Origin: a virus
Virus record (IMG/VR): IMGVR_UViG_3300042691_017324
Location: 1 to 36,314 of that record
Reading direction: 5' to 3' (one strand)
DNA length: 36,314 nucleotides
In this document: one piece after another, positions 1 through 36,314 of the stretch
How the letters are laid out: the number at the start of each line of letters is the position of its first letter
Numbering within the stretch: position 1 is the first letter of the stretch
Made by a program: the position numbers and the translations under genes
The notes under the pieces: generated by a model
Databases searched by the model: none
What the model was told of the DNA's origin: nothing
The model's input: the letters and a program-made list of their open reading frames with translations, nothing else

Positions 1-571
1 CATACAGACGATTGAATTCTGGATAAGGAGTTACTAATCCAGTATCGTCTTTGATATTATTGCCACGTTCTTCTACTTTCTCAGCAATAGTTTCAAACAG
101 ATTGCATGGCTTTTCATCTATTTCAATGCTAGATACTTTATCTGCGTAGATTTTATCACAACTAAGGATAAAATCATTTAAAGATTCGTCGCCTAGTTTT
201 TGAGCGGTATTTTGTATCTTAACTCCTGTATGATACATTTCTCGACGAACGCGAAGTTTAATTAATTCTTTCGCCGCTTCAATTGTAGCTTTTTCATTTA
301 ATTGAGCGAAAGTGATACTTTCTACATAATCAAATATATTAACTTCATCCTTAAAAGAGACTCCAAGGTCTTTGATTTTTTGAGCTACAAGAACTTTATC
401 GATTTCCTGTTTGTTTAGATATAAATTCTTACAAACAAGAAAGATTGTTGAGTGAACTTCGTTGTAGAAGTCTTTTTCTGATACAAAGTTTACAAGCTCG
501 CAAAGAATGTCTTTATTCTTGAAGATGCCAGCAATAACGTGTTTTTCTACTTGTAATGAGTAAATTGTCAT
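1..571 (-). CDS. dnaB: Replicative DNA helicase, DnaB-like (N-terminal part, cut by window edge)
   Basis: Reading the complement from an ATG at 571 gives 190 residues with no stop before the window edge, so the gene continues to the left and its helicase core is outside. The start has the character of a DnaB N-terminal domain: LQVEKHVIAGIFKN near residue 6 and EKDFYNEVHSTIF near residue 33. A helical linker follows, then TPYPEFNRLYG at the edge, where the RecA-like ATPase domain would begin. DnaB-family helicases unwind DNA at the phage fork. The start overlaps the stop of the nuclease gene as ATGA, which suggests translational coupling and one operon with uvsX. The helicase motifs themselves cannot be seen here. 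Confidence 0.82.
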   Translation of the reverse strand, partial: MTIYSLQVEKHVIAGIFKNKDILCELVNFVSEKDFYNEVHSTIFLVCKNLYLNKQEIDKVLVAQKIKDLGVSFKDEVNIFDYVESITFAQLNEKATIEAAKELIKLRVRREMYHTGVKIQNTAQKLGDESLNDFILSCDKIYADKVSSIEIDEKPCNLFETIAEKVEERGNNIKDDTGLVTPYPEFNRLY

Positions 572-984
572 ATTTCAATACCGAATTTCTGAAAAATAAA
601 ATCTGCTGAAAGCTCTTTCATATCTCCTTGCTCAAGCTCAATGAATTTATAATTGTTTTTCATAAGCCATTCATATTTTTCATAATCTCTACGGATAGAC
701 GAAAGATATTTTGCGCGAGAGTTTTGATGAAAGAATTTATTAAAAGAGGTATGTTGTGCGCCATTCACCTCTACGGCTATCTTACGAGTCGCGTTGAGAA
801 AGTCAACCTTCATTCTGCTTCCATATACGGGGAATTCTTCGTAAACGATATGATTTTCCCAGTGTTGAAGCAAAAATTGTTTAACTTCAAATTGAATATT
901 TGACCGAGATTTTTTATCCCAATCTATTCTATATTTGCTGACATTCTTGCTGACAAGTTTTCCTGATAATGAAAATAATCTCAT
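568..984 (-). CDS. Small PD-(D/E)XK-type endonuclease (Vsr/DUF559-like)
   Basis: A 138-residue protein. Residues 45-80 look like a PD-(D/E)XK nuclease core: E49/E50 in a beta strand, RMKVDF with D61, then KIAVEVNGAQH with E72-V-N74. This is the spacing of the small Vsr and DUF559-like nucleases, which cut or nick DNA with Mg2+. It lies between uvsX and the helicase, overlapping both by 4 bases, so a role in recombination or in resolving replication intermediates is reasonable. A free-standing homing-type nuclease is the alternative. The fold assignment rests on motif reading only; the exact family is uncertain. Confidence 0.7.
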   Translation of the reverse strand: MRLFSLSGKLVSKNVSKYRIDWDKKSRSNIQFEVKQFLLQHWENHIVYEEFPVYGSRMKVDFLNATRKIAVEVNGAQHTSFNKFFHQNSRAKYLSSIRRDYEKYEWLMKNNYKFIELEQGDMKELSADFIFQKFGIEI

Positions 985-2081
985 TTCTTGAAAACTCGGA
1001 TAAATTTTTCAAATAGATAAGAAGTTAGCTTTTGATCTTCTTCAAGAAGCTTGCGGAAATTATCCATTCCTTGAATCTGCTTAGGAACAGTAAATCCATT
1101 TTCAGTAAGCTCCTTCAATAGATCATCGCATACAGTAATCCAAGCGGTCTTAGCTTCGATCATTTCCCAAGCTTTCAACTGTTCGATAACTTCATATTCT
1201 ATCCAAATACTATTGCCATTATCGCGACCATATTTAATTGGATATTTAACTTCTACTCCAGTCTTTTCATTAGGAGTCTTTCGGAACATGATCTTACACC
1301 AATGTCCAATTGGAGTCTTGTTATCAGGTCCGCCAAAGATAATATCCTTTTGAAAACGCTGTTGGAATTCAAGAATCCAATCAGAATAATGTAGAGCGGC
1401 ATTTCCACCACTTGCGTTCGTAACCTTTGGATCGCCCTTTTCGTAAGGATTAATCTTAATGGTGGAACGGACTTGAGAAATCAAGAAACAGATATGCCCC
1501 TTGGTAGAGAAATAATTAGCCATCTTCCTCAAGAAGTTTGATGTAAGAAGTGCGCCACCAGCAGTTCGATCAGCTTCACTTGCGCCCTTTGCCATGTCAT
1601 TTCTTGGAACGAGAGAATCAAGAGAATCAATGACGAACATGTAATAATGATCATCAGGATTTAGCTTGGTAACATCTCTGATCATATCAATTACGAATTC
1701 AAAATCATTCGTAGGAATAACTTTCCATCGCTTGGGATCAGTATCAACACCAGATCGCGAAATGATTTCTTTAGAAAGTCGCCCTTCAGCCTTGATATAA
1801 ACTACAACGCCATTGTCAGGATGAACCTTCTGAAAGTTTCTAGCGAAAGCAAGAGCGTTTGATGTTTTGCCGCCTTCTGTAATACCTGTAGAACGAACAA
1901 CACCGGGGCGAATTCCGCCGCCCATTTCCATATCAAGAACCAAGCTTCCGCTGCTAACTGTATATTCAACAGGATTATCGAAAGCAAAATGGTGTTCTGA
2001 ATTATCTTTTAGATACTTATCTAGTGATGAAAGCTTTGAAGCTACTGTATTTGTGTCTTGGTTTTTTGGAGGTCTAGCCAT
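981..2081 (-). CDS. uvsX: UvsX/RecA-like recombinase
   Basis: A 366-residue RecA-fold ATPase. The Walker A motif GITEGGKT is at 66-73, Walker B YYMFVIDSLDSL at 146-157 (acidic D152), the DNA-binding loop region with DRTAGGALLTSNFLRKM near 171-188, and ISQVR at 201-205. The length is close to T4 UvsX (about 390). This class forms filaments on single-stranded DNA and drives strand exchange in recombination-dependent replication. Its neighbours, a nuclease and a DnaB-like helicase immediately downstream with 4-base overlaps, fit a replication and recombination operon. Calling it UvsX rather than bacterial RecA is based on length and phage context. Confidence 0.88.
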   Translation of the reverse strand: MARPPKNQDTNTVASKLSSLDKYLKDNSEHHFAFDNPVEYTVSSGSLVLDMEMGGGIRPGVVRSTGITEGGKTSNALAFARNFQKVHPDNGVVVYIKAEGRLSKEIISRSGVDTDPKRWKVIPTNDFEFVIDMIRDVTKLNPDDHYYMFVIDSLDSLVPRNDMAKGASEADRTAGGALLTSNFLRKMANYFSTKGHICFLISQVRSTIKINPYEKGDPKVTNASGGNAALHYSDWILEFQQRFQKDIIFGGPDNKTPIGHWCKIMFRKTPNEKTGVEVKYPIKYGRDNGNSIWIEYEVIEQLKAWEMIEAKTAWITVCDDLLKELTENGFTVPKQIQGMDNFRKLLEEDQKLTSYLFEKFIRVFKK

Positions 2082-2508
2082 AATTAATAAAATCTTTTAA
2101 TGATAAAATAGGCTTCTTTATTTTAATATCTTCGCCTACTTTAGTTTCAGAGAGTATGACATCTTGCTTTGAGAAGTCAAGAGTCTTTTTCTTAGTTTTC
2201 ACAAATTCTGCCCATTCATTTTTAACGAACAGATCATGCTGATACTTTATTATATCTTGATTTTCCTTCTTTATAAAGAAGCTTAAAGAAGATACTTTAT
2301 CATTGGGAAGAGATTCCCAGAACTTTTGATCTAAACATATTTTACCAAGAGTGTTTGCTATCTTCATCTCTCTTGGATAATTAATAGTTTTTTTATCAGC
2401 TATAAATAAATCAATTAAATAAGTCGCGAAGCTTTGAAAGATTATTTCTTCGCCATTAACTGTTTTTGTATACTTCTTTTTCGATGAATTCAATAATTTC
2501 TTTGTCAT
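2074..2508 (-). CDS. Hypothetical protein upstream of uvsX
   Basis: A 144-residue protein that I do not recognise. It has a lysine-rich N-terminus, a helical middle and many charged residues, with no signal peptide, membrane segment or cysteine motif. Its end overlaps uvsX by 8 bases and its start overlaps the preceding gene by 53 bases. The ATG at 2508 has no clear Shine-Dalgarno, so the true start may be later. Its position just before uvsX suggests, without proof, a replication or recombination accessory role. Confidence 0.6.
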   Translation of the reverse strand: MTKKLLNSSKKKYTKTVNGEEIIFQSFATYLIDLFIADKKTINYPREMKIANTLGKICLDQKFWESLPNDKVSSLSFFIKKENQDIIKYQHDLFVKNEWAEFVKTKKKTLDFSKQDVILSETKVGEDIKIKKPILSLKDFINYG

Positions 2509-3232
2509 TCTTTTTAGGATCTTTAGTCCAGAAAACTTGCAAATATTCTGAGTCTAAGTAAGGATTAATGAAAAATTTATCTCTAGTTTCATCAGGAAAA
2601 TCTCCTACAATTAAATAAGTAGGTATTTTTTTAACTAGAGCCATTGTTTTAATTGAACTGTCAACAGCAATTACTTTTTTACAAAGCTGAATATGACTTA
2701 AGCTAACCCAAATATCAGGGTGAGCTACAAGGCATACATTAGGCAACTCTTTGAGATTGTCAAACTCTAAAACTTCTTTCTCGCTGCCAAAAATTAAATA
2801 ATTTTTATTAGGCTTTATTATTTTCTCAACGCATTCTTTAGAAATTCTTTTTTCAGGAAAATTAAGCTGGTTGTATGCGTTTTTAGCAAATCCACTGCCA
2901 AATGGATGTATTCCAATTATTTCGTTATCGTTATCAAAAGGAGACTGCACCTCGTAAGGAAATGCAGTCTCCATAAACTTTGTTCTTGGGCAAATAGTTA
3001 AATTAGATTTATTTAAAGAAGAAGAAGCTTCTGAATAAGAAGATAAATCATCGAAGTAAATAAATTCATAATTTTTAGTATCACAAAAAGGCGCAAAGAA
3101 CTTTTCCGCGCCTTTAAAGTGAGTCATTACAATAACTTTGAAAGAAGAAGGAAGACAAACTGCAACGTCAAGACATTGCAGAAAGTCTCCAATTCCGCCA
3201 GATATTAATATACTATTTACCTGATTGGACAT
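2456..3232 (-). CDS. Heptosyltransferase-like (GT9-type, GT-B fold) protein
   Basis: A 258-residue protein starting at the ATG at 3232; an in-frame ATG at 3247 would add five residues and overlap the reductase gene further. SILISGGIGDFLQ at the start is the glycine-rich opening of GT9/ADP-heptose transferase-like GT-B proteins. IIGIHPFGSG, LIFGSEKE and a late VIAVDSSIKTMAL segment match the usual second-domain landmarks (nucleotide-sugar binding and the D-SS/T region). It is shorter than bacterial heptosyltransferases (about 320-350). The transferred sugar is unknown. It overlaps the reductase gene by 16 bases and, with Gmd and the GT-B gene upstream, suggests surface glycan or DNA/virion glycosylation. 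Confidence 0.62.
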   Translation of the reverse strand: MSNQVNSILISGGIGDFLQCLDVAVCLPSSFKVIVMTHFKGAEKFFAPFCDTKNYEFIYFDDLSSYSEASSSLNKSNLTICPRTKFMETAFPYEVQSPFDNDNEIIGIHPFGSGFAKNAYNQLNFPEKRISKECVEKIIKPNKNYLIFGSEKEVLEFDNLKELPNVCLVAHPDIWVSLSHIQLCKKVIAVDSSIKTMALVKKIPTYLIVGDFPDETRDKFFINPYLDSEYLQVFWTKDPKKNDKEIIEFIEKEVYKNS

Positions 3233-5193
3233 GCACCAGAAGAGCATTCTGCCATATCTAGCATTTCATTGCTATTGATGGTCATATTTGACAAAGGCTT
3301 GACCTTGCTGCTTGCAGCAAGATATGTGGCTTCGTCAATTTCTTGATATGGAGCTTGCTTGAAGCCGTGATCCTTGAATAGAAGGAAGCTAACACTCTTA
3401 ACGTTATGCTCGTAATTATCTTTTAGCCAAGTCTTTAGAGACTCAAGTTCTTCAGGCTTGTAATAAGCAGTTACAGAAACAGCGTTGTCAGACCAAATTG
3501 TTTGAAGCTTCTTTACCATATCCAACTGCTTCAATACGTCCATATCCTTTGTAAGAATAGATCCTTCAGGAGTTTTGCACGGGAAGTAGACTACAACAGT
3601 ATCACGATTTTCAGTACCATCAAAGTTTACAAGGAATTCAACGTGATATCCCATGTCTTTGCATGTTTGAACGAGAGCGTCAGAACTAGACATACGAACA
3701 GTACGCATGTAATACTTGCTGAACGCTGGATGAACGCCGGGAGTTGCTCCTCCTAGAAGACTCAACGTACCAGAAGGCTTGATAGTCGTGAGTTTAATGC
3801 TTTCGGGCCAGCCGCGAAGCTTGCTCCAAGACTTGTCAAAATCACGCAAAGCGATATAACAATCGTCAAGCCAATCAAGCTTATCAAGAGACTGACAAAC
3901 GCCAGTAACACCAAGACCAAGCCGCATGTTCTTGTGAACAATTTTATTAGTTTCTTCATGAATGAATGGAAGAGCAGCGATAGCCTTTTGAGTCTTATAA
4001 AGAAGCTTTGTGCAGTCGATTAGCTCTTCTTTCGAAGTAATGTTATTTAGATAAAGTTCAGAAAGATTGCAGCACTCGTAATTAGAAAGACTAATTTCGG
4101 CGCAAGGATTGGTCATTTCGCAATTATCTGCATCTGTTGGATACATTGAATTGTCTGAAATAGGACCATCCTTAATTCGCCCAAACTTTTGGGATAGAGG
4201 TAGATTAAAGAAACCATAAGGCTCGCCATTTGCATAGCCAGAATCCTTGTTGATTTCATATCCATTCTTCCAAAGTTCTTCAAGCACATGATCGTAGCTA
4301 TCTGCGTAGATAGTATTGTTACTCATTGCTCGCCAATTTGGAACGTTACCAGAACCCCAGTTCTTGGCGCGAAGATAAAGAATATCGTCAGGATCACCTA
4401 GAGCGATTTCAGCACTTCGACGAACATTGCCAGCAACAACAACGCTGCCAATAATGTTGCAGATATCAAGAACGTCAATTGAACGAAGTTTCTTGTTTTC
4501 TCTTGACTGAAAGATTTTTGTGATTTTATCGATTCCGTCAATAAGGATTTGTGGGCCACTAGCCTTTCCGCCAAAACCCTTGATTGGCTCTCCGTATCCT
4601 CTGATGAGGATAGTCGAGTAAGAAAACGATTTACCTGTGACGTAAAAAGCGTCCAATACCTTCGAAAGTAGATTAACCCAACCTTCGCGTTTATCTGGAA
4701 CAATATAATCAGCGTCTTTAGTTGCTTCATGAATGACATTTACACCTTTCTTAATCTTGGGAAGTTCGTGTACATCTTCGCGGCGAATGCTGTAACCAAC
4801 TCCGCCGCCAAGCATTAGATTTTCAAACAAGAAAAGAAATGCCTTTGGCTCGCGCATTGCTGTTGCCCAGCAATTGAGAAGAGAATTTGCGCCAAAGCGA
4901 TCTACGGTAGAAGTGCCAAGCTGCCAAAGCATTCGGCCAGCAAAGTTGCACTTTAAATTAAAAACGTAATCATAAATACGTTCTGCTTCTTCTGGAGTGT
5001 ATTGAGCGCCAATCTTTTGTGCGCCTTCAATGCATCGTTGAACGGTCTCATACCATTCCTCTGTCTTGCCGTTATCCTTTAGACGCGCATAAGTACGCTT
5101 ATAAACGATATAACCTAGACCATTAAAACCCCAGTTGGGTTGTTTATTTTTATATTTAGATACAAAACTTTCAGTTAAAATTAATTCACTCAT
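3217..5193 (-). CDS. nrdJ: Adenosylcobalamin-dependent (class II, monomeric) ribonucleoside-triphosphate reductase
   Basis: A 658-residue reductase that makes deoxynucleotides from ribonucleoside triphosphates. The cysteine plan matches the monomeric Lactobacillus leichmannii RTPR: C108 (LLNCWA), radical-site NPCAEISL with C364 and E366, C375 in the ECC that follows, and the C-terminal shuttle pair C650/C655 in CSSGACPIR, five residues apart as in that family. It is somewhat shorter than the 739-residue prototype. No small subunit gene is nearby, as expected for class II. Use of B12 makes it oxygen-independent and means the host must make or import cobalamin. A consensus promoter lies just upstream at 5235-5207. 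Confidence 0.93.
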   Translation of the reverse strand: MSELILTESFVSKYKNKQPNWGFNGLGYIVYKRTYARLKDNGKTEEWYETVQRCIEGAQKIGAQYTPEEAERIYDYVFNLKCNFAGRMLWQLGTSTVDRFGANSLLNCWATAMREPKAFLFLFENLMLGGGVGYSIRREDVHELPKIKKGVNVIHEATKDADYIVPDKREGWVNLLSKVLDAFYVTGKSFSYSTILIRGYGEPIKGFGGKASGPQILIDGIDKITKIFQSRENKKLRSIDVLDICNIIGSVVVAGNVRRSAEIALGDPDDILYLRAKNWGSGNVPNWRAMSNNTIYADSYDHVLEELWKNGYEINKDSGYANGEPYGFFNLPLSQKFGRIKDGPISDNSMYPTDADNCEMTNPCAEISLSNYECCNLSELYLNNITSKEELIDCTKLLYKTQKAIAALPFIHEETNKIVHKNMRLGLGVTGVCQSLDKLDWLDDCYIALRDFDKSWSKLRGWPESIKLTTIKPSGTLSLLGGATPGVHPAFSKYYMRTVRMSSSDALVQTCKDMGYHVEFLVNFDGTENRDTVVVYFPCKTPEGSILTKDMDVLKQLDMVKKLQTIWSDNAVSVTAYYKPEELESLKTWLKDNYEHNVKSVSFLLFKDHGFKQAPYQEIDEATYLAASSKVKPLSNMTINSNEMLDMAECSSGACPIR

Positions 5194-5206
5194 AATAATG
5201 GGTTAT

Positions 5207-5235
5207 ATATTACACTGACTTTTGGAAATTGTCAA
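5207..5235 (-). promoter_or_regulatory. Sigma70-like promoter for the nrdJ operon
   Basis: On the minus strand TTGACA (5235-5230), a 17-base spacer and TAATAT (5212-5207). It overlaps the last codons of gmd. The predicted start near 5200 leaves a leader of only about 7 bases before the reductase ATG at 5193. The -35 is a perfect match and the -10 is a common variant, so this is the strongest promoter call in the window. Confidence 0.72.
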
Positions 5236-6271
5236 TATCAAACTTTACCATTTTTTCTACGAGCTTGTCAAAAGAAACCTTTGGCTTCCAACCTAATTCT
5301 CTTCTTGCGAGATCTGAATTTCCAAGTAGAATTTCTACTTCCGCTGGTCTATAGAATTTAGGGTTAATTTTAACTAAAACAGAAGACTGAGCTTCTCCAA
5401 GAGACAATAAATTAGTTTGAATACTTAATTCTTTATGTTCGCCTTCTCCATGCCAAGCGCAAGGAATATCAGCATAAACGAAAGCAAGATTTACAAATTC
5501 TTTGATTGTATGAGTTTCATTAGATGAAAGAACGTAATCTTTAGGAGTTTTTTGATTTAACATCTTCCATACGCCATCAACAAAGTCTTCTGAATCTGAC
5601 CAGTCTCTTTTCGAATCTAAATTTCCTAATTCAATCGGAGCAAAAGGCTGATTATTTTTAATTGCGTTATGAATTCGCGCAACGCCTAGAGAAATCTTTC
5701 TGGTTACAAACTCAGGGCCGCGCTTGGTTCCTTCGTGATTAAATAAAATGCCATGAACAGCATATAAATTATACGATTCACGATATACTTTTACTAGTTG
5801 ATGAGCAGCAACTTTAGATGCTCCATACGGACTTCTTGCCCTCATTGGGTGTTTCTCGTCTTGTGGAGAGTAAACAACGTCGCCAAATTCTTCGCTGCTT
5901 CCAGCAGAATAAAATCTGCACTTTGGATGATATTGACGAATCGCTTCAAGGCATCTAGCAACTCCAGTAGCGTTAATATCAAATGTTTGAAGAGGAATAT
6001 CCCAACTACAACCAACAAAACTTTGTGCGCCAAAATTAATAAAATAATCAGGCTTAATATCTTGAACTAAACTTGGAACACTTACACTGTCGCACAAATC
6101 TCCATAAACTAAATCTACTCTAGGATTATGAATAAAAGATTTACAGTTAACTAGATTCGGATTTGATGTCCTCCGAATCATGCCATAAATTTTAGCGTCA
6201 GTATTCTTTAGCAAATATTCCGCCATATTTGCGCCGTCTTGACCTAGTATTCCAGTTAATAAAATTTTCAT
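5210..6271 (-). CDS. gmd: GDP-mannose 4,6-dehydratase
   Basis: A 353-residue short-chain dehydrogenase/reductase that converts GDP-mannose to GDP-4-keto-6-deoxymannose, precursor of fucose, rhamnose and related sugars. The NADP-binding TGILGQDG is at 6-13, the GSSEEFGD catalytic-loop region at 124-131, and the catalytic Y149xxxK153 in SPYGASKVAAHQ. Length and motifs are typical of bacterial Gmd. It overlaps the upstream gene by 4 bases. Together with the GT9-like and GT-B genes on either side it forms a sugar-nucleotide and glycosyl transfer set; no GDP-fucose synthase or reductase is seen here, so the final sugar is not determined. Confidence 0.93.
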   Translation of the reverse strand: MKILLTGILGQDGANMAEYLLKNTDAKIYGMIRRTSNPNLVNCKSFIHNPRVDLVYGDLCDSVSVPSLVQDIKPDYFINFGAQSFVGCSWDIPLQTFDINATGVARCLEAIRQYHPKCRFYSAGSSEEFGDVVYSPQDEKHPMRARSPYGASKVAAHQLVKVYRESYNLYAVHGILFNHEGTKRGPEFVTRKISLGVARIHNAIKNNQPFAPIELGNLDSKRDWSDSEDFVDGVWKMLNQKTPKDYVLSSNETHTIKEFVNLAFVYADIPCAWHGEGEHKELSIQTNLLSLGEAQSSVLVKINPKFYRPAEVEILLGNSDLARRELGWKPKVSFDKLVEKMVKFDIDNFQKSV

Positions 6272-6648
6272 TCGATTGAGAACATTTTTTTATTATATTT
6301 GACTTCGCGAGAAGGATCTTTAGGGTGCTTCTTGCCTTTACGAGTTTTACTGTAATCTTCGAAGAACTTCTTTTGTACAGGATCTTCTCCAGCGATATCC
6401 TTGCGTTTTTCAGAAAGCTCTTTTGATCTATCCATCAAATCTCCAAGAGTTTCTTTTTTATTAGAAGTTTTATCTCTAAATCCTGTTTCACTAAAAGCGT
6501 CGATATGAGTGTCTATTGAAGCTTGTGGAATAGTAAAAATTCTTTCCCAATCAACTCCTTCTTCAGAATAAACATGATTCTCACTCATTCTCTGAAGAAT
6601 TTCTTTAATCTTGCCTGTTTTAGGATTTTTAAATAAATAAATAGGCAT
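6268..6648 (-). CDS. FmdB-like small phage protein without zinc cysteines
   Basis: A 126-residue protein. Its start, MPIYLFKNPKTG followed by an acidic helical segment, resembles the FmdB/zinc-ribbon family often annotated in phages as a regulatory protein. The cysteine pairs that bind zinc in canonical members are absent; the whole protein has no cysteine. The C-terminal half is lysine-rich (about 105-120) and probably extended. It lies between gmd and the GT-B gene with 1-4 base junctions. The family link is tentative and the function is unknown. Confidence 0.6.
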   Translation of the reverse strand: MPIYLFKNPKTGKIKEILQRMSENHVYSEEGVDWERIFTIPQASIDTHIDAFSETGFRDKTSNKKETLGDLMDRSKELSEKRKDIAGEDPVQKKFFEDYSKTRKGKKHPKDPSREVKYNKKMFSIE

Positions 6649-6649
6649 A

Positions 6650-7726
6650 TTAAATTAATGCTAAAAGTTGATCTACTGTTTTTTCATAAGTAAATTCAGT
6701 TTGGAGCTTTAATCCTTCTTCATTTACTCTGTTTTTTTCTACTCTTTTAATTACCTCTTCGCAACCAGCAATAAATTCATCTTCATTATAATTAAAATAT
6801 TGACCTTGATTTATTTCTATTCCTTTCTTGAAGAATAGATTATCGTAGCAATCAATCTTATCTTTACTAGGATTAATTAATACCGAGTTCTTTTCATTTG
6901 CCCAAGTTGAATGAGCATGAGCATTTAATATAACAGCATGTTTTCCAATCGCGACAGAAGAGAATTCAGGAATAGACCATCCTTCGCCGCTAGACATGCC
7001 AATAACTACATCGGCAGAATTAAGAAATTCATTGTAAGTCTTATTCTTTTCTATCCATTCAATGTTGTTATAATTAAAATATCTATTTCCTTCAAGTGCG
7101 TCATTTATGATTTTAGCATTTAACTCTTTAGAAATAAAAGAATTATAGCAGCAAGATTGAAGTGAGTATTTTTTATTATTACCAAACTTTTTAACCCAAC
7201 TCTTAATTACTCTAACTTGATTCTTTCTGCGTTCGATTTTTCCGCAAACATTAAAAGTAATTCTTCCATCATCAAAAAACGTCTTGTTTAGATTTGAAAA
7301 AGTATTTGTATCAAATCCAAGAGGAACGAAATGAGTTTCTACGCCATGATTGTCGAAAACTTCTTTAGTGTATTTATTTGTAAAGACAGTTATATTTCCT
7401 TTAGCGACATTTTTCTCGTAGGTAGTTGGAGAGTCTAATTCATAGAATGAAATCAATATCTGCTTTTTAGATATAGATTCATGACTTCCATTAAGATGCC
7501 AAAGTTTAATTACGGGAATATCTCTTGTATGAGATTCCTTATATTTAGAAATACATTTATTGATCCATTCTAAAAACTGTGGATCATCTTCACAAGAAGA
7601 AACGTTGACGTTTCCAATTGGAAGTAAAGAAGGGGCCAGCCCCCTTCGGTAGATCTCTCTAAGAATTGCTAGAGATACTTGACCGAAGGAGACTGGATTA
7701 ATTGGGATGTTAAGAGCGAAATCCAT
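6650..7726 (-). CDS. Glycosyltransferase, GT-B fold (GT1/GT4-like)
   Basis: A 358-residue protein. The N-terminal half begins IPINPVSFGQVSLAILREI, a GT-B acceptor-domain opening. The C-terminal half has VCGKIERRKNQVRVIKSW (about 160-178), a usual start of the nucleotide-sugar domain, and SADVVIGMSSGEGWSIPEFSS (about 238-258), where the glutamate of the GT4 E-x7-E region normally lies. It should transfer a sugar from a nucleotide donor, possibly one derived from the Gmd product in the same operon. Acceptor unknown: virion protein, modified base or host surface glycan are all open. Confidence 0.8.
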   Translation of the reverse strand: MDFALNIPINPVSFGQVSLAILREIYRRGLAPSLLPIGNVNVSSCEDDPQFLEWINKCISKYKESHTRDIPVIKLWHLNGSHESISKKQILISFYELDSPTTYEKNVAKGNITVFTNKYTKEVFDNHGVETHFVPLGFDTNTFSNLNKTFFDDGRITFNVCGKIERRKNQVRVIKSWVKKFGNNKKYSLQSCCYNSFISKELNAKIINDALEGNRYFNYNNIEWIEKNKTYNEFLNSADVVIGMSSGEGWSIPEFSSVAIGKHAVILNAHAHSTWANEKNSVLINPSKDKIDCYDNLFFKKGIEINQGQYFNYNEDEFIAGCEEVIKRVEKNRVNEEGLKLQTEFTYEKTVDQLLALI

Positions 7727-8070
7727 TACAGGAGTCCGTCATCATCTTCCTGAACAGCATAAGTCTTCTTTACGGATGGCTTATTTCCATAAGCTGGAGC
7801 CTTTGCTGTTGGAGCCGCCTTTTGAGGTGCGCTTGTTGTTGCGGTTGCAGGTCGTCCTTCCATAGGAAGCGACTCATAGATTCGAAAATCAGGTTGATTT
7901 TCAGACTTCTTATCTTTAGAAGAGAAGACTACAATCTTTACCTTCTCGCCATTTGCCTTGTTAATGTAACCAGTCAAGTATGTCTGGTTCTTACCTTGGC
8001 GTTTCCATAGAGCGCCGAGTTCTTCGCGTTTAGACTTATTAGCTGTATCGTTTGCGTTTGTATCACTCAT
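7726..8070 (-). CDS. SSB-like / DUF736-like DNA-binding candidate with acidic tail
   Basis: A 114-residue protein. Residues 15-68 (LGALWKRQGKNQTYLTGYI ... KSENQPDFRIYESL) resemble the DUF736-type small beta-barrel. An Ala/Pro-rich flexible linker follows (about 72-100), and the protein ends EDDDGLL. A compact beta domain, disordered linker and acidic hydrophobic tip is the plan of single-stranded-DNA-binding proteins, whose tails recruit partners. It is encoded between sigma factor and glycosyltransferase, upstream of the replication genes in the same direction. An SSB role is inference; no OB-fold can be proved by eye. Confidence 0.62.
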   Translation of the reverse strand: MSDTNANDTANKSKREELGALWKRQGKNQTYLTGYINKANGEKVKIVVFSSKDKKSENQPDFRIYESLPMEGRPATATTSAPQKAAPTAKAPAYGNKPSVKKTYAVQEDDDGLL

Positions 8071-8665
8071 ATATTTCTAATTTACGGTTCTTTATCTTTC
8101 TTTTAAGAAGACTTATTCCTTTTTTGTGAAGATTCAAAACTGTTTGCGTTGTAACTCCGAGTTCTTCCGCAATGTTTTTCCACTTCACTTTATAATCAGA
8201 ATACTTCCTCTTGAAAACGTATGAAATTCTATCGTCAGAGACATCTGAAAATGCAGTTAAAATATTTTCTAAATTTACTTTAACAGGCTTTTTTCGATAA
8301 GCCTCCATTGAGATTTCAGAATCTATGATAGGGGAAATTTCCTCATTGTCAACAAAGAATTTGTTTTTCGTGTTCGAAATCCTGTTCAGGCAATGGAATC
8401 TAGCTTGGTTCGCGAGCCAAGTAGAAAACTTAACATTTTTATCAGCGTCGAAAGAAGACAATGAATTATAAAATACGAACATCTTATCAGATAAAATATC
8501 TTCACTTGATACTCCTGATCTCTTTAGTCCGTTCATATATCCATGACACACTTTATAATACAAGTTTTCGTGCCTTGAAACCAGTTCGCAAAATGCATCG
8601 TTGCAAGTTTCTTCGTTTATTAGCTTGATTAACTCTACGTCTGATAACTTATTTAAGTTTTTCAT
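8063..8665 (-). CDS. Sigma70-family (ECF-like) RNA polymerase sigma factor
   Basis: A 200-residue protein with two recognisable regions. SSEDILSDKMFVFYNSLSSF followed by KFSTWLANQARFHCLNRI (about 53-95) is sigma region 2, which binds core polymerase and the -10 element. VKWKNIAEELGVTTQTVLNLHKKG (about 159-183) is a region 4 helix-turn-helix for the -35. Region 1 and region 3 are absent or reduced, as in ECF-type and many phage sigma factors. It would redirect host RNA polymerase to a phage promoter class, probably later genes. It overlaps both neighbours by 4-8 bases, in the dNMP kinase operon. Confidence 0.83.
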   Translation of the reverse strand: MKNLNKLSDVELIKLINEETCNDAFCELVSRHENLYYKVCHGYMNGLKRSGVSSEDILSDKMFVFYNSLSSFDADKNVKFSTWLANQARFHCLNRISNTKNKFFVDNEEISPIIDSEISMEAYRKKPVKVNLENILTAFSDVSDDRISYVFKRKYSDYKVKWKNIAEELGVTTQTVLNLHKKGISLLKRKIKNRKLEIYE

Positions 8666-9282
8666 TTTAAATGTAAATCAAGGATGCACTGATTTACAAA
8701 TAAGTCAAGCACTTTAATATCAGAAACTTTGGGCCAAATTACATAGTAATCAGCATCTTCTCTAACTTTAGGATAATGAAACGATTCTTCTTCGTTTGGT
8801 GGCTGAACTTTTACGCCATTTTTTGGATTATAACATGAAACATCAATCAAGCGACCTTTTAAAACGTGCTTCAACCAAAATACTTCATCTTTAGAAAAAT
8901 AGTTATGACGTATATCGGTTATGCAAATGTATTGAGACTTAGATTCCAAGATCTTCTTAGTTATAATATCTGTCCAAAACTTTCCATACGATTCCAATCT
9001 CTTTTGCTTCGCAAAAAGAACGAGATCGTTTCTAACCAAGTCCTTCTCTTCTCGCGTACAATTCAAAATGTCAACATTGTATTTTTTAATAAGGTCTTCC
9101 CTTAGAAGAATTTTCAATTCATCTGCTAGGGCGAATCTTTCGAACGGTAGTTTCTGCGATAGCAGAGAGAAGAACGTATCCTTTCCACTACTGGCTACGC
9201 CAGACAATCCAAGGATTGTACGAGAACCGAGATTTGATTTATTAAGTTTTGACATGCAACCAACGCTGGAAAAGGAATCCAT
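8662..9282 (-). CDS. Deoxynucleoside monophosphate kinase-like P-loop protein
   Basis: A 206-residue P-loop kinase. The Walker A GVASSGKDT is at 28-36, an ALADELK lid/LID-proximal segment follows, and CITDIRHNYFSKDE near 119-132 resembles the T4 gp1/dNMP kinase family, which phosphorylates dNMPs to dNDPs. It fits with the reductase, dUTPase, ThyX and deaminase in the window. An in-frame ATG at 9255 is an alternative start; I kept 9282 because a promoter and an inverted repeat sit just upstream of it. Substrate specificity cannot be read. Confidence 0.78.
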   Translation of the reverse strand: MDSFSSVGCMSKLNKSNLGSRTILGLSGVASSGKDTFFSLLSQKLPFERFALADELKILLREDLIKKYNVDILNCTREEKDLVRNDLVLFAKQKRLESYGKFWTDIITKKILESKSQYICITDIRHNYFSKDEVFWLKHVLKGRLIDVSCYNPKNGVKVQPPNEEESFHYPKVREDADYYVIWPKVSDIKVLDLFVNQCILDLHLK

Positions 9283-9284
9283 CT

Positions 9285-9304
9285 CTAATATGTATTTATA
9301 TTAG
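9285..9304. repeat. Inverted repeat abutting the dNMP kinase start codon
   Basis: CTAATAT, six bases, ATATTAG: a perfect 7-base inverted repeat ending two bases before the ATG at 9282 on the minus strand. It also contains the TAATAT that serves as -10 in the promoter proposed at 9325-9298. It could be an operator or a hairpin near the start codon. In AT-rich DNA a 7-base match can be chance. Confidence 0.45.
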
Positions 9305-9325
9305 ATCATAAACGACATTATTCAA
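9298..9325 (-). promoter_or_regulatory. Sigma70-like promoter for the dNMP kinase-sigma operon
   Basis: On the minus strand TTGAAT (9325-9320), a 16-base spacer and TAATAT (9303-9298). The predicted start near 9291 gives a leader of about 9 bases before the ATG at 9282. The -10 hexamer is the same TAATAT seen at 5212 and 21427. The -35 matches 4 of 6. Confidence 0.5.
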
Positions 9326-9326
9326 G

Positions 9327-9608
9327 CCAAATCAGTTCTTCGCAACCTATTTCGTAGGCTTTCGACCCTATTTCGTAGAGCCTAGCTAATGACTTGAATA
9401 AATATTTACCGCCAAAATCCGATTGAACTTTTTTTATTGCTCGCCTCACCGACTAGGTGAGTCTATCGATCTCGTCTTACGAACGCCGCTTTTTCCCGAA
9501 ATAACGTTGAAGTTCTTAGCTTCACTTGATCGATGCCTTTCTACGGGCCTGATGTCTCTTACGGTTCACGCTGGATTCCCAGCAAGCTAGTAATCGGTTG
9601 TCGTGACC
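9327..9608 (-). ncRNA. Candidate structured non-coding RNA, about 280 bases, unknown class
   Basis: The 326 bases between the kinase and the next gene hold no convincing reading frame but many complementary segments. Visible pairings (plus-strand coordinates): 9602-9608 with 9563-9570 (7 pairs, one bulge), hairpin 9570-9574/9579-9583 with a 4-base loop, 9508-9512 with 9520-9524, 9465-9471 with 9528-9534 (7 pairs), hairpin 9445-9450/9456-9461 (6 pairs), and 9318-9326 with 9393-9401 (9 pairs). The GC content looks higher than in the flanking genes. Both neighbours are minus strand, so a minus transcript is assumed. It does not show RNase P, tmRNA or group I intron signatures that I could find. 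Possible weak promoter: TTGACA at 9634-9629 with TAAGGT at 9611-9606. Confidence 0.55.
9346..9378. repeat. Short tandem direct repeat inside the structured region
   Basis: The 12-mer CCTATTTCGTAG occurs at 9346-9357 and again at 9367-9378, each beside a TTCG-containing segment. The first copy can form its own CCTA/TAGG hairpin, or the pair can take part in a GGCT/AGCC helix at 9357-9362 and 9377-9382, so alternative folds are possible. Confidence 0.6.
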
Positions 9609-10031
9609 TTAGTCCTCCTTAGAAGATTTGTCAACCTCTTTTTTCAAAAAATCTAAAATGTGCAAAATGTTCCACAAATCCTTGGGTTTTAGCTCTTTTG
9701 GATCGCACGTTTCCGAGTCGTCCTTGATGACTTCTTGGCAGAACCAATTTACTCTGTCCGCGATATTGCAAGCAAGTGCGCCATTAATTTTAATATCTTG
9801 CTCCATCTGCTCCAACTTTCTATTTAAAAAATAAATCTTCTCTCCGTCAGGATTAGATTCGCAAGCTACAAAATTTTCAGACAATAAATTATTCAACGCG
9901 CAAACAACTGGGTATTTGTCGTTGTCATCCTCATGGATAACCAAAAGTTTATTTAAATCCTTCGGGTAATTAAAATAATCGTTTTCAGAAAACCAGTTAA
10001 TTAGTTTTAAAGATGCTTCTAAAGTAGTCAT
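9609..10031 (-). CDS. Hypothetical protein, possible winged-helix fold
   Basis: A 140-residue protein, not recognised. Residues 1-75 (a helical start, YFNYPKDLNKLL, ALNNLLSENFVAC, then a short hairpin EKIYFLNR) have the order of a winged helix, and the rest is helical with an acidic/lysine C-terminus. It is the first minus-strand gene at the divergent junction, with its ATG 9 bases from the ATG of the plus-strand gene. A regulator would be a natural occupant of that position, but this is only a suggestion. Confidence 0.62.
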   Translation of the reverse strand: MTTLEASLKLINWFSENDYFNYPKDLNKLLVIHEDDNDKYPVVCALNNLLSENFVACESNPDGEKIYFLNRKLEQMEQDIKINGALACNIADRVNWFCQEVIKDDSETCDPKELKPKDLWNILHILDFLKKEVDKSSKED

Positions 10032-10034
10032 AAT
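10006..10034 (+). promoter_or_regulatory. Candidate promoter at the divergent junction
   Basis: TTTAAA (10006-10011), a 17-base spacer and CATAAT (10029-10034), lying inside the start of the minus-strand gene. The predicted start, position 10041, is the A of the plus-strand ATG, giving a leaderless message. Each box matches consensus at 4 of 6 and 5 of 6. No good minus-strand promoter was seen on the other side. Confidence 0.4.
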
Positions 10035-10040
10035 AGTAAA

Positions 10041-10358
10041 ATGAATTTAATATTGATATCTATAGTTATCGGTTATTTAACTTTTATCTGGTTAAAAACA
10101 AACGCTATATACGATTATACAAGCTGGATATTAAAGAAGACTAATATTTTTAAAGAATACGAAGACTTTATTGAACAAAAACAAATGAATTTAAGTTTGC
10201 CTGATTATTTATTATTAAAGAAGAAATCTTTCTTTTTTAAATTAATCACATGCCCTATATGCTGCTCGTTTTGGATGAGCATGATATATTACAGGTCAAT
10301 CGAAGGAGTTTGCGCCGCATGTTTTTCTTATTTAATTTATAAACTTTTAATTAAATGA
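10041..10358 (+). CDS. Small membrane protein with CPxC motif (DUF1360-like)
   Basis: A 105-residue protein with an N-terminal membrane segment (about 2-17), a charged middle region and a second hydrophobic stretch containing ITCPICCSFWMSMI (about 69-82) followed by a third (about 88-103). The TCPxC-FW motif resembles the DUF1360-type small membrane proteins found in phages and bacteria. Function unknown; it could be lysis- or envelope-related. First gene of the rightward transcription unit; it overlaps the next gene by 4 bases. Confidence 0.68.
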   Translation: MNLILISIVIGYLTFIWLKTNAIYDYTSWILKKTNIFKEYEDFIEQKQMNLSLPDYLLLKKKSFFFKLITCPICCSFWMSMIYYRSIEGVCAACFSYLIYKLLIK

Positions 10359-10642
10359 AAATTAAATTAGACTATTTTTTTAATTTCGTAAAGAATAATC
10401 CAGCACACTTTTCAGTGTTAGACCCTGAGATTGCAAAACTATACGACATGAACATATCATCATGCAATTGTGCAACTCCAAAAGGGCAACTAACAACAGC
10501 ATTTGAACAATTCAAAAAAGTGCTATGTATTGAAAATTGTAGGAACAAAATTCTTGACAAATCAAAGGAGTTATTAGATGATTCTATACAGATAGAAGAT
10601 TTCAGTGTAAATACTTGTGGTGAAAACTTTCAAAATAAATAA
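10355..10642 (+). CDS. Hypothetical small protein with clustered cysteines
   Basis: A 95-residue protein, not recognised. Cysteines at about 37, 39, 58 and 62 (SSCNCATP and VLCIENCRNK) could bind a metal. A further one lies near the C-terminus. Start overlaps the previous stop (ATGA). Confidence 0.6.
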   Translation: MKIKLDYFFNFVKNNPAHFSVLDPEIAKLYDMNISSCNCATPKGQLTTAFEQFKKVLCIENCRNKILDKSKELLDDSIQIEDFSVNTCGENFQNK

Positions 10643-10649
10643 TTTAAAA

Positions 10650-10802
10650 ATGAAAGTAACTGGTCAGAAGCTTGTCATTTATGATTCTTTAAATGACGTT
10701 TCTGACGAAGAAGTTTTATTAATTGCCAATTATCTTTACAACGAAGGATTCTTTAAAACCAAAAAAATAGATGTACGAGTCCAAGGTGATAGAAAAAATT
10801 AA
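10650..10802 (+). CDS. Hypothetical protein, 50 residues
   Basis: Starts at an ATG eight bases after the previous stop. A GTG at 10617 in the same frame would add 11 residues and overlap that gene. Short alpha/beta protein with an acidic helix (NDVSDEEVLLIANYLYNEG) and a basic end. No known family. The end overlaps the next gene by 32 bases, so one of the two starts may be wrong. Confidence 0.45.
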   Translation: MKVTGQKLVIYDSLNDVSDEEVLLIANYLYNEGFFKTKKIDVRVQGDRKN

Positions 10803-10986
10803 TTATTTCTACGAAGAATTAGATAGCTTAAATCAAAGCTTAGATTGGCTAGAGAAAAAAATAGAAGTAACAACTTCTGAAGAAGATTTATTATATTTAT
10901 ATACTCAAGTAGTAGAAGAACAAAAAAAGCATGAACTGTTAACTAGAGAATTTATGGCACACTTAGCCATATTGTCTCAGCAGTGA
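10771..10986 (+). CDS. Hypothetical coiled-coil protein
   Basis: A 71-residue, almost entirely helical protein rich in Glu, Leu and Lys, with heptad-like spacing through most of its length (INYFYEELDSLNQSLDWLEK and later). No known family. It may be a small oligomeric adaptor. Confidence 0.58.
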   Translation: MYESKVIEKINYFYEELDSLNQSLDWLEKKIEVTTSEEDLLYLYTQVVEEQKKHELLTREFMAHLAILSQQ

Positions 10987-11082
10987 GTCAGATAGTCTCA
11001 AATAAAGCGTCTAAATATGAAATATAACCATGAAAAAGTTGGCATGAATCTTGCTATAGAAATAAATAACAAGGAAAACAAT

Positions 11083-11394
11083 ATGGTATTAAATTATTAT
11101 TACGACGCAACAAAAAACTACTACTTCAAACAAGATGGATCAGACTATGTAGTCTCCATTGATGTGCCGGGAATTAAAAAATCAGAATTATCAATCACGA
11201 TAAATAAAGAAGAACAAGATAATCTTCTGTCTATTAAAACGCAAAATAAAGACAGAGATTACAGTCAAAATTTTAGAGTGTCTGGCAAGTTTGATGAAAA
11301 ATCAGTGAAGGCATCACTTTCTGAAGGAGTATTAAAAATAAAAATGAAGCTGAAAGAGGAAGCTTCAACGAAACATAAAATAGAAATTGAATAA
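11083..11394 (+). CDS. Hsp20 / alpha-crystallin-type small heat-shock protein
   Basis: Translated from 11083 it has 103 residues; an ATG at 11017 would add 22 residues of low-complexity sequence. I prefer 11083 because AAGGA lies 7 bases upstream of it, while 11017 has no ribosome-binding site. The alpha-crystallin domain is clear: YVVSIDVPGIKKSELSITI opens it and LSEGVLKIKMKLKE is the conserved G-V/I-L closing strand. Small heat-shock proteins hold unfolding proteins; homologues occur in several T4-like phages and may help virion assembly. An intrinsic terminator follows directly. Confidence 0.87.
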   Translation: MVLNYYYDATKNYYFKQDGSDYVVSIDVPGIKKSELSITINKEEQDNLLSIKTQNKDRDYSQNFRVSGKFDEKSVKASLSEGVLKIKMKLKEEASTKHKIEIE

Positions 11395-11401
11395 AAAATA
11401 A

Positions 11402-11425
11402 CCCTCGCCAAACGGCGGGGGTTTT
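11402..11425 (+). terminator. Intrinsic terminator after hsp20
   Basis: CCCTCGCC, AAAC loop, GGCGGGGG (8 pairs with one G-U), then TTTT. It begins 7 bases after the Hsp20 stop and ends the first rightward unit. Confidence 0.88.
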
Positions 11426-11439
11426 GTGTAATATTTTGT

Positions 11440-11655
11440 ATGCCTATTCCTAAACCGTCAAAGAAAAACCAAAACGAAGACAAGTATATTGGCGACTGTA
11501 TGGGGGATTCAAGTATGTTAAAAGAATTCCCCAATCAGAAGCAAAGATATGCTGTATGCAAAACTACTTTTGATCGCGCCAAGAAAGCTAAAGCTTCAGA
11601 AGATGAAGATATAAATTGGGTTGACAATCAAGAAAAGGGTTATATATTGTATTGA
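11440..11655 (+). CDS. Conserved small phage protein (PKPSK ... FPNQKQRYAVC type)
   Basis: A 71-residue protein. The opening MPIPKPSKKNQNEDKYIGDCM and the FPNQKQRYAVC segment belong to a small protein commonly found in phage genomes near capsid or protease genes. Function unknown. The end overlaps the HNH gene by 4 bases. A TAATAT hexamer 5 bases before the ATG could be a -10 for a leaderless message, without a good -35. Confidence 0.7.
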   Translation: MPIPKPSKKNQNEDKYIGDCMGDSSMLKEFPNQKQRYAVCKTTFDRAKKAKASEDEDINWVDNQEKGYILY

Positions 11656-12269
11656 TGCTGCTTACGAGCAAAGTCTTTACTCTGTGCCTTAATAAAAGCT
11701 GGATTCCCATCGGGACAAAGTGCGTTTCTGAAGCAGTATCTTGCCTGTATTCAGGAGATTATCAAGCGCTTTATATTCAAGAAAACGGTAACGAACCGAT
11801 CTTCGAAGTTTTATCTTGGGAAGATTGGGTGAGAATTCCTGTCTCTGAAAATGACATAACTATCTCATCTGTAAAACTCACCATCAAAGTTCCTACAATT
11901 ATTATTTGTAAAAATTACAATGCAATTCCTATGCTTGAAGTTAAGCTGAACAGCGATAGGATTGCAGAGAGAGATAATTATACTTGTCAATATTCTGGGC
12001 GCAAATTTACTCCAGAAGAAGTCAAAAAGAAAGCTTCAATTGATCACATTATTCCAAGATCAAGAGGAGGAAAAGATTCTTGGGATAATTTAGTTCTTTG
12101 CGATAAAGAAATTAATTCAATGAAGTCTAATAAGACTCCAGAAGAAGCGGGGCTTAAATTAATTAGAAAGCCTTCTTTAAAGCCGTACAAAGTTCCATAT
12201 CAATCTTCTATTAGAAATATTAACCATTACTCATGGAAGCATTTTATAATAGAAAAGAATGAACAATAA
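11652..12269 (+). CDS. HNH endonuclease-family protein
   Basis: A 205-residue protein. The HNH core runs from RDNYTCQYSGRKF (107-119) to IDHIIPRSRGGKDSWDNLVLC (130-150, with D131-H132 and N146) and the closing NSMKSNKTPEEAGL. These nucleases bind one metal in a beta-beta-alpha fold and cut DNA. The first structural CxxC pair is C112-x-x-S115, so one zinc ligand is replaced. N-terminal 100 residues form a separate beta-rich domain typical of this family. It may be a homing-type or host-attacking nuclease; no intron is evident next to it. Confidence 0.85.
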   Translation: MMLLTSKVFTLCLNKSWIPIGTKCVSEAVSCLYSGDYQALYIQENGNEPIFEVLSWEDWVRIPVSENDITISSVKLTIKVPTIIICKNYNAIPMLEVKLNSDRIAERDNYTCQYSGRKFTPEEVKKKASIDHIIPRSRGGKDSWDNLVLCDKEINSMKSNKTPEEAGLKLIRKPSLKPYKVPYQSSIRNINHYSWKHFIIEKNEQ

Positions 12270-12552
12270 ATCTCAAGAGAGATCCCATAAGCAAATAATG
12301 AAGTGCGTCAAAGAGCTTTCAGAAAGTTACGACACAGTTCAGATTTTTTTAACAAGACACGTTGATGTAAGTAAAAATATTGAAGATACTGAATCTCTTT
12401 ATTTTGGGATAGGAAATAAATTTGCAATTTACGGCCAAGTTAGAAATTGGTTGTTGACAGAAGAGAAAAAGATGCTAAACATAGCTGACCTAGAATTCGA
12501 CTCTGAATTTGGAGGAGAAGACGAGGACGACGGAACAGAAGAAAAAGAATAA
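12259..12552 (+). CDS. Hypothetical protein with acidic C-terminus
   Basis: A 97-residue protein, not recognised. Mostly helical, with a C-terminal run dominated by Glu and Asp (from about residue 80). It overlaps the HNH gene by 11 bases and ends 1 base before the dUTPase start. It could be a partner protein or a DNA mimic, but nothing specific supports this. Confidence 0.6.
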   Translation: MNNKSQERSHKQIMKCVKELSESYDTVQIFLTRHVDVSKNIEDTESLYFGIGNKFAIYGQVRNWLLTEEKKMLNIADLEFDSEFGGEDEDDGTEEKE

Positions 12553-12553
12553 T

Positions 12554-12979
12554 ATGAACATTCAAATTAAGAAATTGTCTGATAAAGCTAAGATTCCAAC
12601 TCAAGGATCAAAGTATGCTGCTGGTTATGATTTGTATGCAGCAGAAGAAGTTCTTGTAAATACAATGGGAAGAAAGTTGGTAAAAACCAATATTTCTATT
12701 TCAATTCCTGAAGGATATTATGGGCGCATTGCTCCTCGTTCAGGTCTAGCTTATAAGAATGGAATCGATGTTTTGGCTGGAGTTATCGATTCTGATTATC
12801 GCGGCGATATTGGAGTTATTCTTTTTAATACAGATCATAATCTTGATTTTGAAGTTAATGTTGGCGACAGAATCGCGCAAATTATTATTGAAAAGTGTCA
12901 TTCTGCAAATTGGGAAACTGTTGAGACTCTTGATGCCACCGTTCGATCTGAAGGTGGATTTGGAAGCTCAGGAGTTTAA
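12554..12979 (+). CDS. dut: dUTPase
   Basis: Trimeric-type dUTP diphosphatase of 141 residues, which hydrolyses dUTP to dUMP, keeping uracil out of DNA and feeding ThyX. All five motifs are visible: AAGYDLYAAE (I), IAPRSGLA (II), GVIDSDYRGDIGV (III), VGDRIAQIII (IV) and RSEGGFGSSG at the C-terminus (V). The start at 12554 is chosen because it gives the normal length; an in-frame ATG at 12509 would overlap the previous gene. Confidence 0.96.
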   Translation: MNIQIKKLSDKAKIPTQGSKYAAGYDLYAAEEVLVNTMGRKLVKTNISISIPEGYYGRIAPRSGLAYKNGIDVLAGVIDSDYRGDIGVILFNTDHNLDFEVNVGDRIAQIIIEKCHSANWETVETLDATVRSEGGFGSSGV

Positions 12980-12982
12980 AAT

Positions 12983-13525
12983 ATGTCAAGGCATGCTAAT
13001 CTTCCATTTCATCTTTACGTCAAAGTAAGCAATAAATATCTTGGCGCGGAAATGCCAGATGGTTATACAGAAGCTATTTGGCACGGAGTTTTTGGAAGAT
13101 TTAATCAGGTTTTATCCTGCCATGTCTTGTTAGAAAGTGGAGCGCATTGGAGCGGCTTGCCAATTCAAGCAATATCTACAAAAAATAATTATTCTCATTC
13201 TTCTAACATTTTAATGCCTTGGGCAACTATGGGAGAAGAAATAGACTGCATTCATTTTAAATACTTAGAAGGTATTGAGTGCGAAACTAGAGAAGTAATA
13301 AAAACTCCAGCTAGACATACAGGAATAATCATAGACTGGAAAGATGGTTTTAGTAGATATCCGCAAGAACACAAGCCGCTCAATTTGATTGAATTAGAAA
13401 ATGGTCAATTTGCTTTATACCCAAATAACTATCTTTATTTCAAAGACGCTCATTTTATTTCAGATGAAGCTAAAAGTAATTTAAAATTTTACAAGCGAAA
13501 CGAAGAAATATACTGGGGAAATTAA
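12983..13525 (+). CDS. Hypothetical phage protein
   Basis: A 180-residue protein of mixed alpha/beta character with many His and Trp residues (for example AIWHGVFGRFNQVLSCHVLLESGAHW split over 35-60). No transmembrane segment or signal. GGAG lies 9 bases before the ATG, one of the clearer ribosome-binding sites here. I recognise no domain. Confidence 0.7.
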   Translation: MSRHANLPFHLYVKVSNKYLGAEMPDGYTEAIWHGVFGRFNQVLSCHVLLESGAHWSGLPIQAISTKNNYSHSSNILMPWATMGEEIDCIHFKYLEGIECETREVIKTPARHTGIIIDWKDGFSRYPQEHKPLNLIELENGQFALYPNNYLYFKDAHFISDEAKSNLKFYKRNEEIYWGN

Positions 13526-13526
13526 A

Positions 13527-13910
13527 ATGCTTAGAATAAAAACAAAATTAGATAAAAGCCAAATCGCTGGAATTGGAGTTTTCACTGACGAAGATATTCA
13601 TGAAGGACAAATTATATGGAGTATGAATAATCTTTCTGTCTTTAGAATAACTTCCGAAGATTATAAATCTCTTTCCGAAGAAGAAAAAAATTTTATAGAA
13701 GAAAAAGATTACTATTGGATCGACAGCGATGGAAGCTATATGATTCCATTAGATGACAGCAGATTTATAAATCATTCTGAAAGTCCAAATGTTATAGATA
13801 AAAATGATTATTTAACTATTGCAGCTAGAAATATTAAAAAAGGCGAAGAGTTAACTATGAATTATAGGACATTAGTTAGTGAAGAATATTGGAAACCTTA
13901 TTTTAAATGA
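13527..13910 (+). CDS. SET-domain protein (putative lysine methyltransferase)
   Basis: A 127-residue protein with the SET hallmarks: GIGVFTDEDIHEGQIIW (15-31), RFINHSESPNV (79-89, the RFINHS-x-x-PN motif that binds S-adenosylmethionine) and the closing GEELTMNY (106-113). SET enzymes methylate protein lysines and are mostly eukaryotic, but stand-alone ones occur in bacteria and large viruses. No pre- or post-SET zinc cysteines are present. The possible target is a host or phage protein. It overlaps the dCMP deaminase start by 4 bases. Confidence 0.87.
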   Translation: MLRIKTKLDKSQIAGIGVFTDEDIHEGQIIWSMNNLSVFRITSEDYKSLSEEEKNFIEEKDYYWIDSDGSYMIPLDDSRFINHSESPNVIDKNDYLTIAARNIKKGEELTMNYRTLVSEEYWKPYFK

Positions 13911-14407
13911 GACTTAATAAAATTGAATATGGTTTTTATCTTGCTCTTGCGTCTAGGGCAAGATCTGAAGATCGTCAAACTCAGACAGGATGCGTACTTT
14001 TTGATGAAAACTGGCGCACAATTGGCACTGGTTTCAACGGATTCGCGCCAAAATTCGTTCCAACCGAAGATGTTTTTGAAGATCGCTCTTTCAAATCTGA
14101 AATTATTTGTCACGCAGAAATTAATGCTATTCTTAATAGCTCAAAAAACGCTAAGTATTTATTTTCAGTATTAAGTCCATGCGTATCTTGCGCCAAAACA
14201 ATTGCCGCCACATCAATCAAAGAAGTTTATTTTATTAAACAATATCATAAAGCTGGCGCAGAAGCTGACATGAAGTACGCCAAAATCTTTGATTTATATG
14301 GAATAAAAGTTTTTCAAATTTCTAAAGATAGTCTTTCAAATATAGAAAAAGTAATGAAACAAGAAGTAGAAAATATTAAAAATTTATCTTTGGATCTTGA
14401 GTATTAA
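13907..14407 (+). CDS. Deoxycytidylate (dCMP) deaminase family protein
   Basis: A 166-residue zinc deaminase. The zinc site is H69-A-E71 and P91-C-V-S-C95, with QTGCVLFDENWRTIGTGFNGF earlier forming the nucleotide-binding strand. dCMP deaminase makes dUMP, the substrate of thymidylate synthase, so it works with the dUTPase next to it and ThyX at 31853. Substrate (dCMP rather than another cytidine) is inferred from length and neighbours. Confidence 0.9.
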   Translation: MRLNKIEYGFYLALASRARSEDRQTQTGCVLFDENWRTIGTGFNGFAPKFVPTEDVFEDRSFKSEIICHAEINAILNSSKNAKYLFSVLSPCVSCAKTIAATSIKEVYFIKQYHKAGAEADMKYAKIFDLYGIKVFQISKDSLSNIEKVMKQEVENIKNLSLDLEY

Positions 14408-14422
14408 AACGTAATATATTAC

Positions 14423-14707
14423 ATGAAGGATCAAAGGAAAGATGATTCGCTTCTTAACCTTTGTAAGGTACTAGATACTGATTACATAGATTATGGAGGC
14501 AAAATCACTCGTTGGCTTGATCCTGATGCTGACTACAATGACTGTAGCGACGGGTGTAAGTATTTTATTCCTTTACACAATGAGTCGTATAAAGGAGCAG
14601 ATTTGGATTTCGGAGTATGCACAAATCCAAAAAGTAAAAGGTGCGGATTGCTTACAAATGAACATCAAGCAGGATATGGATGTTTTGAAATAGAAAAATT
14701 AAAATAG
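14423..14707 (+). CDS. Cysteine-rich hypothetical protein
   Basis: A 94-residue protein. After a helical start it carries DCSDGCKYFIPL (about 37-48), GVCTNPKSKRCGLL (about 66-79) and a final GCFE, a spacing suggestive of a zinc-binding domain like DUF3027-type proteins. TAATAT lies 5 bases before the ATG within the palindrome GTAATATATTAC. The function is unknown. It directly precedes the tRNA genes. Confidence 0.64.
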   Translation: MKDQRKDDSLLNLCKVLDTDYIDYGGKITRWLDPDADYNDCSDGCKYFIPLHNESYKGADLDFGVCTNPKSKRCGLLTNEHQAGYGCFEIEKLK

Positions 14708-14712
14708 ATTTT

Positions 14713-14786
14713 GAGAGTATAGCTTAATGGTAAAGCGCGATTTTTCCAAATTCGACATGGATGTTCGATTCAACCTACTCTCTCCA
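14713..14786 (+). tRNA. tRNA-Gly (anticodon UCC)
   Basis: 74 bases fold into a cloverleaf: acceptor GAGAGTA (14713-14719) with TACTCTC (14776-14782), D-stem GCTT/AAGC, anticodon stem CGATT/ATTCG with one T-T mismatch and loop TTTCCAA (anticodon TCC), T-loop TTCGATT with one A-A mismatch in its stem, discriminator T and an encoded CCA. It reads GGA, a frequent glycine codon in these genes. Confidence 0.92.
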
Positions 14787-14813
14787 TCTTCTAAAAATAA
14801 ACATCTAATTTAT

Positions 14814-14889
14814 TGGGGGTTCGTATAATGGATCATTACTGTCGCCTTTGAAGCGATAAATGGGGTTTCGATCACCTCACCCCCAACCA
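14814..14889 (+). tRNA. tRNA-Gln (anticodon UUG)
   Basis: 76 bases: acceptor TGGGGGT (14814-14820) with ACCCCCA (14879-14885), D-stem GTAT/TTAC, anticodon stem GTCGC/GCGAT with loop CTTTGAA (anticodon TTG), T-stem GGGGT/ACCTC with loop TTCGATC, discriminator A and encoded CCA. It reads CAA. Only 27 bases separate it from tRNA-Gly, so the two are probably processed from one transcript. Confidence 0.93.
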
Positions 14890-14897
14890 ATTTTAAA

Positions 14898-15092
14898 ATG
14901 CAAGAACACGAAATTATACTAAAAGAACTAATTGAAAAGCTGAAAACAGTTGATGTAAATAAGACCGCTCCATACCTAGTCAAAGAAATAGATAAACACG
15001 TTCAAGAAGCTTACTCTCAAATTTATAAAGCTAGAGAGCAAAAAACAGTGTATAATCCTCTAGTTTATGATAAAAAAGGACACTGCTGCTAA
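14898..15092 (+). CDS. Hypothetical helical protein
   Basis: A 64-residue protein starting 8 bases after tRNA-Gln. Mostly helical and charged, ending GHCC. No family recognised. The end overlaps the DUF1289-like gene by 26 bases. Confidence 0.52.
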   Translation: MQEHEIILKELIEKLKTVDVNKTAPYLVKEIDKHVQEAYSQIYKAREQKTVYNPLVYDKKGHCC

Positions 15093-15255
15093 AATATCCA
15101 CGCCATGTACAAAGCAATGCCGTTTAGTAGGAGCAATTAGATGTTATGGATGCGGAAGAACTTGGCAGCAAATTAAAAACTGGTCATTCTACTCTGAAGA
15201 AGAACGTATTGAAATAATAAAAAATTTGAAAAAGCCAGTTTTCGACGATATATAA
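15067..15255 (+). CDS. DUF1289-like small zinc-binding protein
   Basis: A 62-residue protein with the DUF1289 pattern: PCTKQCRLVGAIRCYGCGRT (13-32, four cysteines) followed by IKNWSFYSEEERIEII. Family members are small bacterial proteins, probably zinc-binding, of unknown biochemical role. The ATG overlaps the previous gene, in which the frame ends at 15092. Confidence 0.78.
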   Translation: MIKKDTAAKISTPCTKQCRLVGAIRCYGCGRTWQQIKNWSFYSEEERIEIIKNLKKPVFDDI

Positions 15256-15260
15256 AATAT

Positions 15261-15395
15261 ATGTCAGCAGGTAAAGGCGATAAACCCAGAAATTGTTTTA
15301 GTAGTAAATATAAAAATAATTACGACGACATAAATTGGGGTGATAAAAATAAGACTTTAAAAAAGAAGAAAAATTCTAATAATAAAGTCAAATGA
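15261..15395 (+). CDS. Small phage protein, MSAGKGDKPR type
   Basis: A 44-residue basic protein beginning MSAGKGDKPRNCFS, then YKNNYDDINWG and a lysine-rich end. Short proteins with this opening recur in many phage genomes; their function is unknown. Start is 5 bases after the previous stop and the stop overlaps the cytochrome start as ATGA, which supports it being translated. Confidence 0.66.
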   Translation: MSAGKGDKPRNCFSSKYKNNYDDINWGDKNKTLKKKKNSNNKVK

Positions 15396-16750
15396 AGAAT
15401 CTTTCAATTATTTTTATCTCACTTCTTGTAGCTTTTACAGCTATAAGCATTAAAGCCAAAAGTCAATCTAAAGCTCAAACTAAGTTTCCAGACTTCGGCT
15501 TTATGGTTCCGCCCAGCGAAGTCACAAATGTTAATGAAGTTTTTAAACTAAGTCAGGATTACCCGAAGAGCCTTCCAAAGAACAAGCTTCCTAAATTTTA
15601 CAGCATAGATTATAAAACTAATTGGCGCGAATATCTACTTTCTGTACGAGATTACTGTTTTGAAGGAAATACAAATGTAGATTTTCGAGTTGAGAATAAT
15701 AAGGCTCGAAATTGGTATCACATGCCTTTCCAACATTATTCTGCAAATGGCCGAGAAGGGTTTCACGGATTAACCAAGGAAGCGCCAGTTAAGGCGCATC
15801 AACTCGCTATTTCGCAAGAATACGCCACATCTGGCGCGTGGGCAGTAGGCTTCTTTAATGACGTAGCTGGATATACAATTGGTCAAGTTTGGGCTGATCA
15901 TGAAAACCCAGATGTCACCCTTATGAAGGGAGGATTTAAACATGGTGCAGTATTGTTTAAGCTATTGTTTACTTCTATTCCAAAAGACGTAGCTGAAGCC
16001 ACAGTTCCATTTTTCCGCAACGGAATTTGGTGGGACGCTTATGCAACATATAATTTTAATAGTTCAGACCGTTCAAAAATTCAAGTTGTATTAACCCAAA
16101 TGGACATTATGGTTCGTGATGATAATGCTCCTAACGGTTGGGTATTTGGCAATTTCCAATATAATGGCGCAGTAAATAATCCTATTAAGTGGAATAATCT
16201 AGTTCCAGTAGGTTTGATGTGGGGCCAAGATCCTACAAATAATGTAGATTTCTCTAATCCATATCCAACAAACACGATTATTAATACAGCTTTGAAGGAA
16301 ACTATTATTAATCCTGATAGAAACGAGCTTCCTCCTACGCATCTTGGCTGGAATGGTCGTTTAAATGGCCCTCTTGATAACTCTATGAGTTCTTGTTATA
16401 GCTGCCATTCAACGGCTGAATATCCTCAAGGATCTCCTATCAGTCCATTGTTTGATCCAGTTCTTTCTAAGAAATATCCCCCCGGCAGCGATGGTTGGAT
16501 GCTTTGGTTTAGAAATCTAAAGTGCGCTCAGTCTTTTGATAAGTCAACTTACGCTAAACCTCATTATTCAACTGACTTCTGTTTACAAATGTCAGAAGCT
16601 CTTGAGAATTTCGTAAATTGGAAAGCTGCACAAGGCGGTCTTTATCGCAAGGATTATGATAAATCTTCAAATAATTTCCTTGAACTTCGAAATGGAGAGA
16701 TTAACCTTAGAGAAGGTAAGATCTACCCTGTAGATCGTCGAAATAAATGA
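15392..16750 (+). CDS. Secreted c-type cytochrome-like protein
   Basis: A 452-residue protein. The N-terminus is a signal peptide (lysine, then a hydrophobic core to about residue 22), so export to the periplasm is expected. A single covalent haem-binding motif C335-Y-S-C338-H339 sits in SMSSCYSCHSTAEYP. The long N-terminal part is beta-rich with many aromatic residues (NWYHMPFQHY, GIWWDAYATYNF) and resembles a bacterial secreted cytochrome family of unknown role. Haem attachment would depend on the host cytochrome c maturation system. A cytochrome is very unusual in a phage. It overlaps its neighbours by 4 bases on each side, so it is embedded in the phage transcription unit and not an assembly join. 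Confidence 0.82.
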   Translation: MKNLSIIFISLLVAFTAISIKAKSQSKAQTKFPDFGFMVPPSEVTNVNEVFKLSQDYPKSLPKNKLPKFYSIDYKTNWREYLLSVRDYCFEGNTNVDFRVENNKARNWYHMPFQHYSANGREGFHGLTKEAPVKAHQLAISQEYATSGAWAVGFFNDVAGYTIGQVWADHENPDVTLMKGGFKHGAVLFKLLFTSIPKDVAEATVPFFRNGIWWDAYATYNFNSSDRSKIQVVLTQMDIMVRDDNAPNGWVFGNFQYNGAVNNPIKWNNLVPVGLMWGQDPTNNVDFSNPYPTNTIINTALKETIINPDRNELPPTHLGWNGRLNGPLDNSMSSCYSCHSTAEYPQGSPISPLFDPVLSKKYPPGSDGWMLWFRNLKCAQSFDKSTYAKPHYSTDFCLQMSEALENFVNWKAAQGGLYRKDYDKSSNNFLELRNGEINLREGKIYPVDRRNK

Positions 16751-17289
16751 AAGACAAAGACGGATATCTCCTAGTCGAAAAAGAGTTTACTCTTCGCGGT
16801 TATAAATTTAAATTCATCAAGCAATTAAAAAATGATTGGTGCATTTATGAGAAAATCAAAAAAGAAGAAGCAGGAGTAAAAAGCAGAACCAAGCACATTC
16901 ATAAAAAGTATGAGCTTGTAAAATTACGGCGGCAAGAATCTTATGTATTTAATGATAAGAAGATTGAAGCTAAATGGCTGTATCCAAGCGATAACGCTTT
17001 TGGAAAACTTGGTTTTGACTGCATTTCTTTAGATGCGGCGCAAAATCGATACGAAGAAATCGTTAAAGCTGGAGAGAAAAAAGAAATAGAAGAAGAGCTT
17101 AAGAATGAAGAAGTAAGAATTCCTACAAAGGATTTTACTATCAAAGACTTTATTAAAGCTAATCCAAAGCTAAATTATTCAATAGCTTATCAAAAGATTA
17201 AGGAATTAATCTCAAATAAGGGCATTAGACTCGCAGGAGAAAAGAAAAATAAACGAGGTAAAGCTAGTAATCTTTATAAAAAGGTGTAA
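16747..17289 (+). CDS. Hypothetical protein with C-terminal helix-turn-helix-like region
   Basis: A 180-residue basic protein. The N-terminal part is beta-rich. The C-terminal part (about 128-180: FTIKDFIKANPKLNYSIAYQ, then a basic wing GKASNLYKKV) looks like a winged-helix domain. Function unknown; DNA binding is a reasonable guess. Overlaps the cytochrome gene by 4 bases. Confidence 0.66.
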   Translation: MKDKDGYLLVEKEFTLRGYKFKFIKQLKNDWCIYEKIKKEEAGVKSRTKHIHKKYELVKLRRQESYVFNDKKIEAKWLYPSDNAFGKLGFDCISLDAAQNRYEEIVKAGEKKEIEEELKNEEVRIPTKDFTIKDFIKANPKLNYSIAYQKIKELISNKGIRLAGEKKNKRGKASNLYKKV

Positions 17290-17298
17290 TAAAAGACT

Positions 17299-17547
17299 AT
17301 GGAAGAATACATAGGAGATATTAAATTATTCGCAGGAACTTATTGTCCACAATACTTTATGTACTGCGATGGTCAAACATTACAAATTCAATACAATCAA
17401 GCGTTATTTGCTGTTATTGGATTTCAATATGGAGGAGACAATAAAACATTATTTGCTCTTCCTAATTTAAATAAAAACCCGATTATACAAGGCACAAGTT
17501 TGAAATATATAATTTGTACAGAGGGAATTTTCCCAACTAGACCATAA
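17299..17547 (+). CDS. Minimal phage tail-collar (microcystin-dependent-protein type) domain
   Basis: An 82-residue protein. IGDIKLFAGTYCPQYFMYCDGQ, then NQALFAVIGFQYGGDNKTLFALPNL and the closing YIICTEGIFPTRP are the tail-collar/Mdp landmarks. The usual central segment between LPDLRGR and the final YII strand is nearly absent, so the domain is about half the normal Mdp length (about 170-180). It may be a small tail-fibre or receptor-binding piece, or a free collar domain. A strong terminator follows within 11 bases. Confidence 0.83.
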   Translation: MEEYIGDIKLFAGTYCPQYFMYCDGQTLQIQYNQALFAVIGFQYGGDNKTLFALPNLNKNPIIQGTSLKYIICTEGIFPTRP

Positions 17548-17557
17548 TAAAAACAAC

Positions 17558-17582
17558 AAGCCGCCGAAAGGCGGCTTTTTTT
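17558..17582 (+). terminator. Intrinsic terminator after the tail-collar gene
   Basis: AAGCCGCC, GAAA tetraloop, GGCGGCTT followed by a run of T. A perfect 8-pair stem. It separates the collar gene from the lipoprotein-cyclase island. Confidence 0.93.
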
Positions 17583-17596
17583 GTGTAAATAAAGAT

Positions 17597-18556
17597 ATGA
17601 ATTTTAAAAAAATTTTTGCCGTATTTTGTTTATTTTTATTTACAGGATGCTTTTCTACAATAAAGCCAGCAAAACAAATTGACGACAATCAAAAAATTAT
17701 TGCCAAAGAAGAGAAGAAGGTAGACAACACTCTTGTAGAAATAGAAAAAAACGACAAAGGTAAGAAAATACAAACCTCTGGTCTTTCTATTGGTATTCAG
17801 CATTCTTTAAATCAAGTTACTAATGCTCCTGTACAAGTAGACACGGCGTTAAAATTGAATGAAAGAGTTATTTCTATTGTAGGTTCACCTCATATAGATG
17901 AAACAAAAAGAATTAAAGCTACAGTAGATTTATTAAATTCTGCTTTAGTTGAAGAGCGTAAGAAAGGCGAAGAACTTCTCGCTCAACGTGACGATTTAAT
18001 TAATAAACTTCAAAAAGAAAAATCAGAGCTTAATCAAAAATATGATGACCAACTCTGGCAATTAACCGACAAAGCTAAAGAAGTCGCCAAAGAAGCTGAC
18101 CAAAACAAAGCTGTATTAGATTCAATGAGCGGAATGTTCGGATTAAACGCCGTGTTTTGGGGCTTAAAGAAGTTTGTTGTTAGTGCATTAACTACAATAG
18201 TAGTATTTGTTATAGTATTTGTTCTTCTTCGTTTATTGGCTACGGTTCATCCCGCTGCCGCCGCCGCATTCTCAATATTTAACATGTTGGGATCTGCAAT
18301 AATATCTATTCTTAAAGCTCTTACTCCCAAAGCTTTTGAAATGTGTGATTTCGCAACAAAAGAAAAAGTTGATGAATTTAAATCTCCTCTTGTTAAAATT
18401 ATAGATGTTATTCAAGAACTAAAAGAAAAACAAAAAGAATCTCCTGATAGAGTATATCCATTAAATGAATTACTAAAACGTTTCGAGAAAGAAATGGATA
18501 GTGATGAAAAAGATTTAATAGATGATATATTAAGAGAACAAAAGTGGATCAAATAA
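17597..18556 (+). CDS. Coiled-coil lipoprotein with membrane segments
   Basis: A 319-residue protein. A short signal ends in FTG-C18, a lipobox with Phe at -3. A disordered, charged linker leads to a coiled coil (about 102-172, EERKKGEELLAQRDDLINKL). TM segment 194-215 and a hydrophobic Ala-rich stretch 219-240 follow, then a charged C-terminal region of about 80 residues. A lipid anchor plus a downstream membrane segment linked by a coiled coil recalls unimolecular spanins, which fuse inner and outer membranes at lysis, but the tail after the membrane segments is too long for a classic one. First gene of the island, and a scaffold or sensor role is equally possible. Confidence 0.75.
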   Translation: MNFKKIFAVFCLFLFTGCFSTIKPAKQIDDNQKIIAKEEKKVDNTLVEIEKNDKGKKIQTSGLSIGIQHSLNQVTNAPVQVDTALKLNERVISIVGSPHIDETKRIKATVDLLNSALVEERKKGEELLAQRDDLINKLQKEKSELNQKYDDQLWQLTDKAKEVAKEADQNKAVLDSMSGMFGLNAVFWGLKKFVVSALTTIVVFVIVFVLLRLLATVHPAAAAAFSIFNMLGSAIISILKALTPKAFEMCDFATKEKVDEFKSPLVKIIDVIQELKEKQKESPDRVYPLNELLKRFEKEMDSDEKDLIDDILREQKWIK

Positions 18557-18615
18557 CCGACAATATACCATAAAACACCGGATAACTTAAAAAATCTATT
18601 TTATTTATTTTAGTG

Positions 18616-18639
18616 TAATCAGTTATACGCAACTGATTA
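18616..18639. repeat. Perfect inverted repeat directly before the MscS-like start codon
   Basis: TAATCAGTT, six bases ATACGC, AACTGATTA: a perfect 9-base inverted repeat ending one base before the ATG at 18641, in an 84-base gap. No Shine-Dalgarno is present. It could be a protein operator or a hairpin that controls translation start. It has no T run, so it is not a terminator. Confidence 0.68.
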
Positions 18640-18640
18640 T

Positions 18641-19021
18641 ATGAACACAAACGACGTTAATATTATATCGCAACAAGCATTAGAATCAACTGGTCAAGAT
18701 TTGACTGGTAAATATGTTTGGTTATTTATTATTGGACTTATAGCGTTAATGTTTAAGTCTAGTATTGAAAAGTTTGCGGCAGCTTTGTTTATGTTTGTTG
18801 GAAATGATTATAAAGAAGACGATGTTGTTTATGTAGATGGTAAACCCGGAAGAATAGTAAGAGTAGGTCTTACAAAGACTGTTTTCTTTATATACGATGT
18901 GGTTGACGGAAAAGTTTTGGGCGGCAGCAAGTTAGTTGTCCAAAACGAAAGACTAGCCTCATTAAATATTGAAAAGCCTCTTGCCAACTTAGATCTTAGC
19001 AGATTTAAGAAACAAGATTAA
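18641..19021 (+). CDS. MscS-like mini-channel / small-conductance mechanosensitive channel domain
   Basis: A 126-residue protein. One membrane helix (about 23-40, KYVWLFIIGLIALMFKS) and an amphipathic second helix (41-54) precede a beta domain: YKEDDVVYVDGKPGRIVRVG (57-76), then GSKLVVQNERLASLNI (95-110), which matches the MscS beta-domain order (D-x-V-x-V-x-G, then I-V-P-N-S-x-L). MscS channels open on membrane tension; this is far shorter than E. coli MscS (286), with only the pore-lining region and the middle domain. Overlap with the cyclase gene is absent but the gap is one base, suggesting cotranslation. Confidence 0.77.
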   Translation: MNTNDVNIISQQALESTGQDLTGKYVWLFIIGLIALMFKSSIEKFAAALFMFVGNDYKEDDVVYVDGKPGRIVRVGLTKTVFFIYDVVDGKVLGGSKLVVQNERLASLNIEKPLANLDLSRFKKQD

Positions 19022-19022
19022 A

Positions 19023-20774
19023 ATGGCAATTAATATTTTCACTCACATACGACGCAATTTATATGATAATGTCTATAACTGCATAGTTAAAGACAAAGTA
19101 AATATAAATGAAAGAGATGAGGACACTGGAAATCCTCCTCTCATAGTTGCTGTATCGGAGAATAATAAAGAGATTGTTGAATTATTATTGAATCACGGCG
19201 CGGATGTTAATTGTAAAGATTGGACAAGTAAAAATACAGCACTTGATATAGCAGAGCAAAAAGGTTTTTTATCTATTGTCGATGTTCTTCAAAAGCGTGG
19301 TGCAAAATATGGCAGCGGAAGTAGCTTTCATTTGGCGGCTAAAAATGGCGACATAGTTTCAGTAGAAGAAATGCTGAATAAAGGCCATACTTTAAATGAA
19401 GTTGACGCTGCAAAAGGTTGGACCGCAATGCATTATGCAGTTCATTATGGACAAAAACATTTAGTTGAATATTTAATACTTAGAGGCGCTGATGTTAATT
19501 CTAAAGACTTCTTAGGTAAAAATAATCCAATAGATGTATTAGCTTTAGGCAATAGAGGAGAAATCGTAAGAATATTAACCAAATCTGGCGCAAAATCTTC
19601 TGGTGGTTCAAGCATTCATTTTTGTGCAGAAACTGGTGATTTTGAAGGTGTACAGAAATATTTTGACATTGATGGTCGTATAAACGGTAGAGACGAAAAG
19701 AATGGATGGATGCCTATCCATTATGCCGTTAACGCTAACGATATTGAGATGGTTGAATTCTTAATCTGTTTAGGAGCCAACGTTAATGGCGCGGATTTTA
19801 AAGGTGAAGTTGCGCCATTAGATTTAGCTTTTAAAACTGGTAATATTAAAATGCAAACACTGCTTCAATCAAAAGGGGCAGCTAGAAAGAAAAAAATAGA
19901 TAATGGAGGCGGCGGCAAAGACGTTACAATCCATATCAGTGAAGAATTTAAAAAACAAATGCAAGCTTATATTGATAAAAGAAATCAAGAAGAAGCTGTT
20001 TTAAAAAAGATACATGAAGAAGAAGTCTCAAAAGATCCAAAGAAAAAAGATAAAAAGACTATTAACTGGAAAGAATTTTTAAAAAGTAAAAATAAGCCTG
20101 TCGAAGAAAAGAAGGTCGAAGAAGTTAAGAAAATTGAAGCTCCAAAACCTCCTAAGAAAATAATAAATCAAGTTGCGGTGATTGATGCTGAAGTTAAATC
20201 TAGTCGTCTTGAATTGGATAAAATACAAGATGGCTATATTTTTTTCATGGACATAGTTGGATATAGTAAAAAAACTACTGACGAGCAAAGAAAATGTTTT
20301 AAAGATCTAGGCGAAATAGTTAAATCAACTATACAATTTAAAACAGCTAATGCTCTTGAAAAATTAATCGTTCTTCCAACAGGTGACGGAATGATTCTTG
20401 GATTCTTCACTTACCTTGAAGACGCTATCAATTGTGGCATCACTGTTGCAAAAGTAGTTAAAAATAGACCAGATTTAGAAATGAGAATGGGCATTCATTG
20501 CGGCGACGTTTGCCCACTAGAAGATATAAATGGTAATTTAAATATTAGCGGCGATGGAATTAATTACGCTCAAAGAGTAATGGATGCTGGAGAAACTAAT
20601 CATTTATTAGTTAGCTCTGACGTTATGGCTAAATATGACAGACCAAATTATGTATTAGTTGAAGATCTTGGCGATGTAATAGTCAAGCACGGAGTTATTA
20701 TGCGATTGTATAGTTTGTATTCATCTGATTTTGGAAATAAAAATTTTCCGAATTCAAGAGTAAAAAAAGTGTAA
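19023..20774 (+). CDS. Ankyrin-repeat / class III nucleotidyl cyclase fusion
   Basis: A 583-residue protein in three parts. Residues 12-288 hold about seven ankyrin repeats (for example NPPLIVAVSENNKEIVELLL, WTAMHYAVHYGQKHLVEYLI). Residues 290-395 are a charged Lys/Glu linker. Residues 403-568 are a class III adenylate/guanylate cyclase domain: metal-binding D410 (FFMDIVGYSK) and D455 (LPTGDGMILGF), GIHCGD at 490-495, and the transition-state N514-x3-R518 (GDGINYAQRV). At the purine-selecting position four residues before D455 is Leu rather than the Lys typical of adenylyl cyclases, so the nucleotide made cannot be predicted. The catalytic set looks intact. No kinase, receptor or cyclic-nucleotide-binding partner is adjacent. 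Confidence 0.88.
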   Translation: MAINIFTHIRRNLYDNVYNCIVKDKVNINERDEDTGNPPLIVAVSENNKEIVELLLNHGADVNCKDWTSKNTALDIAEQKGFLSIVDVLQKRGAKYGSGSSFHLAAKNGDIVSVEEMLNKGHTLNEVDAAKGWTAMHYAVHYGQKHLVEYLILRGADVNSKDFLGKNNPIDVLALGNRGEIVRILTKSGAKSSGGSSIHFCAETGDFEGVQKYFDIDGRINGRDEKNGWMPIHYAVNANDIEMVEFLICLGANVNGADFKGEVAPLDLAFKTGNIKMQTLLQSKGAARKKKIDNGGGGKDVTIHISEEFKKQMQAYIDKRNQEEAVLKKIHEEEVSKDPKKKDKKTINWKEFLKSKNKPVEEKKVEEVKKIEAPKPPKKIINQVAVIDAEVKSSRLELDKIQDGYIFFMDIVGYSKKTTDEQRKCFKDLGEIVKSTIQFKTANALEKLIVLPTGDGMILGFFTYLEDAINCGITVAKVVKNRPDLEMRMGIHCGDVCPLEDINGNLNISGDGINYAQRVMDAGETNHLLVSSDVMAKYDRPNYVLVEDLGDVIVKHGVIMRLYSLYSSDFGNKNFPNSRVKKV

Positions 20775-20790
20775 GTTAAAAGTATCTTTT

Positions 20791-21408
20791 ATGACAAACG
20801 TCGTTACAGAAATTTCAAATACGCTTAATTCTATAGGGAATTTTTTCACTATGGCAAACGCGACAATTGCAGCATTAATTATTTTTACCGGATACTTAAT
20901 AAGTTTCAGCAAGAAAATTAAACCATATATTTCAGTAAAAGATGATATTGCTTCATTAAAAGTAGACCTCGCTAAAATATCAAGTGAATTTAAAACAAAT
21001 GGCGGCAAAAGCTTAAAAGATCAAATAAACGATTTACAAACATCTACAAAAACCATTCTTTATAGACAAAGATGGATACTTGATAACAGAGAAGAGCCGA
21101 TATTTGAAACAGATGAACATGGAAATTTTACATGGGTAAACGATGCATTTGCAAGATTAACAGATAGACCGTTCAGAGATTTACAAAATAATAACTGGAT
21201 TAATTGTTTAAAAGAAGACACAAGGGAAGAAATCACTGTTAGTTGGAATGTAGCGATGGAAAATAAAAGAACTTTCGAGCATATATTATTTGTAGTTGAT
21301 AGTAAAAATAGAGTTTTTTCTACAAAATGCATTGCTTCTCGTCAAGAAGATGGAAAATATATAGGAAGTTTTACGAACGTAGAGAAAATCGTTGAAAAAA
21401 AATCTTGA
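20791..21408 (+). CDS. Membrane-anchored PAS-domain sensor
   Basis: A 205-residue protein: membrane helix about 22-40, a coiled-coil-like linker 50-92, and a PAS domain from about 98 to the end (EEPIFETDEHGNFTWVNDAF, TDRPFRDLQNNNWINCLKED, ending GKYIGSFTNVEKI). There is no kinase, cyclase or HTH output, so it must act through a partner. It starts 16 bases after the cyclase stop. Topology with PAS inside the cell is likely, since the loop after the helix is lysine-rich. Ligand unknown. Confidence 0.83.
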   Translation: MTNVVTEISNTLNSIGNFFTMANATIAALIIFTGYLISFSKKIKPYISVKDDIASLKVDLAKISSEFKTNGGKSLKDQINDLQTSTKTILYRQRWILDNREEPIFETDEHGNFTWVNDAFARLTDRPFRDLQNNNWINCLKEDTREEITVSWNVAMENKRTFEHILFVVDSKNRVFSTKCIASRQEDGKYIGSFTNVEKIVEKKS

Positions 21409-21432
21409 CTTCGTGAAAAATACATGTAATAT
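21405..21432 (+). promoter_or_regulatory. Sigma70-like promoter before the beta-barrel gene
   Basis: TTGACT (21405-21410), a 16-base spacer and TAATAT (21427-21432), starting inside the last codons of the PAS gene. Predicted start near 21439, two bases from the ATG at 21441, so the message would be nearly leaderless. Five of six bases match at -35. Confidence 0.65.
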
Positions 21433-21440
21433 GTAAGTGT

Positions 21441-22145
21441 ATGATTAAGTATATTAATATTATTATCGCAACCCTTATGGCTTCAGTCGCAGTTTTCGCT
21501 GCGGATACTGAATCACCTGTTAACGCCAGCATTAACGCTGGTTATAACAACCATTATATTGTGAATGGTTTGGCAAAAACTGGCGGACAAGGTTTCGCTG
21601 GTTTCAATATTGGATCGACATATTTTGGTGTCGATGGTTATGTCGGCGGCGTTATTCTTCCAGACGCTAATAACATTGATGAATCCCACTGGAATGTTGG
21701 TGTAGGCAAGGCTTTGAAGGTTACCGAGAAGTTCTCGCTTCGCGGAGATTTGCAAGTTCTTCGTCATCAAAGTTCAATCGTAGGAGGCCGCAATTCAATC
21801 GAAATAGCTCCAAAGATTGCTTTGGTAAATCCATATCTAACTCCATATATTCGCGGTTCTCATGATTTCAATCTAAAGCAATCAGGATATATTGTTGGCG
21901 TTGAACGTCCTACCGACGTATTTGGTTGGGTTACTGTCACCCCATCAGTTGAGTATGGCAAGTTCACTGATTATGATGTTGTGGCTGCTAAGATTGGCGT
22001 GTCACGCACCTTCTTCAATCATCTAACTCCTTATGCTGAAGTTGGCTGGTACGACAACAACTTCTCAGCTTCAAAGTACAAGTTCGCTTCTCAAGAGTTT
22101 AGCGGCGATATCGTCGCTACTGCTGGAGTTCGTTGGAACTTCTAA
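21441..22145 (+). CDS. Secreted outer-membrane beta-barrel-type protein
   Basis: A 234-residue protein. A Sec signal ends AVFA (residue 20) before ADTES. The mature protein is built of alternating amphipathic strands rich in Gly, Tyr and aromatic residues (YFGVDGYVGGVILP, LTPYIRGSHDFNLKQSGYIVGV) and ends GVRWNF, the terminal aromatic expected for outer-membrane insertion. Its own promoter lies just upstream and a terminator just after. Phage-encoded outer-membrane proteins can change the host surface, for example to block superinfection. Base composition is higher in GC than the neighbouring signalling genes by eye. Confidence 0.82.
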   Translation: MIKYINIIIATLMASVAVFAADTESPVNASINAGYNNHYIVNGLAKTGGQGFAGFNIGSTYFGVDGYVGGVILPDANNIDESHWNVGVGKALKVTEKFSLRGDLQVLRHQSSIVGGRNSIEIAPKIALVNPYLTPYIRGSHDFNLKQSGYIVGVERPTDVFGWVTVTPSVEYGKFTDYDVVAAKIGVSRTFFNHLTPYAEVGWYDNNFSASKYKFASQEFSGDIVATAGVRWNF

Positions 22146-22165
22146 AAAATAAATAAAACAAGTCA

Positions 22166-22194
22166 ACCGTCATCCGAAAGGGTGGCGGTTTTTT
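22166..22194 (+). terminator. Intrinsic terminator closing the signalling island
   Basis: ACCGTCATCC, GAAA tetraloop, GGGTGGCGGT (10 pairs with two G-U), then a run of T. It ends the beta-barrel transcript and sits just before the next promoter. Confidence 0.91.
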
Positions 22195-22208
22195 GCTGCA
22201 AAAATCTC

Positions 22209-22236
22209 TTGACAAAGCACTTGGTCCGTACATAAT
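22209..22236 (+). promoter_or_regulatory. Sigma70-like promoter for the glycan cassette
   Basis: TTGACA (22209-22214), a 16-base spacer and CATAAT (22231-22236). Predicted start about 22243. It lies directly after the terminator, so it is likely to drive the genes from 22275 onward. Confidence 0.68.
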
Positions 22237-22242
22237 AGTGAT

Positions 22243-22266
22243 GTCCACTTGAATTGTGGACTTTTT
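22243..22266 (+). promoter_or_regulatory. 5' leader hairpin with T run
   Basis: GTCCAC, loop TTGAATT, GTGGAC, then TTTTT. The 6-pair stem starts at the predicted transcription start and lies 9-32 bases before the ATG at 22275. It could stabilise the 5' end or act as an attenuator. Confidence 0.55.
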
Positions 22267-22274
22267 GAATCAAA

Positions 22275-22535
22275 ATGAATACTGAAATCTCAGATCCAAA
22301 CATTGTAAAACTCGAAAATATTATCGCAAAGGCTACCGCTGATCAGATCGATATTTTGTGGGCTATTCTTAAGTATAAGGAAATTGGAATTTATAGGAAA
22401 GTAAAGTGCATGTGCGTTGTTTTAGGTTCAGACTTGGAATCCGCAGTAAGTCTGCTTCCAAAAGATCAAGATGGCAGAATTCTTGATTACAAGAGCCGCC
22501 ACATGATTCACGATATTTTAATTAAATATTCCTAA
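22275..22535 (+). CDS. Hypothetical helical protein
   Basis: An 86-residue, mostly helical protein, not recognised. It is the first gene behind the promoter and leader hairpin at 22209-22266. Stop and next start overlap by one base. Confidence 0.6.
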   Translation: MNTEISDPNIVKLENIIAKATADQIDILWAILKYKEIGIYRKVKCMCVVLGSDLESAVSLLPKDQDGRILDYKSRHMIHDILIKYS

Positions 22536-22834
22536 TGAAACCTTTCAGCGGATCTATAGATCAACTTCTCCAAAGATGTTCGGAGATGTCTATAAAAGAA
22601 ATTGATAAAATAGACGCTGAAGCCGAGAAGAATATGTCTATCTCTTTTATAATGAAGGAGATGGACTGTTCTTTTGAAGAAGCTATTGCTGTTTATAAAG
22701 AAATAGCAATGATAGAAACGCAAAAAGCTTTAGATAAAATGTTAAAAGCAGGAGAAGTTAAGATAGTTGGATACAATGAAGATGGAGAAGCTTTATACGA
22801 TGTAACAAAGAAAGGAAGGAAAAAGTTGAAATGA
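22535..22834 (+). CDS. Hypothetical helical protein with basic C-terminus
   Basis: A 99-residue protein: long acidic helices followed by a short beta segment (VKIVGYNEDGEALYDV) and a Lys/Arg-rich tail, a shape like a small winged-helix or wHTH-type end. No family recognised. Stop overlaps the methyltransferase start as ATGA. Confidence 0.6.
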   Translation: MKPFSGSIDQLLQRCSEMSIKEIDKIDAEAEKNMSISFIMKEMDCSFEEAIAVYKEIAMIETQKALDKMLKAGEVKIVGYNEDGEALYDVTKKGRKKLK

Positions 22835-23415
22835 ATGTATTAGATTTAATAAATCAAAATCCCAGCACTGGAAGATCTTCTTCTCAAATTTTTACATACA
22901 AAGAGCTTTTTAAAAGATTCAATTTTAATTCAATTAATATAGTCGAAACAGGATGCATTAGAAACCCAAACGATTCTTGTGATGGATGGGGAACCGTTTT
23001 ATGGAAAAGGTGGGCAGACGCAAGCAATAGTTTTGTTTATTCTGTAGATAATAATTCTCACCATTTATTTAACTGTATGAGCGTTGTAAAATATTCTCCT
23101 AGAGTGTTTTATATACACAATGACTCAGTTGAATTTTTAAGAAATTTACCGCCTTCTTTTTCTATTCAATTTCTATTTTTAGATAGTTACGATTACGCTG
23201 GAGATGAAAAAAATAAAAAACTTGCGGCTGAACATCAATTAAGCGAAATTCAGGCGGCAGAAAAAAATCTTAAACATAATTCTTTGATTTTAATTGACGA
23301 TATTTTTAATACCACATCATTTCAAGGTAAAGGAGAATTATCTATACCTTATTTATTAAATAAGAAGTGGAAAATTATTAACTATTCAGACACTCAAATA
23401 CTGTTATCAAAATGA
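22831..23415 (+). CDS. Class I SAM-dependent methyltransferase-like protein
   Basis: A 194-residue Rossmann-like protein. NIVETGCIRN (about 36-45) is motif I, VYSVDNNSHH about 65-75 carries the acidic motif II residue, and IQFLFLDSYDYAG (about 110-122) followed by LILIDDIF (about 151-158) are the later strands. Such proteins are often encoded with glycosyltransferases and methylate sugars. The loop of motif I is longer than usual. Overlaps both neighbours by 4 bases. Confidence 0.65.
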   Translation: MNVLDLINQNPSTGRSSSQIFTYKELFKRFNFNSINIVETGCIRNPNDSCDGWGTVLWKRWADASNSFVYSVDNNSHHLFNCMSVVKYSPRVFYIHNDSVEFLRNLPPSFSIQFLFLDSYDYAGDEKNKKLAAEHQLSEIQAAEKNLKHNSLILIDDIFNTTSFQGKGELSIPYLLNKKWKIINYSDTQILLSK

Positions 23416-24209
23416 TACATATTATCTATAGAACTTGCGAGAAGTTTAACCCAACAAATGGAAGTCGCCCAAGCTGGTGTCAAGACAAAGAATTTAAAAA
23501 TAAATGCCTTAAATCTTTAGCGTCTGGATTAAAAGATCAAGAATATAAATTTATAGTTATTGGCGACAAATTAAGTCAAGAATCTATAAATGGAATTAAA
23601 TCTATAATCCCAAACGCTGATATTCGCAATTTTGAAGAAGGTCTTGGTAATCAAAAAAGTTTATTTCAATCTTATTATGCCGCAGATTCTTTAAAAGAAG
23701 ACAAAGACGTAGTTTTCTTTTGCGAGGATGATTATCTATTTTTGCCTAATTGGTTTAAAAACATGAGCTATTTCTTCACAAATATAGCTAACAAATGCGA
23801 ATATTCATTTTATCATCCCACTGATTATCCAGATCAATATAGAGATGATAGGACAAGAAGAGGGTATTTGTTTCTGAATCCAAATGGCGGCTGGTATAGA
23901 GAAGTTGACAGCACAACTTGCACCAAAGCTTGTTTAATTAAAACTTATAAGAAGTACGCCGAATTAATGAAAGATTGTGCAATAAGAAAGAAAATAGGAT
24001 ACAATCAGCAAGCTGAACCAGTTTATGATTCCACCGGAGCAGATGATGGTAGATTATCTGAAATATTCGGTCATAAAAACGCTATGGGATATATTAAATT
24101 GACTCAAACTGCTTTTTGCTTTAGCCCAATTCCCGGCGACTCCGCTCATGTTCACGAAGGTACGACAAGTTATTTTATCGACTGGAAAAATATTTATAAT
24201 AATATTTAA
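23412..24209 (+). CDS. Glycosyltransferase-like protein (GT-A type)
   Basis: A 265-residue protein. HIIYRTCEKFNP opens a GT-A-like Rossmann half; VVFFCEDDYLFLPNW (about 98-112) contains an EDDY motif in the place of the metal-binding DxD. Later Trp/Tyr/His-rich loops (HPTDYPDQYRDDRTRRGY) would form the acceptor site. No membrane segment. Donor and acceptor unknown; part of the glycan cassette. Confidence 0.66.
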   Translation: MIHIIYRTCEKFNPTNGSRPSWCQDKEFKNKCLKSLASGLKDQEYKFIVIGDKLSQESINGIKSIIPNADIRNFEEGLGNQKSLFQSYYAADSLKEDKDVVFFCEDDYLFLPNWFKNMSYFFTNIANKCEYSFYHPTDYPDQYRDDRTRRGYLFLNPNGGWYREVDSTTCTKACLIKTYKKYAELMKDCAIRKKIGYNQQAEPVYDSTGADDGRLSEIFGHKNAMGYIKLTQTAFCFSPIPGDSAHVHEGTTSYFIDWKNIYNNI

Positions 24210-24218
24210 TAAATAAAT

Positions 24219-24830
24219 ATGACTCTTCTTACTTACCACGATGCTAATTACAAATCTTTAGCGAATGCGACAAATCCTATTATAAAAAAATATTGCGAAA
24301 AACATAATTATGTATTTAGATCAAGAAACGAACCTTATTTAGCTCAAGGCAGACCTAGTTCTTGGGCTAAAATAAATGCAATCAAAGAAGAGTTTGAAAA
24401 AACTAGCGATTGGATTTTTTGGATAGACACAGATGCGGCAATAACGAATCATCAAGTAAAAATAGAAAATATTATTGATGAAAATTATAATAGTATTTTT
24501 TCTCCAGATGGTTGTGAATGGATAAGTGCTTGTTGCTTTGCGATAAAAAAAACAAATGATTCAATAAAATTATTAAATAAAATATGGGATCAACCAAATG
24601 AAGTAATAAATCATTGTTGGTGGGAAAATCTCGCCTTAATGAAAGTCCTTGAAAACGATTCTGATTTAAGAAAAACTTGTAAAATAATTGAATATAAAAA
24701 AATATTTTCTCAAATACAGAACTGGAATAAAGGAGATTTCATAATGCATATTGGAGGAGGATTAAGAGTAGGTGAAAAAAAGGCTGATATGATGAATCAT
24801 TTTTTAAATTCTAATTCAATTGTTTATTAA
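24219..24830 (+). CDS. Glycosyltransferase, GT34/GMA12-MNN10-like
   Basis: A 203-residue protein. SSWAKINAIKEEFEKTSDWIFWIDTDAAITN (about 47-77, read in parts) contains the WIDTDA DxD motif of GT34-type enzymes, and later HCWWENLALM and MHIGGG match the usual histidine-containing segments. GT34 family members add galactose, mannose or xylose. Its stop is directly followed by a GTG start. Confidence 0.76.
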   Translation: MTLLTYHDANYKSLANATNPIIKKYCEKHNYVFRSRNEPYLAQGRPSSWAKINAIKEEFEKTSDWIFWIDTDAAITNHQVKIENIIDENYNSIFSPDGCEWISACCFAIKKTNDSIKLLNKIWDQPNEVINHCWWENLALMKVLENDSDLRKTCKIIEYKKIFSQIQNWNKGDFIMHIGGGLRVGEKKADMMNHFLNSNSIVY

Positions 24831-25574
24831 GTGAATAAAATTGGAATTATAAGACCTTGTAAAATTGGAGATTTGATAATATCTTTACCTATAGGCAAAT
24901 ATTATTTTAATAAAGGATACGAGATATATTGGCCTATCATGTCTAAATACTATCAGATGTTTCATGAAGTTGCTGGGCATTATATAAATTTTATTCCAAT
25001 AACAAACTTAGATTTTTTTGTCGTAAATAGCGCAAAGCAAGAATTGATTGATAGAAAAGTTTCAAATATATTGAATTTAACATTCAACGTTGGAACATTT
25101 AACGATGTTAATTCTTTGAATTTTGCCTCATCAAATTTATCTTTCGATCAATTTATTTATAAACTAGCAAACGTGCCTTTCGATCAAAAATGGAATTTAG
25201 ATATAAAAAGAAATGTAATTGAAGAAGAAAAGGCTTATAAATCTTTAGTTAAAAATAACGAATATTCTGTTTGCCATTTCGAAGTAGATTATAATAAATA
25301 TGGATGGCAAAAAGGTAAACAAACAAGAGATGGATATTTTAATCTTTGCAAAAATAAAATAAAAAATCAAATCATAGAGATAAACAAAGCGCAAAATATA
25401 AAAAATATTTTTTATTGGTTAAAAATATTAGAAAATTCAAAGCAACTATTTCTTGTTGATAGTAGCATTTTAAACTTAATTGAAGGATTAAATATTAATA
25501 CAGAAAAATATATCTTATTAAGATCAAGCAAAAAAGAAACTCCAATTATTAAAAACAACTGGAATATAATATAA
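24831..25574 (+). CDS. Heptosyltransferase-like (GT9-type) protein
   Basis: A 247-residue protein with a GTG start, chosen because it directly abuts the previous stop and restores the expected opening: IGIIRPCKIGDLIISLPIGK, the GT9-like K-x-GD-L-I-S-x-P motif. A conserved late segment FLVDSSILNLIEGL corresponds to the D-S/T region. C-terminal ETPIIKNNWNII recurs as a relic at 26236-26311. Overall shorter than bacterial heptosyltransferases. A second member of the type lies at 2456 on the other strand. Confidence 0.66.
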   Translation: MNKIGIIRPCKIGDLIISLPIGKYYFNKGYEIYWPIMSKYYQMFHEVAGHYINFIPITNLDFFVVNSAKQELIDRKVSNILNLTFNVGTFNDVNSLNFASSNLSFDQFIYKLANVPFDQKWNLDIKRNVIEEEKAYKSLVKNNEYSVCHFEVDYNKYGWQKGKQTRDGYFNLCKNKIKNQIIEINKAQNIKNIFYWLKILENSKQLFLVDSSILNLIEGLNINTEKYILLRSSKKETPIIKNNWNII

Positions 25575-25581
25575 TTTAAAA

Positions 25582-26235
25582 ATGAAAATAACTATTTATA
25601 AAGGAGATAGAGAAGACGTATTAAAAGACATTGCTCAAATTAAAAATGGTATTTGTGCGGAAATTGGAGTTTTAGAAGGATATTATTCAAAAAAAATCTT
25701 AGAACAAAATCCTAAAACTCTTTATTTAATTGACGTTTGGATGCCTCTTAAAAATTATGAAGATATAACTAACAATATTAATTACCCAAATGCATTCGCA
25801 AAAGTAAAAAATATGTCAGATTCTTACGCAAATAAATGCGTAATGATTAAAGAAACGTCTATTGAAGCTTCTAAGAATTTTAAAAATAATTTTTTTGATT
25901 TTATTTATATAGACGCGAATCATTGTTATGAAGAAATAAAAAAAGATATTCTTGCATGGTTTCCAAAAGTAAAAAATGGAGGAGTTTTAAGCGGTCACGA
26001 TTATTTAAAATTTAATTGGGAAGAAAATAAAAATTTTTTAAAAAATGGAAAAGACGTATTTCTATATACAGAAAATAAAATAGTAAAAATTGGTGGAGAA
26101 GAATGCAAAAATAAAGAAAATAAATTCGGCGTATTTGGAGTTAATCCTGCTGTAAATGAATTTTGTATAGAAAATAATTATGAATTAAATATAACGAATG
26201 AATTAAGCGCAAATTGGTGGATAGTTAAAAAATAA
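25582..26235 (+). CDS. Class I SAM-dependent methyltransferase
   Basis: A 217-residue protein. Motif I AEIGVLEGYYS (26-36), motif II LYLIDVW (47-53), FFDFIYIDANHCYEEIKKDI (about 109-128) and KVKNGGVLSGHDY (about 132-144) are those of Rossmann methyltransferases commonly placed in glycan gene clusters. Likely a sugar O-methyltransferase, by context. The relic of a GT9-like gene follows immediately. Confidence 0.8.
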   Translation: MKITIYKGDREDVLKDIAQIKNGICAEIGVLEGYYSKKILEQNPKTLYLIDVWMPLKNYEDITNNINYPNAFAKVKNMSDSYANKCVMIKETSIEASKNFKNNFFDFIYIDANHCYEEIKKDILAWFPKVKNGGVLSGHDYLKFNWEENKNFLKNGKDVFLYTENKIVKIGGEECKNKENKFGVFGVNPAVNEFCIENNYELNITNELSANWWIVKK

Positions 26236-26311
26236 AAAATATTTATTGATAAAAGCTTTAGATCGTCCAAAAGGAATGCCAATAATAAAAAATAACTGGA
26301 GAATTATTTAA
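26236..26311 (+). pseudogene. Remnant of a GT9-like gene (C-terminal end only)
   Basis: This 75-base gap has a frame that encodes KYLLIKALDRPKG and then MPIIKNNWRII followed by TAA (26309-26311). The same C-terminal design ends the GT9-like gene at 25574 (EKYILLRSSKKE and TPIIKNNWNII). No start codon in frame precedes it: a TAG lies at 26222-26224, inside the methyltransferase. It looks like the tail of a second GT9-like gene whose body has been deleted or replaced by the methyltransferase. Alternatively the tail was copied as a recombination footprint. Confidence 0.75.
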
Positions 26312-26937
26312 TGAGCAATTATCAAGCTGTTATCACTAGATATAATGAAGATATTGAGTGGGTTAAGACGTTCGATGACTATATAGTATTTAATAAAGGA
26401 AGCAATATAGGAATAAATCAAGAAATCTTAAATAGGACATATAATTTGCCTAATCTTGGAATAGATGTAGAAGTAATTTTGCGTTATATTACGACGCATT
26501 ATAATTATTTACCCAGTAAAGTAGCATTTTGTCAGGGTAATTATTTTGATCATTATCAATTAACTCTTAATGAATTCAAGCATCAATTATTAACGCTACA
26601 AAACGGACATAGTATTTTAAATTATAATTACAATAGATATGGAGAAATTAATAGCAATAAACCCTCATTTAATATTGAAGAATGGCCTCCAAATCGTAAA
26701 TTAGAAAATTATAAGCCACAATATAATCTGGAAAACTGGTGGAAAGAATTATCTGGAGAAGCGTATGTCCAAAAACAAATGGTTTTTTGGGGTAGTATAT
26801 TTTGCGTCGATAAAACTTTAATTCATAGAAGACCGTTATCTTTTTATAATAAAATGCATCAATACTACATTAAAAATTTAAATCCAGTAGAAACTCATTT
26901 TGCAGAAAGATCATGGGTAAATATATTTAAAATTTAA
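26311..26937 (+). CDS. DUF3431-like protein
   Basis: A 208-residue protein with the DUF3431 features: ITRYNEDIEWVKTFDDYIVFNKGS (about 8-31), NLPNLGIDVEVILRYITTHYNYLP (about 44-67) and VAFCQGNYFDH (about 71-81). This family is common in glycan and capsule loci; the catalytic role is not established. The start overlaps the TAA of the GT9 relic (TAATG). Confidence 0.78.
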   Translation: MSNYQAVITRYNEDIEWVKTFDDYIVFNKGSNIGINQEILNRTYNLPNLGIDVEVILRYITTHYNYLPSKVAFCQGNYFDHYQLTLNEFKHQLLTLQNGHSILNYNYNRYGEINSNKPSFNIEEWPPNRKLENYKPQYNLENWWKELSGEAYVQKQMVFWGSIFCVDKTLIHRRPLSFYNKMHQYYIKNLNPVETHFAERSWVNIFKI

Positions 26938-26939
26938 AA

Positions 26940-27986
26940 ATGAAAAATATTATATATACAATTGTAGATAAAAACTTTTATAAGCTATTCAAATATTTTT
27001 ATTACTCTTTAAGAAGATACGATTCTGAAACTAAGCTCGTTTGCATAACTCCGACAGATTTAGAAATAAAATTTAAAGATGTTATCCAATACAAAAGAGA
27101 TGATTTTGATTTTAAATATTTTGGCAAATACAAAATAATTGAATGGTCTGAATTTGATATGCATGACAACTATGTTTATTTAGATACTGATATACTATTT
27201 TTAGAAAATCCAAAAGATTTATTTATTGAAATTGAAAAAGATAAAAATAGAATCCATTCTGTTATAGAAAATTATTCAATCAACAATGCGGACGAACATT
27301 TCAATTTTAATAAAACCATATTTGAAAAAGACACACCTTCTTTCAACGCTGGAAATTTTGGTTTTCATAAAAGTTTAAAATCTAAAATTAAAGAGTTTAT
27401 TGAATATACAGAAAAAAATAAAGAAAAAGCGATATTTTTCGATCAACCTTTATTAAATGTTTTTTTTCACGATTTGATAAATGATAGCTTTTCAAAACAT
27501 ATAGAACTTTTTGAATTTGTGAAACCAATAAAACCTAAATTAATTCATCTTTTAGGATCTTTGTATGATATTGGAGGCAAAAGTCAAACATATAAAAAAT
27601 ATTTACGAAAAGAGTCTCGCGGTGATATTTTATTTCATTTACCTCAAAAATCAAATATTGGATTATTTAATTGTGGAGATTATTTTGAAAATGAATCCAT
27701 AAAACTTATGAGAGAAACAAGAAAAAAAGAAATAAATGTATTTAAAAATAATTACACAGTAAATAATGAATTTTACGATTACATTTATATAGACAGTGCT
27801 TCAAGCGTAAATGAATTAGTGGATATAATAAGAAAAATTTATCCAAAAGTCAAAGGCGGCGGTATTATAGCTTCAGTTATGGGAGGAGAAGCAGGAAAAA
27901 ACGCTTTAAAAAACTTTATTACGAAATCAGGGCTTGACTTCTTTCAATGTTATGAAGATGATGTGTTCTTTACGATAAAGCTATGA
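26940..27986 (+). CDS. GT8-like glycosyltransferase fused to a half methyltransferase
   Basis: A 348-residue protein. Residues 1-215 form a GT8/glycogenin-like domain: IIYTIVDKNFYKLFKYFYYSL at the start, VYLDTDILFLENP with DxD at 82-84, SFNAGNFGFHKS about 138-149 and DQPLLNVFF about 164-172. Residues 266-348 read like the C-terminal half of the neighbouring methyltransferase (FYDYIYIDSASS at 278-289, KVKGGGIIASVMGG, final FFTIKL). Its motif I is not recognisable in the linker (SNIGLFNCGDYFEN is a poor match), so methyl transfer is doubtful. It overlaps the next gene by 4 bases. Confidence 0.76.
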   Translation: MKNIIYTIVDKNFYKLFKYFYYSLRRYDSETKLVCITPTDLEIKFKDVIQYKRDDFDFKYFGKYKIIEWSEFDMHDNYVYLDTDILFLENPKDLFIEIEKDKNRIHSVIENYSINNADEHFNFNKTIFEKDTPSFNAGNFGFHKSLKSKIKEFIEYTEKNKEKAIFFDQPLLNVFFHDLINDSFSKHIELFEFVKPIKPKLIHLLGSLYDIGGKSQTYKKYLRKESRGDILFHLPQKSNIGLFNCGDYFENESIKLMRETRKKEINVFKNNYTVNNEFYDYIYIDSASSVNELVDIIRKIYPKVKGGGIIASVMGGEAGKNALKNFITKSGLDFFQCYEDDVFFTIKL

Positions 27987-28354
27987 ACGAAAAGATAACT
28001 AAAAGAATAATTGAGCAAAATCCTAAAATCTTCGCGCCGAATTTCTATTTTGAATGCGACGATGGCTGGGCAGATATTATTTTTAATCTGTGCAAAGAGC
28101 TTCAGCAAGAAATAGACAACTCAGGCTGCGAACAAGTGGTCGCCGCCCAAGTTAAAGAAAAATTTGCAGGACTTCGATTTTATGCTTCTGGCGGCAGCGA
28201 AAAGACTAGTCAGATAATTGATAAGTACAGCAAGCTCTCAACTGAAACTTGCGAAGTAACTGGCGGCAGAGGTTATATCTGCGAAAAACACGATTGGTAC
28301 AAGACTCTTTGTCCTGAAGCTGCGCTTCTCCTTGGGTTTAAGAGGTGCAAGTGA
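27983..28354 (+). CDS. Conserved phage protein with zinc-site-like cysteines
   Basis: A 123-residue protein. The pattern CDDGWADIIFNLC, then QVKEKFAGLRFYASGG and a late CEVTGGRGYICEKHDW..LC is of a small protein seen in many phages; the cysteines and histidine at the end probably bind a metal. Function unknown. Confidence 0.72.
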   Translation: MNEKITKRIIEQNPKIFAPNFYFECDDGWADIIFNLCKELQQEIDNSGCEQVVAAQVKEKFAGLRFYASGGSEKTSQIIDKYSKLSTETCEVTGGRGYICEKHDWYKTLCPEAALLLGFKRCK

Positions 28355-28371
28355 GAAATTTACTCTTTCTT

Positions 28372-28392
28372 GAAGAATTTTCTTGATTCTTC
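28372..28392. repeat. Inverted repeat between 28354 and the cytosine methyltransferase gene
   Basis: GAAGAAT, seven bases, ATTCTTC: a 7-base perfect inverted repeat in the 70-base gap. No T run follows directly, so it is a weak terminator candidate at best. It may be a processing or regulatory hairpin. Confidence 0.35.
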
Positions 28393-28424
28393 GCCTTTTA
28401 TGCCGTAAGTTCATTTCAAGACTT

Positions 28425-29114
28425 ATGAAATTACTTGATTTATTTTGTTGCGCTGGCGGAGCAAGCATGGGCTATAGCCAAGCTGGATTTGAGGTAACTG
28501 GAGTTGATATTAAAGATCAGCCCAGTTATCCTTTTAAATTTATTAAAGGAGATGTTTTAGAAATCTTGAAAGACAAAGAATTTCTCAATTCTTTTGACGT
28601 TATTCACGCTTCACCTCCTTGTCAGGGGTATAGCAGCGCGACAAAGCCAGATTCAATTTATGTTCATTATTCCCAAGGCAAAGATACTCCTAAATTAATT
28701 GAGCCAGTTCGCACCGCATTAATTAACACTGGTAAATATTATATTATTGAGAATGTAGCTGGAGCAAAAGAATATCTTATAGAACCGTTTAAATTAACTG
28801 GTTATATGTTTAATATGCCAATTGAAAGAACGCGATATTTTGAATGTAATTTTCCTGTTGCAGAGTTAAAAAGTATAACTAAACGTGGATATTCTAAAAA
28901 ATATGCCGAAGATAATGGAATAGATTATCGCGATATGAGTGTGACTGGAAAAAGCCGCCGTAAAGGATCAATCGATGTTTGGCGTAAGGTTATGGATATG
29001 CCTTGGGCAGGTCGCGGTTGGGAGCTAACCGAAGCTATTCCTCCAGCTTATACTAAATACATTGGTGAACAACTTTTAAAATATGAAAGCAATCTTAGAA
29101 TTCAATTTACCTGA
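28425..29114 (+). CDS. C5-cytosine-specific DNA methyltransferase
   Basis: From 28425 it is 229 residues; an ATG at 28383 in frame would add 14 residues with no similarity to the family. Motif I LLDLFCCAGGASMG (3-16), motif IV ASPPCQGYS (62-70, catalytic C66) and motif VI IENVAGA (108-114) are clear, as is RTRYFEC (motif VIII-like). It is shorter than typical Dcm/HhaI enzymes, with a small target-recognition region. Methylation of phage DNA to avoid host restriction is the usual role. No cognate endonuclease adjoins it. Confidence 0.92.
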   Translation: MKLLDLFCCAGGASMGYSQAGFEVTGVDIKDQPSYPFKFIKGDVLEILKDKEFLNSFDVIHASPPCQGYSSATKPDSIYVHYSQGKDTPKLIEPVRTALINTGKYYIIENVAGAKEYLIEPFKLTGYMFNMPIERTRYFECNFPVAELKSITKRGYSKKYAEDNGIDYRDMSVTGKSRRKGSIDVWRKVMDMPWAGRGWELTEAIPPAYTKYIGEQLLKYESNLRIQFT

Positions 29115-29307
29115 AGATCAGAGACAGTTCGAAATGGCTAATCAGGCTGCTGATATGGTCGCTGCTATTGGTCATTTTGAAGATAGACTACGAAGCTATA
29201 TAAAATACGGCCACGAATTTAAATCTGCAAATGAAGCTCTTGAATCTATTCGCGCTCTTTTGCATGAAGAAATTAACCTTCGACGCATAAATATACATGA
29301 CTGCTGA
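29083..29307 (+). CDS. Small conserved phage protein
   Basis: A 74-residue helical protein beginning MKAILEFNLPEDQRQFEMA, a pattern common in phages. It overlaps the methyltransferase by 32 bases and the next gene by 11. Function unknown. Confidence 0.66.
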   Translation: MKAILEFNLPEDQRQFEMANQAADMVAAIGHFEDRLRSYIKYGHEFKSANEALESIRALLHEEINLRRINIHDC

Positions 29308-29584
29308 TATACAAAAAGAAATAGTTAAACTCTCTGAACAGTGGTACGAACTTATTAGTAGCAATCATCATAAAGATAAAGATTGCCATTGGTACATAGA
29401 AACGCGCTGGTCTTATGGCGAGCAACCTGAGTTTCGAGTGTTGCATCATGGCTATATTACTGATGACATAGAAATTGCCTGTGACTCTTATGATACGGCA
29501 CTAATGGAATTGCGAACTATTATTAAACGAGCTATTGAAAGAGAAAAAGAATTAGAAAAACTACCAAATTCTAATGTCTGGTAA
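29297..29584 (+). CDS. Hypothetical phage protein
   Basis: A 95-residue protein with a helical start and C-terminus and a beta middle (HWYIETRWSYGEQPEFRVLHH). No family recognised. Ends 11 bases into the pseudopilin gene. Confidence 0.6.
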   Translation: MTADIQKEIVKLSEQWYELISSNHHKDKDCHWYIETRWSYGEQPEFRVLHHGYITDDIEIACDSYDTALMELRTIIKRAIEREKELEKLPNSNVW

Positions 29585-29990
29585 ATCTAAAGGGTTTACT
29601 TTAATAGAAATAGTGTTGGCGACAGTGATATTATTATCATTGATCGCCGCGCTTGTTATTAACTTTGATTCTTTAAGAGGAGATCAATACAAAGAAGCGA
29701 AAGAGAATCTCAAAACATTTCTAATAAATAAACGTCATCAAGCCGCATATCATCAAAAAGAGCTTGAGCTATCTTTCTCTGAAGATTATACGATTAATTC
29801 AATTGAAAATCCTGACGAGCTTGCGGCGATAACTAACGATTTAAAAATAATAGAAACTTCCGCGACAAAAATCGTTTTTTTTCTTGACGGCACAATTGAA
29901 GAAAGCTATATTATCACCAGTTCTAATGATGGAAAAGTAACTAATACTTTTCGTATAAACGTCATTGGAAAAATAGACTACGATAAATAA
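29574..29990 (+). CDS. Type IV pilin/pseudopilin-like protein
   Basis: A 138-residue protein with a textbook prepilin leader: short basic MSGKSKG (1-7), then FTLIEIVLATVILLSLIAAL, with E12 at the fifth mature position and a 20-residue hydrophobic helix. Cleavage after G7 and N-methylation of F8 would need a host prepilin peptidase. The rest is a small alpha/beta domain as in GspH/PilE-type minor pseudopilins. In a phage this could jam or alter pili that serve as receptors. No other pilus gene is present. Confidence 0.82.
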   Translation: MSGKSKGFTLIEIVLATVILLSLIAALVINFDSLRGDQYKEAKENLKTFLINKRHQAAYHQKELELSFSEDYTINSIENPDELAAITNDLKIIETSATKIVFFLDGTIEESYIITSSNDGKVTNTFRINVIGKIDYDK

Positions 29991-29993
29991 TTT

Positions 29994-30575
29994 ATGTTAA
30001 AGATAAAAATCTGGATGCGCGGTACTATGGAATACAGTCGCGACACTATCGCTGGCCCTATGCCTGATCAAACTAAAGAAATGTTTGAGGAAATGTTCAT
30101 TGAAAGCGATGAATGTTATTCTGGGGGAGACGTTTATGAGACTTGTCCTTATTTTGATTTTGAGGATGGTAGAGATGATATAAAAGTATATCTAGGCGGT
30201 GACGAATACATTCAAAATCACGAAGAACCTTTCTTTGAAACATCAGATTGGAATCAATTTAAATTTGAAGAAGGTGGTGGTTGTAATTATGTACCGCAAG
30301 AACCCGACAATGTAGGCGAAGTAAATATTTGGTGGTCTCATGATATGAAATTTAATTATATTTATTATTGGAGTGAGATTACAGAATTTGATCCTAAGAA
30401 ACTAAGCATTCAATATGGAGTCGATCAACGTGGTAAAAAATATCTTGAAGATATAATGTATGATGGCGAATGCCCTGATGATTATCATGATCATGGCGAT
30501 ACAGGATATGGATATGATGGCCCAGATTTTATCTATCATCCAGATCAAAAATTTGCTGAAGAGGAAGAAAACTGA
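29994..30575 (+). CDS. Very acidic hypothetical protein
   Basis: A 193-residue protein, rich in Asp, Glu, Tyr and Trp with few Lys/Arg, for example FEDGRDDIKVYLGGDEY and the final HPDQKFAEEEEN. No domain recognised. The charge and surface aromatic residues recall DNA-mimic anti-restriction proteins, a weak resemblance. Starts 3 bases after the pseudopilin stop. Confidence 0.68.
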   Translation: MLKIKIWMRGTMEYSRDTIAGPMPDQTKEMFEEMFIESDECYSGGDVYETCPYFDFEDGRDDIKVYLGGDEYIQNHEEPFFETSDWNQFKFEEGGGCNYVPQEPDNVGEVNIWWSHDMKFNYIYYWSEITEFDPKKLSIQYGVDQRGKKYLEDIMYDGECPDDYHDHGDTGYGYDGPDFIYHPDQKFAEEEEN

Positions 30576-30581
30576 TATAAT
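30553..30581 (+). promoter_or_regulatory. Extended -10 promoter candidate before the exported protein
   Basis: TTGCTG (30553-30558), a 17-base spacer and a perfect TATAAT (30576-30581) preceded by TGA (extended -10). Predicted start at 30588 is the A of the second ATG of the next gene. The TGA is also the stop of the acidic-protein gene. Confidence 0.5.
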
Positions 30582-30587
30582 ATGAGC

Positions 30588-30950
30588 ATGAATCGCAAAG
30601 GTTTTTTTAAGACTCTATTCGGAGGCTTTGTTGCTGCCTCTGCCGCGCCATCTCTAGTTAAAGCAGCAGAGACTCCTCAACCGCCAAAAGATTTAGCACT
30701 CGGTAGAGAAGCTTTAAGAATTGACGAACATGGCAACGTTGGATTAGGAACTAATATGCCTACAACTAAACTCCATGTTGAAGGTATTATTTTTCATATT
30801 AATGATCGAATGTTAGAAATGGCAGGAGATGAGAATGGTAATTTTAAAATAAAATGGTTAAATCCGAAAGAAAACGAAACCGCTAACACTATCGTAATCC
30901 ATAAACCAAAGGATGATCCGTGGAAGATGAATTTGAAGCGGATCAGCTAA
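30588..30950 (+). CDS. Exported protein with tail-fibre-like repeat
   Basis: A 120-residue protein; two extra residues arise if the ATG at 30582 is used. Its N-terminus NRKGFFKTLFGGFVAASAAPSLVKAAE is Tat-like: Arg-Lys-Gly-Phe-Phe-Lys, a hydrophobic Ala-rich core, AxA-type end (read in parts). LRIDEHGNVGLGTNMPTTKLHVEG is the repeat seen in phage tail-fibre and bacterial surface proteins (GNVGIGT-x-P-TKLHV). An export signal on a fibre-type domain is unexpected for a virion protein; it may be surface-displayed or periplasmic. Confidence 0.68.
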   Translation: MNRKGFFKTLFGGFVAASAAPSLVKAAETPQPPKDLALGREALRIDEHGNVGLGTNMPTTKLHVEGIIFHINDRMLEMAGDENGNFKIKWLNPKENETANTIVIHKPKDDPWKMNLKRIS

Positions 30951-31105
30951 CTCTTGACGAGATAAGTCAGGGCTGGCATTATTGTTATACTTGGAAAGGG
31001 TTGCTAATTGGTCCCGGCGATCCTAAAATGGATAACTGTAAATGCAAGATAGATAAAAGAACTCACAACACCTTACGAAAGAAAAATGACATTCGACAGT
31101 CATAA
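30920..31105 (+). CDS. Small conserved phage protein with CxC motif
   Basis: A 61-residue protein with a GTG start. EISQGWHYCYTWKGLLIGPGDPKMDNCKC is a pattern seen in small proteins of many phages, which favours a real gene even though it overlaps its neighbours by 31 and 20 bases. Confidence 0.6.
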   Translation: MEDEFEADQLTLDEISQGWHYCYTWKGLLIGPGDPKMDNCKCKIDKRTHNTLRKKNDIRQS

Positions 31106-31856
31106 GAAAAAAATAGTATTGCTTTCTGATCTTCACAATAACATTGAGAAGTTCAATAAGATTATTCAACACGAATCGGCGGACATAAATATTTGTCTTG
31201 GAGATTGGTTTGATAGTTTTTATTTGGATGATTCTGATGATTATAAAAAGACTGCTGATTATTTGATGCGATATCTATCTGCGCCAAATAATTACACTCT
31301 TTTTGGCAATCATGATTTGCATTATTTATTCAATAATCATTATACTATTTGCAGTGGATATGAGGACAGGAAGTATTTTGCTATCGATGAAATTCTAGGA
31401 TCTGAACGTCAAAATATTACTAATAAATTTAAATGGCGCGTTTGGGTTGATGGTATTCTTTGTACTCATGCTGGACTATTTTCTGATTACATAGATCCAT
31501 CTATTAAAAATAATGATGATTTAAGTCTTTTTCTTGTGAAAGAAGTAGAACGTGCAAATATTGCCGTGCGAACAGATCAAAATCATTGGTTTTATTATGC
31601 TGGCCGAAGTCGAGGTGGCCCTAAAAAAGCTGGAGGAATTGTGTGGCTAGATTTTAAACAAGAGTTTCAGCCTGTTGAAGGATTAAAACAAATTGTTGGT
31701 CACACTTATCATAAAAATGGTAAAGTTAATCCTCACCATTTAGACGGCAGCGTTAATCCCGCAGATTGCGACAATCTTTGTATTGACAACGGATTAAATG
31801 AGTATATTGTAGTCAGCAACGGTAAGTTGGAAATAAAGAAATTTTTAGATATATGA
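31086..31856 (+). CDS. Calcineurin-like metallophosphoesterase (PPP-type phosphatase)
   Basis: A 256-residue protein with the metallophosphatase signature: SDLHNN (D15, H17), CLGDWFDS (D40), FGNHDLH (N75, H76), THAGL (H128) and VGHTYH near 205. This fold cleaves phosphomonoesters, including phosphoserine/threonine, diadenosine polyphosphates or cyclic nucleotides. The order and spacing resemble the PPP group. Because a nucleotide cyclase is encoded 10 kb away, cyclic nucleotide turnover is a possibility but not visible from sequence. Overlaps ThyX by 4 bases. Confidence 0.87.
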   Translation: MTFDSHKKKIVLLSDLHNNIEKFNKIIQHESADINICLGDWFDSFYLDDSDDYKKTADYLMRYLSAPNNYTLFGNHDLHYLFNNHYTICSGYEDRKYFAIDEILGSERQNITNKFKWRVWVDGILCTHAGLFSDYIDPSIKNNDDLSLFLVKEVERANIAVRTDQNHWFYYAGRSRGGPKKAGGIVWLDFKQEFQPVEGLKQIVGHTYHKNGKVNPHHLDGSVNPADCDNLCIDNGLNEYIVVSNGKLEIKKFLDI

Positions 31857-32494
31857 ATGTTAAACTAGTAGCCGTAACTTCACCAAAAATTGAAGGATTA
31901 AATAATGCCGAAGATATTGTATCGTATTGCGCGAGAGTAAGTAATCCATCTAATCAGATGAATACTGAAACCGCGCCAAGACTTCTTAAATATCTAATTA
32001 AGCATCAACATTGGAGTCCATTTGAAATGGCAAGTGTAACAGTCGAAATTGTTACGAGCAGAGCTATTGCCGCGCAAATTCTAAGGCACAGATCTTTTGC
32101 TTTCCAAGAATTCAGTCAAAGATATAGCGTAGCTACAAAGCTAGAAGATATTCAATGGCGAATGCAAGGTAAAACTAATAGGCAAGTTGGTGATGCTGAA
32201 GTAGATTTGTCGCCAGAAAAAATTGAATTAGTCAATAATGCACTTAACAGCAGTCTCAAAGCGTATGATTCATTAATTGAAGCTGGCGTTGCTAAAGAAT
32301 GCGCTAGAATGGTATTGCCATTAACTACGCAGACCACTATGTACATGACTGGCACACTTCGCAGTTGGATTCATTATATTGAATTGAGAGCGAAGGAAGA
32401 TACGCAAAAGGAGCATAGAGAAATTGCAGTAGGTATTAAGAATATATTCATTAATGAGTTTCCTGTCATTAGCGAAGCTTTAAGCTGGATTTAA
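31853..32494 (+). CDS. thyX: Flavin-dependent thymidylate synthase ThyX
   Basis: A 213-residue protein. The family motif appears as RHRSFAFQEFSQRY (78-91), the ThyX motif RHRxxSxNExSxRY with Phe-Gln in place of the usual Ser-x-Asn. SPFEMASVTVEI and TLRSWIHYIELR provide further family landmarks. ThyX makes dTMP from dUMP using FAD and methylenetetrahydrofolate, with NADPH. It completes the dCMP deaminase-dUTPase-dTMP route in this window. Confidence 0.94.
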   Translation: MNVKLVAVTSPKIEGLNNAEDIVSYCARVSNPSNQMNTETAPRLLKYLIKHQHWSPFEMASVTVEIVTSRAIAAQILRHRSFAFQEFSQRYSVATKLEDIQWRMQGKTNRQVGDAEVDLSPEKIELVNNALNSSLKAYDSLIEAGVAKECARMVLPLTTQTTMYMTGTLRSWIHYIELRAKEDTQKEHREIAVGIKNIFINEFPVISEALSWI

Positions 32495-32502
32495 AATCAA
32501 TT

Positions 32503-32880
32503 ATGATATCTAAATATAATATATTCTTAGATGATGTAAGAATTCCTACTCAAGTTTATTGGGCGGAAATTCCTAAAGATCAGCATTATTCTGTAGTTCG
32601 CAACTTTAATGAATTTGTGGATCTCATTAGTCTTAGAGGTTTGCCTAAATTTGTTTGTTACGATCACGATCTTTCGACGGAACATTATCATGATGTTGGC
32701 AAGGTATCAATGAACTACGATAATTATAAAGAGAAAACTGGTTATGATTGCGCCAAATGGTTAGTATCTTATTGTATTGAAAAAAATATTAAACATCCAC
32801 CTTATGTTGTGCATAGTTTAAATCCTATTGGTAAACAAAACATTGAATCATATATTAACTCTTATAATAAAACGCTATGA
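32503..32880 (+). CDS. cREC-like (cyclic-phosphate-processing receiver) protein
   Basis: A 125-residue protein with a receiver-like fold: IFLDDVRIP (D10, D11), KFVCYDHDLS (D54-H55-D56), KTGYDCAKWLV and PPYVVHSLNPIG (H104, N107, G110). These features match the cREC family, a receiver variant proposed to act on cyclic phosphates of nucleotides or RNA ends and found in phages. The family link is from memory of the motif pattern; the substrate is unproved. Confidence 0.72.
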   Translation: MISKYNIFLDDVRIPTQVYWAEIPKDQHYSVVRNFNEFVDLISLRGLPKFVCYDHDLSTEHYHDVGKVSMNYDNYKEKTGYDCAKWLVSYCIEKNIKHPPYVVHSLNPIGKQNIESYINSYNKTL

Positions 32881-33545
32881 GTTATCAAATGGAATTTGAT
32901 TTCGAAACGCCAGAACAAAAAGAAAAACGTTTTAAAGCATTGCAAAAACAAGATTTAGAATTTGATAAACTGTTTGGAGCGGATGGCGATTATTATACAT
33001 ATAATAAATATATAGATAATCTTATCGATTTTCTTCCTTATAGACTTGGATGGGGATTTAAGCATAACTGGAGCGATTTGCGTTGGTGGATAAAATGCAA
33101 GTATCAGAAGTTGCGGTATGGAGTTTCTGATGATGATGTTTTTTCTTTAGAAACTAATATCGCTAAATATATTGCGCCGCGTTTGCAATATTTTAAAAAG
33201 AAAGGCAAGTATGGAATTCCTATGAAATTTTTGCCTAGTAATTATTCATATCTTAACGAAGAAGATCGTGAAAAAGCAGAAAAAATTGGCGAACAAGAAA
33301 TGAATCGGATTTTAGATGAAATGATTTTTGCTTTTGATTATACAATTAACCCTGATAAATACGTTCCATTTCCTGAAGAGTCAATGAAATGGGATCTTAA
33401 AGATAAAAATTACTTTAATAGAGAAAAAACTATTGAAGAAAAGGTTGCTTGGGACGATTATATAAAGAAGTGCGAACAACATGATACTCGCAAAAAACAA
33501 GGTCTGCAATTATTTGTAGATCACATAGATATTCTCTGGTTATGA
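32877..33545 (+). CDS. Conserved phage protein of unknown function
   Basis: A 222-residue aromatic-rich protein. Landmarks: WSDLRWWIKCKYQKLRYGVSDDDVFSLE and later LDEMIFAFDYTIN and KKQGLQLFVDHIDILW, which recur in phage proteins of unknown function. Soluble; helical. Overlaps neighbours by 4 bases. Confidence 0.74.
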   Translation: MSYQMEFDFETPEQKEKRFKALQKQDLEFDKLFGADGDYYTYNKYIDNLIDFLPYRLGWGFKHNWSDLRWWIKCKYQKLRYGVSDDDVFSLETNIAKYIAPRLQYFKKKGKYGIPMKFLPSNYSYLNEEDREKAEKIGEQEMNRILDEMIFAFDYTINPDKYVPFPEESMKWDLKDKNYFNREKTIEEKVAWDDYIKKCEQHDTRKKQGLQLFVDHIDILWL

Positions 33546-33736
33546 AGTTTACAACTGAACAATATAATCTTATCTGTCAAACTCGCGATGAAATAAGAGC
33601 TTTGAACAATAGGCAGCATACTTTATACAATAATCTATTAAAAGAATTAAATATAAGTATTTATGCCGAAGATTGGATGTTTGATTATATTTATAATGAA
33701 AGCGGCTCAATCGACGATATAGAAGCGAGGATGTAA
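33542..33736 (+). CDS. Hypothetical small helical protein
   Basis: A 64-residue protein, not recognised; helical with a NNRQHTLYNNLL core. Overlaps both neighbours by 1-4 bases, which supports translation. Confidence 0.6.
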   Translation: MKFTTEQYNLICQTRDEIRALNNRQHTLYNNLLKELNISIYAEDWMFDYIYNESGSIDDIEARM

Positions 33737-34095
33737 TGGACTTAACTTCAGCAATAATAGGCCATCTTGTAGCAGATTATCTTCTGCAATTCGATTTTAT
33801 TGCTGAGAATAAGAAAAAGAGTAGTCTTATTTGCGTTCTTCATTGTTTAATTTGGGCGAGTTGTGTTTGTTTATTGGGTGATATATGGAACGTTACCGTT
33901 TTCAATGTTTTATTTATAACACATTACATACAAGATCGCTGGCAATTGATACCTTGGTATATGAAAACTATTGGACAAAACAATTTTACAAAGCCGCCTC
34001 TTGCTCCGTGGTCATTAATTGTCGTTGATAATGTCTGGCATATTTTTACAATATGGATAGTGTATAAGTTATGCATGAACCAAGTTTTTATTTAA
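33736..34095 (+). CDS. DUF3307-like membrane protein
   Basis: A 119-residue protein: IIGHLVADYLLQFDFIAENKK at the start is the DUF3307 opening (H-x3-D-x-LLQ), followed by membrane helices around 30-45, 50-65 and 95-112 and a conserved THYIQDRWQ. Small phage membrane proteins of this family have no defined activity. Overlaps the next gene by 25 bases. Confidence 0.76.
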   Translation: MDLTSAIIGHLVADYLLQFDFIAENKKKSSLICVLHCLIWASCVCLLGDIWNVTVFNVLFITHYIQDRWQLIPWYMKTIGQNNFTKPPLAPWSLIVVDNVWHIFTIWIVYKLCMNQVFI

Positions 34096-34253
34096 GTTTA
34101 GATCTTCCTAAGAATTTTACTAGAGAAGACGCTGAAAAGATTCGTAAAGATGTGCTTGACTTCCTTGAAGGCAAGCGTCATTATGGTGCGAAATACGATG
34201 GCAAAAATGGAATAACCGTTAAAGTCATCAGCGTATCTACAAATCATGATTGA
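34071..34253 (+). CDS. Hypothetical protein, 60 residues
   Basis: Short alpha/beta protein (LSLDLPKNFTREDAEKIRKD...FLEG). Not recognised. Overlaps the membrane protein by 25 bases and the following gene by 8. Confidence 0.52.
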   Translation: MHEPSFYLSLDLPKNFTREDAEKIRKDVLDFLEGKRHYGAKYDGKNGITVKVISVSTNHD

Positions 34254-34416
34254 AAAATCTATCGAACGTCTTCGCGCATACAACGAATGGCGCACTGGAA
34301 AAGATAATCGCACAATGGATGAAGCGGGTATTAAGCCGCGCCAAGTTACCGAAGATATTGAAAATATCTGCAATGAACTAGAAAAACTAATTAAAATGTA
34401 TGCAAGTAGTAATTAA
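34246..34416 (+). CDS. Small conserved phage helical protein, 56 residues
   Basis: A 56-residue frame from the ATG at 34246 (MIEKSIERLRAYNEWRTG, ending LIKMYASSN). Helical with a short acidic middle. Proteins with an IERLREWRTG-type opening are frequent in phages. It overlaps both neighbours, which fits the tight packing here. Confidence 0.6.
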   Translation: MIEKSIERLRAYNEWRTGKDNRTMDEAGIKPRQVTEDIENICNELEKLIKMYASSN

Positions 34417-34690
34417 CCTTTCAGGAACTTTTTCTATTAGCTCCGAAGCTGTAGAATTTATAAAAAAGAAAATAAAAGACAAGAACGCCAAAAAAACAAT
34501 TGGCCCTTATTCATTCGATAATGATCGAACTAATTATCTTTTAATTGAAGCAGTAAAAAAACTAAAAAAGAAAGCGAATGGAATTGATGCAGATTTAAAA
34601 ATCGTAGAGATTCCAGATGATATCGAATGGTCTATTTTCGGTTGTTCTGGTAGCGAGTGGATTGGAGAAAAACATAGAACTTGGCGATGA
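34400..34690 (+). CDS. Hypothetical phage protein
   Basis: A 96-residue protein, basic and helical, with an aromatic C-terminus (IEWSIFGCSGSEWIGEKHRTW). Not recognised. Its stop directly abuts the deaminase start. Confidence 0.62.
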   Translation: MQVVINLSGTFSISSEAVEFIKKKIKDKNAKKTIGPYSFDNDRTNYLLIEAVKKLKKKANGIDADLKIVEIPDDIEWSIFGCSGSEWIGEKHRTWR

Positions 34691-35080
34691 ATGAAGCCGC
34701 GAATATTGAAACGGGCAGTTGAAACTGCTCGCGCTCTTTGTCCTACTAATTGGAAGAATGTAAATAATTCTCATATAGCTTTTCTTGTTAGAAAGAATAA
34801 GATTATAAAAATTGGCTGGAACAGAAAAAGAACTCATCCTGAAATTGTCAAACATCCATATCATGATGGATATGTCGGCACTCATGCTGAACTTGATGTT
34901 ATTTTAAAGTCTGGGCTTGACGATCTTGAAGATCATTCTATGATCGTGTTAAGAATAGACAGAAATGGTAAATTGAATAACAGCAAGCCGTGTTCAGGTT
35001 GCCGCAGCGTGTTAAATCAATTTAACGTAAAAAATATTTTTTATTCTAATTCCGAAGGTAATATAGTAAAATATGACTAA
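34691..35080 (+). CDS. Zinc-dependent deaminase-like protein (second deaminase)
   Basis: A 129-residue protein with a cytidine-deaminase-type site: H65-A-E67 (THAELDVI) and P100-C-S-G-C104 in SKPCSGCRSVL. A loop between them is shorter than in dCMP deaminase and the N-terminus is basic. Substrate unknown: nucleoside, nucleotide or nucleic-acid base. A second deaminase beside the dCMP enzyme suggests a different substrate. Ends overlapping the next gene by 8 bases. Confidence 0.8.
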   Translation: MKPRILKRAVETARALCPTNWKNVNNSHIAFLVRKNKIIKIGWNRKRTHPEIVKHPYHDGYVGTHAELDVILKSGLDDLEDHSMIVLRIDRNGKLNNSKPCSGCRSVLNQFNVKNIFYSNSEGNIVKYD

Positions 35081-35267
35081 CACTTCTATATCAGAATTTG
35101 AGAGAACAAAGCCCACCGAAACTTATAAAAAGATCGCGCAGCTTGAAAAATTAATCAAAGAAGAACAAATAAAGACAGAAAATCTATATTCTAATAGAAT
35201 TGCTACGCTTGACAAGATGTTAAAGCATACGCAAGATTTAATGGAAACATTTAAAAAAGGAGAATAA
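35073..35267 (+). CDS. Hypothetical coiled-coil protein
   Basis: A 64-residue helical protein with Leu/Ile at heptad-like positions and many Glu/Lys. Not recognised. Confidence 0.58.
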   Translation: MTNTSISEFERTKPTETYKKIAQLEKLIKEEQIKTENLYSNRIATLDKMLKHTQDLMETFKKGE

Positions 35268-35268
35268 A

Positions 35269-35496
35269 ATGCAAAAAGATTTATACATGAAGAATCCTAA
35301 TGAGAAGATAGTTGTCCAAAGCGACGATCTTAAGTACGACGGAAAGAATATTATTATTCCAAGTTATTATGCAGGTGTCATTTCTGATTATTTAGCAAAC
35401 GTAGACACGCAAGCCATGAATGACGCAGATAAGCATGACTTTATGGCGTTCTCTAGTTTTTTTGAAGCGATTCTTGATTATAAAAACAATAAATAA
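35269..35496 (+). CDS. Hypothetical phage protein
   Basis: A 75-residue protein preceded by AAAGGAG 6 bases from the ATG, one of the strongest ribosome-binding sites in the window. Not recognised. Confidence 0.62.
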   Translation: MQKDLYMKNPNEKIVVQSDDLKYDGKNIIIPSYYAGVISDYLANVDTQAMNDADKHDFMAFSSFFEAILDYKNNK

Positions 35497-35498
35497 TT

Positions 35499-36086
35499 AT
35501 GGGAATGTACGATACTATTATTTGTAAGTGTTGGCTACCAATGCCAGACGAACCAAAAGGTTATACTGGCTCACATGATTTTCAGACTAAAGATCTTGAT
35601 CTAGCTCTTTCATCATACGATATTGATGAAAATGGTCAATTATTTATTCATCGATATGAAGGTGAATGGATTGAAGGAAATAAAAATTCCGAAAGTTTAT
35701 TCGGAAGAATGGGTCATTTTAAAACTACTAAGAGATGGCTTGAAGAATTAAATATCACTACTACTATTGTATTTTATGATTATCAGCATTCACAAAATAC
35801 TGATTATGATTATTTTATAGAATACGAAACAGTATTTATTGATGGCAAAATGACTTCAGCAAAATTAATTAACTTTGAAGCTAAAGACAATGCCGAAAGA
35901 AAAAAAAGGGACATTGAGTTTGATGAAAAGCTAAAGCGACATCATGAGTTTATAAATACTTGGAAGTATAAGTATTTTGTAAAGCCATACAATAGAAGTA
36001 TTAGTTATATATTTCGTAAATCTAGCAAGGCTTTTTATAACCTATCCTATATCTTGAATAGAATAGAAATTAAAATTAAATTATGA
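35499..36086 (+). CDS. Conserved phage protein, MGMYDTI type
   Basis: A 195-residue protein beginning MGMYDTIICKCWLPMP, an opening seen in several phage proteins of unknown function, then DFQTKDLDLALSSYDIDENG. The C-terminal third is basic and helical. Stop overlaps the next start. Confidence 0.68.
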   Translation: MGMYDTIICKCWLPMPDEPKGYTGSHDFQTKDLDLALSSYDIDENGQLFIHRYEGEWIEGNKNSESLFGRMGHFKTTKRWLEELNITTTIVFYDYQHSQNTDYDYFIEYETVFIDGKMTSAKLINFEAKDNAERKKRDIEFDEKLKRHHEFINTWKYKYFVKPYNRSISYIFRKSSKAFYNLSYILNRIEIKIKL

Positions 36087-36314
36087 AGTTTAAGAATTTT
36101 GAGGGTGTTGAATATACAGTTAATTATAATAAACCATTAGGGCGGCAAAACGCTTCTGGTTTATGTGATTCACCTGATACAGAATACCCTCAAATTCATG
36201 TTGATCCAAGATTGCTGACTCGCCGCAAGCTTAACGTATTAATAGAAGAAGTCTTTCACGCTCATCTTTTTGATTTACCAGAAAGAAAAGCTAGAAAGTT
36301 CGCGGCTAATTTAG
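36083..36314 (+). CDS. Metallopeptidase-like protein (partial, right edge)
   Basis: A frame from the ATG at 36083 remains open to the window edge (77 codons). VLIEEVFHAHLFDLPERKARKFAANL resembles the EExxHA form of small ImmA/SprT-type zinc-site helices (HExxH in typical enzymes), here with Glu in place of the first His. The catalytic status cannot be judged without the rest. Confidence 0.55.
   Translation, partial: MKFKNFEGVEYTVNYNKPLGRQNASGLCDSPDTEYPQIHVDPRLLTRRKLNVLIEEVFHAHLFDLPERKARKFAANL

Follow-up and report, generated by a model that had tools for sequence, protein, structure and literature searches.

Positions 9301 to 9608 of the IMG/VR phage record IMGVR_UViG_3300042691_017324 (positions 1-36,314; this whole stretch of 36,314 bases is referred to here as the window) almost certainly encode, on the minus strand, a real structured RNA, whose RNA nature and fold are well supported by its relatives. 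As far as sequence comparison goes, this is a new phage RNA family, absent from the 4227 families of Rfam and kept across a group of uncultured phages, and it is the comparison between phages that establishes its RNA nature, strand, helices and conservation. We infer further that it is transcribed, independently of the downstream operon, and that it acts in trans, perhaps with a protein partner. The best reading, to which we give a probability of roughly 0.6, would be a stand-alone gene with an independent, trans-acting function.

The RNA is located in a non-coding gap at 9283-9608, flanked by minus-strand ORFs at 8662-9282 and 9609-10031, which confirms the non-coding region of about 300 bases that a previous sequence-only reading had placed at 9301-9608. 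The ORF downstream of the RNA is a deoxynucleoside monophosphate (dNMP) kinase-like gene (8662..9249, minus strand; PHROG 139). Its start is probably at 9249 and not at 9282, since the ATG at that upstream position is not in frame in the relative L008, and the non-coding stretch would then be ca. 350 bases long. Just upstream of the RNA is a gene coding for a protein of 140 amino acids (P140; 9609..10031, minus strand), recognised by synteny and a 22-member alignment. Besides the kinase-like protein, the minus-strand genes to the left of ca. 9.6 kb code for a UvsX-like recombinase, a class II-type ribonucleotide reductase, a nucleotide-sugar epimerase, a glycosyltransferase, a DUF736-like protein (weak match) and a sigma factor. 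Within the gap, the structured RNA, which we call family A, was delimited at 9301..9604 (minus strand) by its homologs, its covariation, and the lack of a reading frame and of an Rfam match. The family A core is found at 9318-9599, and the 3' end may extend past a hairpin at 9284-9305 toward the kinase gene. Elsewhere in the window, there are a tRNA-Gly (TCC, 14713-14786) and a tRNA-Gln (TTG, 14814-14889), both on the plus strand.

Homologs of family A were recovered from 12 IMG/VR phage contigs beyond the window, a figure that includes one cut off at the contig end (L021) and leaves out a duplicate (L062). They were retrieved by pattern scans with two conserved blocks, by a scan for the glycosyltransferase gene (a useful anchor, being conserved and encoded one to three kilobases downstream) and then by a profile search; chance pattern matches were recognised and dropped. 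One relative contig has flanking proteins 79-81% identical to those of the window, and between the two the RNA region is better conserved than the flanking ORFs. The feature that defines the family, a conserved linker together with a three-way junction (helices H3/H4/H5), is present in the window, and the exact degenerate pattern of the conserved single-stranded block was found in only six IMG/VR contigs. A covariance model built from family A (R1) gave 119 bits for the window and 107 bits for L077, both of which are training members, while all its other matches among 66 sources had E values of 0.04 or higher. No copy of the RNA was found in the bacterial genome contigs scanned, at the sensitivity used. 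Cultured phage records likewise contained no similar DNA or proteins at the sensitivity used (matches of 28-35 bases were due to chance), and the clade is represented by many environmental contigs, the phage records searched having yielded no cultured member. The absence of a known class, also claimed by the sequence-only reading, was borne out by Rfam 15 (4227 families). The window had no match at the gathering score and no meaningful score at E values up to 10, where a single 24-base match appeared (E, 9.3), and the relatives gave only tRNAs, tmRNAs elsewhere and chance matches (in L016, L022 and L034, none at E ≤ 2). The tmRNA genes detected by Rfam in the clade are at L003:1165-1537 (minus strand, 84.6 bits) and L075:1-297 (minus strand, 51.1 bits), the former being missed by ARAGORN.

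The core of 13 sequences was aligned with MAFFT, and the consensus fold was obtained with RNAalifold. It contains a three-way junction (9465..9534, minus strand) formed by H3 (9528-9534/9465-9471), H4 (9520-9524/9508-9512) and H5 (9503-9507/9483-9487), with the conserved loop TATTTCGGGAAAAAGCGGC. H3 (ATCGATC/GATCGAT) had already been drawn from the single sequence, and it covaries in the relatives. In the 13-sequence alignment, 13 of the 16 junction pairs show two-sided changes and 94.4% of the cells are paired, vs 72.4% when shuffled. The two-sided compensatory cells number 56, against 18.6 ± 3.9 in shuffled alignments (0 of 500 as high) and 2-15 in slid ones; the shuffle controls ignore the relatedness of the sequences, whereas the slid controls account for it. 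The 3' domain (9318..9401, minus strand) is closed by H6 (9393-9401/9318-9326; TTATTCAAG/CTTGAATAA on the minus strand), another helix proposed beforehand that proved to covary, with 90.6% of cells paired, 40 two-sided cells vs 12.7 in shuffles and 6-17 in slid versions, and all four Watson-Crick pair types at several positions. Inside this domain are the conserved TAGCTAGGC (9380-9388), GCGAAG (9338-9343) and two CTACGAAATAG hairpins (9368-9378 and 9347-9357). The hairpins correspond to a 12-base direct repeat that had been noticed previously and is indeed present (CCTATTTCGTAG at 9346-9357 and 9367-9378); on the minus strand it makes two alike hairpins, CUA-CGAAA-UAG.

Beyond these helices, the very start of the RNA (CCGATT, 9592..9597, minus strand) pairs with AATCGG at 9419..9424 (minus strand) to form the long-range helix P2. 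Its strands co-vary (AGTTCTTTGTCT/AGACAAAGAACT in L009 and CGTTCGATT/AATCGAACG in L014), and in a best-helix search of the RNA 5' end against the stretch behind the pseudoknot strand, own partners scored 18.2 and swapped partners 13.4 (permutation p < 5e-5). Most relatives have, in addition, an inner helix P3 (GCGGYR/YRCCGC). The hairpin H1 (GCTGG-GAAT-CCAGC, 9570..9583, minus strand) was read by eye and is present, with different sequence and strands chosen by eye, in nine other tabulated members. The pseudoknot helix S1, also by eye, pairs AGTTC (9425..9429) with GAACT (9334..9338), both on the minus strand, and becomes AGTCC/GGACT in most members and AATCC/GGATT in L009; as the strands in the table of H1 and S1 were chosen to pair, it is weaker evidence on its own. 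The most conserved single-stranded block, AAGAGACATCAGGCCCGTAGAAAGGC, is at 9535..9560 (minus strand; alignment A4). A variable hairpin, D1 (CTCACC-TAGTC-GGTGAG, 9445..9461, minus strand), shows compensatory change with respect to L008 (GCCACC-TAGAA-GGTGGC); in most other members, but not in the window, the equivalent stretch is copy 1 of the direct repeat described below. G-U pairs are common at alignment columns 100/118 and 101/117 (junction) and 15/112 (H6), and on the plus strand they would turn into A-C combinations; the RNA must therefore be read from the minus strand, as previously proposed and in agreement with the promoter and the gene order. Some candidate elements were discarded. 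An rRNA-like boxA at the 5' end of the relatives was withdrawn, its bases being those of the covarying P2; so was a second pseudoknot helix, CCGC/GCGG, the poorest in the table, since YRCCGC pairs better with the 5'-end GCGGYR (P3). A closing helix ACGACA/TGTCGT joining the ends of the window RNA is not kept in L014.

One of the checks set by the sequence-only reading, an excess of fold stability over shuffled sequence, failed. The minus strand folds at -81.2 kcal/mol, vs -77.3 ± 4.9 for the shuffles (z, -0.80, with 22 of 100 shuffles equally stable), and the plus strand has a z of -1.34, so that on the fold-energy criterion alone the finding would fail, because the folding energy is unexceptional. 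This test is weak for RNAs of such a kind. Single-sequence folding does not reveal the RNA, and cross-phage comparison does: the other check, covariation in related phages, gave two-sided changes far above shuffled and slid controls, and this strong covariation upholds the original idea of a structured RNA.

The gap analysis covered 80 loci, and about 20 further phages from the clade had unmatched RNA-like gaps of ca. 400-480 nt at the equivalent place. A second family (B, 14 aligned sequences) has 39 predicted pairs, 25 of them with two-sided changes, and four helices with 87 two-sided cells vs 26.6 in shuffles. A specific family B pattern was present in 21 IMG/VR contigs, and all 11 among the matches listed look B-like (examples are L084:3395-3800, L109:3440-3860 and L042:957-1427, besides ca. 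18 more contigs). Family B RNAs have no Rfam match at the gathering score. They have their own motifs and covariation and are not detected by model R1, so that, as compared here, A and B appear to be separate families, the search with the A model lending no support to a shared origin. In L084 the family B RNA is located between two opposite-strand (minus-strand) ORFs; the L114 copy has the reverse orientation and sits apart from both P140 and the kinase. Because these RNAs can lie among opposite-strand genes or be moved and inverted, they point to independent, trans-acting RNA genes rather than leaders, and it is in family B that independence is clearest. Further unmatched RNA-like gaps (L072:3600-4010, L098:3600-4000, L087:3740-4040, L107:2920-3230 and L102:2869-3371) resemble, by eye, two more groups, most of them with a purine-rich repeat near the 3' end; the groupings made by eye were L072 with L098, L087 with L107, and L075 with L102 and L111.

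In family A, a sigma-70-type promoter is predicted at 9606..9634 (minus strand) from the pattern in relatives, with the -35 box TTGACA (9629-9634) within the 3' end of the P140 ORF, a 17-base spacer and the -10 box TAAGGT (9606-9611), and the RNA would start near 9599 on the minus strand. Twelve of the 13 family A members have TTGAC(A/C/T/G) and a -10-like hexamer at the matching place, L051 having TTGCAA. The window promoter escaped a consensus scan, TAAGGT being a weak -10. In the window, the RNA is followed at once by the kinase, which has the same orientation; we found no terminator-like site, and the sole minus-strand promoter-like site (9317-9345) is inside the RNA and no more than expected by chance. 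With no terminator to separate them, co-transcription, or some read-through of the RNA into the kinase, is likely in the window. A rival reading, unlikely as we find it, is that the RNA is a cis-acting leader (riboswitch-like or an attenuator) of the kinase-sigma factor-glycosyltransferase operon, controlling read-through or translation. In the window, as in most family A members, it is found just upstream of this operon and in the same orientation, the operon gene order is conserved, and the start of the kinase ORF in L009 and L014 coincides with copy 2 of the direct repeat. However, the next gene is not always the same: it is the kinase in most members, the sigma factor in L016, L054 and L061, another gene in L052 and a tRNA in L022, and the kinase is absent or elsewhere in L016, L052, L054 and L061 despite the presence of the RNA. 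Some members, by reading of their sequences, even have an intrinsic-terminator-like hairpin with a T run (L016) or a new TTGAC-type promoter (L022 and L054) behind the RNA. The placement of family B RNAs argues in the same direction, no riboswitch family of Rfam matches, and the leader position is not constant. In L022, the tRNA gene (1310-1382, plus strand) immediately follows the family A RNA with its repeat and precedes the new kinase promoter.

Most family A members (L009, L014, L016, L022, L051, L052, L054, L077 and L082) carry a sequence of 13-17 nt in two copies, the first within the RNA and the second 185-242 nt further downstream, close to the probable 3' end of the RNA. Within a phage the two copies match, whereas from phage to phage the sequence changes (score of 12.3 for own copies and 7.2 for others). 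Eight members had a significance of 0/200 shuffles, L052 was assigned by eye, and L061 has an imperfect version; in L009 and L014 the 12-mers of the repeat occur exactly twice in the whole contig. The window and L008 are without it (score 6, within shuffles), and for this reason the repeat does not define the whole of family A. A comparable pair of copies, ca. 65 nt apart, is seen in family B. A pairing partner for the repeat was sought in family A without success (own 11.4 vs other 10.9; 13.7 vs 13.1), and the idea of a switch, with an "anti" strand able to pair with either copy, was unsupported in A and only weakly supported in B (own 15.6 vs 12.4). A repeat that is matched and yet phage specific is a feature of specialist interest. 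Tentatively, and with more doubt than conviction, families A and B and the further unmatched RNAs of the locus might be seen as one superfamily, whose 3' part contains two matching copies of a purine-rich repeat (approximately CUNAGGGAAAAG, with a tail specific to each phage) as a programmable recognition element. If true, the matched copies would serve within-RNA switching, self-assembly or a trans target, a way of working undescribed for phage RNAs.

Less likely again than a leader is a self-associating structural RNA, i.e., an oligomer similar to those of GOLLD or ROOL, in which molecules, or parts of one molecule, would recognise each other through the phage-specific repeat; this would be a special case of the stand-alone RNA. 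By analogy, the genomic kind is alike (large, with many helices and a pseudoknot, from uncultured phages, and with one copy directly before a tRNA, in L022), and the agreement of copies 1 and 2 within each phage, together with their divergence between phages, would fit. Against it are the failure to find a pairing partner for the repeat in family A, the window and L008 being devoid of the repeat, and a length of ca. 430 nt, shorter than either ROOL or GOLLD. Also improbable is a replication-origin RNA at the divergence of the gene arms, with its 3' part priming DNA via an R-loop, as ColE1 RNA II does. Gene orientation and GC skew do flip at the RNA locus, both in the window (ca. 9.6-10.0 kb) and in two longer clade contigs (G008, ca. 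20.9 kb, and G004, ca. 41 kb), and in several relatives the RNA 3' end coincides with A+T-rich DNA and a purine tract, GGGAAAAG being one example. However, skew merely follows gene strand, so its flip is not independent evidence of an origin, L114 carries the RNA inverted, and neither a replication initiator gene nor iterons were identified beside the RNA. Finally, a decayed or frameshifted protein gene, or a conserved DNA regulatory sequence with helices arising by chance, is made very unlikely by the compensatory changes and by the sense frames, which disagree between members and have 4-12 stops each in every complete member, with none kept open, so that the conserved protein frame that the sequence-only reading had named as a counter-indication is absent and only short peptide-like readings (KRHQARRK near the core, KLAV in L009 and L014) speak for coding. 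The direct repeat was also considered as coding for KLAV and rejected, its frame not being constant.

For the stand-alone RNA gene that we favor, phage or host RNA polymerase would use the sigma-70-type promoter located where the P140 gene ends and produce an RNA of ca. 300 nt or more in the window and ca. 400-450 nt in relatives. P2 (plus P3 in most relatives) would close a 5' domain containing H1, the conserved purine-rich linker and the three-way junction, which the pseudoknot S1 would tie to the 3' domain closed by H6. The folded RNA would then act in trans, alone or with a protein, for which P140 is the first candidate by position only, its gene adjoining the RNA at the majority of loci of both families (it is not adjacent in L084 and L114). 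P140 represents a conserved family of 140 amino acids without Pfam or PHROG matches. An AlphaFold2 model from the 22-member alignment (A7; mean pLDDT, 91.9) looks winged-helix-like with a two-helix tail, and a fold search gave nothing significant (best E values, 0.027 in PDB, a MarR regulator, and 0.022 among viral models). The alignments, coordinates and candidate partner now available make expression, structure, oligomer state and partner directly testable in vitro.

Among known systems, group I and II introns and RNase P RNA gave no Rfam match to the catalytic core. The likeness to tmRNA lies in an about equal length, pseudoknots and a purine-rich stretch, but ARAGORN and Rfam find no tmRNA here, and there is neither an acceptor stem nor a T arm. 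A tmRNA-like tag was considered too and rejected, since the peptide-like frame after the repeat is not constant. ColE1 RNA II, a replication primer RNA, is also a structured transcript, and the RNA described here might similarly act at an origin, but there is no plasmid replicon here. OLE is a large conserved structured RNA with known protein partners (PMC12286853); in contrast to family A, it is bacterial, and it has no Rfam match here. GOLLD is a large structured noncoding RNA of phages and prophages, of unknown function and often near tRNA genes (PMC12286853), but it exceeds 800 nt, vs ca. 430 nt for family A, with no Rfam match and no common conserved motif seen. ROOL is phage borne, with many helices and pseudoknots, no known protein partner and unknown function (PMC12286853); family A is shorter (ROOL env-120 has 659 nt), and there is no Rfam match. 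GOLLD and ROOL thus appear to be the nearest in broad kind, with family A matching neither, and the large phage RNAs, very few in number so far, gain at least two covariation-supported families.

Follow-up and report, generated by a model that had tools for sequence, protein, structure and literature searches.

We report here that a large uncultured T4-like phage carries, within a tightly packed gene unit, a gene for a predicted mono-haem c-type protein. Judged from its sequence and predicted structure, this protein belongs to the cytochrome P460/c'-beta superfamily as a long variant not yet characterised. We call it a variant rather than a standard P460 because its size is roughly threefold that of the known P460s. 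Our confidence in the P460-superfamily identity of the protein, taken together with the status of its gene as phage cargo, is high. The P460 fold family and phage auxiliary genes are known already; what is new is that a phage carries a long cytochrome of the P460 type as cargo, and in the open-access literature that we searched no phage-borne P460 was found. The gene lies in a window of 36,314 nucleotides (the whole stretch of DNA that was analysed), which comes from an IMG/VR virus record (Table 1).

Table 1. The cytochrome gene, its predicted functional sites and the surrounding genes, in window coordinates
Feature	Coordinates	Strand	Remarks
tRNA-Gly and tRNA-Gln genes	14713..14889	+	just upstream
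DUF1289 gene, left edge of variable cargo slot	15067..15255	+	Pfam E 2.3e-13; conserved in L095
Lysine-rich small ORF, 44 aa	15261..15395	+	counterpart in L001; ATGA overlap with cytochrome start
Predicted exported P460-superfamily cytochrome c, long variant	15392..16750	+	452 aa, ATG start
Signal-peptide-like N-terminus, about aa 1-25	15392..15466	+	from sequence; low-confidence model helix 3-19
K190 codon	15959..15961	+	aligns with haem-crosslinking Lys K78 of M. capsulatus P460
D238 codon	16103..16105	+	aligns with distal carboxylate Asp102 of M. capsulatus P460
CYSCH haem c attachment motif, aa 335-339	16394..16408	+	
Phage gene of unknown function	16747..17289	+	single viral relative found
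Phage tail collar domain protein	17299..17547	+	Pfam PF07484, E 1.1e-19
Intrinsic-terminator-like hairpin with T-run, end of unit	17558..17577	+	3' of tail-collar gene
Lipoprotein/TM gene, phage-group marker, right edge of cargo slot	17597..18556	+	

The cytochrome gene is intact and looks like a working gene. Its start overlaps the stop of the 44-aa ORF (15261..15395) and its stop overlaps the start of the following gene (16747..17289), each time by the 4 nt ATGA, in agreement with an earlier note on this DNA that had described overlaps with genes on both sides. The 44-aa ORF was missed by an ORF list with a 60-aa cut-off, which left an apparent 136-bp gap after position 15255. The signal peptide and the one CxxCH site (335-339) claimed in the same note were both found as described in ORF 15392..16750: the N-terminus, MKNLSIIFISLLVAFTAISIKAKSQS, is hydrophobic and signal-peptide-like by sequence, the AlphaFold2 model places a helix at residues 3-19 followed by a linker of low confidence, and the only CxxCH of the 452-aa protein reads C335-Y-S-C338-H339. 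The lipobox cysteine is absent from the phage N-terminus, a feature in which several Bacteroidota relatives differ. That the reading frame is beyond chance follows from a copy with 87% identity on the contig of locus L001, syntenic across about 25 window genes, from the dN/dS of 0.089 between these two copies (dS 0.93, dN 0.08), which indicates that the protein is under purifying selection, and from the existence of a bacterial long-form family with more than 200 members.

Compared alone with Pfam, the cytochrome protein gave one weak match, to Cytochrome_P460 (PF16694; 20.9 bits against a curated cut-off of 27, E 4.9e-4). The same profile was matched by 31 of the 45 family members, with a best E of 1.3e-9, and an hhalign comparison of the 45-row family profile with 13 canonical P460s yielded E 9.6e-6; a search of the window record with the PF16694 profile returned nothing above threshold. 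A generic class I cytochrome c was rejected because no Pfam cytochrome c family was matched. The earlier description of the product as c-type cytochrome-like stands as regards a c-type haem protein and can be narrowed to the P460/c'-beta superfamily.

The hhalign alignment pairs K190 of the phage protein (in HGAVLFK) with the haem-crosslinking lysine, and D238 (in TQMDIM) with the distal carboxylate (Glu96 or Asp102), of the hydroxylamine-oxidising P460. The canonical counterparts are K78 (in GAILVK) and D102 (in TQADFM), in a chain numbering derived from the top sequence of the canonical set, a near-identical match to M. capsulatus P460; in that protein, K78 forms the crosslink and D102 is the carboxylate that accepts protons in the enzyme oxidising hydroxylamine (PMC11928373, Table 2). 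K190, D238, C335, C338 and H339 are identical in all 45 family sequences, and residue 150 (W150 in the phage protein) is aromatic (Y, W or F) in every one of them, its equivalence to Arg50, at the distal capping position that holds Phe or Arg in hydroxylamine-oxidising P460s, being drawn by eye only.

When the AlphaFold2 model of the cytochrome (mean pLDDT 89.7) was compared with the PDB using VIA-align, the top 17 entries were all P460 or cytochrome c'-beta structures, with Z from 5.8 to 7.1 and the next entry at 3.8; most of each small target was aligned, and a Z of about 7 is modest. Foldseek ranked a c'-beta and a P460 first and second, without any E below 0.001, and a BFVD fold search gave no match. 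Sequence searches of the PDB produced no match for the single protein, a borderline P460 match (9hrk, E 1.2) for query set A1 and only noise for query set A2. The top structural match, c'-beta of T. thermophilus at Z 7.1, ties with the P460s to within 1, and the shared fold would also suit a c'-beta-like protein that binds NO, CO or O2 without P460 chemistry. However, c'-beta lacks the crosslink lysine and the distal carboxylate (PMC11928373), both of which are predicted to be present, and are invariant, in the phage family; the c'-beta trait of a hydrophobic residue replacing the crosslink lysine is absent here, with lysine in 45/45 sequences. We regard a purely gas-binding role as quite unlikely.

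The T4-like character of the carrier emerges from contigs that share the lipoprotein/TM gene at 17597. This gene marks 14 IMG/VR contigs, one of which, 230 kb in length, contains a T4-type Gp23 capsid gene and a large terminase. The Gp23 gene of this relative is split over both contig ends, suggesting a permuted or circular map, and its capsid protein has about 34% identity to T4-like cyanophages and no close named relative. In the same contig (G007), the terminase ORF (L133 295-2262) opens with what, by eye, resembles the final part of a LAGLIDADG-type intein, with the junction ...THN/TTLM near the Walker motif. The ribonucleotide reductase encoded in the window is nearest to those of an uncultured Manatee Spring phage and Maribacter phage Panino. 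Shine-Dalgarno-like tetramers precede 5 of 60 genes, against 3.9 expected by chance, and the upstream regions are A-rich. Few Shine-Dalgarno motifs and A-rich upstream regions are usual in Bacteroidota, so that a host from this phylum is likely.

The cytochrome gene is rare among viruses, as the earlier note had surmised: no homologue was detected in 50,697 GenBank phage records, and two profile-guided scans of IMG/VR gave at most three further loci, a pattern-based count that divergent copies may escape. Positions 1-18000 of the window had no near DNA match among GenBank phages, and canonical short P460s were not found in viral contigs with the single pattern used, a weak test. Besides the L001 copy, a related phage contig (L002) carries a copy with 72% identity, placed elsewhere, with homologues of the window genes at 32503 and at 35499 on either side; directly before the ATG of that copy lies a hairpin with a T-run resembling an intrinsic terminator (L002 7960-8001), and no obvious promoter is seen between them. 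A further copy, with 43% identity, occurs in L012 (IMGVR_UViG_3300041955_001975, 114 kb, called viral). We did not count this contig as phage evidence because it has no large terminase by phrog_2, the copy stands beside an MFS-like transporter gene (and an AIPR-like gene, by eye), and its place in the tree is near Acidobacteria and Variovorax; the contig may be a plasmid or an integrated element.

In the phylogenetic tree, the three phage cytochromes form one clade (SH-aLRT 97), which is sister to two Chitinophagaceae chromosomal genes (SH-aLRT 99) with 63-64% identity; Spirosoma and another Bacteroidota sequence are placed next to this group. The phage gene apparently derives from a Chitinophagaceae-like bacterium, and the difference in GC3 between the phage gene (0.29) and the Chitinophagaceae gene L013 (0.63) implies that the transfer was not recent. 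Given that the nearest non-phage relatives are chromosomal, bacterial contamination or a chimeric assembly has to be considered. However, three separate IMG/VR contigs carry the gene, two of them with shared synteny, the ATGA overlaps tie it to phage ORFs, and its GC3 is phage-like, so that such an artefact is extremely improbable. The independent phage contigs with the gene in phage context also answer the concern, raised earlier, that it might be bacterial sequence not joined to the phage.

The gene occupies a variable slot, which we bounded by the DUF1289 gene or the tRNAs on the left and by the lipoprotein gene on the right. This slot holds a 436-aa structural-looking protein in L095 and an FkbM-like methyltransferase (by eye) in L093, and L101 is without such cargo. 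The cytochrome is carried by 2 of the 14 marker-sharing contigs (those with L001 and L002), a lower bound because these contigs are fragments. The patchy presence and the differing slot contents identify the gene as accessory cargo (moron/AMG), which a T4-like phage lineage would have acquired and kept between conserved phage genes.

Export of the protein, together with the structural-looking occupant of the slot in L095, would fit a receptor decoy or a surface protein for superinfection exclusion whose haem binding is incidental. However, the phage cytochrome is conserved with bacterial redox relatives along its whole length, including all predicted active-site residues, and neither sequence nor fold shows anything like surface display or receptor mimicry. 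Finding no support for it, we rejected the decoy role, which appears highly unlikely. The receptor-related decoy proposed in the earlier note is thus unsupported, the relatives being ordinary bacterial redox genes; its view of the product as a c-type haem protein, probably exported and encoded in a phage operon, was right.

Elsewhere in the window, positions 13527-13910 encode a SET-domain protein (Pfam E 2.4e-15), unusual in a phage, and positions 19023-20774 encode a fusion of ankyrin repeats with a domain resembling class III nucleotide cyclases (Guanylate_cyc, 23.1 bits against a cut-off of 21.9), with 81-95% identity in related phages. The latter gene is flanked by those for a small protein that weakly matches the MscS beta-domain (18641-19021) and for a membrane-anchored PAS protein (20791-21408), and the three (18641-21408) could form a phage signalling module. 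Two further products are an exported 234-aa protein (21441-22145), beta-barrel-like by eye as in outer-membrane proteins, with a weak OmpO match and conserved in relatives, and one that bears the N-methylation motif of type IV pilins (29574-29990).

Known P460s oxidise NH2OH to NO/N2O, and the known members of the P460/c'-beta superfamily are not electron shuttles but act on small nitrogen species, by catalysis or by binding. The role that we tentatively favour for the phage protein is that of a periplasmic enzyme in the infected cell whose haem would oxidise or capture small reactive compounds (hydroxylamine, NO, peroxide). Under this model, the cytochrome would be exported to the periplasm, receive its haem through the host cytochrome c maturation system, form a Lys-haem crosslink autocatalytically and react with its substrate where the haem is open, D238 serving as a proton relay; such chemistry would ease nitrosative or oxidative stress during phage replication. 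We judge this role and electron acceptance to be about equally possible, neither of them reaching the level of probable, with the remainder falling to other roles. That an active, Lys-crosslinked P460 would convert hydroxylamine or NO (to N2O or NO), or a comparable molecule, in the periplasm of infected Bacteroidota is unlikely.

As an electron-transfer subunit, the protein would be the acceptor for electrons released by oxidoreductases of the periplasm, with the phage-encoded version replacing or boosting a host acceptor. Bacterial gene neighbourhoods speak for this possibility: a molybdenum hydroxylase, a single chain of about 1,500 aa with [2Fe-2S], FAD and molybdopterin, is encoded near the long-form cytochrome in 13 of 80 bacterial loci (raw count), mostly directly adjacent, and GMC oxidoreductases are found nearby in 4 of the 80. 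The hydroxylase gene adjoins that of the cytochrome in L049, L051-L054, L059, L063, L069, L070, L073 and L074, from several phyla, and no report of this pairing was found in the literature searched. However, no such partner is encoded among the window ORFs, the molybdenum-hydroxylase loci fall mainly in another family clade than the phage copies, the Chitinophagaceae relatives closest to the phage copies adjoin a DNase II gene, and canonical P460s have very low potentials (PMC11928373). DNase II family genes are seen near the cytochrome gene in the Bacteroidota loci L013, L014, L046 and L049.

Taken together, these results add to the virus-carried repertoire a P460-type haem protein, which would be unusual among the redox proteins that viruses bring to their hosts, and point to a broad, unstudied long P460-like family, present in many bacterial phyla, in which the predicted catalytic Lys and Asp are invariant. 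The phage copy provides a single gene for testing the function of this whole family. If the protein is active, the virus could equip infected Bacteroidota for chemistry on nitrogen oxides or peroxide; should it be a Lys-crosslinked enzyme, this would amount to viral control of periplasmic reactive-nitrogen chemistry, through a haem type not known from viruses.

Among known systems, the viral nitrogen-cycle auxiliary genes norB, nirK and amoC (PMC8115048) are likewise virus-borne redox or nitrogen genes of bacterial origin; however, that set includes no P460 cytochrome, and the term P460 is absent from PMC8115048. The canonical P460s (M. capsulatus 6hiu/9hrk; Nitrosomonas europaea 2je2/2je3), mostly proteobacterial as far as known (PMC11928373), resemble the phage protein in fold (VIA-align Z 5.8-6.8), in the single CxxCH after the beta-sandwich and in the aligned crosslink-Lys and distal-carboxylate positions. 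They comprise about 140-200 aa, whereas the phage protein, at 452 aa, has large extra segments and is found without a nitrification context. Cytochrome c'-beta (T. thermophilus 7ead, M. capsulatus 6hih) is alike in fold and in the position of CxxCH but its Lys site is occupied by Phe or Met and the distal carboxylate is missing, in contrast to the invariant Lys and Asp of the phage family. The long bacterial P460-like proteins, named as cytochrome P460 family or hypothetical proteins (for example Variovorax WP_162590200.1, Chitinophagaceae L013/L014), are full-length homologues with about 37-64% identity, which differ from the phage protein in being chromosomal or plasmid-borne and in that several of the Bacteroidota copies look like lipoproteins.

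Follow-up and report, generated by a model that had tools for sequence, protein, structure and literature searches.

A mini-MscS gene and an ankyrin-class III cyclase gene form a conserved pair in uncultured T4-like phages

In phage biology, cyclic-nucleotide signalling is familiar chiefly from host defences, which phages evade. A group of five genes in a 36.3 kb virus record, a fragment that we analysed over its whole length of 36,314 nucleotides (the window), raises the question of whether a phage may also bring a signal of this kind itself, and of which genes would belong to it. The original prediction described a lipoprotein, an MscS-like mini-channel, an ankyrin-cyclase, a membrane PAS sensor and an outer-membrane barrel, all encoded on one strand between two terminators, and read them as one compact sensing-to-response module. 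The layout is confirmed, with five open frames on the + strand and a good terminator on each side, and each of the family calls is right or plausible as judged by Pfam, fold comparison or the lipobox. The upstream intrinsic terminator (17558..17577) is bidirectional, consisting of AAGCCGCC-GAAA-GGCGGCTT and a T-run (8 pairs, 6 of them GC) and also reading on the - strand; the downstream one (22165..22190, + strand) has 11 pairs, 6 of them GC. From relatives sought in IMG/VR we reject the five-gene island as a single unit, because the PAS and outer-membrane protein (OMP) genes are mostly absent elsewhere and the lipoprotein gene, LIPO, is independent. A signalling group at the envelope does exist, but its core is the pair of mini-MscS and cyclase, and not all five genes are fixed.

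This conserved pair consists of the mini-MscS gene (18641..19021, + strand) followed by the gene of the ankyrin-class III cyclase, ANKCYC (19023..20774, + strand), which starts 1 bp after it. Its carriers are uncultured T4-like phages from lakes and oceans, in which the pair usually lies beside other cell-envelope genes. In IMG/VR, mini-MscS stands upstream of ANKCYC in 64/64 readable cyclase contigs. Conversely, a cyclase lies downstream of mini-MscS in all 66 readable freshwater contigs, being ANKCYC in 58 of them, both cyclase types in 6 and the sensor cyclase only in 2. A cyclase among unrelated neighbours had been named in advance as the observation that would speak against a linked group; what we found was mini-MscS in every readable freshwater contig. 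Of the three neighbours proposed to stay adjacent to the cyclase, MscS does so, whereas PAS is found at the same place in a single contig and LIPO is independent. Since one phage clade accounts for most of the 67 freshwater contigs with the cyclase, the number of independent contexts is perhaps five or six. One mosaic contig (L074) is informative here, as its LIPO, MscS and ANKCYC genes have different nearest relatives and are still neighbours.

The marine ankyrin-cyclases (n = 41) are deep relatives, about 30% identical in the cyclase, and a diverged mini-MscS was found within 10 kb in 23 of them. MscS lies directly 5' of the cyclase in marine L277, as it does in the window, and marine phage G447 encodes both proteins, with 29 kb between their genes. 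In the long marine records G469-G472 and G474 the cyclase is present and mini-MscS was not detected, and some marine contigs have MscS without an adjacent cyclase. The pair was found in no cultured phage, and neither mini-MscS nor the cyclase domain of ANKCYC has a relative in INPHARED. Across distant phages, the pair is kept together under strong purifying selection (dN/dS of about 0.03-0.05), with all catalytic positions conserved.

The mini-MscS protein has 126 residues, comprising one TM helix, an amphipathic helix and an MscS beta-domain, shortly past which it ends. Its Pfam beta-domain match reaches an E of only 0.022, and its sequence profile found no relative in the PDB; fold comparison alone found one, the predicted fold matching MscS and MSL10 with a Foldseek probability of 1.00 and an E of 1.4e-3, for a model with a pLDDT of 63 (the AlphaFold models are of modest confidence, with pLDDT 60-63). 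The model has the pore helix and beta-domain fold of the MscS family. E. coli MscS has three TM helices and a C-terminal cage, whereas mini-MscS has one TM helix, lacking TM1 and TM2, and no cage. It contains no known nucleotide-binding domain.

In ANKCYC, ankyrin repeats (residues about 20-290) are joined by a charged linker to a class III nucleotidyl cyclase domain (about 400-565), both being recognized by Pfam over the curated cut-off (Ank_2, 7e-36; Guanylate_cyc, 6e-5). The two metal-binding Asp residues and the transition-state Asn and Arg of class III cyclases are present as D410, D455, N514 and R518, and across 46 cyclase sequences there is no variation at the metal, transition-state and base-pocket positions. 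From these residues we predict that ANKCYC makes a cyclic nucleotide. The Lys/Asp (or Lys/Thr) adenine contacts of adenylate cyclases are absent, their places being taken by Leu451 and Asn507, both invariant, with the Lys position assigned by alignment with 3mr7. This absence bears on the adenylate sub-type, not on the class III fold family. The same catalytic-domain subfamily occurs in the bacterial 'LPTGDG' class III cyclases of Verrucomicrobiota, which have Leu and Asn at the base-pocket positions in the copies read; these are mostly on TPR-type proteins, whereas ANKCYC carries ankyrin repeats. A close bacterial relative, an ankyrin version in a Verrucomicrobiales MAG (L064), is 71% identical over its full length and, unlike phage ANKCYC, has no mini-MscS beside it on the contig. 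Capture of a whole host operon is not supported, only the cyclase having such a close bacterial relative. Verrucomicrobiota or related bacteria are probable hosts of the carrier phages.

A different type of cyclase can replace ANKCYC next to the same mini-MscS. In contigs L098 and L104, which lack ANKCYC, the order is LIPO-MscS-OMP2-SENS482-HD, where SENS482 is a membrane-sensor cyclase of the canonical adenylate-cyclase type, whose best match in the PDB is CyaB of P. aeruginosa (7e-31). The HD257 protein has a weak HD-domain match only and no PDB match, and we do not assign it as a phosphodiesterase.

LIPO (17597..18556, + strand) is an independent, spanin-like gene, at times near a holin gene. 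Other phages have it whether or not they carry the cyclase, and 17/79 of its readable contigs are without MscS and cyclase. Its product has the lipobox LFTGC, with a Cys that is invariant in 21 aligned relatives, a long helical periplasmic part, a hydrophobic helix at 193-211, a weaker one at 221-239 and a conserved C-terminal region. It shares with unimolecular spanins of the T1 gp11 type (PMC6139136) the N-terminal lipobox, an inner-membrane TM helix and a Cys-free periplasmic part. Unlike them it is helical rather than beta, and in its length of about 320 residues the TM helix does not form the C-terminal end, about 80-110 conserved residues following the main one. Its structure model (pTM 0.22) is too weak for a fold search, and LIPO had no match in 368 Verrucomicrobiota genomes, an empty result that carries no weight without a positive control. 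A holin gene (PHROG 2359, 5e-11) follows LIPO at a distance of 2-3 genes in 5 contigs, and in L005 and L057 it separates MscS from ANKCYC. An endolysin adjoins MscS in marine L135, and L146 has a weak lysozyme match about 4-5 kb past LIPO; a search of 16 records for endolysin (PF00959) gave two sub-threshold matches only. Lysis timing was originally listed only among the alternatives; the LIPO architecture and these neighbours lend it some support, but the link is seen in a minority of contigs, most carriers of the pair having no recognized holin or endolysin nearby.

The view that such parts are scarcely known in phages needs some qualification, as a class III cyclase in an envelope cluster has a precedent: the nearest is the adenylate cyclase of the curli (T8SS) clusters of pelagiphages and OM43 phages, which also hold a histidine kinase and FecR (PMC9599517), and whose pore has been discussed as a lysis regulator (PMC9004378). 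These phages too are tailed and marine (HTVC008M and Melnitz belong to the Kyanoviridae), with a class III cyclase that ends an envelope-pore operon, and sensor kinases can be nearby, as they are near the cyclase in marine L283 and L288. In those clusters, however, the cyclase is membrane-bound and has a long sensor region at its N-terminus that looks CHASE2-like by eye, and its partners are CsgF, CsgG and curlin, none of which was found by Pfam among the proteins of the record or recognized among the listed neighbours.

The conservation of the pair, usually beside other cell-envelope genes, suggests a second-messenger signal of the phage's own that acts on the host envelope. Our preferred reading, which we hold tentatively and at somewhat less than an even chance, is that mini-MscS and ANKCYC form a phage-made second-messenger switch of two genes, whose target would be the envelope and probably its permeability or lysis. 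ANKCYC would dimerize and produce a cyclic nucleotide, with Leu and Asn rather than Lys and Asp contacting the base, and through its ankyrin repeats it may bind a target or sensor. The partner in the membrane would be an oligomer of mini-MscS, which the signal may open or close, or which may instead inform the cyclase of membrane tension. The output might be late envelope control, timing lysis or permeability, and could perhaps involve the neighbouring spanin-like lipoprotein, holins, barrels and PAS or kinase sensors. Among 20 phage records, one of them the analysed fragment, none had a match to the cyclic-nucleotide-binding domain (PF00027) that passed the curated cut-off, so a local, non-classical target is plausible. 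Should the two-gene unit prove functional, second-messenger action by a virus on the host envelope could be tested directly in it, and channel biophysics would gain a minimal MscS. A widespread group of lake and ocean phages appears to bring a cyclase of its own, coupled to a minimal membrane protein of mechanosensitive type, and two cyclase lineages as distant as those described above imply long retention. The pair also connects two puzzles from the literature: the cyclases in the curli clusters of pelagiphages, and the way in which T4-like marine phages control lysis.

Against this reading stands the possibility, which we consider unlikely, that cAMP (or cGMP) from ANKCYC acts on CRP-type regulators of the host and alters its metabolism, mini-MscS giving osmotic protection only. 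The canonical adenylate-cyclase type of SENS482, the lack of a phage-own receptor over the cut-off, HD257 as a conceivable phosphodiesterase, and the coupling of adenylate cyclase with envelope genes in pelagiphages (PMC9599517) would all fit, but ANKCYC lacks the Lys/Asp adenine contacts and its constant tie to mini-MscS in the readable freshwater contigs would be left unexplained. A little less likely is a further reading, in which the nucleotide set by ANKCYC, possibly not cAMP, gates or arms mini-MscS as a tunable clock or sensor for envelope breach; if true, this would be a control of lysis or permeability unlike holin-antiholin systems.

Slightly less likely again, we think, is superinfection exclusion by a pair of the Pycsar, CBASS or Panoptes kind, with the ankyrin cyclase sensing a second phage and mini-MscS either killing at the membrane as the effector or being kept closed by the product. 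Its layout resembles in principle that of Panoptes OptS/OptE (PMC12657218) and of PycC/PycTM (PMC11224242), and in the main clade the cargo is placed where gene content varies, with LIPO on one side and a Mom DNA-modification gene on the other. In Pycsar (PycC with PycTM or PycTIR), too, a cyclase of class III fold is encoded beside a membrane protein, and Panoptes and CBASS Cap15 set a second-messenger synthase beside a small membrane protein with TM and beta-domain. Yet the Pycsar effector has a CNBD and the phage-borne pair has none, and the ANKCYC base pocket (F408, L451, T453, N507) differs from the PycC sets, F408/L451/T453 being unlike the pyrimidine-specific pockets of BcPycC, EaPycC and AnPycC (PMC11224242). 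In Panoptes and CBASS the synthase is an mCpol or CD-NTase and the membrane protein S-2TMbeta, whereas here they are a class III cyclase and MscS; PADLOC and Pfam scans found no such synthase and no S-2TMbeta, SAVED or CARF effector in the core pair. PADLOC gave ankyrin-type matches only, except that the PAS protein matched SAVED_TM weakly, and with the CNBD searches also negative a known defence system was rejected. Strong conservation is moreover less typical of arms-race genes. The least probable account, to our minds, is that the five are separate accessory genes gathered in a shared insertion slot. LIPO alone or with other cargo, the frequent absence of PAS and OMP, and MscS lacking an adjacent cyclase in some marine contigs agree with it; MscS and cyclase staying together in all readable freshwater contigs despite separate recombination, and both being retained in distant G447 even far apart, do not.

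The PAS and OMP genes are optional, yet recurring. The PAS protein (20791..21408, + strand) has one hydrophobic helix near its N-terminus, a coiled coil and a C-terminal PAS domain (PAS_4, 3e-8), and only L002 carries the same gene at this place (60%). OMP (21441..22145, + strand) has a signal peptide and a predicted outer-membrane barrel, a call that is plausible only, because its OMP_b-brl match (0.006) is under the cut-off. Relatives of OMP lie near cyclases in L002, L003 and L004 (84-91%) and in marine L283, L284 and L288 (about 49-50%) and L279 (33%). A shared promoter motif, AGTGTAAT, and its longer form were not above chance, and terminator-like sites in the record number 10, versus 3.0 ± 1.9 in shuffles.

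The five plus-strand genes that the original prediction placed between two terminators are present in the sequence of the window, as are both terminators. This 36.3 kb virus contig also carries a tail-collar gene, and UvsX-like, RNR, ThyX and glycosyltransferase genes named by eye. In the spanin-like lipoprotein gene LIPO, the lipobox cysteine does not vary among 21 relatives. The sequence match of the next protein, mini-MscS, is weak (Pfam 0.022), while its predicted fold matches MscS and MSL10 with a Foldseek probability of 1.00. ANKCYC combines ankyrin repeats with a class III cyclase domain exceeding the Pfam cut-off, the family assignment of the sensor gene PAS is clear, and OMP is plausibly a barrel. 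The window also encodes a SET-domain-like protein (13527-13910, by eye) and a secreted protein (15392-16750) containing a CxxCH motif of the haem type (CYSCH); the latter matches cytochrome P460 weakly, has close relatives in contigs L057 (86%) and L149 (73%), and may be a phage-borne cytochrome.

Scanning IMG/VR with ANKCYC, we found relatives on 62 contigs at 72-95% identity; LIPO and mini-MscS lay upstream nearly everywhere, PAS was found in 1 and OMP in 3. Linkage was counted over 102 contigs, one locus per contig; as some were retrieved with ANKCYC or mini-MscS queries, the counts express conditional linkage and not frequency in phages, and their main limit is that many contigs are near-copies of one clade, with perhaps five or six independent contexts. 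ANKCYC occurs on 67 of the 102, with mini-MscS upstream in 64/64 with sufficient upstream sequence, mostly at a near-zero gap. Mini-MscS occurs on 74; excluding five contig ends, a cyclase is downstream in 66 and absent there in three, which are marine. LIPO is present on 87, and among the 79 readable the pair is present in 62 and missing in 17. From these counts, the conserved core consists of mini-MscS and the cyclase, and LIPO is a frequent yet independent neighbour. The dN/dS of ANKCYC and mini-MscS is 0.03-0.05.

Deeper relatives are marine. In G447, a 200 kb marine record, a 64% identical mini-MscS adjoins an endolysin, and an ankyrin-cyclase (30% identity to that of the window over 528 residues, E 3e-68) lies 29 kb away. 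A scan with this cyclase returned 41 marine loci, 23 of which have a diverged mini-MscS (33-44%) within about 9 kb; L277 has it immediately 5' of the cyclase, which is also the arrangement of the window. The linkage, though strong, has exceptions, since some long marine cyclase records have no detectable mini-MscS. The accessory genes of the window are recurrent company of the cyclase, because PAS genes (L252, L253, L278), a PAS-histidine kinase or kinase, together with a response regulator (L283, L288), and a barrel sharing about 50% identity with OMP (L283, L284, L288) occur near marine cyclases. Directly before the kinase/response-regulator genes upstream of the cyclase, L283 (7476-7733) and L288 (7892-8149) encode an 86-aa lipoprotein that has a lipobox and, at its C terminus, a hydrophobic stretch; it is a good candidate for a short u-spanin. 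Two divergently oriented mini-MscS paralogues stand beside a PhoH-like gene (by eye) in L271 (7591-8404) and L258 (7696-8512).

Both metal-binding aspartates, the transition-state asparagine and arginine, and the base-pocket residues F408, L451, T453 and N507 are identical in 46/46 aligned cyclases. The Lys/Asp of adenylate cyclases is replaced by Leu/Asn in ANKCYC. Because related bacterial cyclases, on TPR-type proteins of Verrucomicrobiota, show the same pattern (read by eye), Leu/Asn is a subfamily feature that alone does not reveal the product.

In the main clade, LIPO lies close to the genes for the major capsid protein and for a Mom-family protein; the latter gene follows LIPO directly in three contigs (L219, L227, L234). 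Other contigs have, in the same slot, MscS-ANKCYC-(70-aa gene), MscS-ANKCYC-OMP2-SENS482-HD257 or MscS-OMP2-SENS482-HD257. SENS482, a sensor protein with two TM helices, carries a canonical domain of the adenylate-cyclase type (Pfam 1.7e-27; top PDB match CyaB, 7e-31); therefore the same mini-MscS is accompanied by one or both of two clearly different cyclases. The 70-aa gene, conserved at the ANKCYC stop codon (L003 11770-11979 and about 50 other contigs), had no family match; the window lacks it and has PAS in its place. Such a slot might simply collect separate accessory genes. In contig L074, however, the nearest relatives differ by gene (LIPO, L021/L233; mini-MscS, L021/L012; ANKCYC, 93% to L005), and thus the three genes recombine singly while staying adjacent; the retained adjacency of mini-MscS and ANKCYC makes a shared slot alone very improbable.

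Beyond the established conservation of the pair and its active site, selection and cyclase replacement, we tentatively propose a second-messenger unit acting on the envelope, a reading we hold at somewhat under even chances, in which ANKCYC would produce a cyclic nucleotide and mini-MscS would be its membrane partner. No cNMP-binding domain scored above cut-off in the phage records examined, and therefore the nucleotide would act on a host receptor or on a local target of a non-classical kind. Hijacking of the host through cAMP or cGMP is a rather unlikely alternative. Superinfection exclusion is less likely still. Pycsar, CBASS and Panoptes have only a general layout in common with the pair, which does not qualify as a member of any of them. 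For the proposed unit, envelope or lysis control is favoured, as a minority pattern, by the spanin-like layout of LIPO (lipobox, helical periplasmic part, TM helix) and by its holin neighbours: a holin-family protein (PHROG 2359) follows LIPO in five contigs, and between mini-MscS and ANKCYC, L005 and L057 encode a 4HB-like membrane protein plus a PHROG 2359 holin. A protein of about 205 aa (L145 7969-8583, L005 9060-9677), whose two ends carry TM helices and which has a large periplasmic portion, precedes a holin-family gene in the contigs where it was observed and is a possible antiholin-like sensor. In two LIPO-carrying phages without a cyclase match, L241 and L242, open frames of 142 aa matched a cNMP-binding domain below the threshold.

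Full-text searches of the open-access literature returned no description of the phage pair. Class III cyclases are known from pelagiphage envelope gene clusters with curli genes, FecR and a histidine kinase (PMC9599517). In HTVC008M and Melnitz, the last gene of the CsgF-CsgG curli-pore operon encodes a class III cyclase whose N-terminal region looks CHASE2-like by eye; both phages are cultured and so offer a culturable system for phage cyclase function. The curli pore has been proposed to act in lysis, in a paper in which the word "cyclase" is absent (PMC9004378).

Among cellular sequences, a single close relative was found, an ankyrin-cyclase (L064; 71% full-length) adjoining ligA on a Verrucomicrobiales MAG contig of 65% GC, on which neither LIPO nor mini-MscS is present. 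It lies outside the phage sequences on a long branch of a midpoint-rooted tree, and was present in 1/388 sampled Verrucomicrobiota genomes. As a guess, a Verrucomicrobiota-like host would fit the prepilin-type N-methylation proteins, one encoded in the window (29574-29990) and two consecutively near the ankyrin-cyclase of G447 (L251 9417-11386).

Follow-up and report, generated by a model that had tools for sequence, protein, structure and literature searches.

A single minor pilin-like gene with a conserved neighbour in tailed phages suggests an effect on host pili or secretion during infection

Among the genes of the viral DNA analysed here (IMG/VR record IMGVR_UViG_3300042691_017324; all 36,314 nucleotides are referred to as the window), one encodes a protein that begins like a type IV prepilin, which raises the question of what a phage might do with a pilin subunit. 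An earlier note on the same DNA had suggested that the phage feeds a dominant-negative pilin into the host pilus and so blocks other phages or alters attachment.

The gene (family F0, Table 1) starts with ATG and stops at 29988-29990. Its start overlaps the end of the upstream ORF by 11 nt and the downstream gene begins 3 nt past its stop, and it is therefore part of a same-strand gene array. The encoded leader, residues 1-7 (MSGKSKG), is followed by FTLIEIVLATVILLSLIAALVIN..., in which F8-T-L-I-E12 opens a segment that is hydrophobic without a break to about residue 30. All features of a class III prepilin signal are present, namely a short basic leader, a Gly/Ala-Phe cleavage motif, Glu at +5 and a hydrophobic helix, and both the N_methyl family of Pfam (PF07963; 23.0 bits against a gathering score of 21.2) and TIGR02532 of NCBIfam (19.2 against a cut-off of 16.3) match the protein. 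By this signal the product is a type IV prepilin-like protein with predicted cleavage; if cut, the mature form would have 131 amino acids, an acidic pI of 4.8 and no cysteine. A single AlphaFold model, of low confidence (pLDDT 46), consists of a long helix followed by strands.

Table 1. Positions in the window of the prepilin-like gene, its predicted parts and the linked neighbour.
Feature	Position	Strand	Basis
F0, predicted GspH/FimT-class prepilin-like phage protein, 138 aa	29574..29990	+	ORF; PF07963 and TIGR02532; homologues; dN/dS; GspH profile alignment
Class III leader MSGKSKG	29574..29594	+	sequence; conserved K-[GA]-FTLIE; predicted prepilin-peptidase cut after Gly7
Predicted mature start FTLIE and hydrophobic helix, Glu +5	29595..29663	+	FTLIE invariance; helix in low-confidence model
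GspH/FimT-like C-terminal region	29682..29987	+	leaderless profile alignment to GspH; tree
F2, 122 aa, export-type N-terminal signal (NRKGFFKTLFGG...VKA), tail-fibre-like motif GNVGLGTNMPTTKLHV	30582..30950	+	linkage; alignment; weak tail-fibre PHROG match

Searches of viral contigs, which the earlier note had proposed as a check, found homologues on 24 further contigs at 37-90% identity: clade A, with 86-90% identity to the window, clade B, with 57-62%, and a distant lineage, L025, with 37%. FTLIE and the K preceding it are invariant in the aligned copies, down to 37% overall identity, and this invariance, together with the two family matches above their cut-offs, bears out the complete prepilin signature that the note had read in the window (Gly before FTLIE, Glu at position 5, a full hydrophobic helix). 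Gly at -1 holds for the window but not as a family trait, since 11 of the 17 distinct intact proteins carry Ala and only six carry Gly, a residue characteristic of the window's subclade alone. Cysteine is absent from 15 of the 17 distinct proteins. Within clades, dN/dS is about 0.04-0.14 (Nei-Gojobori; dS between clades is near or at saturation), and the gene is a real phage gene under strong purifying selection. In one copy (L017, 1121-1588) a stop splits the gene, either as a pseudogene or through an assembly error. The relatives carry rIIA, DNA polymerase, an ATP-dependent protease, a DnaB-like helicase and virion structural proteins, core genes that identify them as tailed phages; the T4 Gp23 capsid family gave nothing above cut-off in the phage fragments.

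Prepilin genes occur on many viral contigs, some probably being cellular, and the gene studied here might on that ground be a passenger from a host, or its motif a product of chance, with no function. Yet the selection signal (dN/dS of about 0.1 within clades) contradicts both, and the 24 related contigs, the phage core genes and the conserved linkage described below speak against them as well, so that we give this explanation hardly any credence. Other searches reached little beyond the family: a search for further relatives of L025 returned only L025, the window pilin had no tblastn match in the phage database, and a clade B relative had there just a weak, probably chance match in the tail region of Proteus phage Saba. 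A genome scan yielded only a SAR11 pilin (L026) that matches via the leader, and matches in the PDB sequence search were essentially N-terminal, to pilins such as PilA, MshA and geopilin.

More informative on the kind of pilin was a profile search across 299 Pseudomonadota genomes, which gave four matches; two of these extend over almost the full length, and both belong to GspH (PF12019). A domain-only search of the same genomes gave no match at E<=0.001. Sets of GspH/FimT and other minor pilins were drawn from 60 genomes for comparison. Stripped of leader and helix, the family profile could be aligned colinearly with the GspH set along 103 columns (score 25.9-27.6, E 4e-4 to 8e-4), against a best score of 16.5 and a longest alignment of 35 columns in 150 column-shuffle controls. 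With GspI-, GspJ- and PilE-like sets it aligned over just 17-26 columns (E 0.04-0.7); these sets hold only 4-8 sequences each, sorted roughly by motif, and the shuffles are therefore the better control. In a tree the phage proteins nest within the GspH group, with 0.97 support at the large node and weaker support within. On this sequence evidence, the protein is a diverged homologue of GspH/FimT-class minor pilins, beyond the leader alone. Because a direct match to PF12019 is missing even at E<=10 and the structural model is of low confidence with regard to the GspH fold, a helix plus two beta-sheets, we call it a diverged relative of the class rather than a PF12019 member.

With the GspH/FimT minor pilins (PF12019: FimU, FimT, GspH/XcpU) the phage protein shares the class III leader, Glu+5 and the hydrophobic helix, and its C-terminal part is colinear with GspH. 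It differs from them in being phage-borne, single-copy and acidic, mostly without cysteine, and in lacking a GRxR motif. Orthology to FimU or GspH was rejected, as there is no minor-pilin operon and each locus or record has just a single prepilin gene.

The missing PF12019 match and the Ala at -1 in most copies would also suit a plain membrane-anchored periplasmic protein, in which leader and helix serve only to tether a phage domain to the inner membrane of the host, with no part in a filament. However, a plain anchor has no need of a buried Glu, and FTLIE with Glu+5 stays invariant while the remainder diverges to 37%, which argues for the pilin reading; the C-terminal region is GspH-like as well. 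We consider a plain anchor rather improbable.

The top full-length match in NCBIfam, and the best to any named family, is the competence minor pilin ComGD (NF040982), which all 15 F0 members searched match (window E 2e-8). The window's match of 34.7 bits is nevertheless below the cut-off of 70, falls to E 0.02 once the leader is removed, and is accompanied by no com operon that we could see. Together with the fact that FimT, a GspH/FimT protein, is often encoded by an orphan gene (PMC8897410), this match might indicate a FimT-like DNA-uptake pilin, or a blocker of one, acting during infection. FimT identity was rejected, as the C-terminal GRxR DNA-binding motif (PMC8897410) occurs in none of the 17 distinct proteins, and the acidity of the mature protein also counts against a role in competence, which we judge very unlikely. 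The protein may still block DNA uptake by competition.

If the protein is a pilin, assembly would depend on the host. Across 13 phage records (the window and 12 relatives), no T2SSE/PilB secretion or assembly ATPase was found above cut-off, and neither a prepilin peptidase (Peptidase_A24) nor a T2SSF/PilC/GspF platform protein was found; all of these are fragments, and a complete phage genome might still encode such proteins. Within that scope, the statement in the earlier note that no pilus machinery is present holds. Each of the 12 relatives scanned has a single N_methyl gene, and so has the window by motif scan. Weak T2SSE matches in five relatives sit in ORFs of about 800 amino acids, and that of G001 is an ATP-dependent protease by PHROGs and therefore no pilus motor.

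The host is probably diderm, as suggested by a window gene (21441-22145, +) for a signal-bearing, beta-barrel-like product that ends in Phe, has a weak OMP_b-brl match below cut-off and is possibly a phage-encoded outer membrane protein. Elsewhere the window encodes a membrane-anchored PAS-domain protein (20791-21408, +), a SET-domain protein (13527-13910, +), a protein with a signal, a CYSCH motif of the haem-c type and a weak match to Cytochrome P460, unusual for a phage (15392-16750, +), and an ankyrin-repeat protein with a C-terminal match to class III adenylate/guanylate cyclases (19023-20774, +), to which ORFs in relatives of both clades are similar (L148, L010, L163). Two clade A contigs (L149, 291-1439, -; L157, 11168-12316, -) encode a protein whose GAGQGGGK stretch resembles tubulin/FtsZ and which is weakly similar to gene 138 of Bacillus phage G.

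A new element is a linked gene, F2, which the first reading had not connected to the prepilin gene. In every one of the 23 covered loci, in clades A and B and in both gene orders, at most one gene separates it from the prepilin gene (L014 stops short of the F2 position and is outside the 23), and in neighbourhood clustering no other family stays this close in both clades. In clade A it is downstream, adjacent or next but one, in 12 of 12 loci; in clade B it mostly lies upstream of the prepilin gene, from which a GIY-YIG-like gene usually separates it, except in L010 and L015/G009, where it is directly downstream. As clade members are close relatives, the independent evidence for linkage amounts to a handful of arrangements and not to 23. 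The record of the most distant lineage (L025/G010), a fragment of 23.7 kb, lacks F2.

The N-terminus of F2 resembles a Tat or Sec export signal, read by eye and with RK in place of RR, and F2 is probably an exported protein. Its GNVGLGTxxPTxKLHV motif is known from tail fibres, one of them on a related contig, and in the alignment of the two clades the signal and GLGTxxPTxKL are what is conserved. F2 has a weak tail-fibre match in PHROGs, no convincing family in Pfam or NCBIfam and no match in the phage database. From the linkage we infer that the two genes are functionally connected. A simple dominant-negative pilin would not need a conserved neighbour; the linkage thus favours a function of two proteins in the envelope and makes it more attractive than a lone poison.

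Core minor pilins initiate assembly of both the pilus and the pseudopilus, and their versions from type IV pili (T4P) and type II secretion systems (T2SS) are interchangeable (PMC7248040, PMC8897410); FimU and GspH are proposed tip adaptors (PMC8897410, PMC7248040). Because the GspH/FimT class is proposed for the initiation/tip complex, insertion of the phage protein into a host filament, or interference with one, is plausible, and so is the dominant-negative pilin of the earlier note. Taken together, we tentatively favour, at somewhat less than even confidence, the hypothesis that the phage protein is a diverged GspH/FimT-class minor (pseudo)pilin of a tailed phage that acts via host machinery alongside F2. 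The presence of a lone minor pilin gene in these phages suggests that host pili or a secretion system are altered during infection. We infer processing, incorporation, an effect on pili and a role for F2 as follows. The protein would be made during infection and inserted into the inner membrane of the host, whose prepilin peptidase would cut it between Gly or Ala and Phe. Through its helix with Glu+5 the phage protein could then join the host minor-pilin initiation/tip complex of a type IV pilus or of a type II secretion pseudopilus, where it would compete with or replace the host FimU or GspH, changing assembly or tip function. Acting together with the probably exported F2, it would most likely leave fewer or altered pili on the surface, affecting the adsorption of later phages. 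Against this explanation count the missing PF12019 match, the low-confidence model and the Ala at -1 in most relatives, which may slow cleavage.

Alternatively, the two proteins might form a delivery pair that retargets the host machine rather than blocking it. The Tat/Sec-type signal of F2 would take it across the inner membrane, the pilin-like protein would adapt the T2SS or pilus tip for export or display of F2, and the tail-fibre-like motif of F2 would then bind the cell surface and mask receptors. Such a pair would account for a linkage that persists in either gene order while most other neighbours differ, and for what F2 keeps between clades; moreover, GspH possibly binds substrates of the T2SS, a system that exports proteins already folded in the periplasm (PMC8897410, PMC7248040). 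On the other hand, the L025/G010 fragment is without F2, the signal has RK and was read by eye, and independent arrangements are few, and we think delivery unlikely, if the most serious of the alternatives. Marginally less probable still is a two-gene module in which the phage pseudopilin, seated in a host T4P tip or T2SS pseudopilus, presents or exports F2 and alters the exterior of the infected cell; if it were true, the lone prepilin genes of unrelated phages would represent comparable examples of phage-supplied filament subunits.

Returning to the favoured minor (pseudo)pilin, phage interference with pili has precedent in inhibitors that bind the motor or platform, namely Tip of D3112 and Aqs1 of DMS3, which bind the PilB ATPase, and PfsE of Pf4, which binds PilC (PMC8764522, PMC11436027). 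Like these, the protein studied here is a phage product expected to act on the host pilus; unlike them, it is a pilin homologue, whereas the T4P inhibitors from phages that these papers describe target motor or platform proteins or expression, and none of them, Tip, Aqs1 and PfsE included, is described there as a pilin (PMC8764522, PMC11436027). A phage-made minor pilin, if true, would therefore be a separate route, acting at the filament initiation/tip complex, and the conserved F2 neighbour turns it into a concrete, testable two-protein hypothesis.

A degenerate-motif scan returned at least 120 viral stretches, many with prepilin-leader ORFs, some cellular-looking and several short lone genes; among the stretches listed, none of these ORFs matches the F0 family outside the N-terminal helix. 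Lone short genes of this kind stand on unrelated phage contigs (L200, 1414-1665; L041, 4633-4914; L091, 116-313), and we found no paper on them in the open-access literature searched. An isolated Synechococcus phage, BUCT-ZZ01, has one too (UTS52068.1, annotated as hypothetical). This protein and those of PHROGs 10597, 11596, 13280 and 24680 are, like the F0 protein, phage products with a prepilin leader and unannotated function; that of BUCT-ZZ01, of about 83 amino acids, has a C-terminal part unrelated to F0, and the match of the four PHROGs to the window protein is confined to the N-terminal part. That lone genes with a prepilin leader turn up repeatedly among other phages suggests that a class of host-surface genes has been overlooked.
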